The notes beneath the pieces are model-generated. The model ran no database searches, was not told the origin of the DNA, and worked only from the letters and a program-made list of their open reading frames with translations. Below, one piece after another: positions 1 through 39,140 of a DNA stretch of 39,140 nucleotides; positions within the stretch are counted from its first letter, which is position 1; the number at the start of each line of letters is the position of its first letter. Made by a program: the position numbers and the translations under genes. The stretch comes from a virus. The stretch spans positions 1-39,140 of the IMG/VR virus record IMGVR_UViG_3300020215_000045, one strand, 5' to 3'.

Positions 1-127
1 CGATCCTTTTTAGAGCCAGCCGAATTTATCGGGGTATTTGGTTTTGAGGGCGTTTGCGAATCCGACAATGGCGCTCCCGATGGCGACGGCCAAAGCCGCC
101 TGTTGTTCTTCAGTGAGTTTCAGTCCG
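1..127. repeat. Left copy of 127-bp identical terminal repeat (assembly overlap)
   Basis: These 127 bases are identical to 39014-39140. The length equals a common assembler k-mer, so this is best read as the overlap of a circular contig rather than a biological terminal repeat. It lies inside the 3' half of the holin-like gene, which argues against a dedicated packaging end here. The physical ends of the packaged DNA cannot be told from the sequence. Confidence 0.93.
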
Positions 128-243
128 GCTTTTTCGGCAAGGAATGGGACAAGAATCGAAACGGCCGTTGTCCCGAACCCTTTCGCCCATTTTGAGAGGT
201 TTTTCTTGATCTGAAACTTAACGATTCCCTCTGCGAATCCCAT
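10..243 (-). CDS. Holin-like small membrane protein
   Basis: A 77-residue protein with a positively charged amphipathic N-terminus, a hydrophobic stretch at about 24-36, a short acidic linker (LTEEQQ) and a second hydrophobic stretch at about 48-64 (AVAIGSAIVGFANAL), ending KFGWL. Small two-helix proteins of this kind at the end of a late operon are commonly phage holins; that role is inferred from size, hydrophobicity and position. The start ATG overlaps the stop of the preceding 53-residue gene. No endolysin is recognisable nearby, so the lysis partner is unknown. Confidence 0.6.
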   Translation of the reverse strand: MGFAEGIVKFQIKKNLSKWAKGFGTTAVSILVPFLAEKAGLKLTEEQQAALAVAIGSAIVGFANALKTKYPDKFGWL

Positions 244-404
244 CAGTCCTCCCTTTTCATTTTGTGCCTGTATTCGATATCCCGGATCGTTGCCTCAACT
301 TCTCTTAATTCAATTTTAAGACGCTGCTTTTTAAGACGCAGCGCAGCGTAATACCGCTTTACATCGAAAATTAAATTATGATAGTCAGCGTTTGATAGAT
401 TCAC
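243..404 (-). CDS. Small basic helical protein
   Basis: A 53-residue protein starting with GTG inside the stop of the upstream gene (GTGA overlap) and ending in an overlap with the holin-like gene. It is highly charged (KKQRLKIELREVEATIRD) and predicted helical, probably a coiled coil. I do not recognise a family. Tight overlap on both sides supports translation as part of the holin-like cluster. Confidence 0.55.
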   Translation of the reverse strand: MNLSNADYHNLIFDVKRYYAALRLKKQRLKIELREVEATIRDIEYRHKMKRED

Positions 405-682
405 GGATGCGAAACCGCGGCTTTGACGATTTGTTTTATTTCTTCCACGTTCCGGGTTAAATAACCCATATCCTGACGAAGCGCCTGGACGGTCAGCTCG
501 TTCGCACTCTTATATTCAGAAACGATTTGCTGAAGTGTTTTAATTTCCGAGTCGTGCCTCTGCACTGTTTGCGGAAGGCTCAAAAAGTTATTCGAGGCTG
601 TTGCTAAACCCGCAATTGCCCCAACAATCAAAACCAGGTCTTTGGCCCGCATAAAGAATTGATCCGACTTGTTTTTGTCCAT
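401..682 (-). CDS. Membrane-anchored coiled-coil protein of the lysis-type cluster
   Basis: A 93-residue protein with one hydrophobic segment at about 15-30 (AKDLVLIVGAIAGLA) followed by a long helical region with heptad-like spacing (EIKTLQQIVSEY ... LRQDMGYLTRNVEEIKQIV). An N-terminal anchor plus coiled coil is typical of i-spanins and of accessory tail or holin-associated proteins; position before the holin-like gene favours a lysis role, but this is inference. RBS GGAGAAT lies just upstream of the ATG. Confidence 0.6.
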   Translation of the reverse strand: MDKNKSDQFFMRAKDLVLIVGAIAGLATASNNFLSLPQTVQRHDSEIKTLQQIVSEYKSANELTVQALRQDMGYLTRNVEEIKQIVKAAVSHP

Positions 683-698
683 TTCTCAAAATTCTCCT

Positions 699-2819
699 TT
701 AATAAAACATCGCTTTTCTCTGGCACGATTTATAGGGCTTGTCGGCAACTGTAAAATCGGCTTCAGTCACAGCTGATCCAGAAATGATTTGAATCTCATC
801 AAGCCAGCCGTTAAAAGGAACGCTTGATAAGTCGTCATTGATCCCGATAAGGAGCGCGCCTGTTCCTGTAACGTTTGTCGAATCTGTGACTGTGCTCCCT
901 AGCTGTGCGCCGTCAATAAAGACTCTCAAGTCCGTTCCTGAGCGAGCGACAGCAACGTGATACCAGGTGTTCGTCGAAGGCCCCCATGCCTGATTAAATA
1001 CGAGCGCACCCTCAAGCAAAATCTGAAAATTTCCTGCGGAGCTTTTTATTAAGTTAATGTCTCCGCTTGCACGACTAATCATGTCCTGCCTGTTTGAAGT
1101 AGAATTAAATCTTACCCAATAATTAATATTGAAATTACTTGTTCCAAGATCCCAAACAGGAGAATCGGGAATCGAGGCGTAATCCCCTGTTCCGTCAAAA
1201 ACAAGCGATCCATTTCCAAATTTCGCTTGAGCGGTGTCAATTTGGGCATTTCCGTTTGCTGTAATCGAATGAGCGTGTTTGCTGCTATCTGTAATTGCTG
1301 TCGCTCCATCTGCGCCATCCCCATGAATCATGAGTTTTGTTTTGTAGTCAAAGCAGGTTTTGATCATGGGGGCATCTGAACCTGCGAAGTCTGAATAAGT
1401 CCTACCCGAACCTGAGTTGTATAGGTACCGGCGTTCCCATGGGTAAATGCGACGTTTAATAAAAAACGTTTCGTCTAACAGGCCGTCCCATAACGCGTTT
1501 CCATCCGCTTGCAATCCCACCGCCGCGCCCAAGTTAAAAGCGCTTGTGCCGTTAAATACGCCCGTTGCGTGACTCGCTGTCACTGGAGTTGCGGCATTAA
1601 TAGAAATTGCTATTTGATTAAGAATACTGTCATGCCAGGCAGTGTAGAAATACCAGGTGGCTGTAGATAAATTTGAGGTTGTGTCGAGCGATGTCGTATT
1701 CGCCGATCCGTCCGCAGAAACGGTGAAATTAAGTTTCTTCCCGGCTCCGGATTGTAACGCTAACGCCCACTCTTTTTGAGAGCCGCCGTGATCCCATTTT
1801 GAAGCAGCGATTGCGTAATCAGGAGCGCTTTCCATGTAAAGCCAGCCCGCGATTGTGAAATCAATGTCCCCAGTTGAGAGATCGGCGTTATCGGCACGCT
1901 CAAACCATTCTGAGTCCCCCGATTCAAAATCTCTCGCATTCCCAACTTTTCCCGCCGCGCTTGCGATGGTACCGCCAGTTTCCGTTAAATCATTTGTTCC
2001 GTGACTGTCCAGAGCATTTCCACTCGCTTCATCAAGAGGCCAGTAGGTTTTAAGATTCGCATCGTCTAATTCCGCCCCCGGGTCATCCGGCTTTCCGAAG
2101 TCCGTGTAGGCGAGGCCGTGGCCGTCGTTGTAGAGGTCTTCCCGCTCATTGGCGGTGAGTACCTTCTTCCAGAAACCGACTTCGTCGATGAGGCCGTCTA
2201 CCTCCTGGGCGTACGGATCCGCGCCGAGGTGGAAGGTGTCTCCGCCATCGATCCCTCCCGCCGAATGACTAGCCGTGTCTGTCGAGCGGTTGACGGATAT
2301 GCCTATCTGATTGCCGACGGAGTCGTGCCAGCAAACTACGTGGTACCACACACCAGTCGAGACGTTGCCGAACGTGTCGGCCTGCACGGAGGTGGCCGAG
2401 CCGTAGCCTGTAGCTCCGTAAACGTACCACTTGAAGCGATTTGTGCTGCCCTCAAGCTGAAGGTAATACTCCGCCGCTGGACCGCTGTCTTTGGTGAAGA
2501 CGGTCATGTCTCCACCAGCGAGGGCGTCGAACTTGATCCAGGCGGCGAGCGAAAAGTCGATGTCCCCGGTGGACAGGCTCGCGTTGTCGGCGCGGGTGAA
2601 ATAGTTGTTCTCCGAGAAGTCGCGGGCGTTGCTCACTTTCCCCGTCGCCGAGCCGACAGTACCGTTCTGCGTCAGCTCATTCGATCCGTGCACGTCAAGC
2701 GCATTACCCGAAGCTTCGTCGAGCTTCCAGTAAGAGATCAAATTATCAGTCAGGGCCGCAAATGCAGACCCCGACCACAGTATGAGAAAGAGCGGTATTA
2801 AAAACTTAATCCGGCGCAT
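699..2819 (-). CDS. Secreted-type protein with three LamG (concanavalin-like) domains; probable receptor-binding or surface protein
   Basis: A 706-residue protein with a Sec signal peptide (residues 1-21, ending SGSAFA) and three laminin-G-like jelly-roll domains. Domain 1 (about 24-240) and domain 2 (about 258-480) are clear duplicates: each has YW.LDEASGNALD, GNARDF or SNARDF, STGDIDF and TWY or WYH motifs. Domain 3 (about 490-700) is a more diverged copy (WYHVAVARSGTDLRVFIDG). LamG domains bind glycans or proteins, so a role in host attachment is likely. Base composition shifts inside the gene: domain 1 is visibly more GC-rich than domains 2 and 3, suggesting a recently acquired or swapped domain. 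A signal peptide is unexpected on a virion protein. Confidence 0.8.
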   Translation of the reverse strand: MRRIKFLIPLFLILWSGSAFAALTDNLISYWKLDEASGNALDVHGSNELTQNGTVGSATGKVSNARDFSENNYFTRADNASLSTGDIDFSLAAWIKFDALAGGDMTVFTKDSGPAAEYYLQLEGSTNRFKWYVYGATGYGSATSVQADTFGNVSTGVWYHVVCWHDSVGNQIGISVNRSTDTASHSAGGIDGGDTFHLGADPYAQEVDGLIDEVGFWKKVLTANEREDLYNDGHGLAYTDFGKPDDPGAELDDANLKTYWPLDEASGNALDSHGTNDLTETGGTIASAAGKVGNARDFESGDSEWFERADNADLSTGDIDFTIAGWLYMESAPDYAIAASKWDHGGSQKEWALALQSGAGKKLNFTVSADGSANTTSLDTTSNLSTATWYFYTAWHDSILNQIAISINAATPVTASHATGVFNGTSAFNLGAAVGLQADGNALWDGLLDETFFIKRRIYPWERRYLYNSGSGRTYSDFAGSDAPMIKTCFDYKTKLMIHGDGADGATAITDSSKHAHSITANGNAQIDTAQAKFGNGSLVFDGTGDYASIPDSPVWDLGTSNFNINYWVRFNSTSNRQDMISRASGDINLIKSSAGNFQILLEGALVFNQAWGPSTNTWYHVAVARSGTDLRVFIDGAQLGSTVTDSTNVTGTGALLIGINDDLSSVPFNGWLDEIQIISGSAVTEADFTVADKPYKSCQRKAMFY

Positions 2820-2827
2820 TCAGCCTC

Positions 2828-3202
2828 TTACCCTCTGAGTTTTGCGAAAAATTGATCGCGGGCTGCTCTGACGTTATCAACCGATCCATTGCCGCTAGTT
2901 TTCGAGTAACAGCTGTCAAGTTCAAGGAAAGCTTCTCTAGCTTTGGCGTTTGAAGTAAATCCGAAACGGCTTGTGATCTCGGCATAATTCGTATGGTCTT
3001 CTGGATTATCAGCACCCTCCCGCATTTGAATCATCACATCACGGAGATTTTTAAGTGCGGTGTCCGACTCTTCCATCATTTGAAGCGTGCGCCGGAGCTG
3101 TCTACCGTACTGGGTTTGATCGTTAAAATAGATATGCGAAAATGCAAATGCAGAGCTGGCGAAAACCGTTAATGCGATTACCGCGAACAAAAACTTCTTC
3201 AT
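2828..3202 (-). CDS. Small exported helical protein in the tail-fibre cluster
   Basis: A 124-residue protein with a textbook Sec signal peptide (residues 1-20, ending ASSAFA) and a mostly helical mature part. The mature part has a single cysteine (LDSCYSK). No family is recognised. It lies between the LamG protein and the fibre-like protein, with short gaps and an RBS (AAAGGAGAT) before ATG, so it is co-expressed with them. A fibre chaperone or surface accessory role is possible but unsupported. Confidence 0.65.
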   Translation of the reverse strand: MKKFLFAVIALTVFASSAFAFSHIYFNDQTQYGRQLRRTLQMMEESDTALKNLRDVMIQMREGADNPEDHTNYAEITSRFGFTSNAKAREAFLELDSCYSKTSGNGSVDNVRAARDQFFAKLRG

Positions 3203-3220
3203 TTTTAAATCTCCTTTGGG

Positions 3221-4714
3221 TTAGGGCAAACGAAATACAAAAGTTACGATTAAGCCTTTTGAGGGCGTGGTGTGAACAGCGTCACAATCGATCCTGTAAA
3301 CCTGGTTTGTCGCAACGTCGTCATTCCCGGTGTCAATAACCGCTGCGGCTGCAGCCGTCGATGAATCATCCTCCCCGGAATCAACGGTGAGATTGGTCGA
3401 AAGCACGTCCGCGACGGTTCCCGAACAGACGTTTCCAGTTGCAACCGTGGCGCACCGCGCAATATCAATATTGATGGTGTTTGTCGTGCCGGTCGTGACA
3501 ACCTGCGCGTGAATTTCAACGAGGTTCATTCCGTCAAGGGATGAGGGGATCGTGAAGTAGGCTTTTCCGTCGCCGGTTGTGGCGTCTTCGCCAGAATCAA
3601 AAACCGGGACAGAAACAACCTTCTCCCCTAAATTAGAACCTGCCAGAGCATCAGGGGAAACTGCGCGGGCAGTATCGGTTCCGGTGTCGACCTCTGAAGC
3701 AATCGCTACTTCAATACAGCCTGTGGCGGTTGTGGATGCAGCATCGCAGTCAAGAGTGCCGCTATTGGAGGTTAGGCTGGTACCGCCTAAAGCACCGATT
3801 TCTGTTTGAACATAGGCAGTCGTTGCAAGAGAAGTGTCGTTATCGTCTGCCGCTGGAGTTGTAGCGGTAGAAGCACCCATCACCCAGCCGGTGACGGTTA
3901 CGCTATCATCAAGTGTGGGGCTCGCCCATGTCCCGCCAAGTTCGCCGCCAGGAGATGTGCCGACAACAATCTCAGCAGAAAGGCTTCCGTTTGCTGTTCC
4001 AACAAGATAATCCGCATCCGTCGGAGCACCGCTACCTCCTTCTGAAGCGCAATCAATTTCTGTATTTGAAGCGTCGTAAGTGCAGAATTTTGTATCTGTT
4101 AAAGTTCCAAGGTCCGTACCTTCAACCGCACTTGCGCTATCTACTGTAATGTTATTAGGGACTTGTGCGTCTGTAACAGCTCCTTGAAAATCTTGAAGAT
4201 CTAAAACCGCTTCAAGTTCCGCCTCAACTCCAGTTGCATTTAATTCGTCAGCGCTTACGGAATCGGTGCTTAATGAAGCGGCGGTATGATTATGCGAATC
4301 ATCGGAAACAGAAAAATTCCCGCCTGAAGCGGATAAATCTCCTGTTACATAAGAATTATCAAAGGAAACGCGCACAAAGCCGGCTTCAACTTTATTGACC
4401 ATAACCCCATCTCCGGAAACGATGACTTTCTCCGCTGAAAGCGATCCATTCGCAGCAGCAACAACGTATTCCGCATCAGTCGGCGCACCCGATGCAGCTC
4501 CGGAATCATCCCCGCAGGCCCATACGCCCCCGCCCTGCGCTTTCATGACTTTCCCGGATTCGCAGGGAATGGTGATATCGCCCGAAACGTCTGTTCCGAT
4601 ATAATCCAGTTTCTTTGTAAAAGGATTAAATTTTTTCCTGTTTGCGGCCTCGACGTGGCTGCAAAGCAAAAAAATCAGAAGGAAGCTAAACCAGAATTTC
4701 AGACGGATAGTCAT
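3221..4714 (-). CDS. Tail-fibre-like protein with signal peptide
   Basis: A 497-residue Ser/Thr/Ala/Asp-rich protein. Residues 1-23 form a signal peptide (ending SHVEA). Next comes KKFNPFTKKLDYIG, an opening seen in environmental tail-fibre proteins. Internal repeats include APTDAEYVVAAANGSLSAE and APTDADYLVGTANGSLSAE, and there is a DTSLATTAYVQTEI segment typical of fibre shafts. The C-terminal part (about 360-497) is beta-rich and may be the receptor-binding tip. It overlaps the following 82-residue gene. The signal peptide is the odd feature. Confidence 0.75.
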   Translation of the reverse strand: MTIRLKFWFSFLLIFLLCSHVEAANRKKFNPFTKKLDYIGTDVSGDITIPCESGKVMKAQGGGVWACGDDSGAASGAPTDAEYVVAAANGSLSAEKVIVSGDGVMVNKVEAGFVRVSFDNSYVTGDLSASGGNFSVSDDSHNHTAASLSTDSVSADELNATGVEAELEAVLDLQDFQGAVTDAQVPNNITVDSASAVEGTDLGTLTDTKFCTYDASNTEIDCASEGGSGAPTDADYLVGTANGSLSAEIVVGTSPGGELGGTWASPTLDDSVTVTGWVMGASTATTPAADDNDTSLATTAYVQTEIGALGGTSLTSNSGTLDCDAASTTATGCIEVAIASEVDTGTDTARAVSPDALAGSNLGEKVVSVPVFDSGEDATTGDGKAYFTIPSSLDGMNLVEIHAQVVTTGTTNTINIDIARCATVATGNVCSGTVADVLSTNLTVDSGEDDSSTAAAAAVIDTGNDDVATNQVYRIDCDAVHTTPSKGLIVTFVFRLP

Positions 4715-4934
4715 AAGTTAAATTAACCCTGTCAGTGAAATTGCTTGAATAATTGGACGATCCGGCCGCATAGCGAAACAAAGTCACTCCCCCCGAAGAT
4801 GATTCTTTCTGGATATACCAGGCACCATCGGGCCGCTCAAACCCGTAATATTTCGTTGCGCTTGAATCATCCACATCGCAAGGGGCGAAAGCGTTTGTCG
4901 GGTCAGATATGTAAGTTCTTTTTAGATTCACCAT
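4686..4934 (-). CDS. Small conserved phage structural-type protein
   Basis: An 82-residue protein with aromatic-rich motifs (KYYGFERPDGAWYIQKE, LFRYAAGSSNYSSN, NLTYDYPSE) that I associate with small conserved proteins of phage tail-fibre regions; the function is not known. Its ATG overlaps the stop of the coiled-coil gene (TAATG), and its 3' end overlaps the start of the fibre-like gene by 29 bases, supporting translational coupling. Confidence 0.65.
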   Translation of the reverse strand: MVNLKRTYISDPTNAFAPCDVDDSSATKYYGFERPDGAWYIQKESSSGGVTLFRYAAGSSNYSSNFTDRVNLTYDYPSEILV

Positions 4935-5362
4935 TAAAGACCCCCGACCGCCCTTTTGATTTCAGACCATTTTTCGAGCTTTTGGTTAACGATGTGCTCG
5001 ATCTTCTGGAGATCCTTTGCCCGCGTTTCGAGAGCGGCCAGTTTGGAGTTGATGTCTTTCATCGTTGCCGCAATCTCGCTCTTTTCGGTCAAGATGCGCG
5101 CGGATTCGTCGCGGTTCACGGCCTGCAAAGCTTTTGCGTCTTTTTCCCGCTGATTTAGTTCTTTTTCCTGCGCGTCCAATTCCGCTTTTCTTTTGTTCAG
5201 CTGCGCGGACAATGTTTCTGCTTCTTTTACGAAGCGGTCCCGTTCCACTTCCTTCTTTTTTACCCATTCTTCAATCTTGGCCTTTTCAGCAGTCATCTTC
5301 TCGACCTGCTTTTTGAGTGATTCCGCTTCCGCTTTCAATTTTGTTTCGGGTAATTCGATCAT
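4934..5362 (-). CDS. Coiled-coil protein
   Basis: A 142-residue protein that is almost entirely a charged coiled coil (heptads from about residue 8 to 130, rich in E, K and A). It is the first gene after a terminator hairpin (5387-5420) and has a strong RBS (AAAGGAG, 5374-5380), so it probably opens the fibre-gene transcription unit. The role is unknown; a fibre-assembly or trimerisation helper is a guess from position. Confidence 0.65.
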   Translation of the reverse strand: MIELPETKLKAEAESLKKQVEKMTAEKAKIEEWVKKKEVERDRFVKEAETLSAQLNKRKAELDAQEKELNQREKDAKALQAVNRDESARILTEKSEIAATMKDINSKLAALETRAKDLQKIEHIVNQKLEKWSEIKRAVGGL

Positions 5363-5386
5363 TTCAATTTCTCCTTTAAAGTGAAA

Positions 5387-5420
5387 AAGCCCACTCCCGG
5401 TTTATTCCGAGAATGGGCTT
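5387..5420 (-). terminator. Rho-independent terminator (minus strand)
   Basis: On the minus strand the arms AAGCCCA and TGGGCTT close a hairpin with an inner CGG/CCG pairing, followed by TTTTTCAC. It lies between the stop of the 618-residue internal protein (5460) and the start of the coiled-coil gene (5362), so it separates the two units. Confidence 0.75.
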
Positions 5421-5459
5421 GGGTGTCTTAAAAAGACTGCGAAGCCGTAAAGCTAAATT

Positions 5460-7316
5460 TTATTTATCCGTTAAGAGTTGGAGCCCTCTTTTCCCTGCCG
5501 TTACACCTGCGGTGATGCGAGGCGCATTTTTATACTGTCTGGCAGAGTCTTGCAGTCCATATAATTTTCTTGCCATAAGAGCTTGCACTGGATCCCAGGT
5601 AAGAATTTTTCTTCCCACAGCAAGCGGTGGTGAACCGGCCAAAACCATATCGCCAAGACCTATCAAATTATTTCTTTCTGAAATCCCCATTCGCTTACCA
5701 ATAACATCTGCCGCCTCCGAAAGGTCGCCGATGCGGCGATTGGTGCCCGCAATATCAACTTCGGGAATAGCTTCTTCAACACCTTGTTTGAGGCCGCGCG
5801 CGTAAGCTCTTCGCGTCATTCTTTCAGGAGTTTGAGCGTCCGAGTCGTAAGAGACGGAATATTGCCCTTTCTTGAATTGTTGAGCGTCTTTGACGCTGAT
5901 CGGCCGGAATTGCTCGCCTATTTGTTTTCTTTCGAGCTTGCTTTGACCAAGAACGTCCTCAGCTCTTCCCGATATTGTTGTGTCATTAATAATGGAAGCA
6001 GATTTTAAGCGCTTCTGCGGCTCGGGGCCTAAAATATCTTCTTTTCTGACCTGGTTTTCCCTTTTAGGGTAAGCGACGGTTGCTTGTTTATTTTTCTTTG
6101 GAATGATCACGGTATCTTCCGGGCTTTCTAAGTGCCGTTTTCCAATAGGAATATCTCCTCGCTTTGTCTTAGAAAAATTTATTCCTGACGCCGGATCAAA
6201 GTCACCCTGAACCACTTCCTTTTCAGGCTGCAAACCTTCAAGAATTGGTTTTTTTGATCGTCCCGCTAAAGGAACATTCTTATATGCTGGAGATACGGAT
6301 TTAGAGCTGGAACCTTTTTTAATAACGAATTGGCGCTGCTCTGGCGCTTCGTACTTTTTAATGATTTTAGGGGCTGTTATTTTGGAGTCTGAACCTTGCC
6401 TCAAAAGAAATTGACCGCTTTCAACATCGTCGTAAACCGGCTCTTTCAGGCCGTGGCGCTCAATAATGGCCTTTTTAACATCAGCGACTTTATTCAAAAC
6501 ATCGTCTGTCGCAGCATTGCTACGATATTTTGTCGCAACTTCGTCCATATACTCAATTGCTTTTTCGGGAGAAATCTTCCGGTTTTTATACTGCTCCATA
6601 ACGTCGTCTAGGTATTGATTTAGCTCTTGGCCGCGTTTCATTACATTTTCAAGGATTCGGCCTTTGTCTCCACGGACAAGCCCTTCTTTAAGAAGGGCCT
6701 CCGAGATTTCGCCGCCTCTTTCCGCGAATTCACCAGTCGGTCTTATCATCCGGCGAACCATGCCCACACCCGCCTTACGAGCAGCGGGCGCTACACGCGT
6801 CAACGCCTTCTGCCCGGCTTTTGCTATGCCGCCAGAAGTTGCCGACTCTAATCCTAGCCCGAGAAGTTTTCCGGTTACGGACCTCGGTTGCGGCGCAACA
6901 GGAAATCCGAATTCGCTTTCCGGCGTTTTTACCGGCATCCTTAAAATCTCTTCACCTGCTCCGGCTGGACCGCGCAACATAAATTGTTTGCCAATTTCAG
7001 GTAGTTTTTTTGCGCTCTCCATGCCCTTTTCGATGAATTCGCCGGGATACCCCGCTACAATCTTAGAAATTGGCTCCCTACCGACGTCTGTGAGGCCTTG
7101 AGTGACGCCATGCATAGCAGAGGCAGCAAGCCCTGGAATATCATCTTTAACGGGCAAAAATGGGACTTTTTCGGCTTTGGAGGGCGCTTGTTTGCTAGCT
7201 TTGGTCTTCCTGGGCGTTGAAAAGAGATCGTCGAGGGGTGGGCGTCCATCCATCGGCGCAGATTGTGGGCGCGTGACGGTAAAAAGATCATCTAAAGCTG
7301 GTCTTTCAGTCGCCAT
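5460..7316 (-). CDS. Large internal virion (ejection-type) protein
   Basis: A 618-residue hydrophilic, Lys/Arg-rich protein. The N-terminus repeats RPALDDLF and RPPLDDLF. A Gly/Ala-rich region at about 60-190 could contact membrane or form amphipathic helices, followed by a helical part (about 200-290) and a linker with two related segments (QFLLRQGSDSK and QFVIKKGSSSK). Large low-complexity proteins encoded after the tail hub in podoviruses are usually ejected internal proteins; that is inferred from size, composition and position. No lytic transglycosylase motif was seen. Confidence 0.6.
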   Translation of the reverse strand: MATERPALDDLFTVTRPQSAPMDGRPPLDDLFSTPRKTKASKQAPSKAEKVPFLPVKDDIPGLAASAMHGVTQGLTDVGREPISKIVAGYPGEFIEKGMESAKKLPEIGKQFMLRGPAGAGEEILRMPVKTPESEFGFPVAPQPRSVTGKLLGLGLESATSGGIAKAGQKALTRVAPAARKAGVGMVRRMIRPTGEFAERGGEISEALLKEGLVRGDKGRILENVMKRGQELNQYLDDVMEQYKNRKISPEKAIEYMDEVATKYRSNAATDDVLNKVADVKKAIIERHGLKEPVYDDVESGQFLLRQGSDSKITAPKIIKKYEAPEQRQFVIKKGSSSKSVSPAYKNVPLAGRSKKPILEGLQPEKEVVQGDFDPASGINFSKTKRGDIPIGKRHLESPEDTVIIPKKNKQATVAYPKRENQVRKEDILGPEPQKRLKSASIINDTTISGRAEDVLGQSKLERKQIGEQFRPISVKDAQQFKKGQYSVSYDSDAQTPERMTRRAYARGLKQGVEEAIPEVDIAGTNRRIGDLSEAADVIGKRMGISERNNLIGLGDMVLAGSPPLAVGRKILTWDPVQALMARKLYGLQDSARQYKNAPRITAGVTAGKRGLQLLTDK

Positions 7317-7324
7317 TTTTAAGC

Positions 7325-7353
7325 TTTACCTTTCCGGGTTTCTGCCGTAATAT
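7325..7353 (+). promoter_or_regulatory. Putative sigma70 promoter of the reversed two-gene unit
   Basis: TTTACC (7325-7330), a 17-base spacer, and TAATAT (7348-7353) on the plus strand, just upstream of the ATG at 7362. The predicted start of transcription falls at about 7360, so the mRNA would be nearly leaderless. It gives the plus-strand genes independent expression inside a minus-strand late block. Confidence 0.5.
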
Positions 7354-7361
7354 TTAAGGCC

Positions 7362-7526
7362 ATGACAACACTGTTTCGGATCATTGCTTTGCTCGCCTTC
7401 TTTGTGAGCGCTATCAATTTCGCGTCGCTCCAAGCTTTAACCCACAAAAAAAGTCCATCAAGTTCATATCAGGTCGAGTCAAAAAAAGAACCTTATATAA
7501 ACGACCTTTTCCAGCCAAAAAATTGA
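7362..7526 (+). CDS. Small exported protein, first gene of a reversed moron
   Basis: A 54-residue protein on the opposite strand to its neighbours. The first 25 residues form a signal peptide or anchor (ALLAFFVSAINFASLQA), followed by a short polar tail rich in S, K and N. The tail ends in a TTGA overlap with the next gene. The promoter-like sequence directly upstream, the reversed orientation and the AT-rich codons fit a moron-type insertion. It may be one half of a spanin-like or exclusion pair; no family is recognised. Confidence 0.6.
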   Translation: MTTLFRIIALLAFFVSAINFASLQALTHKKSPSSSYQVESKKEPYINDLFQPKN

Positions 7527-7696
7527 CACTAACCGCAATCAACGTTTTGATATTATTTTTGGTTTGGAGAGTGTACTCCAAAATCAAAGACGTTTTATTT
7601 GAAATCCAAGCCATTGAATCAAACATCAGGGCTCTTGACGATAATATTTACTACTTAAAGAAAACAAAATTAAAGAATACCGCGTTGCAACAATAA
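7523..7696 (+). CDS. Small membrane protein with coiled coil, second gene of the moron
   Basis: A 57-residue protein starting with TTG overlapping the previous stop. It has one transmembrane segment at about 4-17 (TAINVLILFLVWRV) followed by a coiled-coil-like helix (KIKDVLFEIQAIESNIRALDDNIYYLKK). The last 27 bases overlap the 3' end of the opposite-strand 296-residue gene. Anchor plus coiled coil resembles an inner-membrane spanin or a superinfection-exclusion protein; both are only structural analogies. Confidence 0.55.
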   Translation: MTLTAINVLILFLVWRVYSKIKDVLFEIQAIESNIRALDDNIYYLKKTKLKNTALQQ

Positions 7697-8560
7697 ATTT
7701 TTTATTTGATCGTCCGAAGCGCCACGCCGCCTGGCTTCGCCATAATCGCTTTCATATCCTTCAGGAACCCACTCTGGCACTTCTCCACCGCCTTCTTGCT
7801 GAAACCAAGTTTGAGGATCTTCGTTGTAATTCTGCTTATAACTTCCAAACATTCCTGCCTCTTGAGCATTTAGCGCATTCACCATTTTTTTGATAACAGG
7901 CTTTAATCTCGGGGCGCTCAAAATGTCATCGTTGGCTGCGGATTCCTGAAGAAGCTTCATTTCATAGTCAGAGATTGCGCCTTTTGTTTTTGCTGTTTGT
8001 AAAAGAGCAGCATCCGTTCCTATCATTTTAATTTTTTGCCAATCCTCAAGCATGGGGTCGTTAGGTTGGAACCTCTTCTTGAAAGCTACAGATATTTGTC
8101 CGCCAATTCCCTGCGGAACCTTTGGCAATGCTTTTTCCGCATCTGCGATTTGCTGTCTTCTGACTTTATTCGCTTCAACAGTTTCATAGATTGCTGCGGT
8201 GGCCTTATCCTTCGCGGTCCTCTGCCCGGGCGTTAAAATACCCTGGCTTTGTTTAGCCTTGTAATTATCAATCTTTGCTTGTTCTAAAGGGCTGACGTAC
8301 GAAGGGTCTTTTTCGTATTTGCTTCCAACACGAATAAATCCGGTCGGCGCGGAAAACTGTTCCGAGCGCGTCAATTGAAACTGATTACCCTTTGGCGTGA
8401 CTTCAAAGCCGCGCTCTGTGAGGTCTGCGCGCTTGACAGCATCCTCTAAGGCAAACTGCCGCATCTGTGAGTCCTCGACCATTCTTTTCCTTTGTGAGTC
8501 CTGGCCTTCCCTGTAACCCCGCAACCCTGAAATAATTCCTTCGCTAACCGACTTAGCCAT
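7670..8560 (-). CDS. Probable internal virion protein
   Basis: A 296-residue, mainly helical hydrophilic protein. Residues 1-45 look like a docking helix (SVSEGIISGLRGYREG), a central coiled region spans about 95-150, and the C-terminus (PEWVPEGYESDYGEARRRGASDDQI) resembles the flexible ends of podoviral internal proteins. Its position between the tail genes and the 618-residue protein supports an ejection-complex role. No enzymatic motif is visible. Confidence 0.5.
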   Translation of the reverse strand: MAKSVSEGIISGLRGYREGQDSQRKRMVEDSQMRQFALEDAVKRADLTERGFEVTPKGNQFQLTRSEQFSAPTGFIRVGSKYEKDPSYVSPLEQAKIDNYKAKQSQGILTPGQRTAKDKATAAIYETVEANKVRRQQIADAEKALPKVPQGIGGQISVAFKKRFQPNDPMLEDWQKIKMIGTDAALLQTAKTKGAISDYEMKLLQESAANDDILSAPRLKPVIKKMVNALNAQEAGMFGSYKQNYNEDPQTWFQQEGGGEVPEWVPEGYESDYGEARRRGASDDQIKNLLLQRGIL

Positions 8561-8562
8561 TT

Positions 8563-9342
8563 TTACCGTCCTCCTAAATTGTATCTAAGCCTAGGGCTTT
8601 TCAGTACCCGTGAATATTCGTCAGTCATCCCGCCAGAAGGCTTATAAAGCGCATCCGATGGCCTCACGTTTTCAGGTAATCCGCCAGCGCCCATCGTTGG
8701 GGAGCGGAGCATCCCATATGTCCCAAGCCCAGACTCAATAAATGAACCCATCGGATCTTCATATTGGTTAAAACGCTCAACTTGCGAGCCTTGAGCATAA
8801 CGGCGATCTGAGTTTTCCGCGCCGTATTCTCTTAAATCAAAATCGGCGGCTGCATTTTGCTGTCCGAAGTTAAAGGTATTAAAATCTTGAAGACGCGCAG
8901 TATTGACATCCCGTTCTTCGTTTTGACGCTCAAGATCTTCTATGTCGACATCAGTAACATATTTATCTTTCGCAGTCTGGTAATCTTCCTGCGCGCGATT
9001 ATAGAGTGCGTCAACAGCTTTCAGGTTCCTGGAAAGGCCCATCCCGGAAAGTCTGTCGTTGATGTCCGCTTTTGAGCGCTCCATGTCCTTTTTGCGGCCA
9101 AGGTCGTAGGACTCCAAAAGCGCAGCGCGACGTTCCGGGGCATATCCCACACCCTCACCCTGCGAGCGAGCCATTAAAATATTTTTGATTTGCTCTTCAA
9201 CGGGTCTAAGGAAATTAGGGCTTTCAGGACGCCTTCCGCTATATTCTTTAAATTCGTAAGCAGCCGGCCTGCTTTTATTCCTACTGCTTGCGCTTTTGGC
9301 GGCAAGAGCGCCCGCGCCACCCGCTAAAAGTAAAGGCAACAT
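8563..9342 (-). CDS. Probable internal virion protein with Ala/Gly-rich N-terminus
   Basis: A 259-residue protein beginning with a hydrophobic LPLLLAGGAGALAAK segment, then a helical region (about 50-160) and a Gly/Pro-rich tail. The short hydrophobic Ala/Gly-rich start is typical of podoviral ejection proteins that enter the host envelope. The start ATG overlaps the stop of the 45-residue gene. Role inferred from composition and neighbours. Confidence 0.5.
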   Translation of the reverse strand: MLPLLLAGGAGALAAKSASSRNKSRPAAYEFKEYSGRRPESPNFLRPVEEQIKNILMARSQGEGVGYAPERRAALLESYDLGRKKDMERSKADINDRLSGMGLSRNLKAVDALYNRAQEDYQTAKDKYVTDVDIEDLERQNEERDVNTARLQDFNTFNFGQQNAAADFDLREYGAENSDRRYAQGSQVERFNQYEDPMGSFIESGLGTYGMLRSPTMGAGGLPENVRPSDALYKPSGGMTDEYSRVLKSPRLRYNLGGR

Positions 9343-9479
9343 TATGGACCCTCCAGGGCTTCGATTCGTTCTTCTAAGTTTTCCAGTTTGTCGAGAATTT
9401 CATTGATTAAGATTGCCAGAGCTTCGAGATTCTGGTCGTGATAATCCTGATTGTTCCAATTTGAAAGACGATCAACCAT
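9342..9479 (-). CDS. Tiny coiled-coil protein
   Basis: A 45-residue acidic protein with a clear heptad pattern (LAILINEILDKLENLEERIEAL). It is overlapped at both ends by neighbouring genes (ATG inside the upstream stop, stop inside the downstream ATG), which supports translation. Function unknown. Confidence 0.55.
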   Translation of the reverse strand: MVDRLSNWNNQDYHDQNLEALAILINEILDKLENLEERIEALEGP

Positions 9480-9862
9480 TAGCGTACAATTCCCAGCTCT
9501 TTAGCTTCCTGGTACTCAGCCGGCGTCAATTTAAGAAGCAACCTTTTCCGGTCTTCCTTCGCCTGTTTCGCGGCTTGCGCGGCTGCTTTCTTAGCAGTAT
9601 CCACTTCGATTTTTTTTAAAATCCCCCGCTTCCAGTAGTTCCTATCAAGTCGCTCTGCCGGATCGCTTGGAATGTCTGATTGATTTATCCTGATTATGGG
9701 TAAGCCTGCGAGGCCGTTTTCATTTAATGTCTCTTCAAGCGTTTGCGCCGCCGCATCGTTGTGATGAATGATCACAATCGAGCCATCCGCCTTTTCGACG
9801 ATATACTCCGAAGCAAAGGCGTTTAGAGAAAGACAAAGAAATAAAATTAAGAATTTAATCAT
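9479..9862 (-). CDS. Exported protein with Ala/Lys-rich helix
   Basis: The ATG at 9862 overlaps the stop of the fibre-like gene (ATGA), giving 127 residues. Residues 1-17 are a Sec signal peptide (ending LNAFA). The mature part starts with a small beta-type unit (EYIVEKADGSIVIIHHND) and then a charged helix rich in AAKQAKEDRK. A longer frame opens upstream, but the coupled ATG puts the signal peptide exactly at the N-terminus. No family recognised; one of six signal-peptide proteins in this block. Confidence 0.65.
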   Translation of the reverse strand: MIKFLILFLCLSLNAFASEYIVEKADGSIVIIHHNDAAAQTLEETLNENGLAGLPIIRINQSDIPSDPAERLDRNYWKRGILKKIEVDTAKKAAAQAAKQAKEDRKRLLLKLTPAEYQEAKELGIVR

Positions 9863-11238
9863 CGCCTTGTGTCTCCTACTCCAATGCAAACCGTGGGATT
9901 TCCGTCCACGGCCGCGTCTGATACGTTTTTGATATTGAATCTTGCAACGCCGGCGGTCAGGGACTGGATAGAATCCGCAGCTCCGTTTGTGGTGGACCCT
10001 TGCTGCGAATGCGTGCAATCCGCATAATAAGTCGCATTCACGAAATCAGAGTCCCAGGATATGGAGTAATCGCCGGCTGCATTTTCCAGGATAGATGCAA
10101 CGTTGTAGCTGTTTAAAATCGTACCGCTTCCCTGCCCATCGAAATGGACCCACCCGCCTACAATCTCGCGCTCCGAAATCGCATGGACCGTCACGTTATC
10201 GCGTGAGGTAAAAAGATTCGTCGCATCGGTATTTACGGAGCCAATTAAGCGGTAGTTTGTCAGACCTGTCGGCGTCGTCGCGTTTGTCGAGTACGTAACT
10301 GAGTAGGACGTTACGTCGTCTTGATCGGCCACGCCGTACACATAATATTTCAGCGGCCCTCCAGTCACGGTGCCTGTATCAAGCCCTGAAAGCCCTGACG
10401 AAGGCGTATCCGTTCCGGTCGTAACCGTGATGTCGGACGAGACAAAACGGTAACGGCCATTAATGTAAAGTGCTCCTGGCGTAACTTTAAAAGTCGTGTG
10501 GCTGTCCCAACTTACAAAGGCACCCTGGGCGTGTCCAACCGGCGTTCTTCCGGCCGGAGAGAAGCGACGCACGGGCGGCCCGACTTTCAACATATCGTCA
10601 AGAGTAGATCCGGAAGAGGTTGAAAAAGTGCCTGCAAAAGTTCCGGTCGCGCATGATGTAGTCCTTAGATCCTGCACCGCGACAACCTGAGTACCGTCAG
10701 TAGAAACACGGGCGATTGTCGCGGATCCTGCAAGGTCAGAAGGTCGAGCTGCGCCTATCGTAACTTCCTGATAATCGAAGCTCCCGGAAGTGAGAATATA
10801 ATAGTAGGTCCATTTTGAAGCGGTCCATGTTTTAGCCGTCGTGGTCGTCTTTTCGACGCGGTACCCGTCCGGATACGATACACCCGCAGGAATCGAGCCT
10901 AAAAGCGTTCCTGAGGTGGTTGTCGTAAGCATTCCGGATGTTTTATCCGGGCAGCCCGCACCTTCATTTGTCCGGATGCGCGGATTTGCATCGTCCGCCA
11001 TATTTTCCTCACCAATCGTGTCGGCTTTGATCTGGCCGGAGGACTGCGCTGAACCCGCAAAGACGCCGCGTATATTATTGACACCGTTTGTGAGCGCGAG
11101 CCGATCGGCATTCAATTTCGTGGTCATGTCGGTTTGACCGGCCACGTAATTCGAATCAAGCGACACGATATCGGCGAATGCCTGACCGCCAATGACCATC
11201 CATGACAAGTAAAGACTAAATGCCAACGATTTGCGCAC
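9859..11238 (-). CDS. Fibre-like structural protein with signal peptide
   Basis: GTG at 11238 is chosen because GGAGG lies 7 bases upstream and the protein then opens with a signal peptide (residues 1-22, ending GGQAFA); total 459 residues. The mature protein is Ser/Thr/Gly-rich and beta-type, with motifs such as TKLNADRLALTNGVNNI, GALYINGRYRF and a Cys-containing C-terminus (TVCIGVGDTRR). Composition and position directly after the tail hub suggest a tail fibre or appendage. The first 23 bases overlap the hub gene. Confidence 0.65.
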   Translation of the reverse strand: MRKSLAFSLYLSWMVIGGQAFADIVSLDSNYVAGQTDMTTKLNADRLALTNGVNNIRGVFAGSAQSSGQIKADTIGEENMADDANPRIRTNEGAGCPDKTSGMLTTTTSGTLLGSIPAGVSYPDGYRVEKTTTTAKTWTASKWTYYYILTSGSFDYQEVTIGAARPSDLAGSATIARVSTDGTQVVAVQDLRTTSCATGTFAGTFSTSSGSTLDDMLKVGPPVRRFSPAGRTPVGHAQGAFVSWDSHTTFKVTPGALYINGRYRFVSSDITVTTGTDTPSSGLSGLDTGTVTGGPLKYYVYGVADQDDVTSYSVTYSTNATTPTGLTNYRLIGSVNTDATNLFTSRDNVTVHAISEREIVGGWVHFDGQGSGTILNSYNVASILENAAGDYSISWDSDFVNATYYADCTHSQQGSTTNGAADSIQSLTAGVARFNIKNVSDAAVDGNPTVCIGVGDTRR

Positions 11239-12772
11239 GTTTTTTCCTCCGGATTGGCCGGGCGTCATAGTTCAGCGCCCGGAACGCCAGCTTTTTCTTT
11301 AAACTGTAATTGTGGATTTTTAATTGAATCGCATCCGCTTGAAAATCTGCAAGATGAGGATCATCGTTCAGGCTTTCAAAATCAACCGGATCGGAGTCAA
11401 GGTCCAACGCTTCGATGGAATCATTATTCCCTTCAAGAAATACTTCGAAGTCCTCAAAAACTTCGTTTTCGAACCCCTTCAGGATCTCGATTAGAGCGGA
11501 GTGCGTCCCCGTCGGAATTTTCTCTAAAAAAATCTTTTCATAGCGCTTGATCCAGTTCCCGTCATAAATAGTTTTACCGATCGTTTCGTCCTCGTAGATT
11601 GCAGATAAAAGAATCGGGTAAATCAGGTTTCCGTTATCCGACAACTCGTCCGAATAAAACGTGTTGTAGTCAGCGACGCGGAAAATGCGGCCGCCATCAG
11701 AATGTTTCCGTCCGAAAATGTGCTCACCTTTAAACCGTTTCGTATCGAGCGCAGCCGAGCACTCAAAACCGTAGGGGTGCGGACCATAAATATTCGGGGA
11801 TTCCGTTTCTTTGTTGATATTGATTGCGTCAAAGTGAAACGTCGTGCTGTTTTCTGCGTCCTGATCGAGCGCGAAAGAAAGTTTATAAATGTGGTCGACG
11901 TATTCGGCGCAGGCATTTGATATTTTTTCCGGATTGATTCGCTTTAAATAGGGTTCAATGTCATAAGAAAGCAGCCGGCACGTCCTGCCATTAAATGCAA
12001 ATAGGCCGATTCCCGTATCCGGAGAAAACCCCAAAAACCAGAGCTCTTCCCCTACCTGCCGGACCGTGCGAGGTGCTGCAAGGCCGACGACGGAAGGCGC
12101 TTTTTCCGGCCGCCAGCTTGTCGCGGAGCCATTAATGTAATAGACCCAAATTGAACTTCCCATTAAAACGATTAAACGACCGTTCAAAATCCAGAGCTTT
12201 TCAGGTTCATCGCCCTTTGTCGGAAAAATCGTTGCAACGTTTAAAGAATTCCATTCAAGCGGCACACCCTGAATAGTTGCGAGGTCGTCCGTCCAGACGA
12301 TTTCACCGTCTTTTGTAATCGCAAAGCAGCGATTCGTCTCTTTGGCGGCAATAATATCCTTCAAAAGAATGTCATTCACTTTCCGGATTTTGGATATGCC
12401 GTCATATTCAAGCAATCCGTCATCAGGGTGAGCAATGTATTTGTTGTAGTTAATCTGAACATCAAAGCGGATCTTATTCGGAGTTAGGCCGGAAACGAGC
12501 GTTTCGAATTCATTTTTCCCGGCTGCGCGTTTAAGTATTTTGTCGTCGCAGGCAGTCAATACTTCCGCCGAATCTTTGTTGTAGTGCGGCATGATTGCTG
12601 TCGGAGAATTTGTGCCGAGCGTTGCGCCGTGATATTTAACGGAGCCTTTAATCTGCTCAAACTGCTCATCGTGTCCCATATCGACATTCTGCATGAATGC
12701 CCACTGGTCACGCTCTGCCAGGTCGTAAGCTTTCAGCCTCAAATTTACGCCGTTCCGGGGCCGGATTCTCAC
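11216..12772 (-). CDS. Tail hub / stabilisation-type protein
   Basis: A 518-residue beta-rich protein opening with MRIRPRNGVNLRLKAYDLAERDQW, then a series of blade-like repeats (EKLWILNGRLIVLMGSSIWVY; GEELWFLGF). This pattern fits podoviral tail-nozzle or gp10-type hub proteins that fold as propeller-like structures. It is coupled to the connector gene by a 4-base overlap. Family assignment is from architecture and gene order, not from a search. Confidence 0.6.
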   Translation of the reverse strand: MRIRPRNGVNLRLKAYDLAERDQWAFMQNVDMGHDEQFEQIKGSVKYHGATLGTNSPTAIMPHYNKDSAEVLTACDDKILKRAAGKNEFETLVSGLTPNKIRFDVQINYNKYIAHPDDGLLEYDGISKIRKVNDILLKDIIAAKETNRCFAITKDGEIVWTDDLATIQGVPLEWNSLNVATIFPTKGDEPEKLWILNGRLIVLMGSSIWVYYINGSATSWRPEKAPSVVGLAAPRTVRQVGEELWFLGFSPDTGIGLFAFNGRTCRLLSYDIEPYLKRINPEKISNACAEYVDHIYKLSFALDQDAENSTTFHFDAININKETESPNIYGPHPYGFECSAALDTKRFKGEHIFGRKHSDGGRIFRVADYNTFYSDELSDNGNLIYPILLSAIYEDETIGKTIYDGNWIKRYEKIFLEKIPTGTHSALIEILKGFENEVFEDFEVFLEGNNDSIEALDLDSDPVDFESLNDDPHLADFQADAIQLKIHNYSLKKKLAFRALNYDARPIRRKKRAQIVGI

Positions 12773-13938
12773 GCGAAATCCTCATCATGGCTGTAATAGT
12801 ATTGATCGCCAAAACCGTGCGTTGTGTCCGGGACCGGCACAGTTGTTTCGGCGCTGGAATCATTCGCGTCATCGATAATCGTCTTTAATCCTTCCGTAAT
12901 TTCGTTTGCGAGCTTTTCCCCGATCTTGCGCTCTGCCCACTCTAAAAGATCCGCGCGCGTCATTTTTTCGAGAAGTGTGATAAATTCACTTTTAAACAAA
13001 AGCGCATCGGTATCGAGCCTGAGCTGCGGGTGTCTTTTGTAAAACGAGTATGAGAGCGTTTCTGAGGCGGACGGAATCGGCCAGACCTTAATCGCAACGC
13101 GCTCAATTCTAAACTCAGCCGGCGAAAGAGTCGCAACGGTTAAATCTGCAGCATTATTTGTGACCGTGACCCTTCCGCCGGTGAAATCGCTTTTTGTGGC
13201 GCTGATTACGGTCGTAAATGATTTTGAGCCTGTCTGGACCGTCGTCCCATTCAGCTCTAAATTCTCAGAATCAACCTGGCCGCTAACAATGCCGGTGATA
13301 TTCACATGGATTCCGATGTCGCCCATCGCATAAGATGCAGTTGAGGCCGTAACGCCACGGTATTTTTCTTCCAGCTCAATCTTTGTCGAAGAGTGGTATT
13401 TGGCAATCTTGTATGTGACGGTATCCGAACCGACTTTAATGCGAAGTCCGACACTGTTCAGGCTGAAGACACTGGTTGATGCTATAACGACTTTTGATCC
13501 GGCCTTAACGTTCAAAGTACCGGTTGTGACATTTGCGAGCGAAGATGAGGCTTTGATGACGGAGGCTGCTGTCAGTTGCAGATCAAACTGCCTCAGCTCC
13601 TCATAGGTCCAGATGCGGGGGTTTCCGGTGTCCGCCTGCCCATGAGTCGTAAGTCTTTTAAATTCGCTCGGGGACTTATAACGCAAAAAGCGCGGATTTG
13701 TTGATGGGCCGACAAGGGTGTCTCTAATGATCGCGTCGCAGTATTTGTCCAGCGCATAAACGTCTGTACCTGCGGTCATCGCGAGCGTTGAATCGTCTTT
13801 CCTGTATTCCGCTTTGATTTTAGGCCAGAGCGTTTGAATATTGTCGTTTGCGTATGCGCGCGCGAGGTCCAGATGCTCCGCGTCAAAAGGGAGCTCTGCG
13901 CGCTGCAATGCCCGTTTAAAAATAAGCCCGAAATTCAT
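12769..13938 (-). CDS. Head-tail connector / adaptor protein
   Basis: A 389-residue protein. The N-terminal helices (RALQRAELPFDAEHLDLARAY) and the DVYALDKYCDAIIRD segment match the general look of podoviral head-to-tail adaptors. A beta-rich insertion (about 125-275, Val/Thr-rich, immunoglobulin-like) interrupts the helical core, and the C-terminus is helical again. It starts inside the stop of the O-antigen ligase-type gene (ATGA) and ends overlapping the hub gene. Confidence 0.55.
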   Translation of the reverse strand: MNFGLIFKRALQRAELPFDAEHLDLARAYANDNIQTLWPKIKAEYRKDDSTLAMTAGTDVYALDKYCDAIIRDTLVGPSTNPRFLRYKSPSEFKRLTTHGQADTGNPRIWTYEELRQFDLQLTAASVIKASSSLANVTTGTLNVKAGSKVVIASTSVFSLNSVGLRIKVGSDTVTYKIAKYHSSTKIELEEKYRGVTASTASYAMGDIGIHVNITGIVSGQVDSENLELNGTTVQTGSKSFTTVISATKSDFTGGRVTVTNNAADLTVATLSPAEFRIERVAIKVWPIPSASETLSYSFYKRHPQLRLDTDALLFKSEFITLLEKMTRADLLEWAERKIGEKLANEITEGLKTIIDDANDSSAETTVPVPDTTHGFGDQYYYSHDEDFA

Positions 13939-15104
13939 GCGGCCCCCTCTTTCAGATCATGGATACGCGCCATAAAGACAGCGATTATAAAAATACATAT
14001 GACTGCAAGCCTTGCCAGGTGGAACGGAAACTGAATCGCGCTTATAACGACAACCGAAAAAACGCCTGAAAACATAACTTGGGCTAACCTGTCTTTGCGA
14101 AAGAGCAGGAAATCTTTGAATAGGCCGGCTATGAAAACTCCACAAAATACGATGAATGCAAGGCCGCACTCGTAAAATAATTGAATGTATTCGTTATGCG
14201 CCCATATCCAGGTTTGCGGAACATCATCCGGCTTTGGTTGCACCATAAGACTTAGCTTTGCGAACCCTCCAAGCCCTGCCCCAAACCACGGATCTCCCTT
14301 TAACGTGAGCGAAAGAGTCGCCAGCCATACGCGGAATCTTTCGAAGAACTGGCCTTCAGGCATATCGAATTTAAATATGTACCAACCCGCTGCAATCGCA
14401 AGAGCCGCTGACATTATGAAAAATACGGTTTTTCTAATTCTAAAAAAAGTAATCAATCCCAGCGATGCCGCGAAAGCAAATGCGGAAACGGAGGACTTCG
14501 AAATAATCAGGAGCGGAATCGCCAGAATGACTAAAAAGGGATTCAGCATATAAAGGAATGGAGCTATTAAGACTGCCATTACTCCTAAATGAACCTTCAG
14601 CTTCATAAGGCCGACAAGACTATCCCAAAGCCCGGTCCGTCCGGCGTGGATATCGCTATAAAGAGGGTCGATGCCGTGATATTGAAAATAACACCAGAGC
14701 AAGTTCAGAGCAATAACCGCAAGGAAAAAAAGCCCTGCCGTTTTCAGATAGCGGAGATTGAAATATTCAAAAACGGTTTTTAGAAATAGAATGCCTGCGA
14801 AAATATTTAGAATAGAGCGCCGGGCTTCAAGGCCATAGCCTTTAAAAATCGAAATAAAGAGAATGTAGATTAAAAGCGCTGCAAGAACCGGGGATTTAAA
14901 GGAGCGCTCGGCTTTCAGGGTCATAGAAAGCGCGAAAATCGCGATAACCCCGTACCTAAAAAAAAGCTCCTGCGCCATGTAGCCGAAATTAATTCCTTCT
15001 TCTGCGATCACAGGGCCCTTAATCGGCACATAAAAAAATGTGCAGACCGATATGAATATCAGAAGTGCGAGATTGAAAATTTTTGATTTTGTTGACTCGT
15101 TCAT
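13935..15104 (-). CDS. O-antigen ligase/polymerase-family membrane protein embedded in the virion operon
   Basis: A 389-residue polytopic membrane protein with about ten hydrophobic segments. The family signature (Wzy_C/O-antigen ligase type) is seen near the C-terminus: WFGAGLGGF (about 273-281) and WAHNEYIQLFYECG (301-314) in the large external loop. Enzymes of this family join or polymerise surface polysaccharide units, so the protein probably alters the host surface, for example to block reinfection. ATG at 15104 is preferred because AAAAGG lies 6 bases upstream; an in-frame ATG at 15152 would run through a terminator-like hairpin. The stop overlaps the connector start (ATGA). Confidence 0.82.
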   Translation of the reverse strand: MNESTKSKIFNLALLIFISVCTFFYVPIKGPVIAEEGINFGYMAQELFFRYGVIAIFALSMTLKAERSFKSPVLAALLIYILFISIFKGYGLEARRSILNIFAGILFLKTVFEYFNLRYLKTAGLFFLAVIALNLLWCYFQYHGIDPLYSDIHAGRTGLWDSLVGLMKLKVHLGVMAVLIAPFLYMLNPFLVILAIPLLIISKSSVSAFAFAASLGLITFFRIRKTVFFIMSAALAIAAGWYIFKFDMPEGQFFERFRVWLATLSLTLKGDPWFGAGLGGFAKLSLMVQPKPDDVPQTWIWAHNEYIQLFYECGLAFIVFCGVFIAGLFKDFLLFRKDRLAQVMFSGVFSVVVISAIQFPFHLARLAVICIFIIAVFMARIHDLKEGAA

Positions 15105-15122
15105 GTGAACCTTTTGGAGAAA

Positions 15123-15147
15123 GGGGGCCGGGAATCCCCCAGCCCCC
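15123..15147 (-). terminator. GC-rich hairpin before the ligase gene, possible weak terminator
   Basis: On the minus strand GGGGGC and GCCCCC close a hairpin with an inner GGG/CCC stem, followed by TTTCTCC. It lies just after the stop of the decoration-like gene. The T tract is short, so it may only reduce read-through into the ligase and tail genes. Confidence 0.45.
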
Positions 15148-15155
15148 TCCATCCG

Positions 15156-15674
15156 TTAAACCACTACGACAAAAGCGTCGATAGTTTGGTTTGTTGCTGC
15201 TGAGGTTTCCAAAGCGAAAGCAATAGGCTTATCGTTGGAAGAAACAGAAGCCACGTCATAAGAAGCGCGGTTCACAAGCACGCCGTCATTGGCTGCGACA
15301 AAAAGTCTATCGCCGCTCGACGTCCCGCCAAATACGCGAACCTTGCCCTTACCGCGAACCAAAACAAGCCCATAATCGCCAGTCGCAATTGTGGACTGAG
15401 CAATGCCGGCGACAATCGCGCCCTGGTCGATGGTGGTCGCGACACGAACCTGAACGGATGCGTCGTTATCATCTTCCGAGGAAGCGAAGTCGTAAACAAG
15501 GACGGTTCCTTGAGAGACAACCTTCGTTTCGCTTGCCGATACTCTTACCTGCGTCCAGCACTCATCGCCTGCGTCCAACTTTTGAGACTGGATGCAGTTC
15601 AGAGCGAAGGCGTCAGAGGCGCTTAAAAGAACAAGCGCCAGAAAAAAACCCAAAACCCATCTGCGCTTATCCAT
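15156..15674 (-). CDS. Capsid decoration-like protein with signal peptide
   Basis: A 172-residue protein coupled to the capsid gene (TAATG). Residues 1-24 are a clear Sec signal peptide (ending SASDAFA). The mature part is beta-rich: VSQGTVLVYDF, AIVAGIAQSTIATGDYGLVLVRGKGKV and GDRLFVAANDG follow the pattern of the small beta-barrel decoration proteins encoded next to many capsid genes. Two cysteines (NCIQSQ, DECWTQ) may form a disulphide. A decoration protein with an export signal is unusual, and the role could instead be at the host envelope. Confidence 0.62.
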   Translation of the reverse strand: MDKRRWVLGFFLALVLLSASDAFALNCIQSQKLDAGDECWTQVRVSASETKVVSQGTVLVYDFASSEDDNDASVQVRVATTIDQGAIVAGIAQSTIATGDYGLVLVRGKGKVRVFGGTSSGDRLFVAANDGVLVNRASYDVASVSSNDKPIAFALETSAATNQTIDAFVVVV

Positions 15675-16666
15675 TAGAAGCCCCCTCCCGTATAAACACC
15701 GTTATAGCGGGGTGAATTGGTTGTGAGCTGACCGCCGAGCGTGATTTTAGCGGCTTCGCAATCCTGATCGTAAGCTTCAATGAAATCTCCCATTTTGAAG
15801 TTTTTAGACTTCAAAACTTTCATTTTCAGAAACTTCGGGTTCAGAAAATAGAAGTGACCCGCGAGCACGTTGTCGCCAAACGTCAATTTCAGATCGACCA
15901 TGAAAGTGACATGAGGAAATCCGGCGTTCGCCTTTTTGCCCTGCTCAACAAAGCGTTCATTCGCTTGAAGCGAAATCTGGTGCGCTTCGAAGATTGAGCG
16001 GGTCATAAGACCGAACGTAGGCCGCTCGTTTCCAAAAGAGCACAGGTTGTAAAGACTCGTCATTGCGATCCGGCCCGCATTGGAAGTGTTCCAGGCGGTT
16101 GCGGATGCGATGGAAGTCGTTACGGCCTGATTCTGCGCTTTGGTGTACGTTACGCGATTAACGCCAGTGCCCTGAATGGTGGAGTCGACATCATCAGGCA
16201 CCACATCCTGAAGGCCGAGCCAGCCAAATTGAGTACCGTTGTTATCGAGCCCGCAAAGATAGGCGTCAAATGCGTTGAACATCGACATTTTTGCCTGTTC
16301 AATGCGGGATTCCAGAAGACTTACAGCCTGCGCGTCTCCTGCGTTCATCGCAAGCTCGGTTCCGTCCATGAAAATCGAGCCATAGAAAAACGCCGGGGTA
16401 TACGCAAACTTATCGATCCCCTGCTGTTCGTTCACATTGAGAACGGTACCTTTCCGATAACCGCCGACCGCTCCGGATTCACCAACGATGGCCGATTCAT
16501 GAAATTCGGTGCCACCGCCGACAACTTCTTTAAAGTTGCCGGCCTTTTTGATTTCCTCGAGGAGCGGAATGCGTTCGGAAATGCCGTCAGCAATGTTTTT
16601 CGAAATCTGCGGGCGCGTTACAGCGTAAAGCGCTCTCAGATCACTTGTTGCTGCTTCGTATGACAT
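15674..16666 (-). CDS. Major capsid protein (HK97-fold type)
   Basis: A 330-residue protein downstream of the scaffold. Motifs AGNFKEVVGGGTEFHESAIV, a helical spine (SLLESRIEQAKMSMFNAFDAYL) and the ending SPRYNGVYTGGGF match capsid proteins found next to P22/T7-like portals in environmental phages. RBS GGAG lies 7 bases before the ATG. It forms the shell together with the scaffold and portal. Identity is from gene order and pattern. Confidence 0.8.
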   Translation of the reverse strand: MSYEAATSDLRALYAVTRPQISKNIADGISERIPLLEEIKKAGNFKEVVGGGTEFHESAIVGESGAVGGYRKGTVLNVNEQQGIDKFAYTPAFFYGSIFMDGTELAMNAGDAQAVSLLESRIEQAKMSMFNAFDAYLCGLDNNGTQFGWLGLQDVVPDDVDSTIQGTGVNRVTYTKAQNQAVTTSIASATAWNTSNAGRIAMTSLYNLCSFGNERPTFGLMTRSIFEAHQISLQANERFVEQGKKANAGFPHVTFMVDLKLTFGDNVLAGHFYFLNPKFLKMKVLKSKNFKMGDFIEAYDQDCEAAKITLGGQLTTNSPRYNGVYTGGGF

Positions 16667-16678
16667 TGTAATCTCCGA

Positions 16679-17710
16679 TTAATTCCTGATTTTTTGCAGG
16701 CCTTGCTGCAAAATCCCTGATAAGTTTTTAGGCTCAGGCTCTTGAGCCGAGGAAGCTTTCGAGGTTGGAGGAAGCGAGGATCTTTTCTTTGCGTCTTCTG
16801 CCGATGCGAAGACTTCCTTGACGGCTTTTTTACCGTCAAGGCCCAAGTCAGCGGAGGCAAGCTTGTAAGCGCGATCACATTTTGAAGCGGCATCCATATC
16901 GGATTCACGGAGGGCCAGTAAATACGGCACCATCGCCTTTTCCACTTCTTCAGTGATTCGCACCTTTTCGGAAGTCTCTTTTTGAGATTTCCAGCTTTGC
17001 CAGTCTTTTTCAGCTTGCTGGCGGCCTTCGGCTTCTGCCTTTTGCTCTGCCAGGGTCTTGCCTTTATTCATGTCGCGCCGGAGTTCGGCGAGTTCACGCT
17101 TCAAGGCTAAAGTCTCCGCTGAATCGACGGGCTTGCCTGTTTCTGCCTGGGCCAGAGGACCAACGGGGTTTTTCCCGCTTGCCATCAAGCTCACATCCTG
17201 CATGAACGCATTGATTTTTCCCTTAAGGTCTGGTGATCCGAACTGAAAAACATCCCAAAGCCCGCGAAATGCGGCCATTGAGTTTTCATCCGGTTTCACT
17301 TCACCCCAAGACTCATCCTCTTTTGCCTTACTCTCCTCAAATTCCTGTCTCTGCTTTGCAAGTTCCTGAGTTTTCCGGGTATAGTCCGACTGCCGCATGA
17401 AATGACTTGTCTTGCCAAAGATGTCCTTGTTTTTTTCGATAAAAGCTTCAAGTTCATCTTTAGTTTTGAACGGAAATTTCTGCGCGTCTGATACGATCAG
17501 CTCCCCGAATAATTCCTCTGCTTTAGCCTGAGCTTCCGCTTCAGCCGCTGCATCCGGTTGTTTATTCGCTTCGCCTTCGCCCGCTTGAATGCCAGCTTCA
17601 GGATTGGCATTCTTCTCCTTGAGTCCTGCGGTCAAAATCGTGGAAATGTCGCTCCCGCCGGAGTTATTTTCCGCGACTTCTGCGCCTGGTTGCTCGGTCA
17701 GTGTTTCCAT
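16679..17710 (-). CDS. Capsid scaffolding protein
   Basis: A 343-residue acidic, Ala/Glu/Lys-rich protein, predicted mostly helical, with an N-terminal disordered part (EAGIQAGEGEANKQPDAAAE), coiled coil at about 195-260 (ELAELRRDMNKGKTLAEQKAEAE) and a basic C-terminus. This is the usual make-up of scaffold proteins, and it sits directly before the capsid gene. RBS AAAGG lies 8 bases before ATG. A terminator upstream (17782-17819) suggests it begins the head transcription unit. Confidence 0.75.
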   Translation of the reverse strand: METLTEQPGAEVAENNSGGSDISTILTAGLKEKNANPEAGIQAGEGEANKQPDAAAEAEAQAKAEELFGELIVSDAQKFPFKTKDELEAFIEKNKDIFGKTSHFMRQSDYTRKTQELAKQRQEFEESKAKEDESWGEVKPDENSMAAFRGLWDVFQFGSPDLKGKINAFMQDVSLMASGKNPVGPLAQAETGKPVDSAETLALKRELAELRRDMNKGKTLAEQKAEAEGRQQAEKDWQSWKSQKETSEKVRITEEVEKAMVPYLLALRESDMDAASKCDRAYKLASADLGLDGKKAVKEVFASAEDAKKRSSLPPTSKASSAQEPEPKNLSGILQQGLQKIRN

Positions 17711-17781
17711 TGCATTGCCTTTCGGTTATGGAGTCCTTAAGCCTGCGAAGCTTTTGGTTGTTCCAGGTCTTAAAAACAAAA

Positions 17782-17819
17782 AGGCCCACTCCAAAGCGGT
17801 TAAGCTTTGAAATGGGCCT
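17782..17819 (-). terminator. Rho-independent terminator (minus strand)
   Basis: On the minus strand AGGCCCA and TGGGCCT form the outer stem, CAAAGC and GCTTTG the inner stem, followed by TTTTTGTTTTT. It lies between the tiny membrane gene (stop at 17865) and the scaffold start at 17710, separating the packaging and head units. The remaining gap of 17711-17864 holds nothing else that I recognise. Confidence 0.85.
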
Positions 17820-17864
17820 GAGTGACTAGAATTAGTCCGTGAAGCCGGTGTTACTTAGATTTTT

Positions 17865-18035
17865 TTAACGCTTTTGATCTGCTTCTACACCCGCAAAAAA
17901 GAATAGCGTTGTTAAAATTAAGATGATCGCAAGGATCGCGCTCACCTTTGTTGCAATAAAAATTACTAATAAAAAAAAGAGAATAAGAGCCACGCTAAAG
18001 GCAAGAGCCGCCAATAATATCTTCAAATATTTCAC
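17865..18035 (-). CDS. Tiny two-helix membrane protein
   Basis: A 56-residue protein starting with GTG that overlaps the previous stop (GTGA). Two hydrophobic segments (about 4-24 and 28-46) make up almost the whole protein, with a polar tail EADQKR. A small holin- or exclusion-type function is possible; no family recognised. It ends just before a terminator. Confidence 0.55.
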   Translation of the reverse strand: MKYLKILLAALAFSVALILFFLLVIFIATKVSAILAIILILTTLFFFAGVEADQKR

Positions 18036-18133
18036 GCGCCCAAACTCTCCCTGAATTTACGCTCGAAGTCCGGGCCTGCGATTTTAAAAAGAGCTTTCGT
18101 CAGTCCGACAAGGTGCCGGATAATGTCAGTCAT
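18032..18133 (-). CDS. Tiny hypothetical protein
   Basis: A 33-residue protein (opening MTDIIRHLVGLTKALFKIAG) in a chain of overlapping genes: its ATG overlaps the stop of the 57-residue gene and its stop overlaps the next GTG. It looks like an amphipathic helix. Function unknown; coupling is the only support. Confidence 0.45.
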   Translation of the reverse strand: MTDIIRHLVGLTKALFKIAGPDFERKFRESLGA

Positions 18134-18306
18134 TATTCCGCGTCCTTTTTACCTTTCTTCGCTTCGAGCTTTTCAAGACGGGCATCAAGCCTCAAAATAG
18201 CTTCATTCGCGGCCGCAACGTCAATGTCGTAAGCCCGGCGCGGTTTTGACAGCTGTTCTTTTAATTCTTTATCGGTCATTTTCTTCGCGGTTTCGATTAA
18301 GCTCAT
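18133..18306 (-). CDS. Small charged helical protein
   Basis: A 57-residue protein (KKMTDKELKEQLSKPRRAYD, then a Lys/Glu-rich helix) whose ATG overlaps the stop of the preceding zinc-type protein (ATGA). Predicted helical and soluble; no family recognised. Confidence 0.5.
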   Translation of the reverse strand: MSLIETAKKMTDKELKEQLSKPRRAYDIDVAAANEAILRLDARLEKLEAKKGKKDAE

Positions 18307-18626
18307 TTTAAACTCCTGGTAAGTGGGTGATTCGGCCAGACCGATTTCGCCACAGTTTTAAAATCGGTGTCCCCGATCGGTGTTAAACCTCTTTTTTTTG
18401 CAATTCTTTCGGCGTCGCGCGTTCCGTAAGTGATGCAGCCGAGCCCTCTATTTTCAAAAGGCGTCATGTTTTCGACCATAAAGCTTTCATCCCGGTCTGT
18501 CGGGTAGCAGGCTTCACAATGGTCCTTAGGCTTAAAATCATCCACCAGAACGACGCCGTGCTGGCACATGGAAAATTTAGTCGGAGCCTTAATGCCGCGC
18601 GTTTTATCAAAAAGCGTTTTATGCAC
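18303..18626 (-). CDS. Small zinc-binding-type protein next to the portal
   Basis: A 107-residue protein with a probable metal site (CQHG ... HCEAC, about 22-39) and a C-terminal segment FENRGLGCITYGTRDAERIAKKRGLTPIGD. Small proteins with a Cys/His pair site and this kind of xGxxYGTRxxxExxAKKxGL ending often lie beside the portal in podovirus-like genomes; their role is not known to me. Overlaps portal and the next gene by a few bases. Confidence 0.6.
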   Translation of the reverse strand: MHKTLFDKTRGIKAPTKFSMCQHGVVLVDDFKPKDHCEACYPTDRDESFMVENMTPFENRGLGCITYGTRDAERIAKKRGLTPIGDTDFKTVAKSVWPNHPLTRSLK

Positions 18627-20700
18627 GCGCTGCCCCCGCCATCATCCCGGCGCCCATTCGAACGTCAGACGTTGCTCCGCTCGGCTTCTTAGGCGCCTGG
18701 CCGGGCTTACCATTTGTGCTTTGAACCGCTTGCTCTAAATACTTCAGGACAGGAATTAACGGGCTCTCTGCGCCTGAAATACCAGGGCTTTTCATTTCAT
18801 AATCAGCCATCAATTGTTCATCGCTGAATATTTCCATAAGCCGCTGAAGAGCGCCTTCTAAGTCCGCGCCTATTTCTTCGGGATTCAACGGGACTTGCTT
18901 ATGAACAAGATCCGTCACCTGGCGGTCAATATTGCGGATCGGGATCGGAACCGTTATGTCCTGCGGGTTCCGCATATCTACGTTGTTTGCGTATTCGCGG
19001 ATAAGCTTCTTTCCGTTCAGCATTTGCCCCTGCTGTTTTAAAATCGGTTCCAGCGTCTGCATTTCCGCGATTGTTTGGATAACGGTCCGGCGTTTCACTT
19101 CCGGATTCGGAGGCATGAAGCTGTTCACGTCAATATCTGCGTTAAAATCGCCTTGCATTTCGTCTTTAGTTACGTCCGGCCGGAAGTCTTTTTCGCCCGT
19201 GTCTTTATTCTCGATCGTAAGATTCACAACGCCTTGAAAATTGCGCTGCGTGAGCCGCGCATGGTCCCCGAATAGCGCTTTCATGAAATCCTTGAACTTG
19301 TCGACATAATCCCCGTTTTCGGTGTTGTCGACCTGCGCAATCTTGTCCGATTCTGTCGCCGTTTTTTTCTGGTTTAAAATTGAAGCCTGCGAAAAGGCCG
19401 GCTTTCTGGAGAGTTCGTCAAAAATGCGTTTCGCGAGTTCGAACATCGATGCGTGATCTGCGCCAAGCGATTGATCCACCACTTGATGAATCAGGCCGCG
19501 AATATCGACGCCGGGATTTAGGCCGGAAACGCCGATCACTTCCATGTCGAGGTTTCGGATAATCTTTTGAATATGCTCGCGCTTGAGCCCGTCCTGGCCC
19601 TCTTTGACGTAAGTGCGCGTGCCGCACTTTTTCAAGTGCCGGTTCATCTTGTCGAATACGTAATCGAGAATTTGCAGAATAAACTCTAAAATCCAGGCCT
19701 CAGACGGCGGCAGGAAACCTTCAGCTGCGTCATTTAACATCAGCAGGTGAATCGGAAAGCCCTTATGCCCCTTATCGAAATCCTGGTAATAAAGCGGCGT
19801 ATCAGCGGTGTCTTCCTCATCTGCGATCATCAGCTTTTTCATCGGGCGCTTATCAACGCCGCGAATCACAACACAGAAAACTTTGACGTGTTTCACGTCG
19901 TCATCGGATACGGTTTTATCCTGCGACGCGTTCATCTCCCGGTCGATCAACTGCTTGTATTCAGCACCTTTCAGCTTCGCCACAACGTCTGCATTGAGCG
20001 TTTTATCTGCTTTCAACGTCTCAAGCGGCACGATGTCGACATAGCCGAGGTACGGGCCTGATTTGTAGTTGTACTGCTTAATCCAGGGCGGAATAATAAG
20101 GTTTTCAGGAAGGATTTTTGTATATTCAACGCGGTTTTTTAAAATATCGCGCTTAATCTTCGGAGTGCCGTCCGGGTTCGTCATGCCAGGAATCGGAACA
20201 GGCATGCCGTCCTGGTAAAAATCCTGATCGTTATAATAATAATCCTGATAAATCGCGCCGACTGCGGCGAGGCCTTCGTCAATGAGCGTCGAACGTAAAA
20301 GCCCTTTCAGTTCCTCATCGTCTTTAATGTCATCGTTTACCTTTTGCTGCAGGTTCTCAATACGGCGCACAGCTTCATCGTCATTATCCTCGCGTGCGGT
20401 CAGATCAATTTCCGGGTTTCGGAAGAAAATCGAGCCGATGAAATCGCGCAGATCTTTATAGAGAAAATTAATGTCCGTATTATTCGCAAGCGACGCGATA
20501 CCTTTTTTCTTGACGTTGTAGCCGGTTTCAGCGTTGTAGCGCTTCTTTGCCTGGTTGTATTTAGGAAGAAGTTGATCGGTCCACCACTTATTTGCAACTT
20601 TTGCGCGGGACAGCCACTTGCGGCATTCATCCGGCGTAAGTGCGTCAGGCTTAGAAATGGCTGTATTTTCTTTTTTTTCTTCGTCTGGCGCTATTTGCAT
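18619..20700 (-). CDS. Portal protein
   Basis: A 693-residue protein located after terL. The N-terminal part (KVANKWWTDQLLPKYNQAKKRYNAE) and central region (TDINFLYKDLRDFIGSIFFRNPEID; GAIYQDYYYND) match the general pattern of P22-like/environmental podovirus portals, including length. The C-terminus is flexible and Gly/Ala-rich. The portal is the dodecameric ring through which the terminase packs DNA and to which the connector binds. Confidence 0.85.
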   Translation of the reverse strand: MQIAPDEEKKENTAISKPDALTPDECRKWLSRAKVANKWWTDQLLPKYNQAKKRYNAETGYNVKKKGIASLANNTDINFLYKDLRDFIGSIFFRNPEIDLTAREDNDDEAVRRIENLQQKVNDDIKDDEELKGLLRSTLIDEGLAAVGAIYQDYYYNDQDFYQDGMPVPIPGMTNPDGTPKIKRDILKNRVEYTKILPENLIIPPWIKQYNYKSGPYLGYVDIVPLETLKADKTLNADVVAKLKGAEYKQLIDREMNASQDKTVSDDDVKHVKVFCVVIRGVDKRPMKKLMIADEEDTADTPLYYQDFDKGHKGFPIHLLMLNDAAEGFLPPSEAWILEFILQILDYVFDKMNRHLKKCGTRTYVKEGQDGLKREHIQKIIRNLDMEVIGVSGLNPGVDIRGLIHQVVDQSLGADHASMFELAKRIFDELSRKPAFSQASILNQKKTATESDKIAQVDNTENGDYVDKFKDFMKALFGDHARLTQRNFQGVVNLTIENKDTGEKDFRPDVTKDEMQGDFNADIDVNSFMPPNPEVKRRTVIQTIAEMQTLEPILKQQGQMLNGKKLIREYANNVDMRNPQDITVPIPIRNIDRQVTDLVHKQVPLNPEEIGADLEGALQRLMEIFSDEQLMADYEMKSPGISGAESPLIPVLKYLEQAVQSTNGKPGQAPKKPSGATSDVRMGAGMMAGAARA

Positions 20701-21062
20701 TCGATCAACCCATTCTTTTGAAGAATTTGAGAGATCAGGTCTTTTAAATATTTGTTCTCATTTTCAAGAGCTTCCAACATGCCTTTTTGCTTTGCATCGG
20801 ACGGGATTTCGACGCCCTCGAGAGCTAGGCACGCACGCGCAAGCTCGCTGAGAAATTCTTTGTTTTGCTGTTCTCCAAAACTCACTTTAAGCAAGGGCTC
20901 TATCATTTCCCCCTCGCGGTACGGCTTTTTAATAAAAAAGCCGTTTTCCTGGCATAATAAATAACTTTGCGTTTGCTGCTCCCGTACCCTTGCGTAAACG
21001 TAAAGCGCGTCATGGTCAAACGGTTCCACTACGCGCACGCGGTATTTAATCAGCTCTTGCAT
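20691..21062 (-). CDS. Hypothetical protein between terL and portal
   Basis: A 123-residue protein with a beta-type N-terminal half (YRVRVVEPFDHDALYVYAR) and a helical C-terminal coiled coil (LEALENENKYLKDLISQIL). Overlaps portal by 10 bases and the 84-residue gene by 13. No family recognised; likely a packaging or head-assembly helper from position. Confidence 0.6.
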   Translation of the reverse strand: MQELIKYRVRVVEPFDHDALYVYARVREQQTQSYLLCQENGFFIKKPYREGEMIEPLLKVSFGEQQNKEFLSELARACLALEGVEIPSDAKQKGMLEALENENKYLKDLISQILQKNGLIECK

Positions 21063-21304
21063 AGGTCTTTCGGGTTAATGTCGAGTTCTTCGAGTTTCGC
21101 TTCATAAGCCTCAATCCGGTTAAAGGCCGCAACCATAATCTTGTCTATTTTCTGAAGCTCTCTGTTCATCGTAAGAAGCCGCGCTTGATGCGTGTTTTCC
21201 TGGTCAATCAGCAAGTTTTTCAGCTTTCCGATTTCCCGGCGCAGGAATTCTGTCTCGTTTTCTTTTCGGACAACTTGCCGGTTCGGTAGAATTATGTGAC
21301 TCAT
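21050..21304 (-). CDS. Small coiled-coil protein after terL
   Basis: An 84-residue protein, helical from residue 12 on, with heptads (FLRREIGKLKNLLIDQEN; LQKIDKIMVAAFNRIEAYEAKLEEL). It begins in a 4-base overlap with the terL stop. Function unknown. Confidence 0.6.
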   Translation of the reverse strand: MSHIILPNRQVVRKENETEFLRREIGKLKNLLIDQENTHQARLLTMNRELQKIDKIMVAAFNRIEAYEAKLEELDINPKDLCKS

Positions 21305-22605
21305 TCCTCATCCTCTTCTGCGCCCGCGTGCTGCCGCTGCCGCTTTTCCTGCCGCTCGAACCAGTCTGCGGTCCAGGCGACAGGCTTCTTTTCCGGAATT
21401 TGACTTACTTCCGGTCTGCTCATAACGCCGTATCGGAGCGCGTCGCAAGCATGGTCTTTATGTTTTACGGGCTTGTCCGGCTCGTTCTTTTCTTGGCCGG
21501 GCTTTCTTTTGTCCCACTTATACCCGTCGATTTCGTCTCGTAATTTGACGCAGTTTTTAAAGATAAAAAGACGATTCGATTTAAAATATTCATTTACGCG
21601 GTTAATCCCCGCCAGAACCGCATTGTCAGCGGGCCGGAATAAAAGCCCTTCCTCGCGGTACTCGTCAATGACCGAATAAAATTGGCCATTGCGCTGATTT
21701 GTCTTTGCGTTGCACGCGGGGTCAATAAGCCAGTCTTCGACTTTTGAGTTGTCCCTTTTTTTAATTTCTGAAGCATGATGCGAAATAAGCCGGCCCGCCT
21801 CATAATGCTCATCATAGACGTATAATTTCCCGTCAAAATCAATCGCAAGCCATAAAACGGCTGTTGGATTCGTAACGCCGTGATCGAGAACACAGATCCG
21901 GGACCAAGTTTTCGGGATCTCGAACGGGTCGATGAAATGCCGTTCGCTGAACTCATCCCAAACCGCCCCTTCCATGTCCGCATCAGATCCATACAGATAT
22001 CTTTCTTGAAGCCTTTTAGGGTATTTCATCAGCCCCGGAATGTAATCCGGCGGCAGATTCTTTTCGTTGTCGAAAGTGTTTGTCGTGATCAGCTTTCCGA
22101 TCTTCTGCTGATTGAATAATTTATAAATCCAGTTCTTGCCGTCGTAATTACATTCAAGCCTTAATTGCCGAGTGCCTTCTTTTCGCCTTAAACGGCCTTT
22201 GAGGAACCAGAAATCTTCCTCTGTCATCTCCTCAGCTTGCACCATCGTTGCGCCGCCAAGATTAGCGTTCTTTAACGAGTTTATGTCGTCGCCATGTCCA
22301 AAGATCAATATTGAGCCGTTTTTATACCGGACTTCATTTCCGATAACTGGCCGGCCTATCCAATCGTTCCAGTCACGCAAAGTGCTGTTTTTTAAATCGA
22401 TATATTCTTTGCGGAGAATTAAATATAAATTACCTGGAATCTCTTCGCATTCTTTGTTAGCCGCAAGAAGCGCCGCGATTGACTTCCCGCAACCGAATGT
22501 CCCCTTAATGCAAACAAATTCATCTTTTGCGAAGATATATTCATCTTGTTTCCGGTTTAGCTGAATCGGCGGCAGCTCGGAAGATGATCCGGACGGGAGC
22601 TTCAT
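21301..22605 (-). CDS. terL: Terminase large subunit
   Basis: A 434-residue packaging motor. Walker A is GTFGCGKS (about 35-42), Walker B with catalytic Glu is MVQAEE (about 120-125). The C-terminal RNase H-like nuclease shows Asp in CVLDHG (about 240), Asp in DWLIDPA (about 294) and Asp in DHACDALRYG (about 387). It cuts concatemers and drives DNA through the portal. ATG at 22605 is chosen since AAAAGG lies 5 bases upstream; a GTG two codons earlier is also possible. It overlaps terS by 65 bases. Confidence 0.93.
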   Translation of the reverse strand: MKLPSGSSSELPPIQLNRKQDEYIFAKDEFVCIKGTFGCGKSIAALLAANKECEEIPGNLYLILRKEYIDLKNSTLRDWNDWIGRPVIGNEVRYKNGSILIFGHGDDINSLKNANLGGATMVQAEEMTEEDFWFLKGRLRRKEGTRQLRLECNYDGKNWIYKLFNQQKIGKLITTNTFDNEKNLPPDYIPGLMKYPKRLQERYLYGSDADMEGAVWDEFSERHFIDPFEIPKTWSRICVLDHGVTNPTAVLWLAIDFDGKLYVYDEHYEAGRLISHHASEIKKRDNSKVEDWLIDPACNAKTNQRNGQFYSVIDEYREEGLLFRPADNAVLAGINRVNEYFKSNRLFIFKNCVKLRDEIDGYKWDKRKPGQEKNEPDKPVKHKDHACDALRYGVMSRPEVSQIPEKKPVAWTADWFERQEKRQRQHAGAEEDEE

Positions 22606-22825
22606 CGTCACCTTTTAAAGTAATTTCCTGAGAAAGCGTTTTATCTATCACTTTGAGCGTCACCTGGTCCTGTCGGCCTGTTAGCGCTATTTTTTCGTCT
22701 TTAAATTCCGGCTCTTTTGCTTCAAGTATTTTTATTGCCCGCTTTATGGATAATTCTTTAAGCCTATTAATTTCGAATTCGAAAGACTTTGATTTGCGGC
22801 CACTCCGGCCTTTCTTGCCAGCCAT
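22541..22825 (-). CDS. terS: Putative terminase small subunit
   Basis: A 94-residue protein directly upstream of terL. It opens with a basic GKKGRSGRKSK segment and has a helical middle (EINRLKELSIKRAIKILEAKEPEF). Small size, basic N-terminus and position fit a DNA-recognising terminase small subunit; no helix-turn-helix is obvious. The ending overlaps terL in another frame. Confidence 0.6.
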   Translation of the reverse strand: MAGKKGRSGRKSKSFEFEINRLKELSIKRAIKILEAKEPEFKDEKIALTGRQDQVTLKVIDKTLSQEITLKGDDEAPVRIIFRAAADSAKPETR

Positions 22826-22836
22826 TTTAAAATGCC

Positions 22837-23097
22837 TTAACTATAATATTTCCACTGGTTAAGCTTTTGAATTAAGCGGATCAGCTGAAGGGCAGCAAAA
22901 ACGGCCGCAACAGCCTGATAAGCACCGATTTTGTAAGGATGCCCAAAAGGTTCAGTGTCATTGATGTTAAGCCCAGCGGAATGAAGAAAATTAAGAATAG
23001 GATCGAGAAAAGCAGAAGCGAGAAGAATACTGCCGTATAAAACAGCGTCGATAATATGGTCGAAAAGAAATTTTTTACCATCGCTCCAGTCTTTCAT
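22837..23097 (-). CDS. Small membrane protein upstream of terS
   Basis: An 86-residue protein with two hydrophobic stretches (about 15-34, VLYGSILLASAFLDPILNFL, and about 57-75, GAYQAVAAVFAALQLIRLI). The ATG overlaps the stop of the tiny basic gene (ATGA). A holin-like or envelope role is possible; no family recognised. Confidence 0.6.
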   Translation of the reverse strand: MKDWSDGKKFLFDHIIDAVLYGSILLASAFLDPILNFLHSAGLNINDTEPFGHPYKIGAYQAVAAVFAALQLIRLIQKLNQWKYYS

Positions 23098-23171
23098 TTT
23101 TTCTTCCTCTTCTTAATTGCTTTTCGTATTCTGCGGTAGATTCGGAATAAGAACTCCTCGCAAGCGCTCAT
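23094..23171 (-). CDS. Tiny basic peptide
   Basis: A 25-residue open frame ending in RRIRKAIKKRKKK, coupled to the 86-residue gene through ATGA. Strongly basic, may bind nucleic acid or membrane. Supported only by position and overlap. Confidence 0.35.
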   Translation of the reverse strand: MSACEEFLFRIYRRIRKAIKKRKKK

Positions 23172-23183
23172 TTACGCAGTCCG

Positions 23184-23567
23184 TTAATCCTCAAATTGCT
23201 GCGCTTTATCGAGCGCCTGAACAAACGGCTCAAGAGCATTCAATGCCTGGACTTCAAACCAGAGCTTTTTCTTCTCACGCTCTTTAAACGCCTGAAAATC
23301 CATTGAATCAATGTCTTTCTCAAACTCGCGGTAGAAATGCTGCATCTGCTGAACCTGCCAGGTGTTCATGTGGAGATTTTTATAAAGGCCGATAATTGCG
23401 GAATGAAAAGTCAGAAGTGCGGAATAAACAAGAAAAAGACATATCGCTGAAAAAATTAAAGCGAGGAAATATTTGCGGGCGACAGAAAACAGAAAGCCCG
23501 CCGAGGATTTTAAGTCCTGCGACGGGCTTGAATGCACTCTCTGCCGGAGAGTAAAGGTTTTAGACAA
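23184..23567 (-). CDS. Membrane-anchored helical protein
   Basis: A 127-residue protein with one membrane segment at about 32-56 (YFLALIFSAICLFLVYSALL) and a charged helical C-terminal half (YREFEKDIDSMDFQAFKEREKKK). The start is TTG at 23567 with AAAAGGAA just upstream; GTG at codon 11 is an alternative. The initiation region lies inside a long inverted repeat and the first codons run through a terminator-like hairpin, so expression may be controlled by RNA folding. Confidence 0.55.
   Translation of the reverse strand: MSKTFTLRQRVHSSPSQDLKSSAGFLFSVARKYFLALIFSAICLFLVYSALLTFHSAIIGLYKNLHMNTWQVQQMQHFYREFEKDIDSMDFQAFKEREKKKLWFEVQALNALEPFVQALDKAQQFED
23494..23529 (-). terminator. Terminator-like hairpin inside the 5' end of the 127-residue gene
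   Basis: On the minus strand AAGCCCG and CGGGCTT close a stem with inner AGGA/TCCT pairing, followed by TCTGTTTTCTG. Its base resembles the other late-arm terminators (AAGCCC/GGGCTT). It falls within codons 13-25 of the gene, so it could act as an attenuator rather than a simple end. Confidence 0.5.
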
Positions 23568-23590
23568 AGGTTCCTTTTCTCTCTCCGGCA
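23542..23590 (-). promoter_or_regulatory. Inverted repeat enclosing the RBS and TTG start
   Basis: Perfect 10-base arms TGCCGGAGAG (23542-23551) and CTCTCCGGCA (23581-23590) enclose the Shine-Dalgarno AAAAGGAA and the TTG start of the 127-residue gene. A second partial pairing (AAAGG with CCTTT) lies in the loop. This could control translation initiation. Confidence 0.5.
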
Positions 23591-23618
23591 GGATGAAAGA
23601 TTTTTAAGGAATGACTTA

Positions 23619-23786
23619 CTACTTACTCAAAAATTTTTCCTGTGTCAAAGATTTTTTTATTCGCCCTCTTAACTTATTGCAGTTCCGGTGAGCCGATGAA
23701 CTTCTGAAGGGGCTGAAGCGGATCGGTCTAAAGCAGACCGGGCAGGTATTTTGATAAGCGCTCTTATTTTGGGGGTCCGTAGGCAT
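23619..23786 (-). CDS. Mini zinc-binding protein
   Basis: A 55-residue protein with CPVC (residues 15-18) and HRNC (33-36), a CCHC-type metal site, followed by a basic tail (KLRGRIKKSL). RBS GGAGG lies 11 bases before ATG. It is the second gene of the left-arm transcript. A DNA- or RNA-binding role is plausible; no named family recognised. Confidence 0.6.
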   Translation of the reverse strand: MPTDPQNKSAYQNTCPVCFRPIRFSPFRSSSAHRNCNKLRGRIKKSLTQEKFLSK

Positions 23787-23813
23787 TGGGGGGTAAGCCT
23801 CCGAGTTGTCGGG

Positions 23814-23978
23814 TTAAGCGTGGTTTTGAATTGTATCGTCTGGAATTTGGGTATGACCGCAGAGCCGGCAGTATTCTCTCGGGCCAAAAGCGGTCTGGAA
23901 TATTTCAAGACCGAGCGGGTGGTCACAGGACTCCTTTTCGTAGAAATTTCTTGAGGGCCGATCCTGTGGATAACTCAT
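23814..23978 (-). CDS. Mini zinc-binding protein, first gene of the left arm
   Basis: A 54-residue protein with C18-x-H20 and YCRLCG (37-40), a probable CHCC metal site. The open frame runs from an ATG just inside an AT-rich stretch to TAA at 23814. The RBS is weak (AGAGAA, 12 bases away). As first gene of the minus-strand transcript it could be a regulator. The gap between it and the next gene is only 27 bases. Confidence 0.55.
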   Translation of the reverse strand: MSYPQDRPSRNFYEKESCDHPLGLEIFQTAFGPREYCRLCGHTQIPDDTIQNHA

Positions 23979-24081
23979 TTTTTTAAAATTCTCTTTTTTT
24001 TAAGGGCCTTAGTTAAGATGCCTATTATTATCTTTTGTGCACCGTCCCGCCCGCCGCCTTATTATTACAGCCTGTGATTTT

Positions 24082-24102
24082 ATTATATAGCATGGGTGTC
24101 AA
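24082..24102 (-). promoter_or_regulatory. TTGACA and TATAAT boxes upstream of the left arm, with short spacing
   Basis: On the minus strand a perfect TTGACA (24102-24097) and perfect TATAAT (24087-24082) lie only 9 bases apart, too close for one standard sigma70 promoter. TATAAT alone could be used with an activator. Region 23979-24147 is otherwise AT-rich with no gene seen. Confidence 0.35.
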
Positions 24103-24147
24103 ATTCTGATGCAAACCTGTGCATAGTAAGAAATAAAATAATATTGT

Positions 24148-24175
24148 TTGACTCTGTAAAATTCCGTAATACAAT
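24148..24175 (+). promoter_or_regulatory. Sigma70-type promoter toward the right arm
   Basis: TTGACT (24148-24153), 16-base spacer, TACAAT (24170-24175). Each box is one base from consensus. The transcript would begin at about 24182 and pass through the leader hairpins before the helix-turn-helix gene at 24319. Confidence 0.7.
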
Positions 24176-24209
24176 CTCACTCAGTTTTGCATTCAAAGCT
24201 TTCCGATCT

Positions 24210-24301
24210 CCCCTGCCGGGCGTAAAACTACCAAGGCGGGAAATTTATTTAGGGTCAAAGAACCCCTTCCCGGGTAGATGTTATTCGGGCAGGGGTTTTT
24301 T
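24210..24301 (+). promoter_or_regulatory. Leader with mutually exclusive antiterminator and terminator hairpins
   Basis: The terminator pairs AACCCCT.CCCG (24261-24272) with CGGG.AGGGGTT (24286-24297), followed by six T's and ATTTT. Upstream, CCCCTGCC (24210-24217) is perfectly complementary to GGCAGGGG (24288-24295), the 3' arm of the terminator, so the two structures cannot form together. This is the layout of an attenuator or riboregulator of the small helix-turn-helix gene; an independent small RNA of about 120 bases is the alternative reading. Confidence 0.6.
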
Positions 24302-24318
24302 ATTTTAAGGGGGTGTTT

Positions 24319-24513
24319 ATGTTTGAGGTTTTATCTTTAATTGAGACTTCGAAGCGGATCGGGCTCACCTATTTTCAGCTCGATGCCATGATCCGGCAGC
24401 ATCGGGTGCAGGCGCCGCGCAAACCGATCGGCGGGAGTTACCGCTTTTACGTAGAGGAAGACTTGCCGGCGCTGAAGGCGGTCGCAAAGCAGTTTAAGTC
24501 GAGAAAGCCTTAA
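24319..24513 (+). CDS. Small helix-turn-helix DNA-binding protein (MerR/excisionase-like)
   Basis: A 64-residue protein; SLIETSKRIGLTYFQLDAMI at about 5-24 looks like the DNA-binding helix-turn-helix of the MerR/excisionase (HTH_17) group, followed by a wing-like segment GGSYRFYVEEDLPAL. ATG at 24319 follows RBS AAGGGGG; a GTG two codons upstream is less likely. Located first in the right arm behind an attenuator-like leader, it is probably an early regulator. A true excisionase is less likely as no integrase is seen. Confidence 0.65.
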   Translation: MFEVLSLIETSKRIGLTYFQLDAMIRQHRVQAPRKPIGGSYRFYVEEDLPALKAVAKQFKSRKP

Positions 24514-24521
24514 AAAAAATA

Positions 24522-24548
24522 CCCCGGCGTTTGCGCACCGGGGCTTTT
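24522..24548. terminator. Bidirectional terminator between the HTH gene and hicA
   Basis: CCCCGG and CCGGGG arms. The plus-strand 3' side is CTTTT; the minus-strand side is followed by TATTTTTTTTA, so it can end both the plus-strand HTH transcript and the minus-strand hicBA transcript. Confidence 0.8.
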
Positions 24549-24617
24549 CAACCCACCAACAAACCGCGTGACCGACGCAGGAGTGTGGCAGATGTCATCA
24601 TAATTTGAGCAAGATCA

Positions 24618-24651
24618 GCGGGGAGCTGCAAAGCTCCCCGCTTTTCTTTTG
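24618..24651 (+). terminator. Second rho-independent terminator (plus strand)
   Basis: GCGGGGAGCT and AGCTCCCCGC form a 10-base stem with a short loop, followed by CTTTTCTTTT. Only about 70 bases separate it from the preceding terminator, and no promoter or gene of useful size is visible between them, apart from a 3-codon frame (ATG TCA TCA TAA) after CAGGAG. Confidence 0.75.
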
Positions 24652-24702
24652 GGGCGACGGTAAATCTCAGCGCCTTTATCCTACTCCCCCTGTCAAATCC
24701 CT

Positions 24703-24933
24703 TTAAATCCGGTTCAGCATCTCAAGATAATCATGGCTCGATATTCCAAGCGTCCTCAGATTACTTTTGATTTCCATGATCGGGAGATCCTTTTTGGTTC
24801 TTACGATGATTGGCCGGGAAAGACCGGAACGCACCCAAACCTTGTGATCGCCCTCTTGCCTTACAAAAGTGCAGCCAACTTCTTTGAGGAATTTTTCAAA
24901 TTTTGTGTAGTGAATGGGCCTTAAGGCGGGCAT
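24703..24933 (-). CDS. hicA: HicA-type toxin (mRNA interferase)
   Basis: A 76-residue protein of the HicA/YcfA fold: FEKFLKEVGCTFVRQEGDHKVWV carries the conserved GxH region with the likely catalytic His at about 30, followed by a beta segment PIIVRTKKDLP and helix EIKSNLRTLGIS. HicA toxins cleave mRNA. It is co-transcribed after the antitoxin, with a TAATG overlap. It may stabilise the phage in the cell or act against other phages. Confidence 0.82.
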   Translation of the reverse strand: MPALRPIHYTKFEKFLKEVGCTFVRQEGDHKVWVRSGLSRPIIVRTKKDLPIMEIKSNLRTLGISSHDYLEMLNRI

Positions 24934-25238
24934 TAAGCGGGAATTGAGACGGGCAAACTATGCTGTCCGATTAGGACCGGTGGAGTCCATTCATTCTTGA
25001 CTTTCTCCCATCCGCATTCTTGAAGCACCTTATTCCATGTCCCGAGTTTCGTTACTTCCTCTACAAACAGTTTGAGCGTTAGAGAAAAGGACTTTTCAGC
25101 GTCTTCAAAAGAGTCGCCGTGGGCCGCTAAGTCAAGCGCCGGAGAATAGCAGACAAACGCCTCCCCCTCCCTCATGTAAAGGACGGGAATGTTGCGGATC
25201 GTGACGTTTGATTTAGCGCGAATTCGGACTTTTTTCAT
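24933..25238 (-). CDS. hicB: HicB-type antitoxin
   Basis: A 101-residue protein; ATG at 25238 is chosen because AGGAG lies 6 bases upstream. The EAFVCYSPALDLAAHGDSFEDAEKSF segment matches the degenerate RNase H-like HicB core that covers HicA. No DNA-binding tail (HTH or ribbon) is obvious after it. The order antitoxin then toxin differs from the common hicA-hicB order, although both are known. Confidence 0.78.
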   Translation of the reverse strand: MKKVRIRAKSNVTIRNIPVLYMREGEAFVCYSPALDLAAHGDSFEDAEKSFSLTLKLFVEEVTKLGTWNKVLQECGWEKVKNEWTPPVLIGQHSLPVSIPA

Positions 25239-25255
25239 TTGAATCTCCTGGTGCA

Positions 25256-25284
25256 AGTATAGACGGCATTTCTGGATATTTCTA
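25256..25284 (-). promoter_or_regulatory. Putative hicBA promoter
   Basis: On the minus strand TAGAAA (25284-25279), 17-base spacer and TATACT (25261-25256). The start would fall at about 25249, right at the hicB Shine-Dalgarno sequence, giving a very short leader. Confidence 0.45.
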
Positions 25285-25364
25285 TAGGAATTTTTTAAAG
25301 AGGCAGGCCAAGAGCCTTGATTTATAAGGCTTCCGGAGGGGTGAAAAAAATACTAAATAAATCG

Positions 25365-25392
25365 TTGACACAGCCGTTATAACTGCTATCAT
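25365..25392 (+). promoter_or_regulatory. Sigma70 promoter of the right-arm operon
   Basis: Perfect TTGACA (25365-25370), 16-base spacer, TATCAT (25387-25392). It drives the long plus-strand operon starting at 25484. The spacer contains AGCCGTT, repeated in the downstream hairpin arm. Confidence 0.75.
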
Positions 25393-25413
25393 TAACTTCA
25401 TTGAAATAAAAAA

Positions 25414-25443
25414 AGCCGTTCCGGGGCTTAGACCGAAACGGCT
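25414..25443 (-). terminator. Leader hairpin; strong terminator only when read on the minus strand
   Basis: AGCCGTT/AACGGCT arms with inner CGG/CCG pairs, preceded on the plus strand by seven A's. On the minus strand this is a stem followed by TTTTTTTAT, a good terminator, yet no minus-strand gene ends here. On the plus strand it forms a 5' leader hairpin of the operon. It could block antisense transcripts or shape the leader. A short hairpin GGCT-AAA-AGCC next to the ATG overlaps the AGGAGG Shine-Dalgarno. Confidence 0.6.
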
Positions 25444-25483
25444 CGTACAGAAGGCTAATAACCTATATAGGAGGCTAAAAGCC

Positions 25484-25663
25484 ATGAGTCAGTATACCTC
25501 AGTTACTCCCTGCCGGGAAGTTCGAATTTGTCAGCGCTGCAATGGGCCTATTGACGGCTCGGCGCGCCGGAATTTATCTCCATTTTCAAACAAAAAGCCT
25601 ACGCATTGCGATCCGTGCATTCTCAGTTCGCTTATGCGGTGGCCTTCCTTGGGGGTGATGTAA
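25484..25663 (+). CDS. Mini zinc-ribbon protein, first gene of the right-arm operon
   Basis: A 59-residue protein with CQRC (16-19) and CDPC (42-45), a four-Cys zinc ribbon. AGGAGG lies 7 bases before the ATG. The stop overlaps the next ATG (TAATG). Likely a small nucleic-acid-binding or host-interaction protein; family not recognised. Confidence 0.65.
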   Translation: MSQYTSVTPCREVRICQRCNGPIDGSARRNLSPFSNKKPTHCDPCILSSLMRWPSLGVM

Positions 25664-25929
25664 TGAAACGCACGCCAACGCTCGTTAAAGACATTTATGC
25701 AGTTGTTCGGGAAGTCATCGAGGACTATGCGGGTGAAGACGCCCTCCTCGATAAGACTGACGGCATCGAATACGCAGAGCAAATTGCAAAAATCGCCTGC
25801 AATGCGCACGAGGATTTAATTAGCGCTGTTGAGCTTGCTCTTACGACTTTCGACGAACACGATTTAAAAGTCCCTTTTACGCGACAGATTTTAACCGAAG
25901 CTCTCGCAAAAGCCGTGGTGAAGCTATGA
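25663..25929 (+). CDS. Small helical protein
   Basis: An 88-residue protein coupled by TAATG to the zinc-ribbon gene; this start is preferred over an earlier in-frame ATG that would overlap it. Predicted all-helical (LVKDIYAVVREVIEDYAG; HEDLISAVELALTTFDEHD). Family not recognised. Confidence 0.6.
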   Translation: MKRTPTLVKDIYAVVREVIEDYAGEDALLDKTDGIEYAEQIAKIACNAHEDLISAVELALTTFDEHDLKVPFTRQILTEALAKAVVKL

Positions 25930-26123
25930 CGCACGTCAAAATCATTATCCAAGCCGCTGAATTCCGGATCTGTGAGCAGACGGACGACGACCATCCCACG
26001 GTTTACACGCTCGAAAATGCCGAAACCGACTGCGTCATCGACGGCGCGGACCGGCCCGAGGATTTAATGTCGAAGCTGATCCGGTTAAGCACGGTCAGGC
26101 TTCCGGAGGTACAAGTATCATGA
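25926..26123 (+). CDS. Small hypothetical protein
   Basis: A 65-residue acidic protein (KIIIQAAEFRICEQTDDDHP ... EDLMSKLIRL), with ATGA overlaps at both ends. Predicted beta-beta-helix. Function unknown. Confidence 0.55.
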   Translation: MTHVKIIIQAAEFRICEQTDDDHPTVYTLENAETDCVIDGADRPEDLMSKLIRLSTVRLPEVQVS

Positions 26124-26335
26124 ACAACCAGGTTTTAACCGCGCCTAGGGCGCATGGAGGTACTGTGACGAAAGAGAAGGAGCAAAAAGCAAGTGACTTC
26201 ACAATGATGAGAATAAGCAAGGATCTGGTTAGAGATATCCGAATCGCCGCTGCATACGAGGAAAAAAGTATGGTGATGTGGCTAGATTCGGTCGTCAGAG
26301 AAGCTTTAAAAAAACAAGGACAGAAAAAGAAATGA
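26120..26335 (+). CDS. Ribbon-helix-helix (Arc/MetJ-like) regulator
   Basis: A 71-residue protein with the strand FTMMRIS at about 27-33 and two helices (KDLVRDIRIAAAYEEK and SMVMWLDSVVREALKK), the standard ribbon-helix-helix layout that binds DNA as a dimer. ATG overlaps the previous stop (ATGA). GGAGG also precedes an in-frame GTG at 26165, which would give a 56-residue form; the DNA-binding core is the same. Likely a repressor of the early operon. Confidence 0.72.
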   Translation: MNNQVLTAPRAHGGTVTKEKEQKASDFTMMRISKDLVRDIRIAAAYEEKSMVMWLDSVVREALKKQGQKKK

Positions 26336-26418
26336 ACCTCTGGCATGCTTCTGGTATTAAGGGCGAAAAATTTACAGCTCTATCCCATGAAGTTGCACAG
26401 AAAAAAGGAATTGCATAA
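26332..26418 (+). CDS. Tiny open frame, possible part of a broken peptide deformylase
   Basis: A 28-residue frame (ATGA overlap with the regulator). Its end, GEKFTALSHEVAQKKGIA, followed after an in-frame TAA by MLRHEVDHLNGKF, resembles the run-up to the peptide deformylase zinc helix. May be a remnant; otherwise a tiny unknown gene. Confidence 0.3.
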   Translation: MNLWHASGIKGEKFTALSHEVAQKKGIA

Positions 26419-26712
26419 ATGTTAAGGCACGAGGTTGATCATTTAAACGGTAAGTTTGTCACGTCGGAAAAAAATATGGTTTCCGGGCAGGTAAATCAAT
26501 TTAGAAACTATGTTTCGCGCGTGGCCGAGCTTACAAAAGCTCCATTATCGGACGCATGTCGTGTAAGTGGTTCCGCGACAGGCAGTTACAGAAGCGTTCG
26601 AATTTGCTTTAATTTACGTCTTAATACCTGTTCCTGCCTCCAGTTTTTAAATTTTCCCGCATTTTCAGGAAATACTCTTTCCATACTTCTTTTTAAACGG
26701 GTGCTGTTATGA
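26419..26712 (+). CDS. Open frame carrying a peptide deformylase HEVDH motif; uncertain gene
   Basis: A 97-residue frame starting right after the preceding TAA. RHEVDHLNGKF (about 3-13) matches motif 3 of peptide deformylase (HExDH, the zinc site), but motifs 1 (GxGxAAxQ) and 2 (EGCxS) are absent. After about residue 60 the composition changes (Cys/Phe/Leu-rich) and looks less like coding sequence. No good RBS is seen. The ATGA overlap with the next gene is the main support for the 3' end. Confidence 0.35.
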   Translation: MLRHEVDHLNGKFVTSEKNMVSGQVNQFRNYVSRVAELTKAPLSDACRVSGSATGSYRSVRICFNLRLNTCSCLQFLNFPAFSGNTLSILLFKRVLL

Positions 26713-26972
26713 ACCCGCTCGTCCGTCTTTTCCCCAAATACGCGATTATTTCCACGCCTGAACACGACTTTGAGACGCACCGCGAACTCGGAAAAGTCGT
26801 CACGAGGATTTCCAGGAAATTAGTCTCGAAGAATGAGACTCTGCGGGAAGCCGCGCATCGTATCAATATTCTGGAAAAAAAGATAGCGGAGCTTCAGGCC
26901 GCACTAAAGCATGAACAGAACCTCTCAATTCGCCAGGAACGCTCTGTCCGCTACCGGAGACGCAAGCCATGA
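26709..26972 (+). CDS. Small coiled-coil protein
   Basis: An 87-residue basic protein, helical with heptads from about 30 to 70 (SKNETLREAAHRINILEKKIAEL) and a basic tail (RSVRYRRRKP). ATGA overlaps on both sides. Function unknown. Confidence 0.5.
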   Translation: MNPLVRLFPKYAIISTPEHDFETHRELGKVVTRISRKLVSKNETLREAAHRINILEKKIAELQAALKHEQNLSIRQERSVRYRRRKP

Positions 26973-27154
26973 CACTTCAGATCACTTATCACGAGGACCG
27001 CGCTGTTATTTCTGGAATGATTTCAATGGGACCTTTTCACTTTTCGGTTTCAAAGATTCTGGCTGAAGAAGTTGAGAAGCTTCAAGCCCGGTTGCAGCAG
27101 GCGGAAAGACGGCTGCTTGAAACTGAGCGATCGATTAAGGAGCTTGGGCCATGA
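26969..27154 (+). CDS. Small beta/helix protein
   Basis: A 61-residue protein with a beta-type N-terminus (LQITYHEDRAVISGMI) and a helical C-terminus (EEVEKLQARLQQAERRL). Coupled by overlaps. Function unknown. Confidence 0.5.
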   Translation: MTLQITYHEDRAVISGMISMGPFHFSVSKILAEEVEKLQARLQQAERRLLETERSIKELGP

Positions 27155-27330
27155 AAGATTCTGACGCGGTTCTCCGCTGCCGGGAAATTGCGATGGGGCT
27201 TGGCATTATCCAGGTAAGGCTTGTCAGCCTTGCCGGAGTCGTCCCGATCCCTGCGGAGATCCTGCGCGCAAATGCGGGGCTTTTGGGAGAGCTTTCCCAG
27301 GCCTTAAAAGAAATCGAGGAGGAAAAATGA
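27151..27330 (+). CDS. Small helical protein
   Basis: A 59-residue protein (REIAMGLGIIQVRLVSLAG ... LLGELSQALKEIEEEK) starting in an ATGA overlap. No family recognised; probably real because of the tight packing and good RBS context before the next gene (GAGGAGG at its end). Confidence 0.5.
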   Translation: MKDSDAVLRCREIAMGLGIIQVRLVSLAGVVPIPAEILRANAGLLGELSQALKEIEEEK

Positions 27331-27443
27331 ATATGAACTACGCACCCGGAATCTCAGCATGTGCGAACTGCGGCAGGCCGAGGCTTATCTGCGACTGCCC
27401 CGAACCTGAAGAACAAGAGGCTGTTTATGACTGGGACCGTTGA
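27327..27443 (+). CDS. Mini zinc-ribbon-like protein
   Basis: A 38-residue protein with CANC (12-15) and CDC (22-24), then an acidic tail. Begins in an ATGA overlap and is preceded by GAGGAGG. Could bind metal; function unknown. Confidence 0.5.
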   Translation: MNMNYAPGISACANCGRPRLICDCPEPEEQEAVYDWDR

Positions 27444-27573
27444 AAAAGTCGAGTTTCATACACGCTATCCGGCTGAAGAATTCTTTTACCGGAAGATCAG
27501 CGAAGGCGCGCGGAACGTAAAGTTCTGGTGGGCTGCCGGCGGCCCGTTTTCCGTCGAATTTGAGGCCGCTTGA
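27427..27573 (+). CDS. Small hypothetical protein
   Basis: A 48-residue protein (KVEFHTRYPAEEFFYRKI ... VKFWWAAGGPFSVEF) starting inside the 3' end of the mini zinc-ribbon gene; AGAGG lies 7 bases before ATG. Beta-rich; function unknown. Confidence 0.45.
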   Translation: MTGTVEKVEFHTRYPAEEFFYRKISEGARNVKFWWAAGGPFSVEFEAA

Positions 27574-27656
27574 AACAATTTTTAACCGGGCTTTTTTGTA
27601 TCGCGGCCGTGCTCACGCTTGCCTGGATGATGGAAATATGCGCCGGGAGACTTTAG
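27570..27656 (+). CDS. Tiny membrane peptide
   Basis: A 28-residue frame starting with TTG in a TTGA overlap, almost entirely one hydrophobic segment (FLTGLFCIAAVLTLAWMM). Weak support. Confidence 0.3.
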   Translation: MKQFLTGLFCIAAVLTLAWMMEICAGRL

Positions 27657-27766
27657 AAATTATCTTTACCGTTTTTTTAATGGTGTCTGCTGCTGTCGGA
27701 TGCATGGCTTTTCTGGCGAATGCTCCGGTCGACGTAGCGGAAGAACTTAATTTAATCGAGGAATAA
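27638..27766 (+). CDS. Small membrane protein
   Basis: A 42-residue protein with one hydrophobic segment (IIFTVFLMVSAAVGCMAFLA) and an acidic tail (DVAEELNLIEE). Overlaps the preceding frame. Function unknown. Confidence 0.45.
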   Translation: MRRETLEIIFTVFLMVSAAVGCMAFLANAPVDVAEELNLIEE

Positions 27767-27776
27767 AAGGAGATTT

Positions 27777-28685
27777 ATGACAACCCAAGTTCAAAAAGAA
27801 AGTTTTTCATCAACATCGCTTGAAAGAACCTCAGAACTCGCCGCAATTGCGGTTGCGGCTGCGGCAAAAGCCGAAGTCGAGTCCGCCTATGTCATGGCCT
27901 TAAAGCGGCCCCGAAACGAGGATGACGCCCGAATTAAGATCAAAAATATTTGTGGCGATCCGGATTTTGCGGAAAAAGCAAAGTACCAAAAGCCGGTTTC
28001 CGGAAAAATCATGGAAGGGCCGTCAATCCGATTCGCCGAAGAAATGATCAGGCACTGGGGTAACGTTAAGACCATGCAAAACACGATTTACGAGGACGAA
28101 AACAAGCGGATCGTAAAGCTCACTGTCATTGACCTTGAATCAAACATTTCCTACTCCAAAGAAATCGGACTGGAAAAGACCGTTGAGCGGCGAGATTCCA
28201 AGGGCCGGGATGTTCTTGGTGAGCGAACGAATACTGGCGGGCAGAAGGTTTACATCGTTCGAGCCACTGAAGACGAAATGATGAATAAAGAGGCGGCGGC
28301 AGTTTCAAAAGTGATCCGCAATAACGGCCTCCGCCTTATTCCCCAGCACATCATCGAAGCGGCTATGGACGCGGTAGATGAAACGCTTAAGAAAAAGGTC
28401 AACAGTAATCCGGAAGCGGAAAAGCAAAAGGTTATGGACGCCTTTTCAAAGCTCGGGATTATGCCATCAGAAATTGAAAAATACTTGGGTCATTCGGTCA
28501 AGACGATCTCCCCCGCCGAAGTGGTCAGTCTTCGCGGCGTCTATACCACGATCAAAGAAGGTTCTGCAAAATGGGCGGATTACCTTCAGGTAGAGGAAAA
28601 GAAAGCAGAGCTTACTGAAGATATGCTTATCAGAAAAACCTCCCCCGCCAAGTCTGAAGAGCTTGAAGAAAGGCTTGGAGAATGA
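27777..28685 (+). CDS. Conserved phage recombination-locus protein, possible single-strand annealing protein
   Basis: A 302-residue protein with a pattern seen in many phages beside an exonuclease: an Ala-rich helix (AAIAVAAAAKAEVESAYVMAL), EGPSIRFAEEMIRHWGN, then SNISYSKEIGLEKTVERRDSKG and a helical NKEAAAVSKVIRNNGLRLIP. Its partner (overlapping by ATGA) is a PD-(D/E)XK-like nuclease, so a recombination or annealing role is likely. I do not have a firm family name. RBS AAAGGAG lies 7 bases before ATG. Confidence 0.6.
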   Translation: MTTQVQKESFSSTSLERTSELAAIAVAAAAKAEVESAYVMALKRPRNEDDARIKIKNICGDPDFAEKAKYQKPVSGKIMEGPSIRFAEEMIRHWGNVKTMQNTIYEDENKRIVKLTVIDLESNISYSKEIGLEKTVERRDSKGRDVLGERTNTGGQKVYIVRATEDEMMNKEAAAVSKVIRNNGLRLIPQHIIEAAMDAVDETLKKKVNSNPEAEKQKVMDAFSKLGIMPSEIEKYLGHSVKTISPAEVVSLRGVYTTIKEGSAKWADYLQVEEKKAELTEDMLIRKTSPAKSEELEERLGE

Positions 28686-29359
28686 AAACCGAGACCATTC
28701 CGGCCACGCCTGATCTCGTGCTGACTCCGGACCACAAATATTTCTGGAAGGGCGAGTATGTTCCGGGCAACAACGAAATTCTTAAGGCGGCCGGAATTAT
28801 TGATTATTCAGGAGTGCCGGAGCAAATTCTCCAGGACAAAATGATTCTTGGGAAGAACGTGCATCTGATTACAAAGGTCTATGACGAAAACCCTCTTTTT
28901 AATGACGAAATCGTAAAAGCAGAATACCCCGAATGCGTTCCTTATTTCGAAGCGTATAAAAAATTTAAATCAGCGCATGATTTCAGGCCGATTTTTTCCG
29001 AAACTTCGCTTTACTCGAAAAGATGGCGCTTTGCCACCACGCCGGACCGGGTAGGGCATATCGCCTATAAAGGCGCGGTCTATTTAGCGGTCGTGCAGAT
29101 CAAATGCACCTGGGAAATGAAATCTTCCGTCGGCCCGCAGACTTACGCCGAGAAATTGGCCTGGGAAGAAAATTACAAGCAAAAGACTCAAAAACGCTTT
29201 GGCCTTTGCCTTCAAAAAGACGGTGACTTTTATCTTGAAGAATACGCCGATCCAAACGACGAGCAGGATTTTAAGGCCGCGCTTTGGCTTTGGCATCAGC
29301 GAGTTTCAAAATACAAAACCCTTAAAGGAGAAAAGCAAAATGACAACCGCGCAGCTTGA
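28682..29359 (+). CDS. PD-(D/E)XK-type (YqaJ/lambda-exonuclease-like) nuclease with unusual QxK
   Basis: A 225-residue protein of the viral recombinase/exonuclease group: conserved GKNVH (57-61), Glu107 (SETSL), Asp122 (TTPDRVG), then AVVQIKC (136-142) and QTYAEKLA (153-160). In related nucleases the third element is (D/E)xK; here Gln139-x-Lys141 stands instead. Either the catalytic acid is lost or supplied elsewhere. It overlaps the upstream recombination gene (ATGA). Confidence 0.7.
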   Translation: MKTETIPATPDLVLTPDHKYFWKGEYVPGNNEILKAAGIIDYSGVPEQILQDKMILGKNVHLITKVYDENPLFNDEIVKAEYPECVPYFEAYKKFKSAHDFRPIFSETSLYSKRWRFATTPDRVGHIAYKGAVYLAVVQIKCTWEMKSSVGPQTYAEKLAWEENYKQKTQKRFGLCLQKDGDFYLEEYADPNDEQDFKAALWLWHQRVSKYKTLKGEKQNDNRAA

Positions 29360-30026
29360 AGAACAGAAACAGGTCATCGAGACAGAGGTTTTGCCACTGG
29401 CTCAAAGAACGCAAAACCTTATCGTCAGAAACAAAGAAGAGCGCCAAACGCTATTTCTTGACATCAAGAAAGCCAGGGAATTGAAAGAGCGCATTGAAGA
29501 GCGCTTCCATTTCTCCGAGAACCGGGATAAAGCGCATAAGGTTTGGAAAGCGCTTAAAGACGCTGAAAACCAGGCTTACGAACCCATTGACGGATTTTGC
29601 GAAGCCGGGAAAAAGGCCATTGATAAATTTGACACGGCTGAGGCTCAAAAAGCGCGGCAGGAAGCAGAGCTTGCCGAAGCCAAGCGCCGCGATGAAGAAG
29701 CGAAAGAAAAAGCCCGGCTTGAAGCGAAGGCCGAAAAGGAACTTGAAAAAGGAAACGTCGCCAAGGCGGAAGCGCTGCTTGAGCAGGCGGAAGCGCCCAA
29801 AACGTCCGTTTCTTTCTCCCCTGCCCCTGGCAAAACCCGAGAGCTTGTCACGAAAGCCAATGTTTTAAATATGTTGAAGCTCTGCAAATTGATCGTTGAC
29901 GGCGAAATCGGAATCAACGTCCTAGAGGTTAAAGAAGGCGAATTGAATAAATGGGCAAAGGACAAAAAAGTTACCGAGAAATTTGACGGAATCGAGCTTT
30001 ACGAAGTAGCTGCGGGAAGGATTTAA
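29340..30026 (+). CDS. Coiled-coil protein of the recombination cassette (DUF1351-like layout)
   Basis: A 228-residue protein; ATG at 29340 is chosen because AAAGGAG lies 9 bases upstream. A long charged coiled coil (about 20-150, Lys/Glu/Ala-rich) is followed by a compact C-terminal domain (TKANVLNMLKLCKLIVDGEI ... LNKWAKDKKV). Proteins of this shape are found beside YqaJ-type nucleases and annealing proteins in many phages. Exact role unknown. Confidence 0.6.
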   Translation: MTTAQLEEQKQVIETEVLPLAQRTQNLIVRNKEERQTLFLDIKKARELKERIEERFHFSENRDKAHKVWKALKDAENQAYEPIDGFCEAGKKAIDKFDTAEAQKARQEAELAEAKRRDEEAKEKARLEAKAEKELEKGNVAKAEALLEQAEAPKTSVSFSPAPGKTRELVTKANVLNMLKLCKLIVDGEIGINVLEVKEGELNKWAKDKKVTEKFDGIELYEVAAGRI

Positions 30027-30048
30027 CCATGACCGAAGAAGTGAAGCC

Positions 30049-30216
30049 GTGACTAAAGAACTTATCCAGGTCACCGAATACGTCTACTCCGAAGACGAAA
30101 TCCTTTTCGCTAAAGCGCAGCTTGAAAAGTACGGCACAAAAGTCATTTTAAAACACGAAATCGGCGGGAACGGGCACTATACGCCGAAAGTTGCTTATTT
30201 CCGTGAAGCGCAATGA
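30049..30216 (+). CDS. Small hypothetical protein
   Basis: A 55-residue protein starting with GTG inside the stop of a 7-codon frame that opens at 30029. Beta/helix type (LIQVTEYVYSEDEILFAKAQ). A 14-residue frame at 30213-30257 links it by overlaps to the next gene. Confidence 0.45.
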   Translation: MTKELIQVTEYVYSEDEILFAKAQLEKYGTKVILKHEIGGNGHYTPKVAYFREAQ

Positions 30217-30253
30217 CGGACGCTGAATTCGTTCATTGTGAGGACGGGACGGA

Positions 30254-30487
30254 ATGAAAGAAATCAGGCCGGTTATTTTAAAAAGAGACTGTGAAATTTT
30301 GGGATGTATGGAGAATGACGCGCGGCATCTTTTGAATTGGATTGAGCAAGCCCGGCGCGGCTGTAATTATAAGACCGATTTTATCAAGCCGCTTCAATCC
30401 TCGCTTTCAGACTGTATTAAGGCCGATGCCCAAAGCATTTTGAACCATATCCGCAAATGCGAAAAAAACAACTGGATAATCCCTTGA
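30254..30487 (+). CDS. Small Cys-containing helical protein
   Basis: A 77-residue protein with five Cys (DCEILGCMEND, RRGCNYK, SDCIKAD, IRKCEKN) spread through helices. Overlaps neighbours by ATGA and TTGA. Function unknown. Confidence 0.55.
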   Translation: MKEIRPVILKRDCEILGCMENDARHLLNWIEQARRGCNYKTDFIKPLQSSLSDCIKADAQSILNHIRKCEKNNWIIP

Positions 30488-30705
30488 AGCTCCTAACCCT
30501 CCTCCTCATTCCCCTGCTAGCGGGGGGAAATGCGTTTGCTCTTGAGGTTAAGGAATTCGGCGAACATAAGCATTGCTGGCATCCATCCCAAGTCCAACAT
30601 GCGGCAATGAATCACGAAGATAAATACTGTTGTCTTTGCGGGGAACGATACTGCGGCCCGTCGAATCGGGATTATTGCAAAGAGCATGGGATTTACTGCC
30701 AATGA
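30484..30705 (+). CDS. Small exported Cys-rich protein
   Basis: TTG at 30484 overlaps the previous stop and gives a 73-residue protein beginning with a signal peptide (residues 1-19, ending GGNAFA). The mature part has seven cysteines (HCWHP, YCCLCGERYCGP, YCKEHGIYC) and several His, suggesting a metal site or disulphides in the periplasm. It is followed by a lipoprotein gene in an overlap. The role is unknown. Confidence 0.6.
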   Translation: MKLLTLLLIPLLAGGNAFALEVKEFGEHKHCWHPSQVQHAAMNHEDKYCCLCGERYCGPSNRDYCKEHGIYCQ

Positions 30706-30881
30706 CCCGCGCCATTCTCCTGCTCGTTCTGATGATGGCGGGGTGCGCGTCAAAGCCAAAACCTTTTTTAAGCGAAAAGGACGGATGGGTCTGCATAAAC
30801 AGCATTGAATTTAAAACGCAGAGATGTTTCAACATGCAGCCTTTCAAGAGGGGCGAGCGTTCGAGGATTTTGGAGCCATGA
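30702..30881 (+). CDS. Small lipoprotein
   Basis: A 59-residue protein with a signal peptide and lipobox LMMAGC, lipidated Cys at 15, followed by a short tail with two further Cys (VCINS, RCFNM). ATGA overlap with the exported Cys-rich gene. A spanin outer subunit is conceivable, but there is no proline-rich Rz1-like region; surface exclusion is also possible. Confidence 0.65.
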   Translation: MTRAILLLVLMMAGCASKPKPFLSEKDGWVCINSIEFKTQRCFNMQPFKRGERSRILEP

Positions 30882-31141
30882 CCTTCCGCCTCGACCCATC
30901 CGCCAATCAACCGCCCTGGCTTTGTTATGCCCTGGCAGACATCGAAAAGCGCCTGCATTTACTGACGACCTGGGAAGCTCAGTTTATCAGGACCATACGG
31001 CCCCGCATTCAAATGGGAATGTGGACCTCTTCCCCGCAGCAGGACACGCTGTTCAAGGTCTGGAAAGCGGTGAATCACAGAAAGCAGAAGCCGTGGGAAA
31101 AGGGTGATCCGCCACCAAAGAAAAAAGCAGCCAGATGGTAA
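30878..31141 (+). CDS. Hypothetical protein
   Basis: An 87-residue protein with ATG in an ATGA overlap with the lipoprotein stop; an earlier in-frame ATG would overlap that gene further. Trp-rich helical part (WLCYALADIEKRLHLLTTWE) and a basic tail (PPPKKKAARW). Function unknown. Confidence 0.5.
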   Translation: MTFRLDPSANQPPWLCYALADIEKRLHLLTTWEAQFIRTIRPRIQMGMWTSSPQQDTLFKVWKAVNHRKQKPWEKGDPPPKKKAARW

Positions 31142-31154
31142 TAGGGAATTTCTT

Positions 31155-31337
31155 ATGCTGAAGAAAGCAGCGATTAAGATCCTGCATTATTTTAAAGATT
31201 TATTCTCAGCTGTGCTTTTCGTTGTAATTTTTTTCGCGATCGTCATTGCCCTTTACCTGGCCAGTTTCGCGATTGTGCCGTCCTGCGATTCATTGCCCGC
31301 AGCCGGACCGGGAAGCAATACCTTTTGTCTCAGCTGA
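31155..31337 (+). CDS. Small membrane protein
   Basis: A 60-residue protein with a basic N-terminus, one long hydrophobic segment (SAVLFVVIFFAIVIALYLAS) and a short Cys-containing tail. AGGGAA lies 7 bases before ATG. Part of the small exported/membrane group at 30484-31438. A holin-type role is possible. Confidence 0.5.
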   Translation: MLKKAAIKILHYFKDLFSAVLFVVIFFAIVIALYLASFAIVPSCDSLPAAGPGSNTFCLS

Positions 31338-31438
31338 TGCACTACAGTCTTGAATGCAAGACCCAGGACTGCGATTCCTGCGAAGAGCCTTTCTGCAGCT
31401 GTTCGCATCATGAGAAGGAACGGAAATTATCTACTTAA
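31337..31438 (+). CDS. Tiny Cys-rich protein
   Basis: A 33-residue protein with five Cys (CKTQDCDSCEEPFCSC) then HHEKE. TGATG overlap with the membrane gene. Likely metal binding; function unknown. The gap 31439-31476 holds nothing clear except a 3-codon frame. Confidence 0.45.
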   Translation: MHYSLECKTQDCDSCEEPFCSCSHHEKERKLST

Positions 31439-31476
31439 CGCAAGCGCTTAAACTGAACGGAATGCTTGACTAAAAC

Positions 31477-32514
31477 ATGAAAAAACCCACTCCCCCGTCA
31501 TACCGCTGGACGCCTGGAAATCATCCGGAAATCGCTTTCATGAATCACGAGCAACGCAGTTGCTACCGCACCCTTTGGGATAAATGCATTATGGCTGACG
31601 GCCTGCCAAAAGACACAGCCGAGCTTGCTTCCGCCGCAGAATACTCCCCCGCTTCTGAGTTTGAAAAGGCGGTCTGGAACAAGATCAAAAAGCACTTTTA
31701 CGAAGGTTCTAATGGGAGGCTTTGGGTTGGCGATCTTGAAAGTCAATGGAAAAAAGACAAAAAGCTTAGATCCGTTCAATCAAAACGCCGCAAAGGAAAG
31801 CGCAACAATAAGTTAGAAGAATCTCCGGCGGTTATCCAGGGGAAAACCGAAACGGAACCGATGGTTTTTGGTCCGATTCATTTAAGGCAGCGTGAATCTC
31901 CGGCGGAAATCCCCCGGTTTACCGGAATGAATCCGGCGGTTAACGGGCGGATGGACAATCCGTCCATTGAACCATCCAATGAATCCGATGAAGAACCGGC
32001 GGAAATCCGGCGGTTAACCGAATCGCATCCGCCGGGAATCCCGGCAATTCCAGAACCTGAAAAATTTTTCATATCAAAGCCTTTGCCGCCGGACCCGGAA
32101 CCGGAAATTACAAATTGTAAAGTTCCACGTGAAATTTATTTACCGGATGCAAAGGTAAATAAAACTTCTCCGGAAACAGTTTCATTATCCGGGGCGAAAG
32201 ATAATGAAAAGAAAACGCCTGAAGTTTTAATAAGGGAATCTGAATTTAACGAAAATTTAATATGCGAACCCGACTTTGACCAGGAGGACGCCTGGCGGAG
32301 AATCGCAGCGGCGTACCCGGGAAACATCATTCACGATGAACCGGCAAAAGCGCTCTTTAAGCAGGAGATCGTAAATAAACACCTGTTCCGGAGGATCCAG
32401 CGGGCTGTTTCCCGGTACCGGGTCAAGGTGAACGAAAAGACCGCAAAACTGGTTCATTTTATGGACTGGTTTCCGAAATGGCGGGAACACGAAGACGAAG
32501 CTGTAAAGAAGTAA
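31477..32514 (+). CDS. Replication initiation-type protein (origin-containing gene)
   Basis: A 345-residue protein with three parts: N-terminal winged-helix-like domain (about 5-95, WTPGNHPEIAFMNHEQRSCY), a low-complexity linker (about 105-260) and a C-terminal domain (about 270-345, WRRIAAAYPGN ... FMDWFPKWREHE) that is also found in the next gene. This layout is typical of phage replication initiators that recruit host helicase. The linker region is where the DNA repeats of the proposed origin lie, as in lambda O. Confidence 0.62.
   Translation: MKKPTPPSYRWTPGNHPEIAFMNHEQRSCYRTLWDKCIMADGLPKDTAELASAAEYSPASEFEKAVWNKIKKHFYEGSNGRLWVGDLESQWKKDKKLRSVQSKRRKGKRNNKLEESPAVIQGKTETEPMVFGPIHLRQRESPAEIPRFTGMNPAVNGRMDNPSIEPSNESDEEPAEIRRLTESHPPGIPAIPEPEKFFISKPLPPDPEPEITNCKVPREIYLPDAKVNKTSPETVSLSGAKDNEKKTPEVLIRESEFNENLICEPDFDQEDAWRRIAAAYPGNIIHDEPAKALFKQEIVNKHLFRRIQRAVSRYRVKVNEKTAKLVHFMDWFPKWREHEDEAVKK
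31825..32092 (+). repeat. Iteron-like repeats and candidate replication origin inside the initiator gene
   Basis: Five direct copies of CCGGCGGWWAWCS lie at 31825-31837, 31900-31912, 31933-31945, 31996-32008 and 32007-32019, and inverted CCGCCGG cores at 32029-32035 and 32086-32092. The fourth and fifth copies overlap by two bases and are read in different codon frames, which argues that the DNA rather than the protein is conserved. AT-rich DNA follows from about 32060 to 32270 and would serve as the unwinding region. Confidence 0.62.
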
Positions 32515-32540
32515 CCCTAATTTAAAAGAAAGGAAGGTCG

Positions 32541-33377
32541 GTGGCTAAGTATATAAGCGTCCTAAATTGGGAGAAATATCAGGCTCGAACGGACAAGGAT
32601 TTACCCTGGTTTAAATTGTGGTCGAGTTTCTTTGGCCGGGAGTGGTGGCAGGACTTAAATGATGAGCACAAAATAGTCCCGATTGTATGTTTGGATGTGG
32701 CTAAAAAATTCGGAAATAAAATGCCAAAAAATCCCGGTTATTACATCCGAAATTACGGTCTAAAACTGTCCGCAGAAGACCTGATTTTGGTTTCTAACCT
32801 ATTGAAAACAAACGGATTCTTGTCCGACTGCTTAGTCGAACTAAGTAGTCAGACTAAGGAGTCAGACCTACGCGCGTCTTCTCTCTTCTTATCTCAAAAG
32901 GAGGAAAAAGAGTGCGAGAAAAGGGAGGGACAAAAAGAGGACGAAGCAACGCCGCCGGAAGAGCCTGAAAAAGCGCCGCCCGAATTTAATTCCGAAGAAG
33001 CTTTTCAAGCTCTTTGGGCGCAATACCCGGTAAAGGGTCGTTTCTACGTCGCTGAATCTCGAGAGATCTTCAAGCGAGCCGTGCAAAGTAAAGAATTTTT
33101 TTTAAGAATTTTAAATGCGCTAGGTAAATACCAAGCGCATCTAGCGGTACAAACCTGGAAACAACCGCTAAATTTTTTAAACTGGTTCGAGGTTTGGCGA
33201 GAATGGGAAAACCGAGAGGAACCGACTCAGCCAAAACGAGAGAAAAAACCGGACCCCTTACACGATGTTTGCAAAGGAACCGGCTATCTTCCCGACAAAC
33301 CGAATACTCCGTGCTGGTGTTGGGGATATTACCCTGAAAAAATAGCAGTTTCAAAACCAGAGGAATCAACCCTATGA
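32541..33377 (+). CDS. Replisome organiser-type protein with winged helix and shared C-terminal domain
   Basis: A 278-residue protein starting at GTG after AGGAAGG. The N-terminal ISVLNWEKYQ and PWFKLWSSFFGREWW pattern, with NEHK-type helices, is that of phage replication proteins with a winged helix (about 1-100). A charged linker follows, then a C-terminal domain (about 155-220, AQYPVKGRFYVAESREIFKR ... NWFEVWREWE) resembling the end of the 345-residue protein. A Cys motif (CKGTG ... CWCWG) near the end may bind metal. Probably recruits or loads the helicase. Confidence 0.62.
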   Translation: MAKYISVLNWEKYQARTDKDLPWFKLWSSFFGREWWQDLNDEHKIVPIVCLDVAKKFGNKMPKNPGYYIRNYGLKLSAEDLILVSNLLKTNGFLSDCLVELSSQTKESDLRASSLFLSQKEEKECEKREGQKEDEATPPEEPEKAPPEFNSEEAFQALWAQYPVKGRFYVAESREIFKRAVQSKEFFLRILNALGKYQAHLAVQTWKQPLNFLNWFEVWREWENREEPTQPKREKKPDPLHDVCKGTGYLPDKPNTPCWCWGYYPEKIAVSKPEESTL

Positions 33378-33790
33378 CCAACCGCTCTAAACACCAGAAA
33401 AAATCCATCATCCCCGAAGGTCTTCCAGACCGGCTTTCGCACCTGACAAAAGCCTTTGAAAAAAGGCCGGAATCGCAAGTGTTAGCGGCCTGTTGCCAGT
33501 ACCTTGACGCCTGCGGATATTTCTGGTGGCGGCAGAATAACACCGGCGTTCAGAGGATTAAAAACGGCAAGCGGTTCTGGACTTCGCCGAAATGGGCCAT
33601 GCCCGGCGTGCCGGATATTTTTCTCATGCGATCAAACGGCACCGGAAGCATCCTGTACGGCATCGAGTGTAAAAGTAAGGTGGGGCGCTTAAGTCCGGAA
33701 CAGAAGCGATTTCAGGAGCTTTTTGAAGCGAATGGCGGGGTTTATATTCTCGCGCGGTCGGTGGATGACTTGATTAAAAATGGGCTGTGA
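33374..33790 (+). CDS. VRR-NUC domain nuclease
   Basis: A 138-residue protein matching the VRR-NUC (PD-(D/E)XK) pattern: Glu34 in PESQVL, WRQNNTG (52-58), GVPDIF with Asp81, IECK with Glu98 and Lys100, then GRLSPEQKRF with Gln110. Such small phage nucleases often act on branched DNA. It overlaps the replication gene by 4 bases, supporting a replication-recombination role. Confidence 0.8.
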   Translation: MTNRSKHQKKSIIPEGLPDRLSHLTKAFEKRPESQVLAACCQYLDACGYFWWRQNNTGVQRIKNGKRFWTSPKWAMPGVPDIFLMRSNGTGSILYGIECKSKVGRLSPEQKRFQELFEANGGVYILARSVDDLIKNGL

Positions 33791-33845
33791 GAAAGGATTT
33801 TCCAAGAAGTGATTTTAACAAAACAAACCAAGGGGTATGGGGAGT

Positions 33846-34010
33846 ATGTGTAACGCGTGTTATTTCGTTTGCTGTGCGATGGATTGCTTTGAGGGTTGCG
33901 GATGCGACGAATGCCACAATCCGAAATGTCGCAGAGAGGAAGATGAAGAAATTGAAGACAGCGAAGACGATGATTACGTCCTCCCAGGTTATGACGGCGA
34001 TACCCTTTAG
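33846..34010 (+). CDS. Mini Cys-rich protein with acidic tail
   Basis: A 54-residue protein with nine Cys in the first 28 residues (MCNACYFVCCAMDCFEGCG, then CDECH and KC) and a very acidic second half (EEDEEIEDSEDDD). GGGGAG lies just upstream of the ATG. Likely metal binding. A different frame covering 33787-34026 looks non-coding. The following 85 bases before the next gene contain only a short CCCCT/AGGGT inverted repeat. Confidence 0.55.
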   Translation: MCNACYFVCCAMDCFEGCGCDECHNPKCRREEDEEIEDSEDDDYVLPGYDGDTL

Positions 34011-34095
34011 AGTCAGCGGCCTTTAACAACAACCCCCTAAAGAGAGGGTAGGTTAAAAGCGTGACAGTTAAACAACGGGCATTGAGGAGAACAAG

Positions 34096-34683
34096 ATGAA
34101 GCTCACAGAACAAGTCTGTAGCGTAGAGCTTGCTACACAGCTAAAAGAGCTAGGGGTCAGGCAGGACAGCGAGTTTTTCTGGGGACCCATTGGTCTAGAA
34201 GAACATTCAGAGATTGGACTCTGGTTTAGATTTCCTGGGCAATGTGAAGAAGATCGCTGGGTTAGGTATAGCCCGAATTACCTTTACGGCGCGCATATTG
34301 ATGAAAAGCAAATGACAAAGATGGTTTCCGCTTTCACAGTCGCTGAACTTGGCGAGATGATGACGCCGGAAGGCGCTTGGAGAATCTTTCCGTTTTGGCA
34401 AGGAAATAATAAGTGGTGGGCGGTTGAAGCAAAATCCATTGAAGAGAAACAAAACCATAATTTTATAGACACAACTGAAGCGAATGCTAGAGCGCTTACA
34501 ATTATCAGACTAATCAAATCAAAGGAAATTGGTTTAATGCAGGCGCCAGAAGATGTTGTTTTGTTGGATTTATTAAAAAAGGTAATGGCTTTAGACAACC
34601 GAGTTGGCACCCCAACGGATATGCAGTACGCAGTACGCGCCCTAATTAAGGATGCTTTTAATAAAAAGAGAGGGATTGTATGA
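34096..34683 (+). CDS. Conserved phage hypothetical protein
   Basis: A 195-residue protein; MKLTEQVCSVELATQLKELG and the middle segment SAFTVAELGEMM recall a conserved hypothetical family common in phages and prophages of diverse bacteria; function unknown. DTTEANARALTIIRL follows. GAGGAG lies 8 bases before ATG. Overlaps the YopX gene by ATGA. Confidence 0.6.
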   Translation: MKLTEQVCSVELATQLKELGVRQDSEFFWGPIGLEEHSEIGLWFRFPGQCEEDRWVRYSPNYLYGAHIDEKQMTKMVSAFTVAELGEMMTPEGAWRIFPFWQGNNKWWAVEAKSIEEKQNHNFIDTTEANARALTIIRLIKSKEIGLMQAPEDVVLLDLLKKVMALDNRVGTPTDMQYAVRALIKDAFNKKRGIV

Positions 34684-35084
34684 GGGAGATAAAGTTTAGG
34701 CTCTGGGACGCTAGGAATAAGCGTTTCGGATACTTGCAGATTCAGGCGAATCTTGTTAGTTGGCCTAATAATATTTGGATGAGCCAGAACAACATTGGCG
34801 AGGCGGTACGGTTTGATGATGTTACGGACTGGCAAGAATATACGGGCCTTAAAGACAGATCTGGAAAAGAAATATTCGAGGGAGATATTGTGATGAGGCG
34901 TGTTTTTAATTATCACAAACAATCAGAAGTAGAATCTTGGCGAGGCGTTGTCGAAATGCAATTTGGAGAGTGGTCTGCCATGACAACAGGTTTATGGAGA
35001 CTTCAAGATCATGTCGAAGTCATCGGGAATATCTATGAGAACGGTAATTTGCTAAATGCCCAAAGCGAAGCTGCAAGCAGTTAA
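34680..35084 (+). CDS. YopX-family protein
   Basis: A 134-residue protein with the YopX layout: REIKFRLWD at the start, WQEYTGLKDRSGKEIFEGDIV in the middle and VEVIGNIYENGNLL at the end. YopX proteins form small barrels in phages; their role is not established. ATGA overlap with the upstream gene. Confidence 0.85.
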   Translation: MREIKFRLWDARNKRFGYLQIQANLVSWPNNIWMSQNNIGEAVRFDDVTDWQEYTGLKDRSGKEIFEGDIVMRRVFNYHKQSEVESWRGVVEMQFGEWSAMTTGLWRLQDHVEVIGNIYENGNLLNAQSEAASS

Positions 35085-35469
35085 AAATAAAACAAAAAGA
35101 AAGTATCAAAGGGATATGTTAAGGGCTTTTGGTTGGCGAGAATTTCTTGAGTGTTTCGGCTGTAACTTTAAGTTTGTGCGCCGCTTGCTCGGTGGGCATT
35201 GGGAGCTTTGGTGGGTAGACGTTCCGGTGTGTGAAATGGTGTGGCATCGAGAAGCGGAATGTACCTACGAAAAAGAAGGCGGTGATACTTGGGAAAACCG
35301 CCCCACCCCATTATGCAAAGGCACGGCAAAATGTGAGGACTACCGAATGATTAATAAATCAACTTGGTGCCGTCAATGCCAGTCTGGAAATCACGAGAAC
35401 CACAAAGACGGCGTTTGTATCAACGACAACCAATTTAACGCTGATTGCCGTTGCAACGGCGGCTGTTAA
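35056..35469 (+). CDS. Cys-rich hypothetical protein
   Basis: A 137-residue protein with an N-terminal basic part, a Trp-rich middle (LLGGHWELWWVDVPVCEMVW) and a C-terminal Cys cluster (CRQCQSGNHENHKDGVC ... CRCNGGC). Start uncertain: ATG at 35056 overlaps YopX, while ATG at 35116 follows AAAGGG. Probably metal binding. Confidence 0.55.
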   Translation: MPKAKLQAVKNKTKRKYQRDMLRAFGWREFLECFGCNFKFVRRLLGGHWELWWVDVPVCEMVWHREAECTYEKEGGDTWENRPTPLCKGTAKCEDYRMINKSTWCRQCQSGNHENHKDGVCINDNQFNADCRCNGGC

Positions 35470-35495
35470 TAAAATAAAGCAAAGGTATATGTTAA

Positions 35496-35756
35496 ATGAT
35501 TGATAGCGAGGAAGAAGCGCTCAAGAAATTACGAGAGGTTAATGGCCTGCTTGGGGCATTGGACGGAAAAACGATTGCGAGAACTCGGCGCATTATACAG
35601 CTTCACACGGTAACGGGATGGGCGTTAGATCGGTTGTGTATTTTGCTTGAACACTCAAATCCTGAATACGCCAGAGAAGAAAAGAAGCGCGTTTTGGCAA
35701 AGCTCGAAGCCGAATATACGAGAATCGACGAAGAATTAAAGAAAGCCACTGAGTAG
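35496..35756 (+). CDS. Small helical protein
   Basis: An 86-residue charged helical protein (SEEEALKKLREVNGLLGALD; EYAREEKKRVLAKLEAEYTR). Preceded by one of the recurring leaders. Function unknown. Confidence 0.6.
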   Translation: MIDSEEEALKKLREVNGLLGALDGKTIARTRRIIQLHTVTGWALDRLCILLEHSNPEYAREEKKRVLAKLEAEYTRIDEELKKATE

Positions 35757-35791
35757 GATGCAGTTAAAAAACAGAGCAAAGGAATAAGAGG

Positions 35792-36196
35792 ATGAGCGAA
35801 TACGAGCCGGAACTTGGACAATTTGCATTTGGAAACCCTACAGGAAGATACAACTGCCCTGAGTGGGTTGAGGCTCTGTTTTTCTACATCAAGGAAGAGA
35901 TGGAGCGTGTTTACTGGAACGTGAAGCAAGAGCAATGGGACGGAAATGCCGATCCGGGAATACCTCTTATTGAGTGGCGTCCGTATTACTGGGGAGATGA
36001 CGAAACGGAAGCAGAAAAGCCAAACTTCAGATTTAGCACGGTTGAATTTCGCTGGTATAAAAATCCCGGCAGAGGTATGAGCCTTAACTGCGAATTAAGC
36101 CATGACGAATGGATTGAGTGGTTTGAGCTTGTCCTTGAGCATTTGCGGAAATATGAGAAATCCAAACACAAAGAAAAGTATGGCTACGAACTATAG
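35792..36196 (+). CDS. Acidic hypothetical protein
   Basis: A 134-residue Trp/Tyr/Glu-rich protein (WVEALFFYIKEEMERVYW; DEWIEWFELVLEHLRKYEKS). Good RBS (AAAGGAATAAGAGG). Family not recognised. Confidence 0.6.
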   Translation: MSEYEPELGQFAFGNPTGRYNCPEWVEALFFYIKEEMERVYWNVKQEQWDGNADPGIPLIEWRPYYWGDDETEAEKPNFRFSTVEFRWYKNPGRGMSLNCELSHDEWIEWFELVLEHLRKYEKSKHKEKYGYEL

Positions 36197-36293
36197 CGAG
36201 GATGCCTTTACCCCCACAAATCCCAGAGGCGGAGTAATGTTAAAAGATTGTTGGTATAATCACGGGCATTATGGAAAAAACGAACCTCTTTAG
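36180..36293 (+). CDS. Tiny hypothetical protein
   Basis: A 37-residue protein overlapping both neighbours in other frames (DAFTPTNPRGGVMLKDCWYN). Supported only by its start and stop placement. Confidence 0.35.
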   Translation: MATNYSEDAFTPTNPRGGVMLKDCWYNHGHYGKNEPL

Positions 36294-36531
36294 AATGACG
36301 AGAGACACGAAGGTCTTTAATAAAGGCCAGAAGGTCTTTGCTATCTTCATGACTGGCGCTTTGGCGGCAAAAGTTCGGGGTCGCTACAAAGGAAAAGGCC
36401 GCTGGCTTTCGGCGTGGGTGCATTGGGCGGATAAAGACGGAAAAGGTTTTTTCTGTAAGCCTGATTGCAGACCGATAGGAATCGCCACGCTATCGGAAGA
36501 TTTTAAGAAGTATATCGGGCTGGAATATTAG
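36271..36531 (+). CDS. Small basic hypothetical protein
   Basis: An 86-residue basic protein, beta-type (KGQKVFAIFMTGALAAKVRG; RWLSAWVHWADKDGKGFF), ending inside a hairpin. No family recognised; SH3-like small barrel is a guess from composition. Confidence 0.55.
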   Translation: MEKTNLFRMTRDTKVFNKGQKVFAIFMTGALAAKVRGRYKGKGRWLSAWVHWADKDGKGFFCKPDCRPIGIATLSEDFKKYIGLEY

Positions 36532-36622
36532 CCCGGAAAAGCGGCGCGTTAGTGCCGTAGCTCATTGAGCGCCTGCGTAAAGCGCAGGAAACTATGCGGG
36601 GAGCAATCCCCGGCTTTTGTTT
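36515..36622 (+). ncRNA. Dense run of stem-loops between genes, possible structured RNA
   Basis: Successive stems: CGGGCT/AGCCCG (36515-36536), CGGC/GCCG (36542-36557), GCTC/GAGC (36560-36570), CCTGCG/CGCAGG (36572-36588) and CGGGGA-GCAA-TCCCCG (36597-36612, GNRA loop) followed by GCTTTTGTTT. It lies in the 127-base gap after the gene ending at 36531. The last stem could act as a terminator. A GTAGCTCA..GAGC segment recalls a tRNA D arm, but no acceptor stem pairs. Confidence 0.4.
36597..36622 (+). terminator. Possible terminator at the end of the stem-loop run
   Basis: CGGGGA and TCCCCG with GCAA loop followed by GCTTTTGTTT. Good stem, moderate T tract. If active it would limit expression of the mini-genes that follow. 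Confidence 0.45.
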
Positions 36623-36658
36623 GGATGCTTTTAATAACAGAGACGGAGGAATAGAGAA

Positions 36659-36796
36659 ATGATCTGCGAAGAATGCAAGGAACCAATAACAACGGAAGAA
36701 GAATGGTGGAAATTTTTAGGCGAGCATCGGCATGTGAAGTGTTATGGAAAGTTTTTTGACAAACTACCCAATAAAGCCGTTACCAATGAGCGATAA
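36659..36796 (+). CDS. Mini zinc-ribbon-like protein
   Basis: A 45-residue protein with CEEC (3-6) and HVKC (25-28), a CCHC-type site. GGAGGAATAG precedes ATG. The 3' end overlaps the next gene in another frame. Confidence 0.55.
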   Translation: MICEECKEPITTEEEWWKFLGEHRHVKCYGKFFDKLPNKAVTNER

Positions 36797-37094
36797 GTTT
36801 GAGGAAGAGATAGCGGAGATCTATAAAGATCTTATTACAAGCATGGAATTTGGCGGCAATATCGTTTACCGCTCACACGACACCGCCAGAGTAAACATAA
36901 TGAATACTTATGCTTTGAAGAAATTAAAGGAACTCTACGCCAAAGGAATGGAAAGAGCGGCTGAGATTGCAGAACACAAGGAACTTGATCAGCGTTATTG
37001 GATTAAAGAACTAGAAAACGGATGGAGAACCCTCAAACGTGCGATTGCAGAGGCCATCCGCGCTGAAGCCAAAGCTTTTAATCGAGGAGTTTAA
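36786..37094 (+). CDS. Helical protein
   Basis: A 102-residue helical charged protein from ATG at 36786 (MSDKFEEEIAEIYKDLITS); an earlier in-frame ATG at 36744 lies inside the zinc-ribbon gene. Ends KAFNRGV within a copy of the recurring boundary element. Function unknown. Confidence 0.55.
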   Translation: MSDKFEEEIAEIYKDLITSMEFGGNIVYRSHDTARVNIMNTYALKKLKELYAKGMERAAEIAEHKELDQRYWIKELENGWRTLKRAIAEAIRAEAKAFNRGV

Positions 37095-37101
37095 AGAAGA
37101 T

Positions 37102-37407
37102 ATGAGTGACGGAATGGGCTGTAAATGTGCGGCAAGGTCAGCAGTAGACTGCGCCTGTGACGTGGACTGGACGCCTAAAGAGGTTTATGAGTTGATGGAG
37201 CGTGTTAAGGAACTTGAAGGCCTTCTCTCAAAAGACACCTCCGAATGGAAATCAGCGGCATTTCAGAAGATTAAGGGACTTGAAGCGGAGAATAAGAGAT
37301 TGCGGGAAGCTTTACAAGAAATCGCCAAAGACAGAATGTATACCGGCGACAGAAAGAGGATCGCGAGAGCCGCGCTTTTAACCAAAGAGGTAAGCAATGG
37401 GCAATGA
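37102..37407 (+). CDS. Coiled-coil protein with Cys-rich start
   Basis: A 101-residue protein from ATG at 37102 (AAAGAAGAT upstream). N-terminal Cys (CKCAARSAVDCACD) followed by a coiled coil (ELMERVKELEGLL; IKGLEAENKRLREAL). Overlaps the next gene by 11 bases. Confidence 0.55.
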   Translation: MSDGMGCKCAARSAVDCACDVDWTPKEVYELMERVKELEGLLSKDTSEWKSAAFQKIKGLEAENKRLREALQEIAKDRMYTGDRKRIARAALLTKEVSNGQ

Positions 37408-37795
37408 GCATCGATACGAATACGAAGAACTTTTAGCTGAAGTCAGAACAGCCAACTCACTGATTGCCGCTTGCCGCGTCGAGAATCACAGACAAGCCTC
37501 TGAGATCTTGCAGTTAAAAAATGATCTTCAAAAGAAGGAGCAGGAAATTAATTCAGAAAGAGATATTGCGTTCGCAGCTACGTCTCAACTTCATGCAGAA
37601 GCAGATAGGGCGGATATGCTTGAAGCCCAACTCAAAGCCGCGCAGGAAGTGATTGCCGCAACGAATCCTTTTTATTGGCAAGGGCAAGGCCGGTTTTGTA
37701 GGTATTGCTCCGCAACTCAGACGGCCACATCAGAACATCATAAAGAAAACTGTGTTTGGGATTCTTTTAATAATAAAGATAAAGACGAGGGATAG
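37397..37795 (+). CDS. Coiled-coil protein with C-terminal zinc-finger-like motif
   Basis: A 132-residue protein: coiled coil (about 8-85, ASEILQLKNDLQKKEQEINS) and a C-terminal FCRYCSAT ... HHKENCVW (about 101-122), a C-C-H-C-type site similar to those in small phage ea-type proteins. Function unknown. Confidence 0.6.
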   Translation: MGNEHRYEYEELLAEVRTANSLIAACRVENHRQASEILQLKNDLQKKEQEINSERDIAFAATSQLHAEADRADMLEAQLKAAQEVIAATNPFYWQGQGRFCRYCSATQTATSEHHKENCVWDSFNNKDKDEG

Positions 37796-37954
37796 ATGGA
37801 CGAGAACTTTATCGATGATAGAGGTTATTTTTACATGGTAAGATGCCCTGAATGCAAAAGAGAGAACTGGGCGATAGCTGTGGCTGATGGTGTGTGTGCT
37901 TGGTGCGGGTACAGACACGAGAAAGCGCTGCCTTTAATAAAAAGGGGTCAATGA
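37796..37954 (+). CDS. Mini zinc-ribbon protein
   Basis: A 52-residue protein with CPEC (17-20) and CAWCG (34-38), a classic four-Cys ribbon. Starts immediately after the upstream stop; stop overlaps the next ATG. Confidence 0.6.
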   Translation: MDENFIDDRGYFYMVRCPECKRENWAIAVADGVCAWCGYRHEKALPLIKRGQ

Positions 37955-38133
37955 TGAGTGAGGAGTTAAACGGCTTCCGGCTCAAATACATCATGCAGGC
38001 AATAATGCGGATGATGGAAGAAATGGGACTTCAAGGAACCACGGAATATCAAAACCTTGTAGAGCTGTCCTGTCCGTGGCGTAAAGAACCGGATGAAGTG
38101 AGAAAACCAAAGAAGCACAGCAAGGGCAGTTAA
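37951..38133 (+). CDS. Small helical protein
   Basis: A 60-residue protein (LKYIMQAIMRMMEEMGLQG; basic tail KPKKHSKGS). AAAGGGG lies 7 bases before ATG at 37951; the next ATG, one codon later, is equally possible. Function unknown. Confidence 0.55.
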   Translation: MMSEELNGFRLKYIMQAIMRMMEEMGLQGTTEYQNLVELSCPWRKEPDEVRKPKKHSKGS

Positions 38134-38157
38134 CCAAGGAACCAAGAGGGCAGGATA

Positions 38158-38394
38158 ATGAGAGACTATGAAATGACACCAGATAAGAAATATCAAAACG
38201 ACCCGGCCTACAGGCAGTTTGTAGATATGGTTAGGTATCAACTAAGGCAATCGAATTACACACCCACAGAGATTAGGGAAGCGTGTATTTTGGCGTGTAC
38301 CATGCACGAAATGGAAACTGTTAGGCCAATTATGGTTGCTAAAATCGATGGCTGGTATCCAAAGCCACCCCACGAAATAGACAATAGCTTTTAA
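38158..38394 (+). CDS. Small hypothetical protein
   Basis: A 78-residue helical protein (DPAYRQFVDMVRYQLRQS; TEIREACILACTMHEMETV) with AGGGCAGGA before the ATG. Ends in a copy of the boundary element (GCTTTTAATAA). Short helical accessory proteins with TPTEIREA are common in phages; role unknown. Confidence 0.6.
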   Translation: MRDYEMTPDKKYQNDPAYRQFVDMVRYQLRQSNYTPTEIREACILACTMHEMETVRPIMVAKIDGWYPKPPHEIDNSF

Positions 38395-38427
38395 TAAATC
38401 CATGGAATCAATTAAGAAGAGAAGGCT

Positions 38428-38580
38428 GTGAATAAACTCACAGTCACCTACCGCTGCCCTGAATGCGAAATAGAATTTTCAATCGAGCATCCGAAGCAGA
38501 TCTTATTCAATCCTCCAAAATACCGGGACTGCATAAACTGCTTTTGCGGACGGGCGGAGAAGATTGAAGCGGAGCTTTAA
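38428..38580 (+). CDS. Mini zinc-ribbon protein
   Basis: A 50-residue protein starting with GTG; YRCPEC (8-13) and CINCFCG (35-41) give a four-Cys ribbon. Function unknown. Confidence 0.55.
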   Translation: MNKLTVTYRCPECEIEFSIEHPKQILFNPPKYRDCINCFCGRAEKIEAEL

Positions 38581-38637
38581 AATAAAAAGCCCCTCTACCG
38601 GGTGAAGGAAGATGATGATTCCTGTGTTCAGAATGCC

Positions 38638-38781
38638 ATGAAAACGATCTTTGTATGCGATTCCTGCGGCAAAGAGAAGATAATTAAAATTGATAGGAAG
38701 AAGCGAGGGAATGCCGCAATCCTCGGAAAACTTTCCTGCCAGTGCGGCGGCACATCTAAACTAATCAGGATTGAACAGTAG
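38638..38781 (+). CDS. Mini zinc-ribbon protein
   Basis: A 47-residue protein with CDSC (7-10) and CQCGG (34-38) and a basic centre (KIDRKKRG). Its 3' end overlaps tail-to-tail with the minus-strand gene ending at 38765. No terminator is visible at this convergence. Last gene of the right arm. Confidence 0.55.
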   Translation: MKTIFVCDSCGKEKIIKIDRKKRGNAAILGKLSCQCGGTSKLIRIEQ

Positions 38782-39007
38782 GAATCTCCTCCACCGTCCT
38801 GCATTTCGGGCAAGCGACAAAGTGCTGAACGCCCTCAATGTAATTATCGTACAAATAAACCCTTCCCCAAACTCCATAACATTGCCAGGCGTGGTCACAG
38901 TCCATTAGAAATCTATTTTTCCTTTCACTCCGAATTTCATGTCCTCTTCGAAATCCGGGTCGTGTTTCGGTAGAGCCGGCCGCAAAGAAAGAAGCAGCCG
39001 CTTCCAC
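38765..39007 (-). CDS. Small zinc-binding-type protein at the end of the left arm
   Basis: Read from GTG at 39007 this is 80 residues; from ATG at 38905 it is 46. The conserved-looking part is CDHAWQCYGVWGRVYL ... HFVACPKCR, a Cys/His metal site. AAGGA lies about 10 bases before the GTG; AAAGGA lies about 13 before the ATG. The GTG form is preferred weakly as it follows the holin-like gene (across the circle junction) without a gap. Confidence 0.5.
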   Translation of the reverse strand: MEAAASFFAAGSTETRPGFRRGHEIRSERKNRFLMDCDHAWQCYGVWGRVYLYDNYIEGVQHFVACPKCRTVEEIPTVQS

Positions 39008-39013
39008 CAGGGA

Positions 39014-39140
39014 CGATCCTTTTTAGAGCCAGCCGAATTTATCGGGGTATTTGGTTTTGAGGGCGTTTGCGAATCCGACAATGGCGCTCCCGATGGCGAC
39101 GGCCAAAGCCGCCTGTTGTTCTTCAGTGAGTTTCAGTCCG
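39014..39140. repeat. Right copy of the 127-bp identical terminal repeat
   Basis: Identical to bases 1-127, so the last 127 bases duplicate the beginning of the window. The partial holin-like frame here is the same gene as at 10-243 and should not be counted twice. Confidence 0.93.

Follow-up and report, generated by a model that had tools for sequence, protein, structure and literature searches.

Predicted Sec signal peptides on the cement-like and fibre-like proteins of a tailed phage

Organization of the late block

The window analysed here is a whole virus record of 39,140 bases (IMG/VR record IMGVR_UViG_3300020215_000045). It has a 127-base direct terminal repeat, and we found in it neither a tyrosine integrase nor a tRNA. 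The late genes lie on the minus strand and are described from high to low coordinates. The terminase large subunit (21301-22611; phrog_5653, 2e-29; phrog_2, 6e-29) is followed by a portal-like protein (18619-20700), assigned by position only, and a scaffold-like protein (16679-17710), assigned by position and composition; these two are 52% and 47% identical, respectively, to their counterparts in L001, a viral contig of 7.4 kb that is the one close relative of the window. The major capsid protein (15674-16666; phrog_9953, 9.4e-36) is 84% identical in L001. Directly after it lies a cement/decoration-like protein of 172 aa (15156-15674), and then an O-antigen ligase/polymerase-like membrane protein (13935-15152; PF04932 Wzy_C, 1.6e-7, at the cut-off), which is inserted between the cement gene and the adaptor gene and is absent from this place in L001. 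The Wzy_C protein hints at a host with O-antigen, which is an inference. Next come an SU10-type adaptor (12769-13938; PF24175, 3.5e-8) and a nozzle/head-closure-like protein (11216-12772; phrog_3287, 1.1e-4; phrog_578, 0.044).

The remainder of the block encodes fibre 1 (9859-11238, 459 aa), whose C-terminal part matches tail fibre PHROG 11355 (2e-5), and a small partner of 127 aa (small1, 9479-9862), which follows fibre 1 with a 4-base overlap. Three internal/ejection-like proteins (5460-7316, 7670-8560 and 8563-9342), assigned by position and composition only and lacking cysteine, precede a coiled-coil protein and an 82-aa protein (4686-4934). Relatives of the latter precede fibres with the motif NPFTGKLD (NPFT fibres, see below) in the viral contigs L025, L039 and L125 (phmmer, 1.7e-7 to 1.2e-5). 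Fibre 2 (3221-4714, 497 aa; weak tail-fibre PHROG match, 0.0011), a helical small partner of 124 aa (small2, 2828-3202), a protein of 706 aa with three Laminin_G_3/ConA-like domains (LamG protein, 699-2819; PF13385, 5.9e-45) and two small membrane-active-looking proteins complete the block. The presence of terminase, portal-like, major head, SU10 adaptor and nozzle-like proteins, with no tape measure or sheath found, corresponds to a tailed phage of podovirus/SU10-like build.

Six late proteins start with predicted Sec signals

The earlier note claimed that six proteins of this block, among them a decoration-like protein next to the capsid and two fibre-like proteins, carry Sec signal peptides, and this observation is confirmed. 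All six ORFs exist at the coordinates given above, and each starts with a basic n-region, a hydrophobic core and an AxA-type site, with predicted cleavage at residues 17-24. The signal codons and predicted mature starts are 2757-2819 and ALTDNLISYWKLDE for the LamG protein, 3143-3202 and FSHIYFNDQTQYG for small2, 4646-4714 and ANRKKFNPFTKKLDYIG for fibre 2, 9812-9862 and SEYIVEKADGS for small1, 11173-11238 and DIVSLDSNYVAG for fibre 1, and 15603-15674 and LNCIQSQ for the cement-like protein. As a small correction to the note, the best site of the latter is SDAFA|LNC, after residue 24. None of the sites carries a lipobox, and lipoprotein signals of the SPase II type were rejected.

Using a simple heuristic scorer for Sec/SPase I signals, the six proteins obtained scores of 3.5 to 5.0, whereas only 0.27% of random sequences of the window's composition reached 3.5. 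In a control with a 50-kb stretch of Escherichia coli K-12 and six textbook exported proteins, all exported proteins scored above 3.5 and no cytoplasmic protein did, but 3 of 12 inner-membrane proteins also passed, so that an N-terminal membrane anchor is the main false positive. With an automatic caller, 6 of 17 late-block ORFs were scored as signal bearing, compared with 17 of 1,141 in other viral contigs around signal-free NPFT fibres and LamG-free neighbourhoods (Fisher P = 3e-7) and 1 of 217 in the cultured relatives of the capsid (P = 4e-7). This caller misses fibre 1, because of a penalty on GTG starts, and counts the ORF at 401-682, which looks like an anchored lysis protein. The capsid, portal-like, scaffold-like, adaptor, nozzle-like, internal and terminase proteins scored nothing, and the 82-aa protein has no signal. 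The split is therefore between outer and core components.

We also asked whether the signals could be bypassed by alternative starts. In the LamG, small2, fibre 2, small1 and cement genes, no in-frame ATG, GTG or TTG is placed so as to make a signal-free form. The cement, small2 and fibre 1 genes have clear Shine-Dalgarno sequences, LamG and small1 have purine-rich upstream stretches, and fibre 2 has a weak ribosome site. Fibre 1 starts at the GTG at 11238 (GGAGG upstream) and has a longer alternative ATG start at 11268.

Conservation of the signal in the cement-like protein

In L001 the cement gene occupies the same place (L001:5790-6278) and encodes a protein with its own signal. The two proteins are 43% identical overall; the hydrophobic core has diverged, while the AFALNC site and two cysteines are kept. 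The L001 orthologue matches the C-terminal part of the Pfam profile PF09956 Phage_cement_2 at 1.5e-4 (22.5 bits, just under the curated cut-off of 24) and the PHROG head decoration family (phrog_122) at 0.005, whereas the window protein itself gave no Pfam match. The decoration-like assignment made in the earlier note is thus reasonable, although it rests on a sub-threshold match of the orthologue. A direct comparison with the post-capsid protein of Mx9 showed no detectable relation, and an AlphaFold model built on two sequences was unusable (pLDDT of 38). Capsid, cement and portal-alignment queries of viral contigs returned only L001, and a scan with the portal protein alone found nothing, suggesting that the lineage is rare. 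A capsid query of genome contigs found no prophage.

Signal-free and signal-bearing forms of the same families

The strongest evidence came from the search for signal-free forms, which were found for three of the six proteins (LamG, small2 and fibre 2). After predicted cleavage, the LamG protein would begin at ALTDNL, within the motif ALTDNLxx[YF]WxLD followed by a LamG domain. A DNA pattern for this motif found 14 viral contigs and none of about 85,000 prokaryote genomes, so that this is a viral family and a host-derived LamG gene was rejected. In 12 of these contigs (nine distinct sequences) the codon before ALTDNL is a start codon (11 ATG, and GTG in contig L139), while in the other two, L128 and L134, a signal ends exactly there. 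Since Met before Ala is normally removed by MetAP, start-codon initiation and SPase I cleavage would give the same N-terminus. The window's LamG protein is 51% identical to the signal-free copy of L139, its sister with 99/99 support, and the tree requires at least two gains or losses of the signal.

The companion gene shows a similar pattern. In L139 the gene before LamG is a signal-free relative of small2 (alignment Z of 8.8 against shuffles), so that a syntenic gene pair exists once without and once with signals. In L128 the upstream partner of LamG, which belongs to a different (HGKYFQ) family, likewise has a hydrophobic start, while its relatives in contigs L132 and L133 do not.

Fibre 2 would carry the motif NPFTGKLD[FY] at its mature N-terminus. 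This motif is widespread in viral contigs and is found at the start of the annotated tail fibre of Synechococcus phage S-H1. Of 115 copies without a called signal, 110 have their Met 4-5 positions before it (the motif lying 3-4 residues after Met). Nine viral records besides the window (L025, L039, L052, L065, L070, L089, L102, L112 and L118) have a hydrophobic, signal-like start in front of the motif, that of L039 being recognized by eye and not by the automatic call, and 4-9 residues separate the predicted cleavage from the motif in the eight scored records and in the window. For the remaining sequences, searches were less informative. No homologue was found for small1 or for the N-terminal part of fibre 1, tblastn of cement, small2, small1 and fibre 2 against cultured phages gave no useful match, and patterns for the N-termini of fibre 1 and small2 returned one chance hit and no hit, respectively, in viral contigs.

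Cysteines and glycosylation sequons

Signal-bearing NPFT fibres hold 1.64 cysteines per 100 residues, compared with 0.19 in signal-free ones (P = 2e-6; P = 0.004 after merging relatives into 13 clusters). The window's fibre 2 has nine cysteines, eight of them in four close pairs (P = 0.013). In four other viral records (G007, G008, G009 and G010; GC 0.29-0.39), the signal-bearing proteins are enriched in N-x-S/T sequons (z of 20.7, 4.8, 3.1 and 6.5, respectively; 219 observed against 70 expected in G007), while the other proteins of the same viruses are not, or barely (z of at most 2.0). This is as expected if these proteins cross the membrane in hosts that N-glycosylate. We suspect archaeal hosts for these viruses, although searches for PCNA and MCM to support this were negative. 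In the window itself, cysteine is not richer in the six proteins than in the others (0.97 versus 1.26%) and sequons are not significantly enriched (z of 1.7), so that, apart from the cysteine pairs of fibre 2, this evidence comes from relatives.

Where might the signal-bearing proteins go?

The earlier note proposed either that these proteins are secreted or placed on the host envelope or that part of the particle is finished outside the cytoplasm, and our results support this interpretation in part. The sequences show Sec-type signals, their placement in front of standard viral proteins and their restriction to outer components. That the signals are genuine is well supported, and their cleavage has indirect support from the coincidence of the predicted mature N-termini with Met-started relatives, the conserved signal in a diverged relative and the cysteine and sequon signatures of signal-bearing relatives. 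Translocation, cleavage itself, folding in the periplasm and joining of the particle, as well as the presence of the cement-like protein on the capsid surface and of any of the six in the particle, are inferred.

In the explanation we favour, at about even confidence, the DNA-filled core would be assembled in the cytoplasm as usual, while the outer proteins would be sent to the periplasm, where they would fold and could form disulfides (and, in the archaeal-type hosts of relatives, probably also receive N-glycans). When the cell lyses, cores would meet the stored outer proteins and be decorated and fitted with fibres outside the cytoplasm. Late addition of cement proteins and tailspikes or fibres to finished particles is established in vitro for other phages (T4 Soc/Hoc and tail fibres, lambda gpD and P22 tailspike), so this last step is physically plausible, although assembly at lysis would dilute the outer parts unless they are abundant. 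The fibre motif, normally at the very N-terminus of fibres with differing bodies, stays conserved in the signal-bearing forms, as expected if it still binds the virion, and the cement-like protein has no other obvious role.

The chief alternative, less likely but possible, is that the signals are real and cleaved but the proteins no longer serve the virion, being released or coating the envelope of the infected cell, for example to block re-adsorption or to act as adhesins, together with the O-antigen ligase-like protein encoded among them. Indeed, Sec signals send proteins away from the place of assembly, a Wzy_C membrane protein that would change surface polysaccharide was inserted in the same block relative to L001, LamG domains bind glycans or proteins, and phage-encoded exported envelope proteins such as lambda Lom are known (PMC12309495). 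Nevertheless, the cement-like protein has no evident use on an envelope and stays with its signal next to the capsid gene in L001, the fibre motif is kept, and the phage would then seem to lack other fibres and another cement protein.

It is unlikely that the segments are uncleaved membrane anchors or hydrophobic pieces of the virion, for example in assembly at the inner membrane. Our scorer cannot fully separate signals from N-terminal anchors, and the heads of some phages assemble at the membrane, but AxA-type sites are present in all six proteins, predicted cleavage falls at the start of signal-free homologues for LamG, fibre 2 and small2, and the AFALNC site is conserved in L001 while the hydrophobic core has diverged. 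A gene-start or assembly artefact, or chance, is very unlikely and already largely refuted. The weak ribosome site of fibre 2 and the two possible starts of fibre 1 could suggest it, but five genes have no usable internal start, the independent contig L001 shows the same for the cement gene, the frequency of signals is far above background and the same two-state pattern occurs in unrelated viruses.

A broader and more tentative hypothesis is that several unrelated groups of tailed viruses split particle assembly between two compartments, with a core built in the cytoplasm and an outer layer of cement and fibres sent out by Sec, matured with disulfides or N-glycans, and added when the cell opens. 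In this view, the switch would be made simply by grafting a signal peptide exactly in front of a standard virion protein, and would have happened more than once. Textbook tailed phages build their particles in the cytoplasm. Export of the outer parts would change how assembly order, disulfide-stabilized and glycosylated fibres, and superinfection control are understood, and would explain why the fibre genes of some uncultivated viruses look like secreted host proteins. The ALTDNL and NPFTGKLD families offer a clean natural comparison in this respect.

Comparison with known systems

Virion proteins with Sec-type signals occur in filamentous phages (pIII and pVIII), in the spikes of archaeal pleolipoviruses and in some membrane-containing or budding archaeal viruses. 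The particles of filamentous phages and pleolipoviruses are made at or bud through the membrane, whereas the window encodes a tailed phage with terminase, portal-like and major head protein genes. We found no description of tailed-phage virion proteins with signal peptides in the open literature searched, which left out most subscription papers and all preprints. Phage_cement_2 (PHROG 122) proteins are likewise encoded directly after the major capsid gene, but the window's protein carries a Sec signal and a cysteine pair, conserved in L001, at the predicted mature N-terminus, and no cement protein with a signal is known to us. Most NPFTGKLD-type fibres start a few residues before the motif, while the window and nine other viral records have a signal-like segment in front; the signal-bearing fibres also hold more cysteine. 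LamG domains have been reported in tail proteins of Stenotrophomonas phages AXL3 and Delepquintavirus (PMC7504290), and the window's protein differs in having a signal precisely before ALTDNL. Lambda Lom is also encoded by a late-region gene and has a signal peptide, but it is a single outer-membrane barrel and not a fibre or cement family (PMC12309495). In the window, one further protein with the same kind of signal (GGNAFA) is encoded on the + strand at 30457-30705, outside the range covered by the earlier note.

Additional genes of the window and of related viruses

A seventh signal-bearing protein, of 82 aa, is encoded in the early region (30457-30705, + strand). It is Cys-rich after the site GGNAFA|LEV. 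The gene has no clear ribosome site. In the late block, the gene at 13935-15152 (- strand), between the cement gene and the adaptor, encodes an O-antigen ligase/polymerase-like membrane protein (Wzy_C). Since the related contig L001 has no such gene at this position, it looks like an inserted cargo gene, which could alter the host surface polysaccharide. At the end of the late block, two small hydrophobic proteins are encoded at 10-243 and 401-682 (- strand), probably a holin and an anchored coiled-coil (spanin- or holin-like) protein, while no endolysin was recognized by the families searched.

The 82-aa protein encoded at 4686-4934 (- strand) carries no signal and precedes the NPFT fiber. 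Its relatives precede such fibers in the viral contigs L025 (there with a signal), L039, and L125. Some viral contigs (L011, L022, L046, L056, and L099) hold two NPFTGKLD proteins, one of only about 58 aa (MAVRFNPFTGKLDFSPS) and one longer fiber, and the short one may be a minimal attachment piece or cap. Next to the ALTDNL LamG gene, we found a small family (Q..Y...HGKYFQ) in three viral contigs (L128, 10688-11008; L132, 10919-11212; and L133, the gene just before LamG), which showed a hydrophobic start only where the LamG gene has a signal. The signal-bearing fiber-block proteins of four viruses, G007 (L153-L154), G008 (L155), G009 (L157), and G010 (L159), were strongly enriched in N-glycosylation sequons (up to z 20.7), unlike the other proteins of the same viruses.
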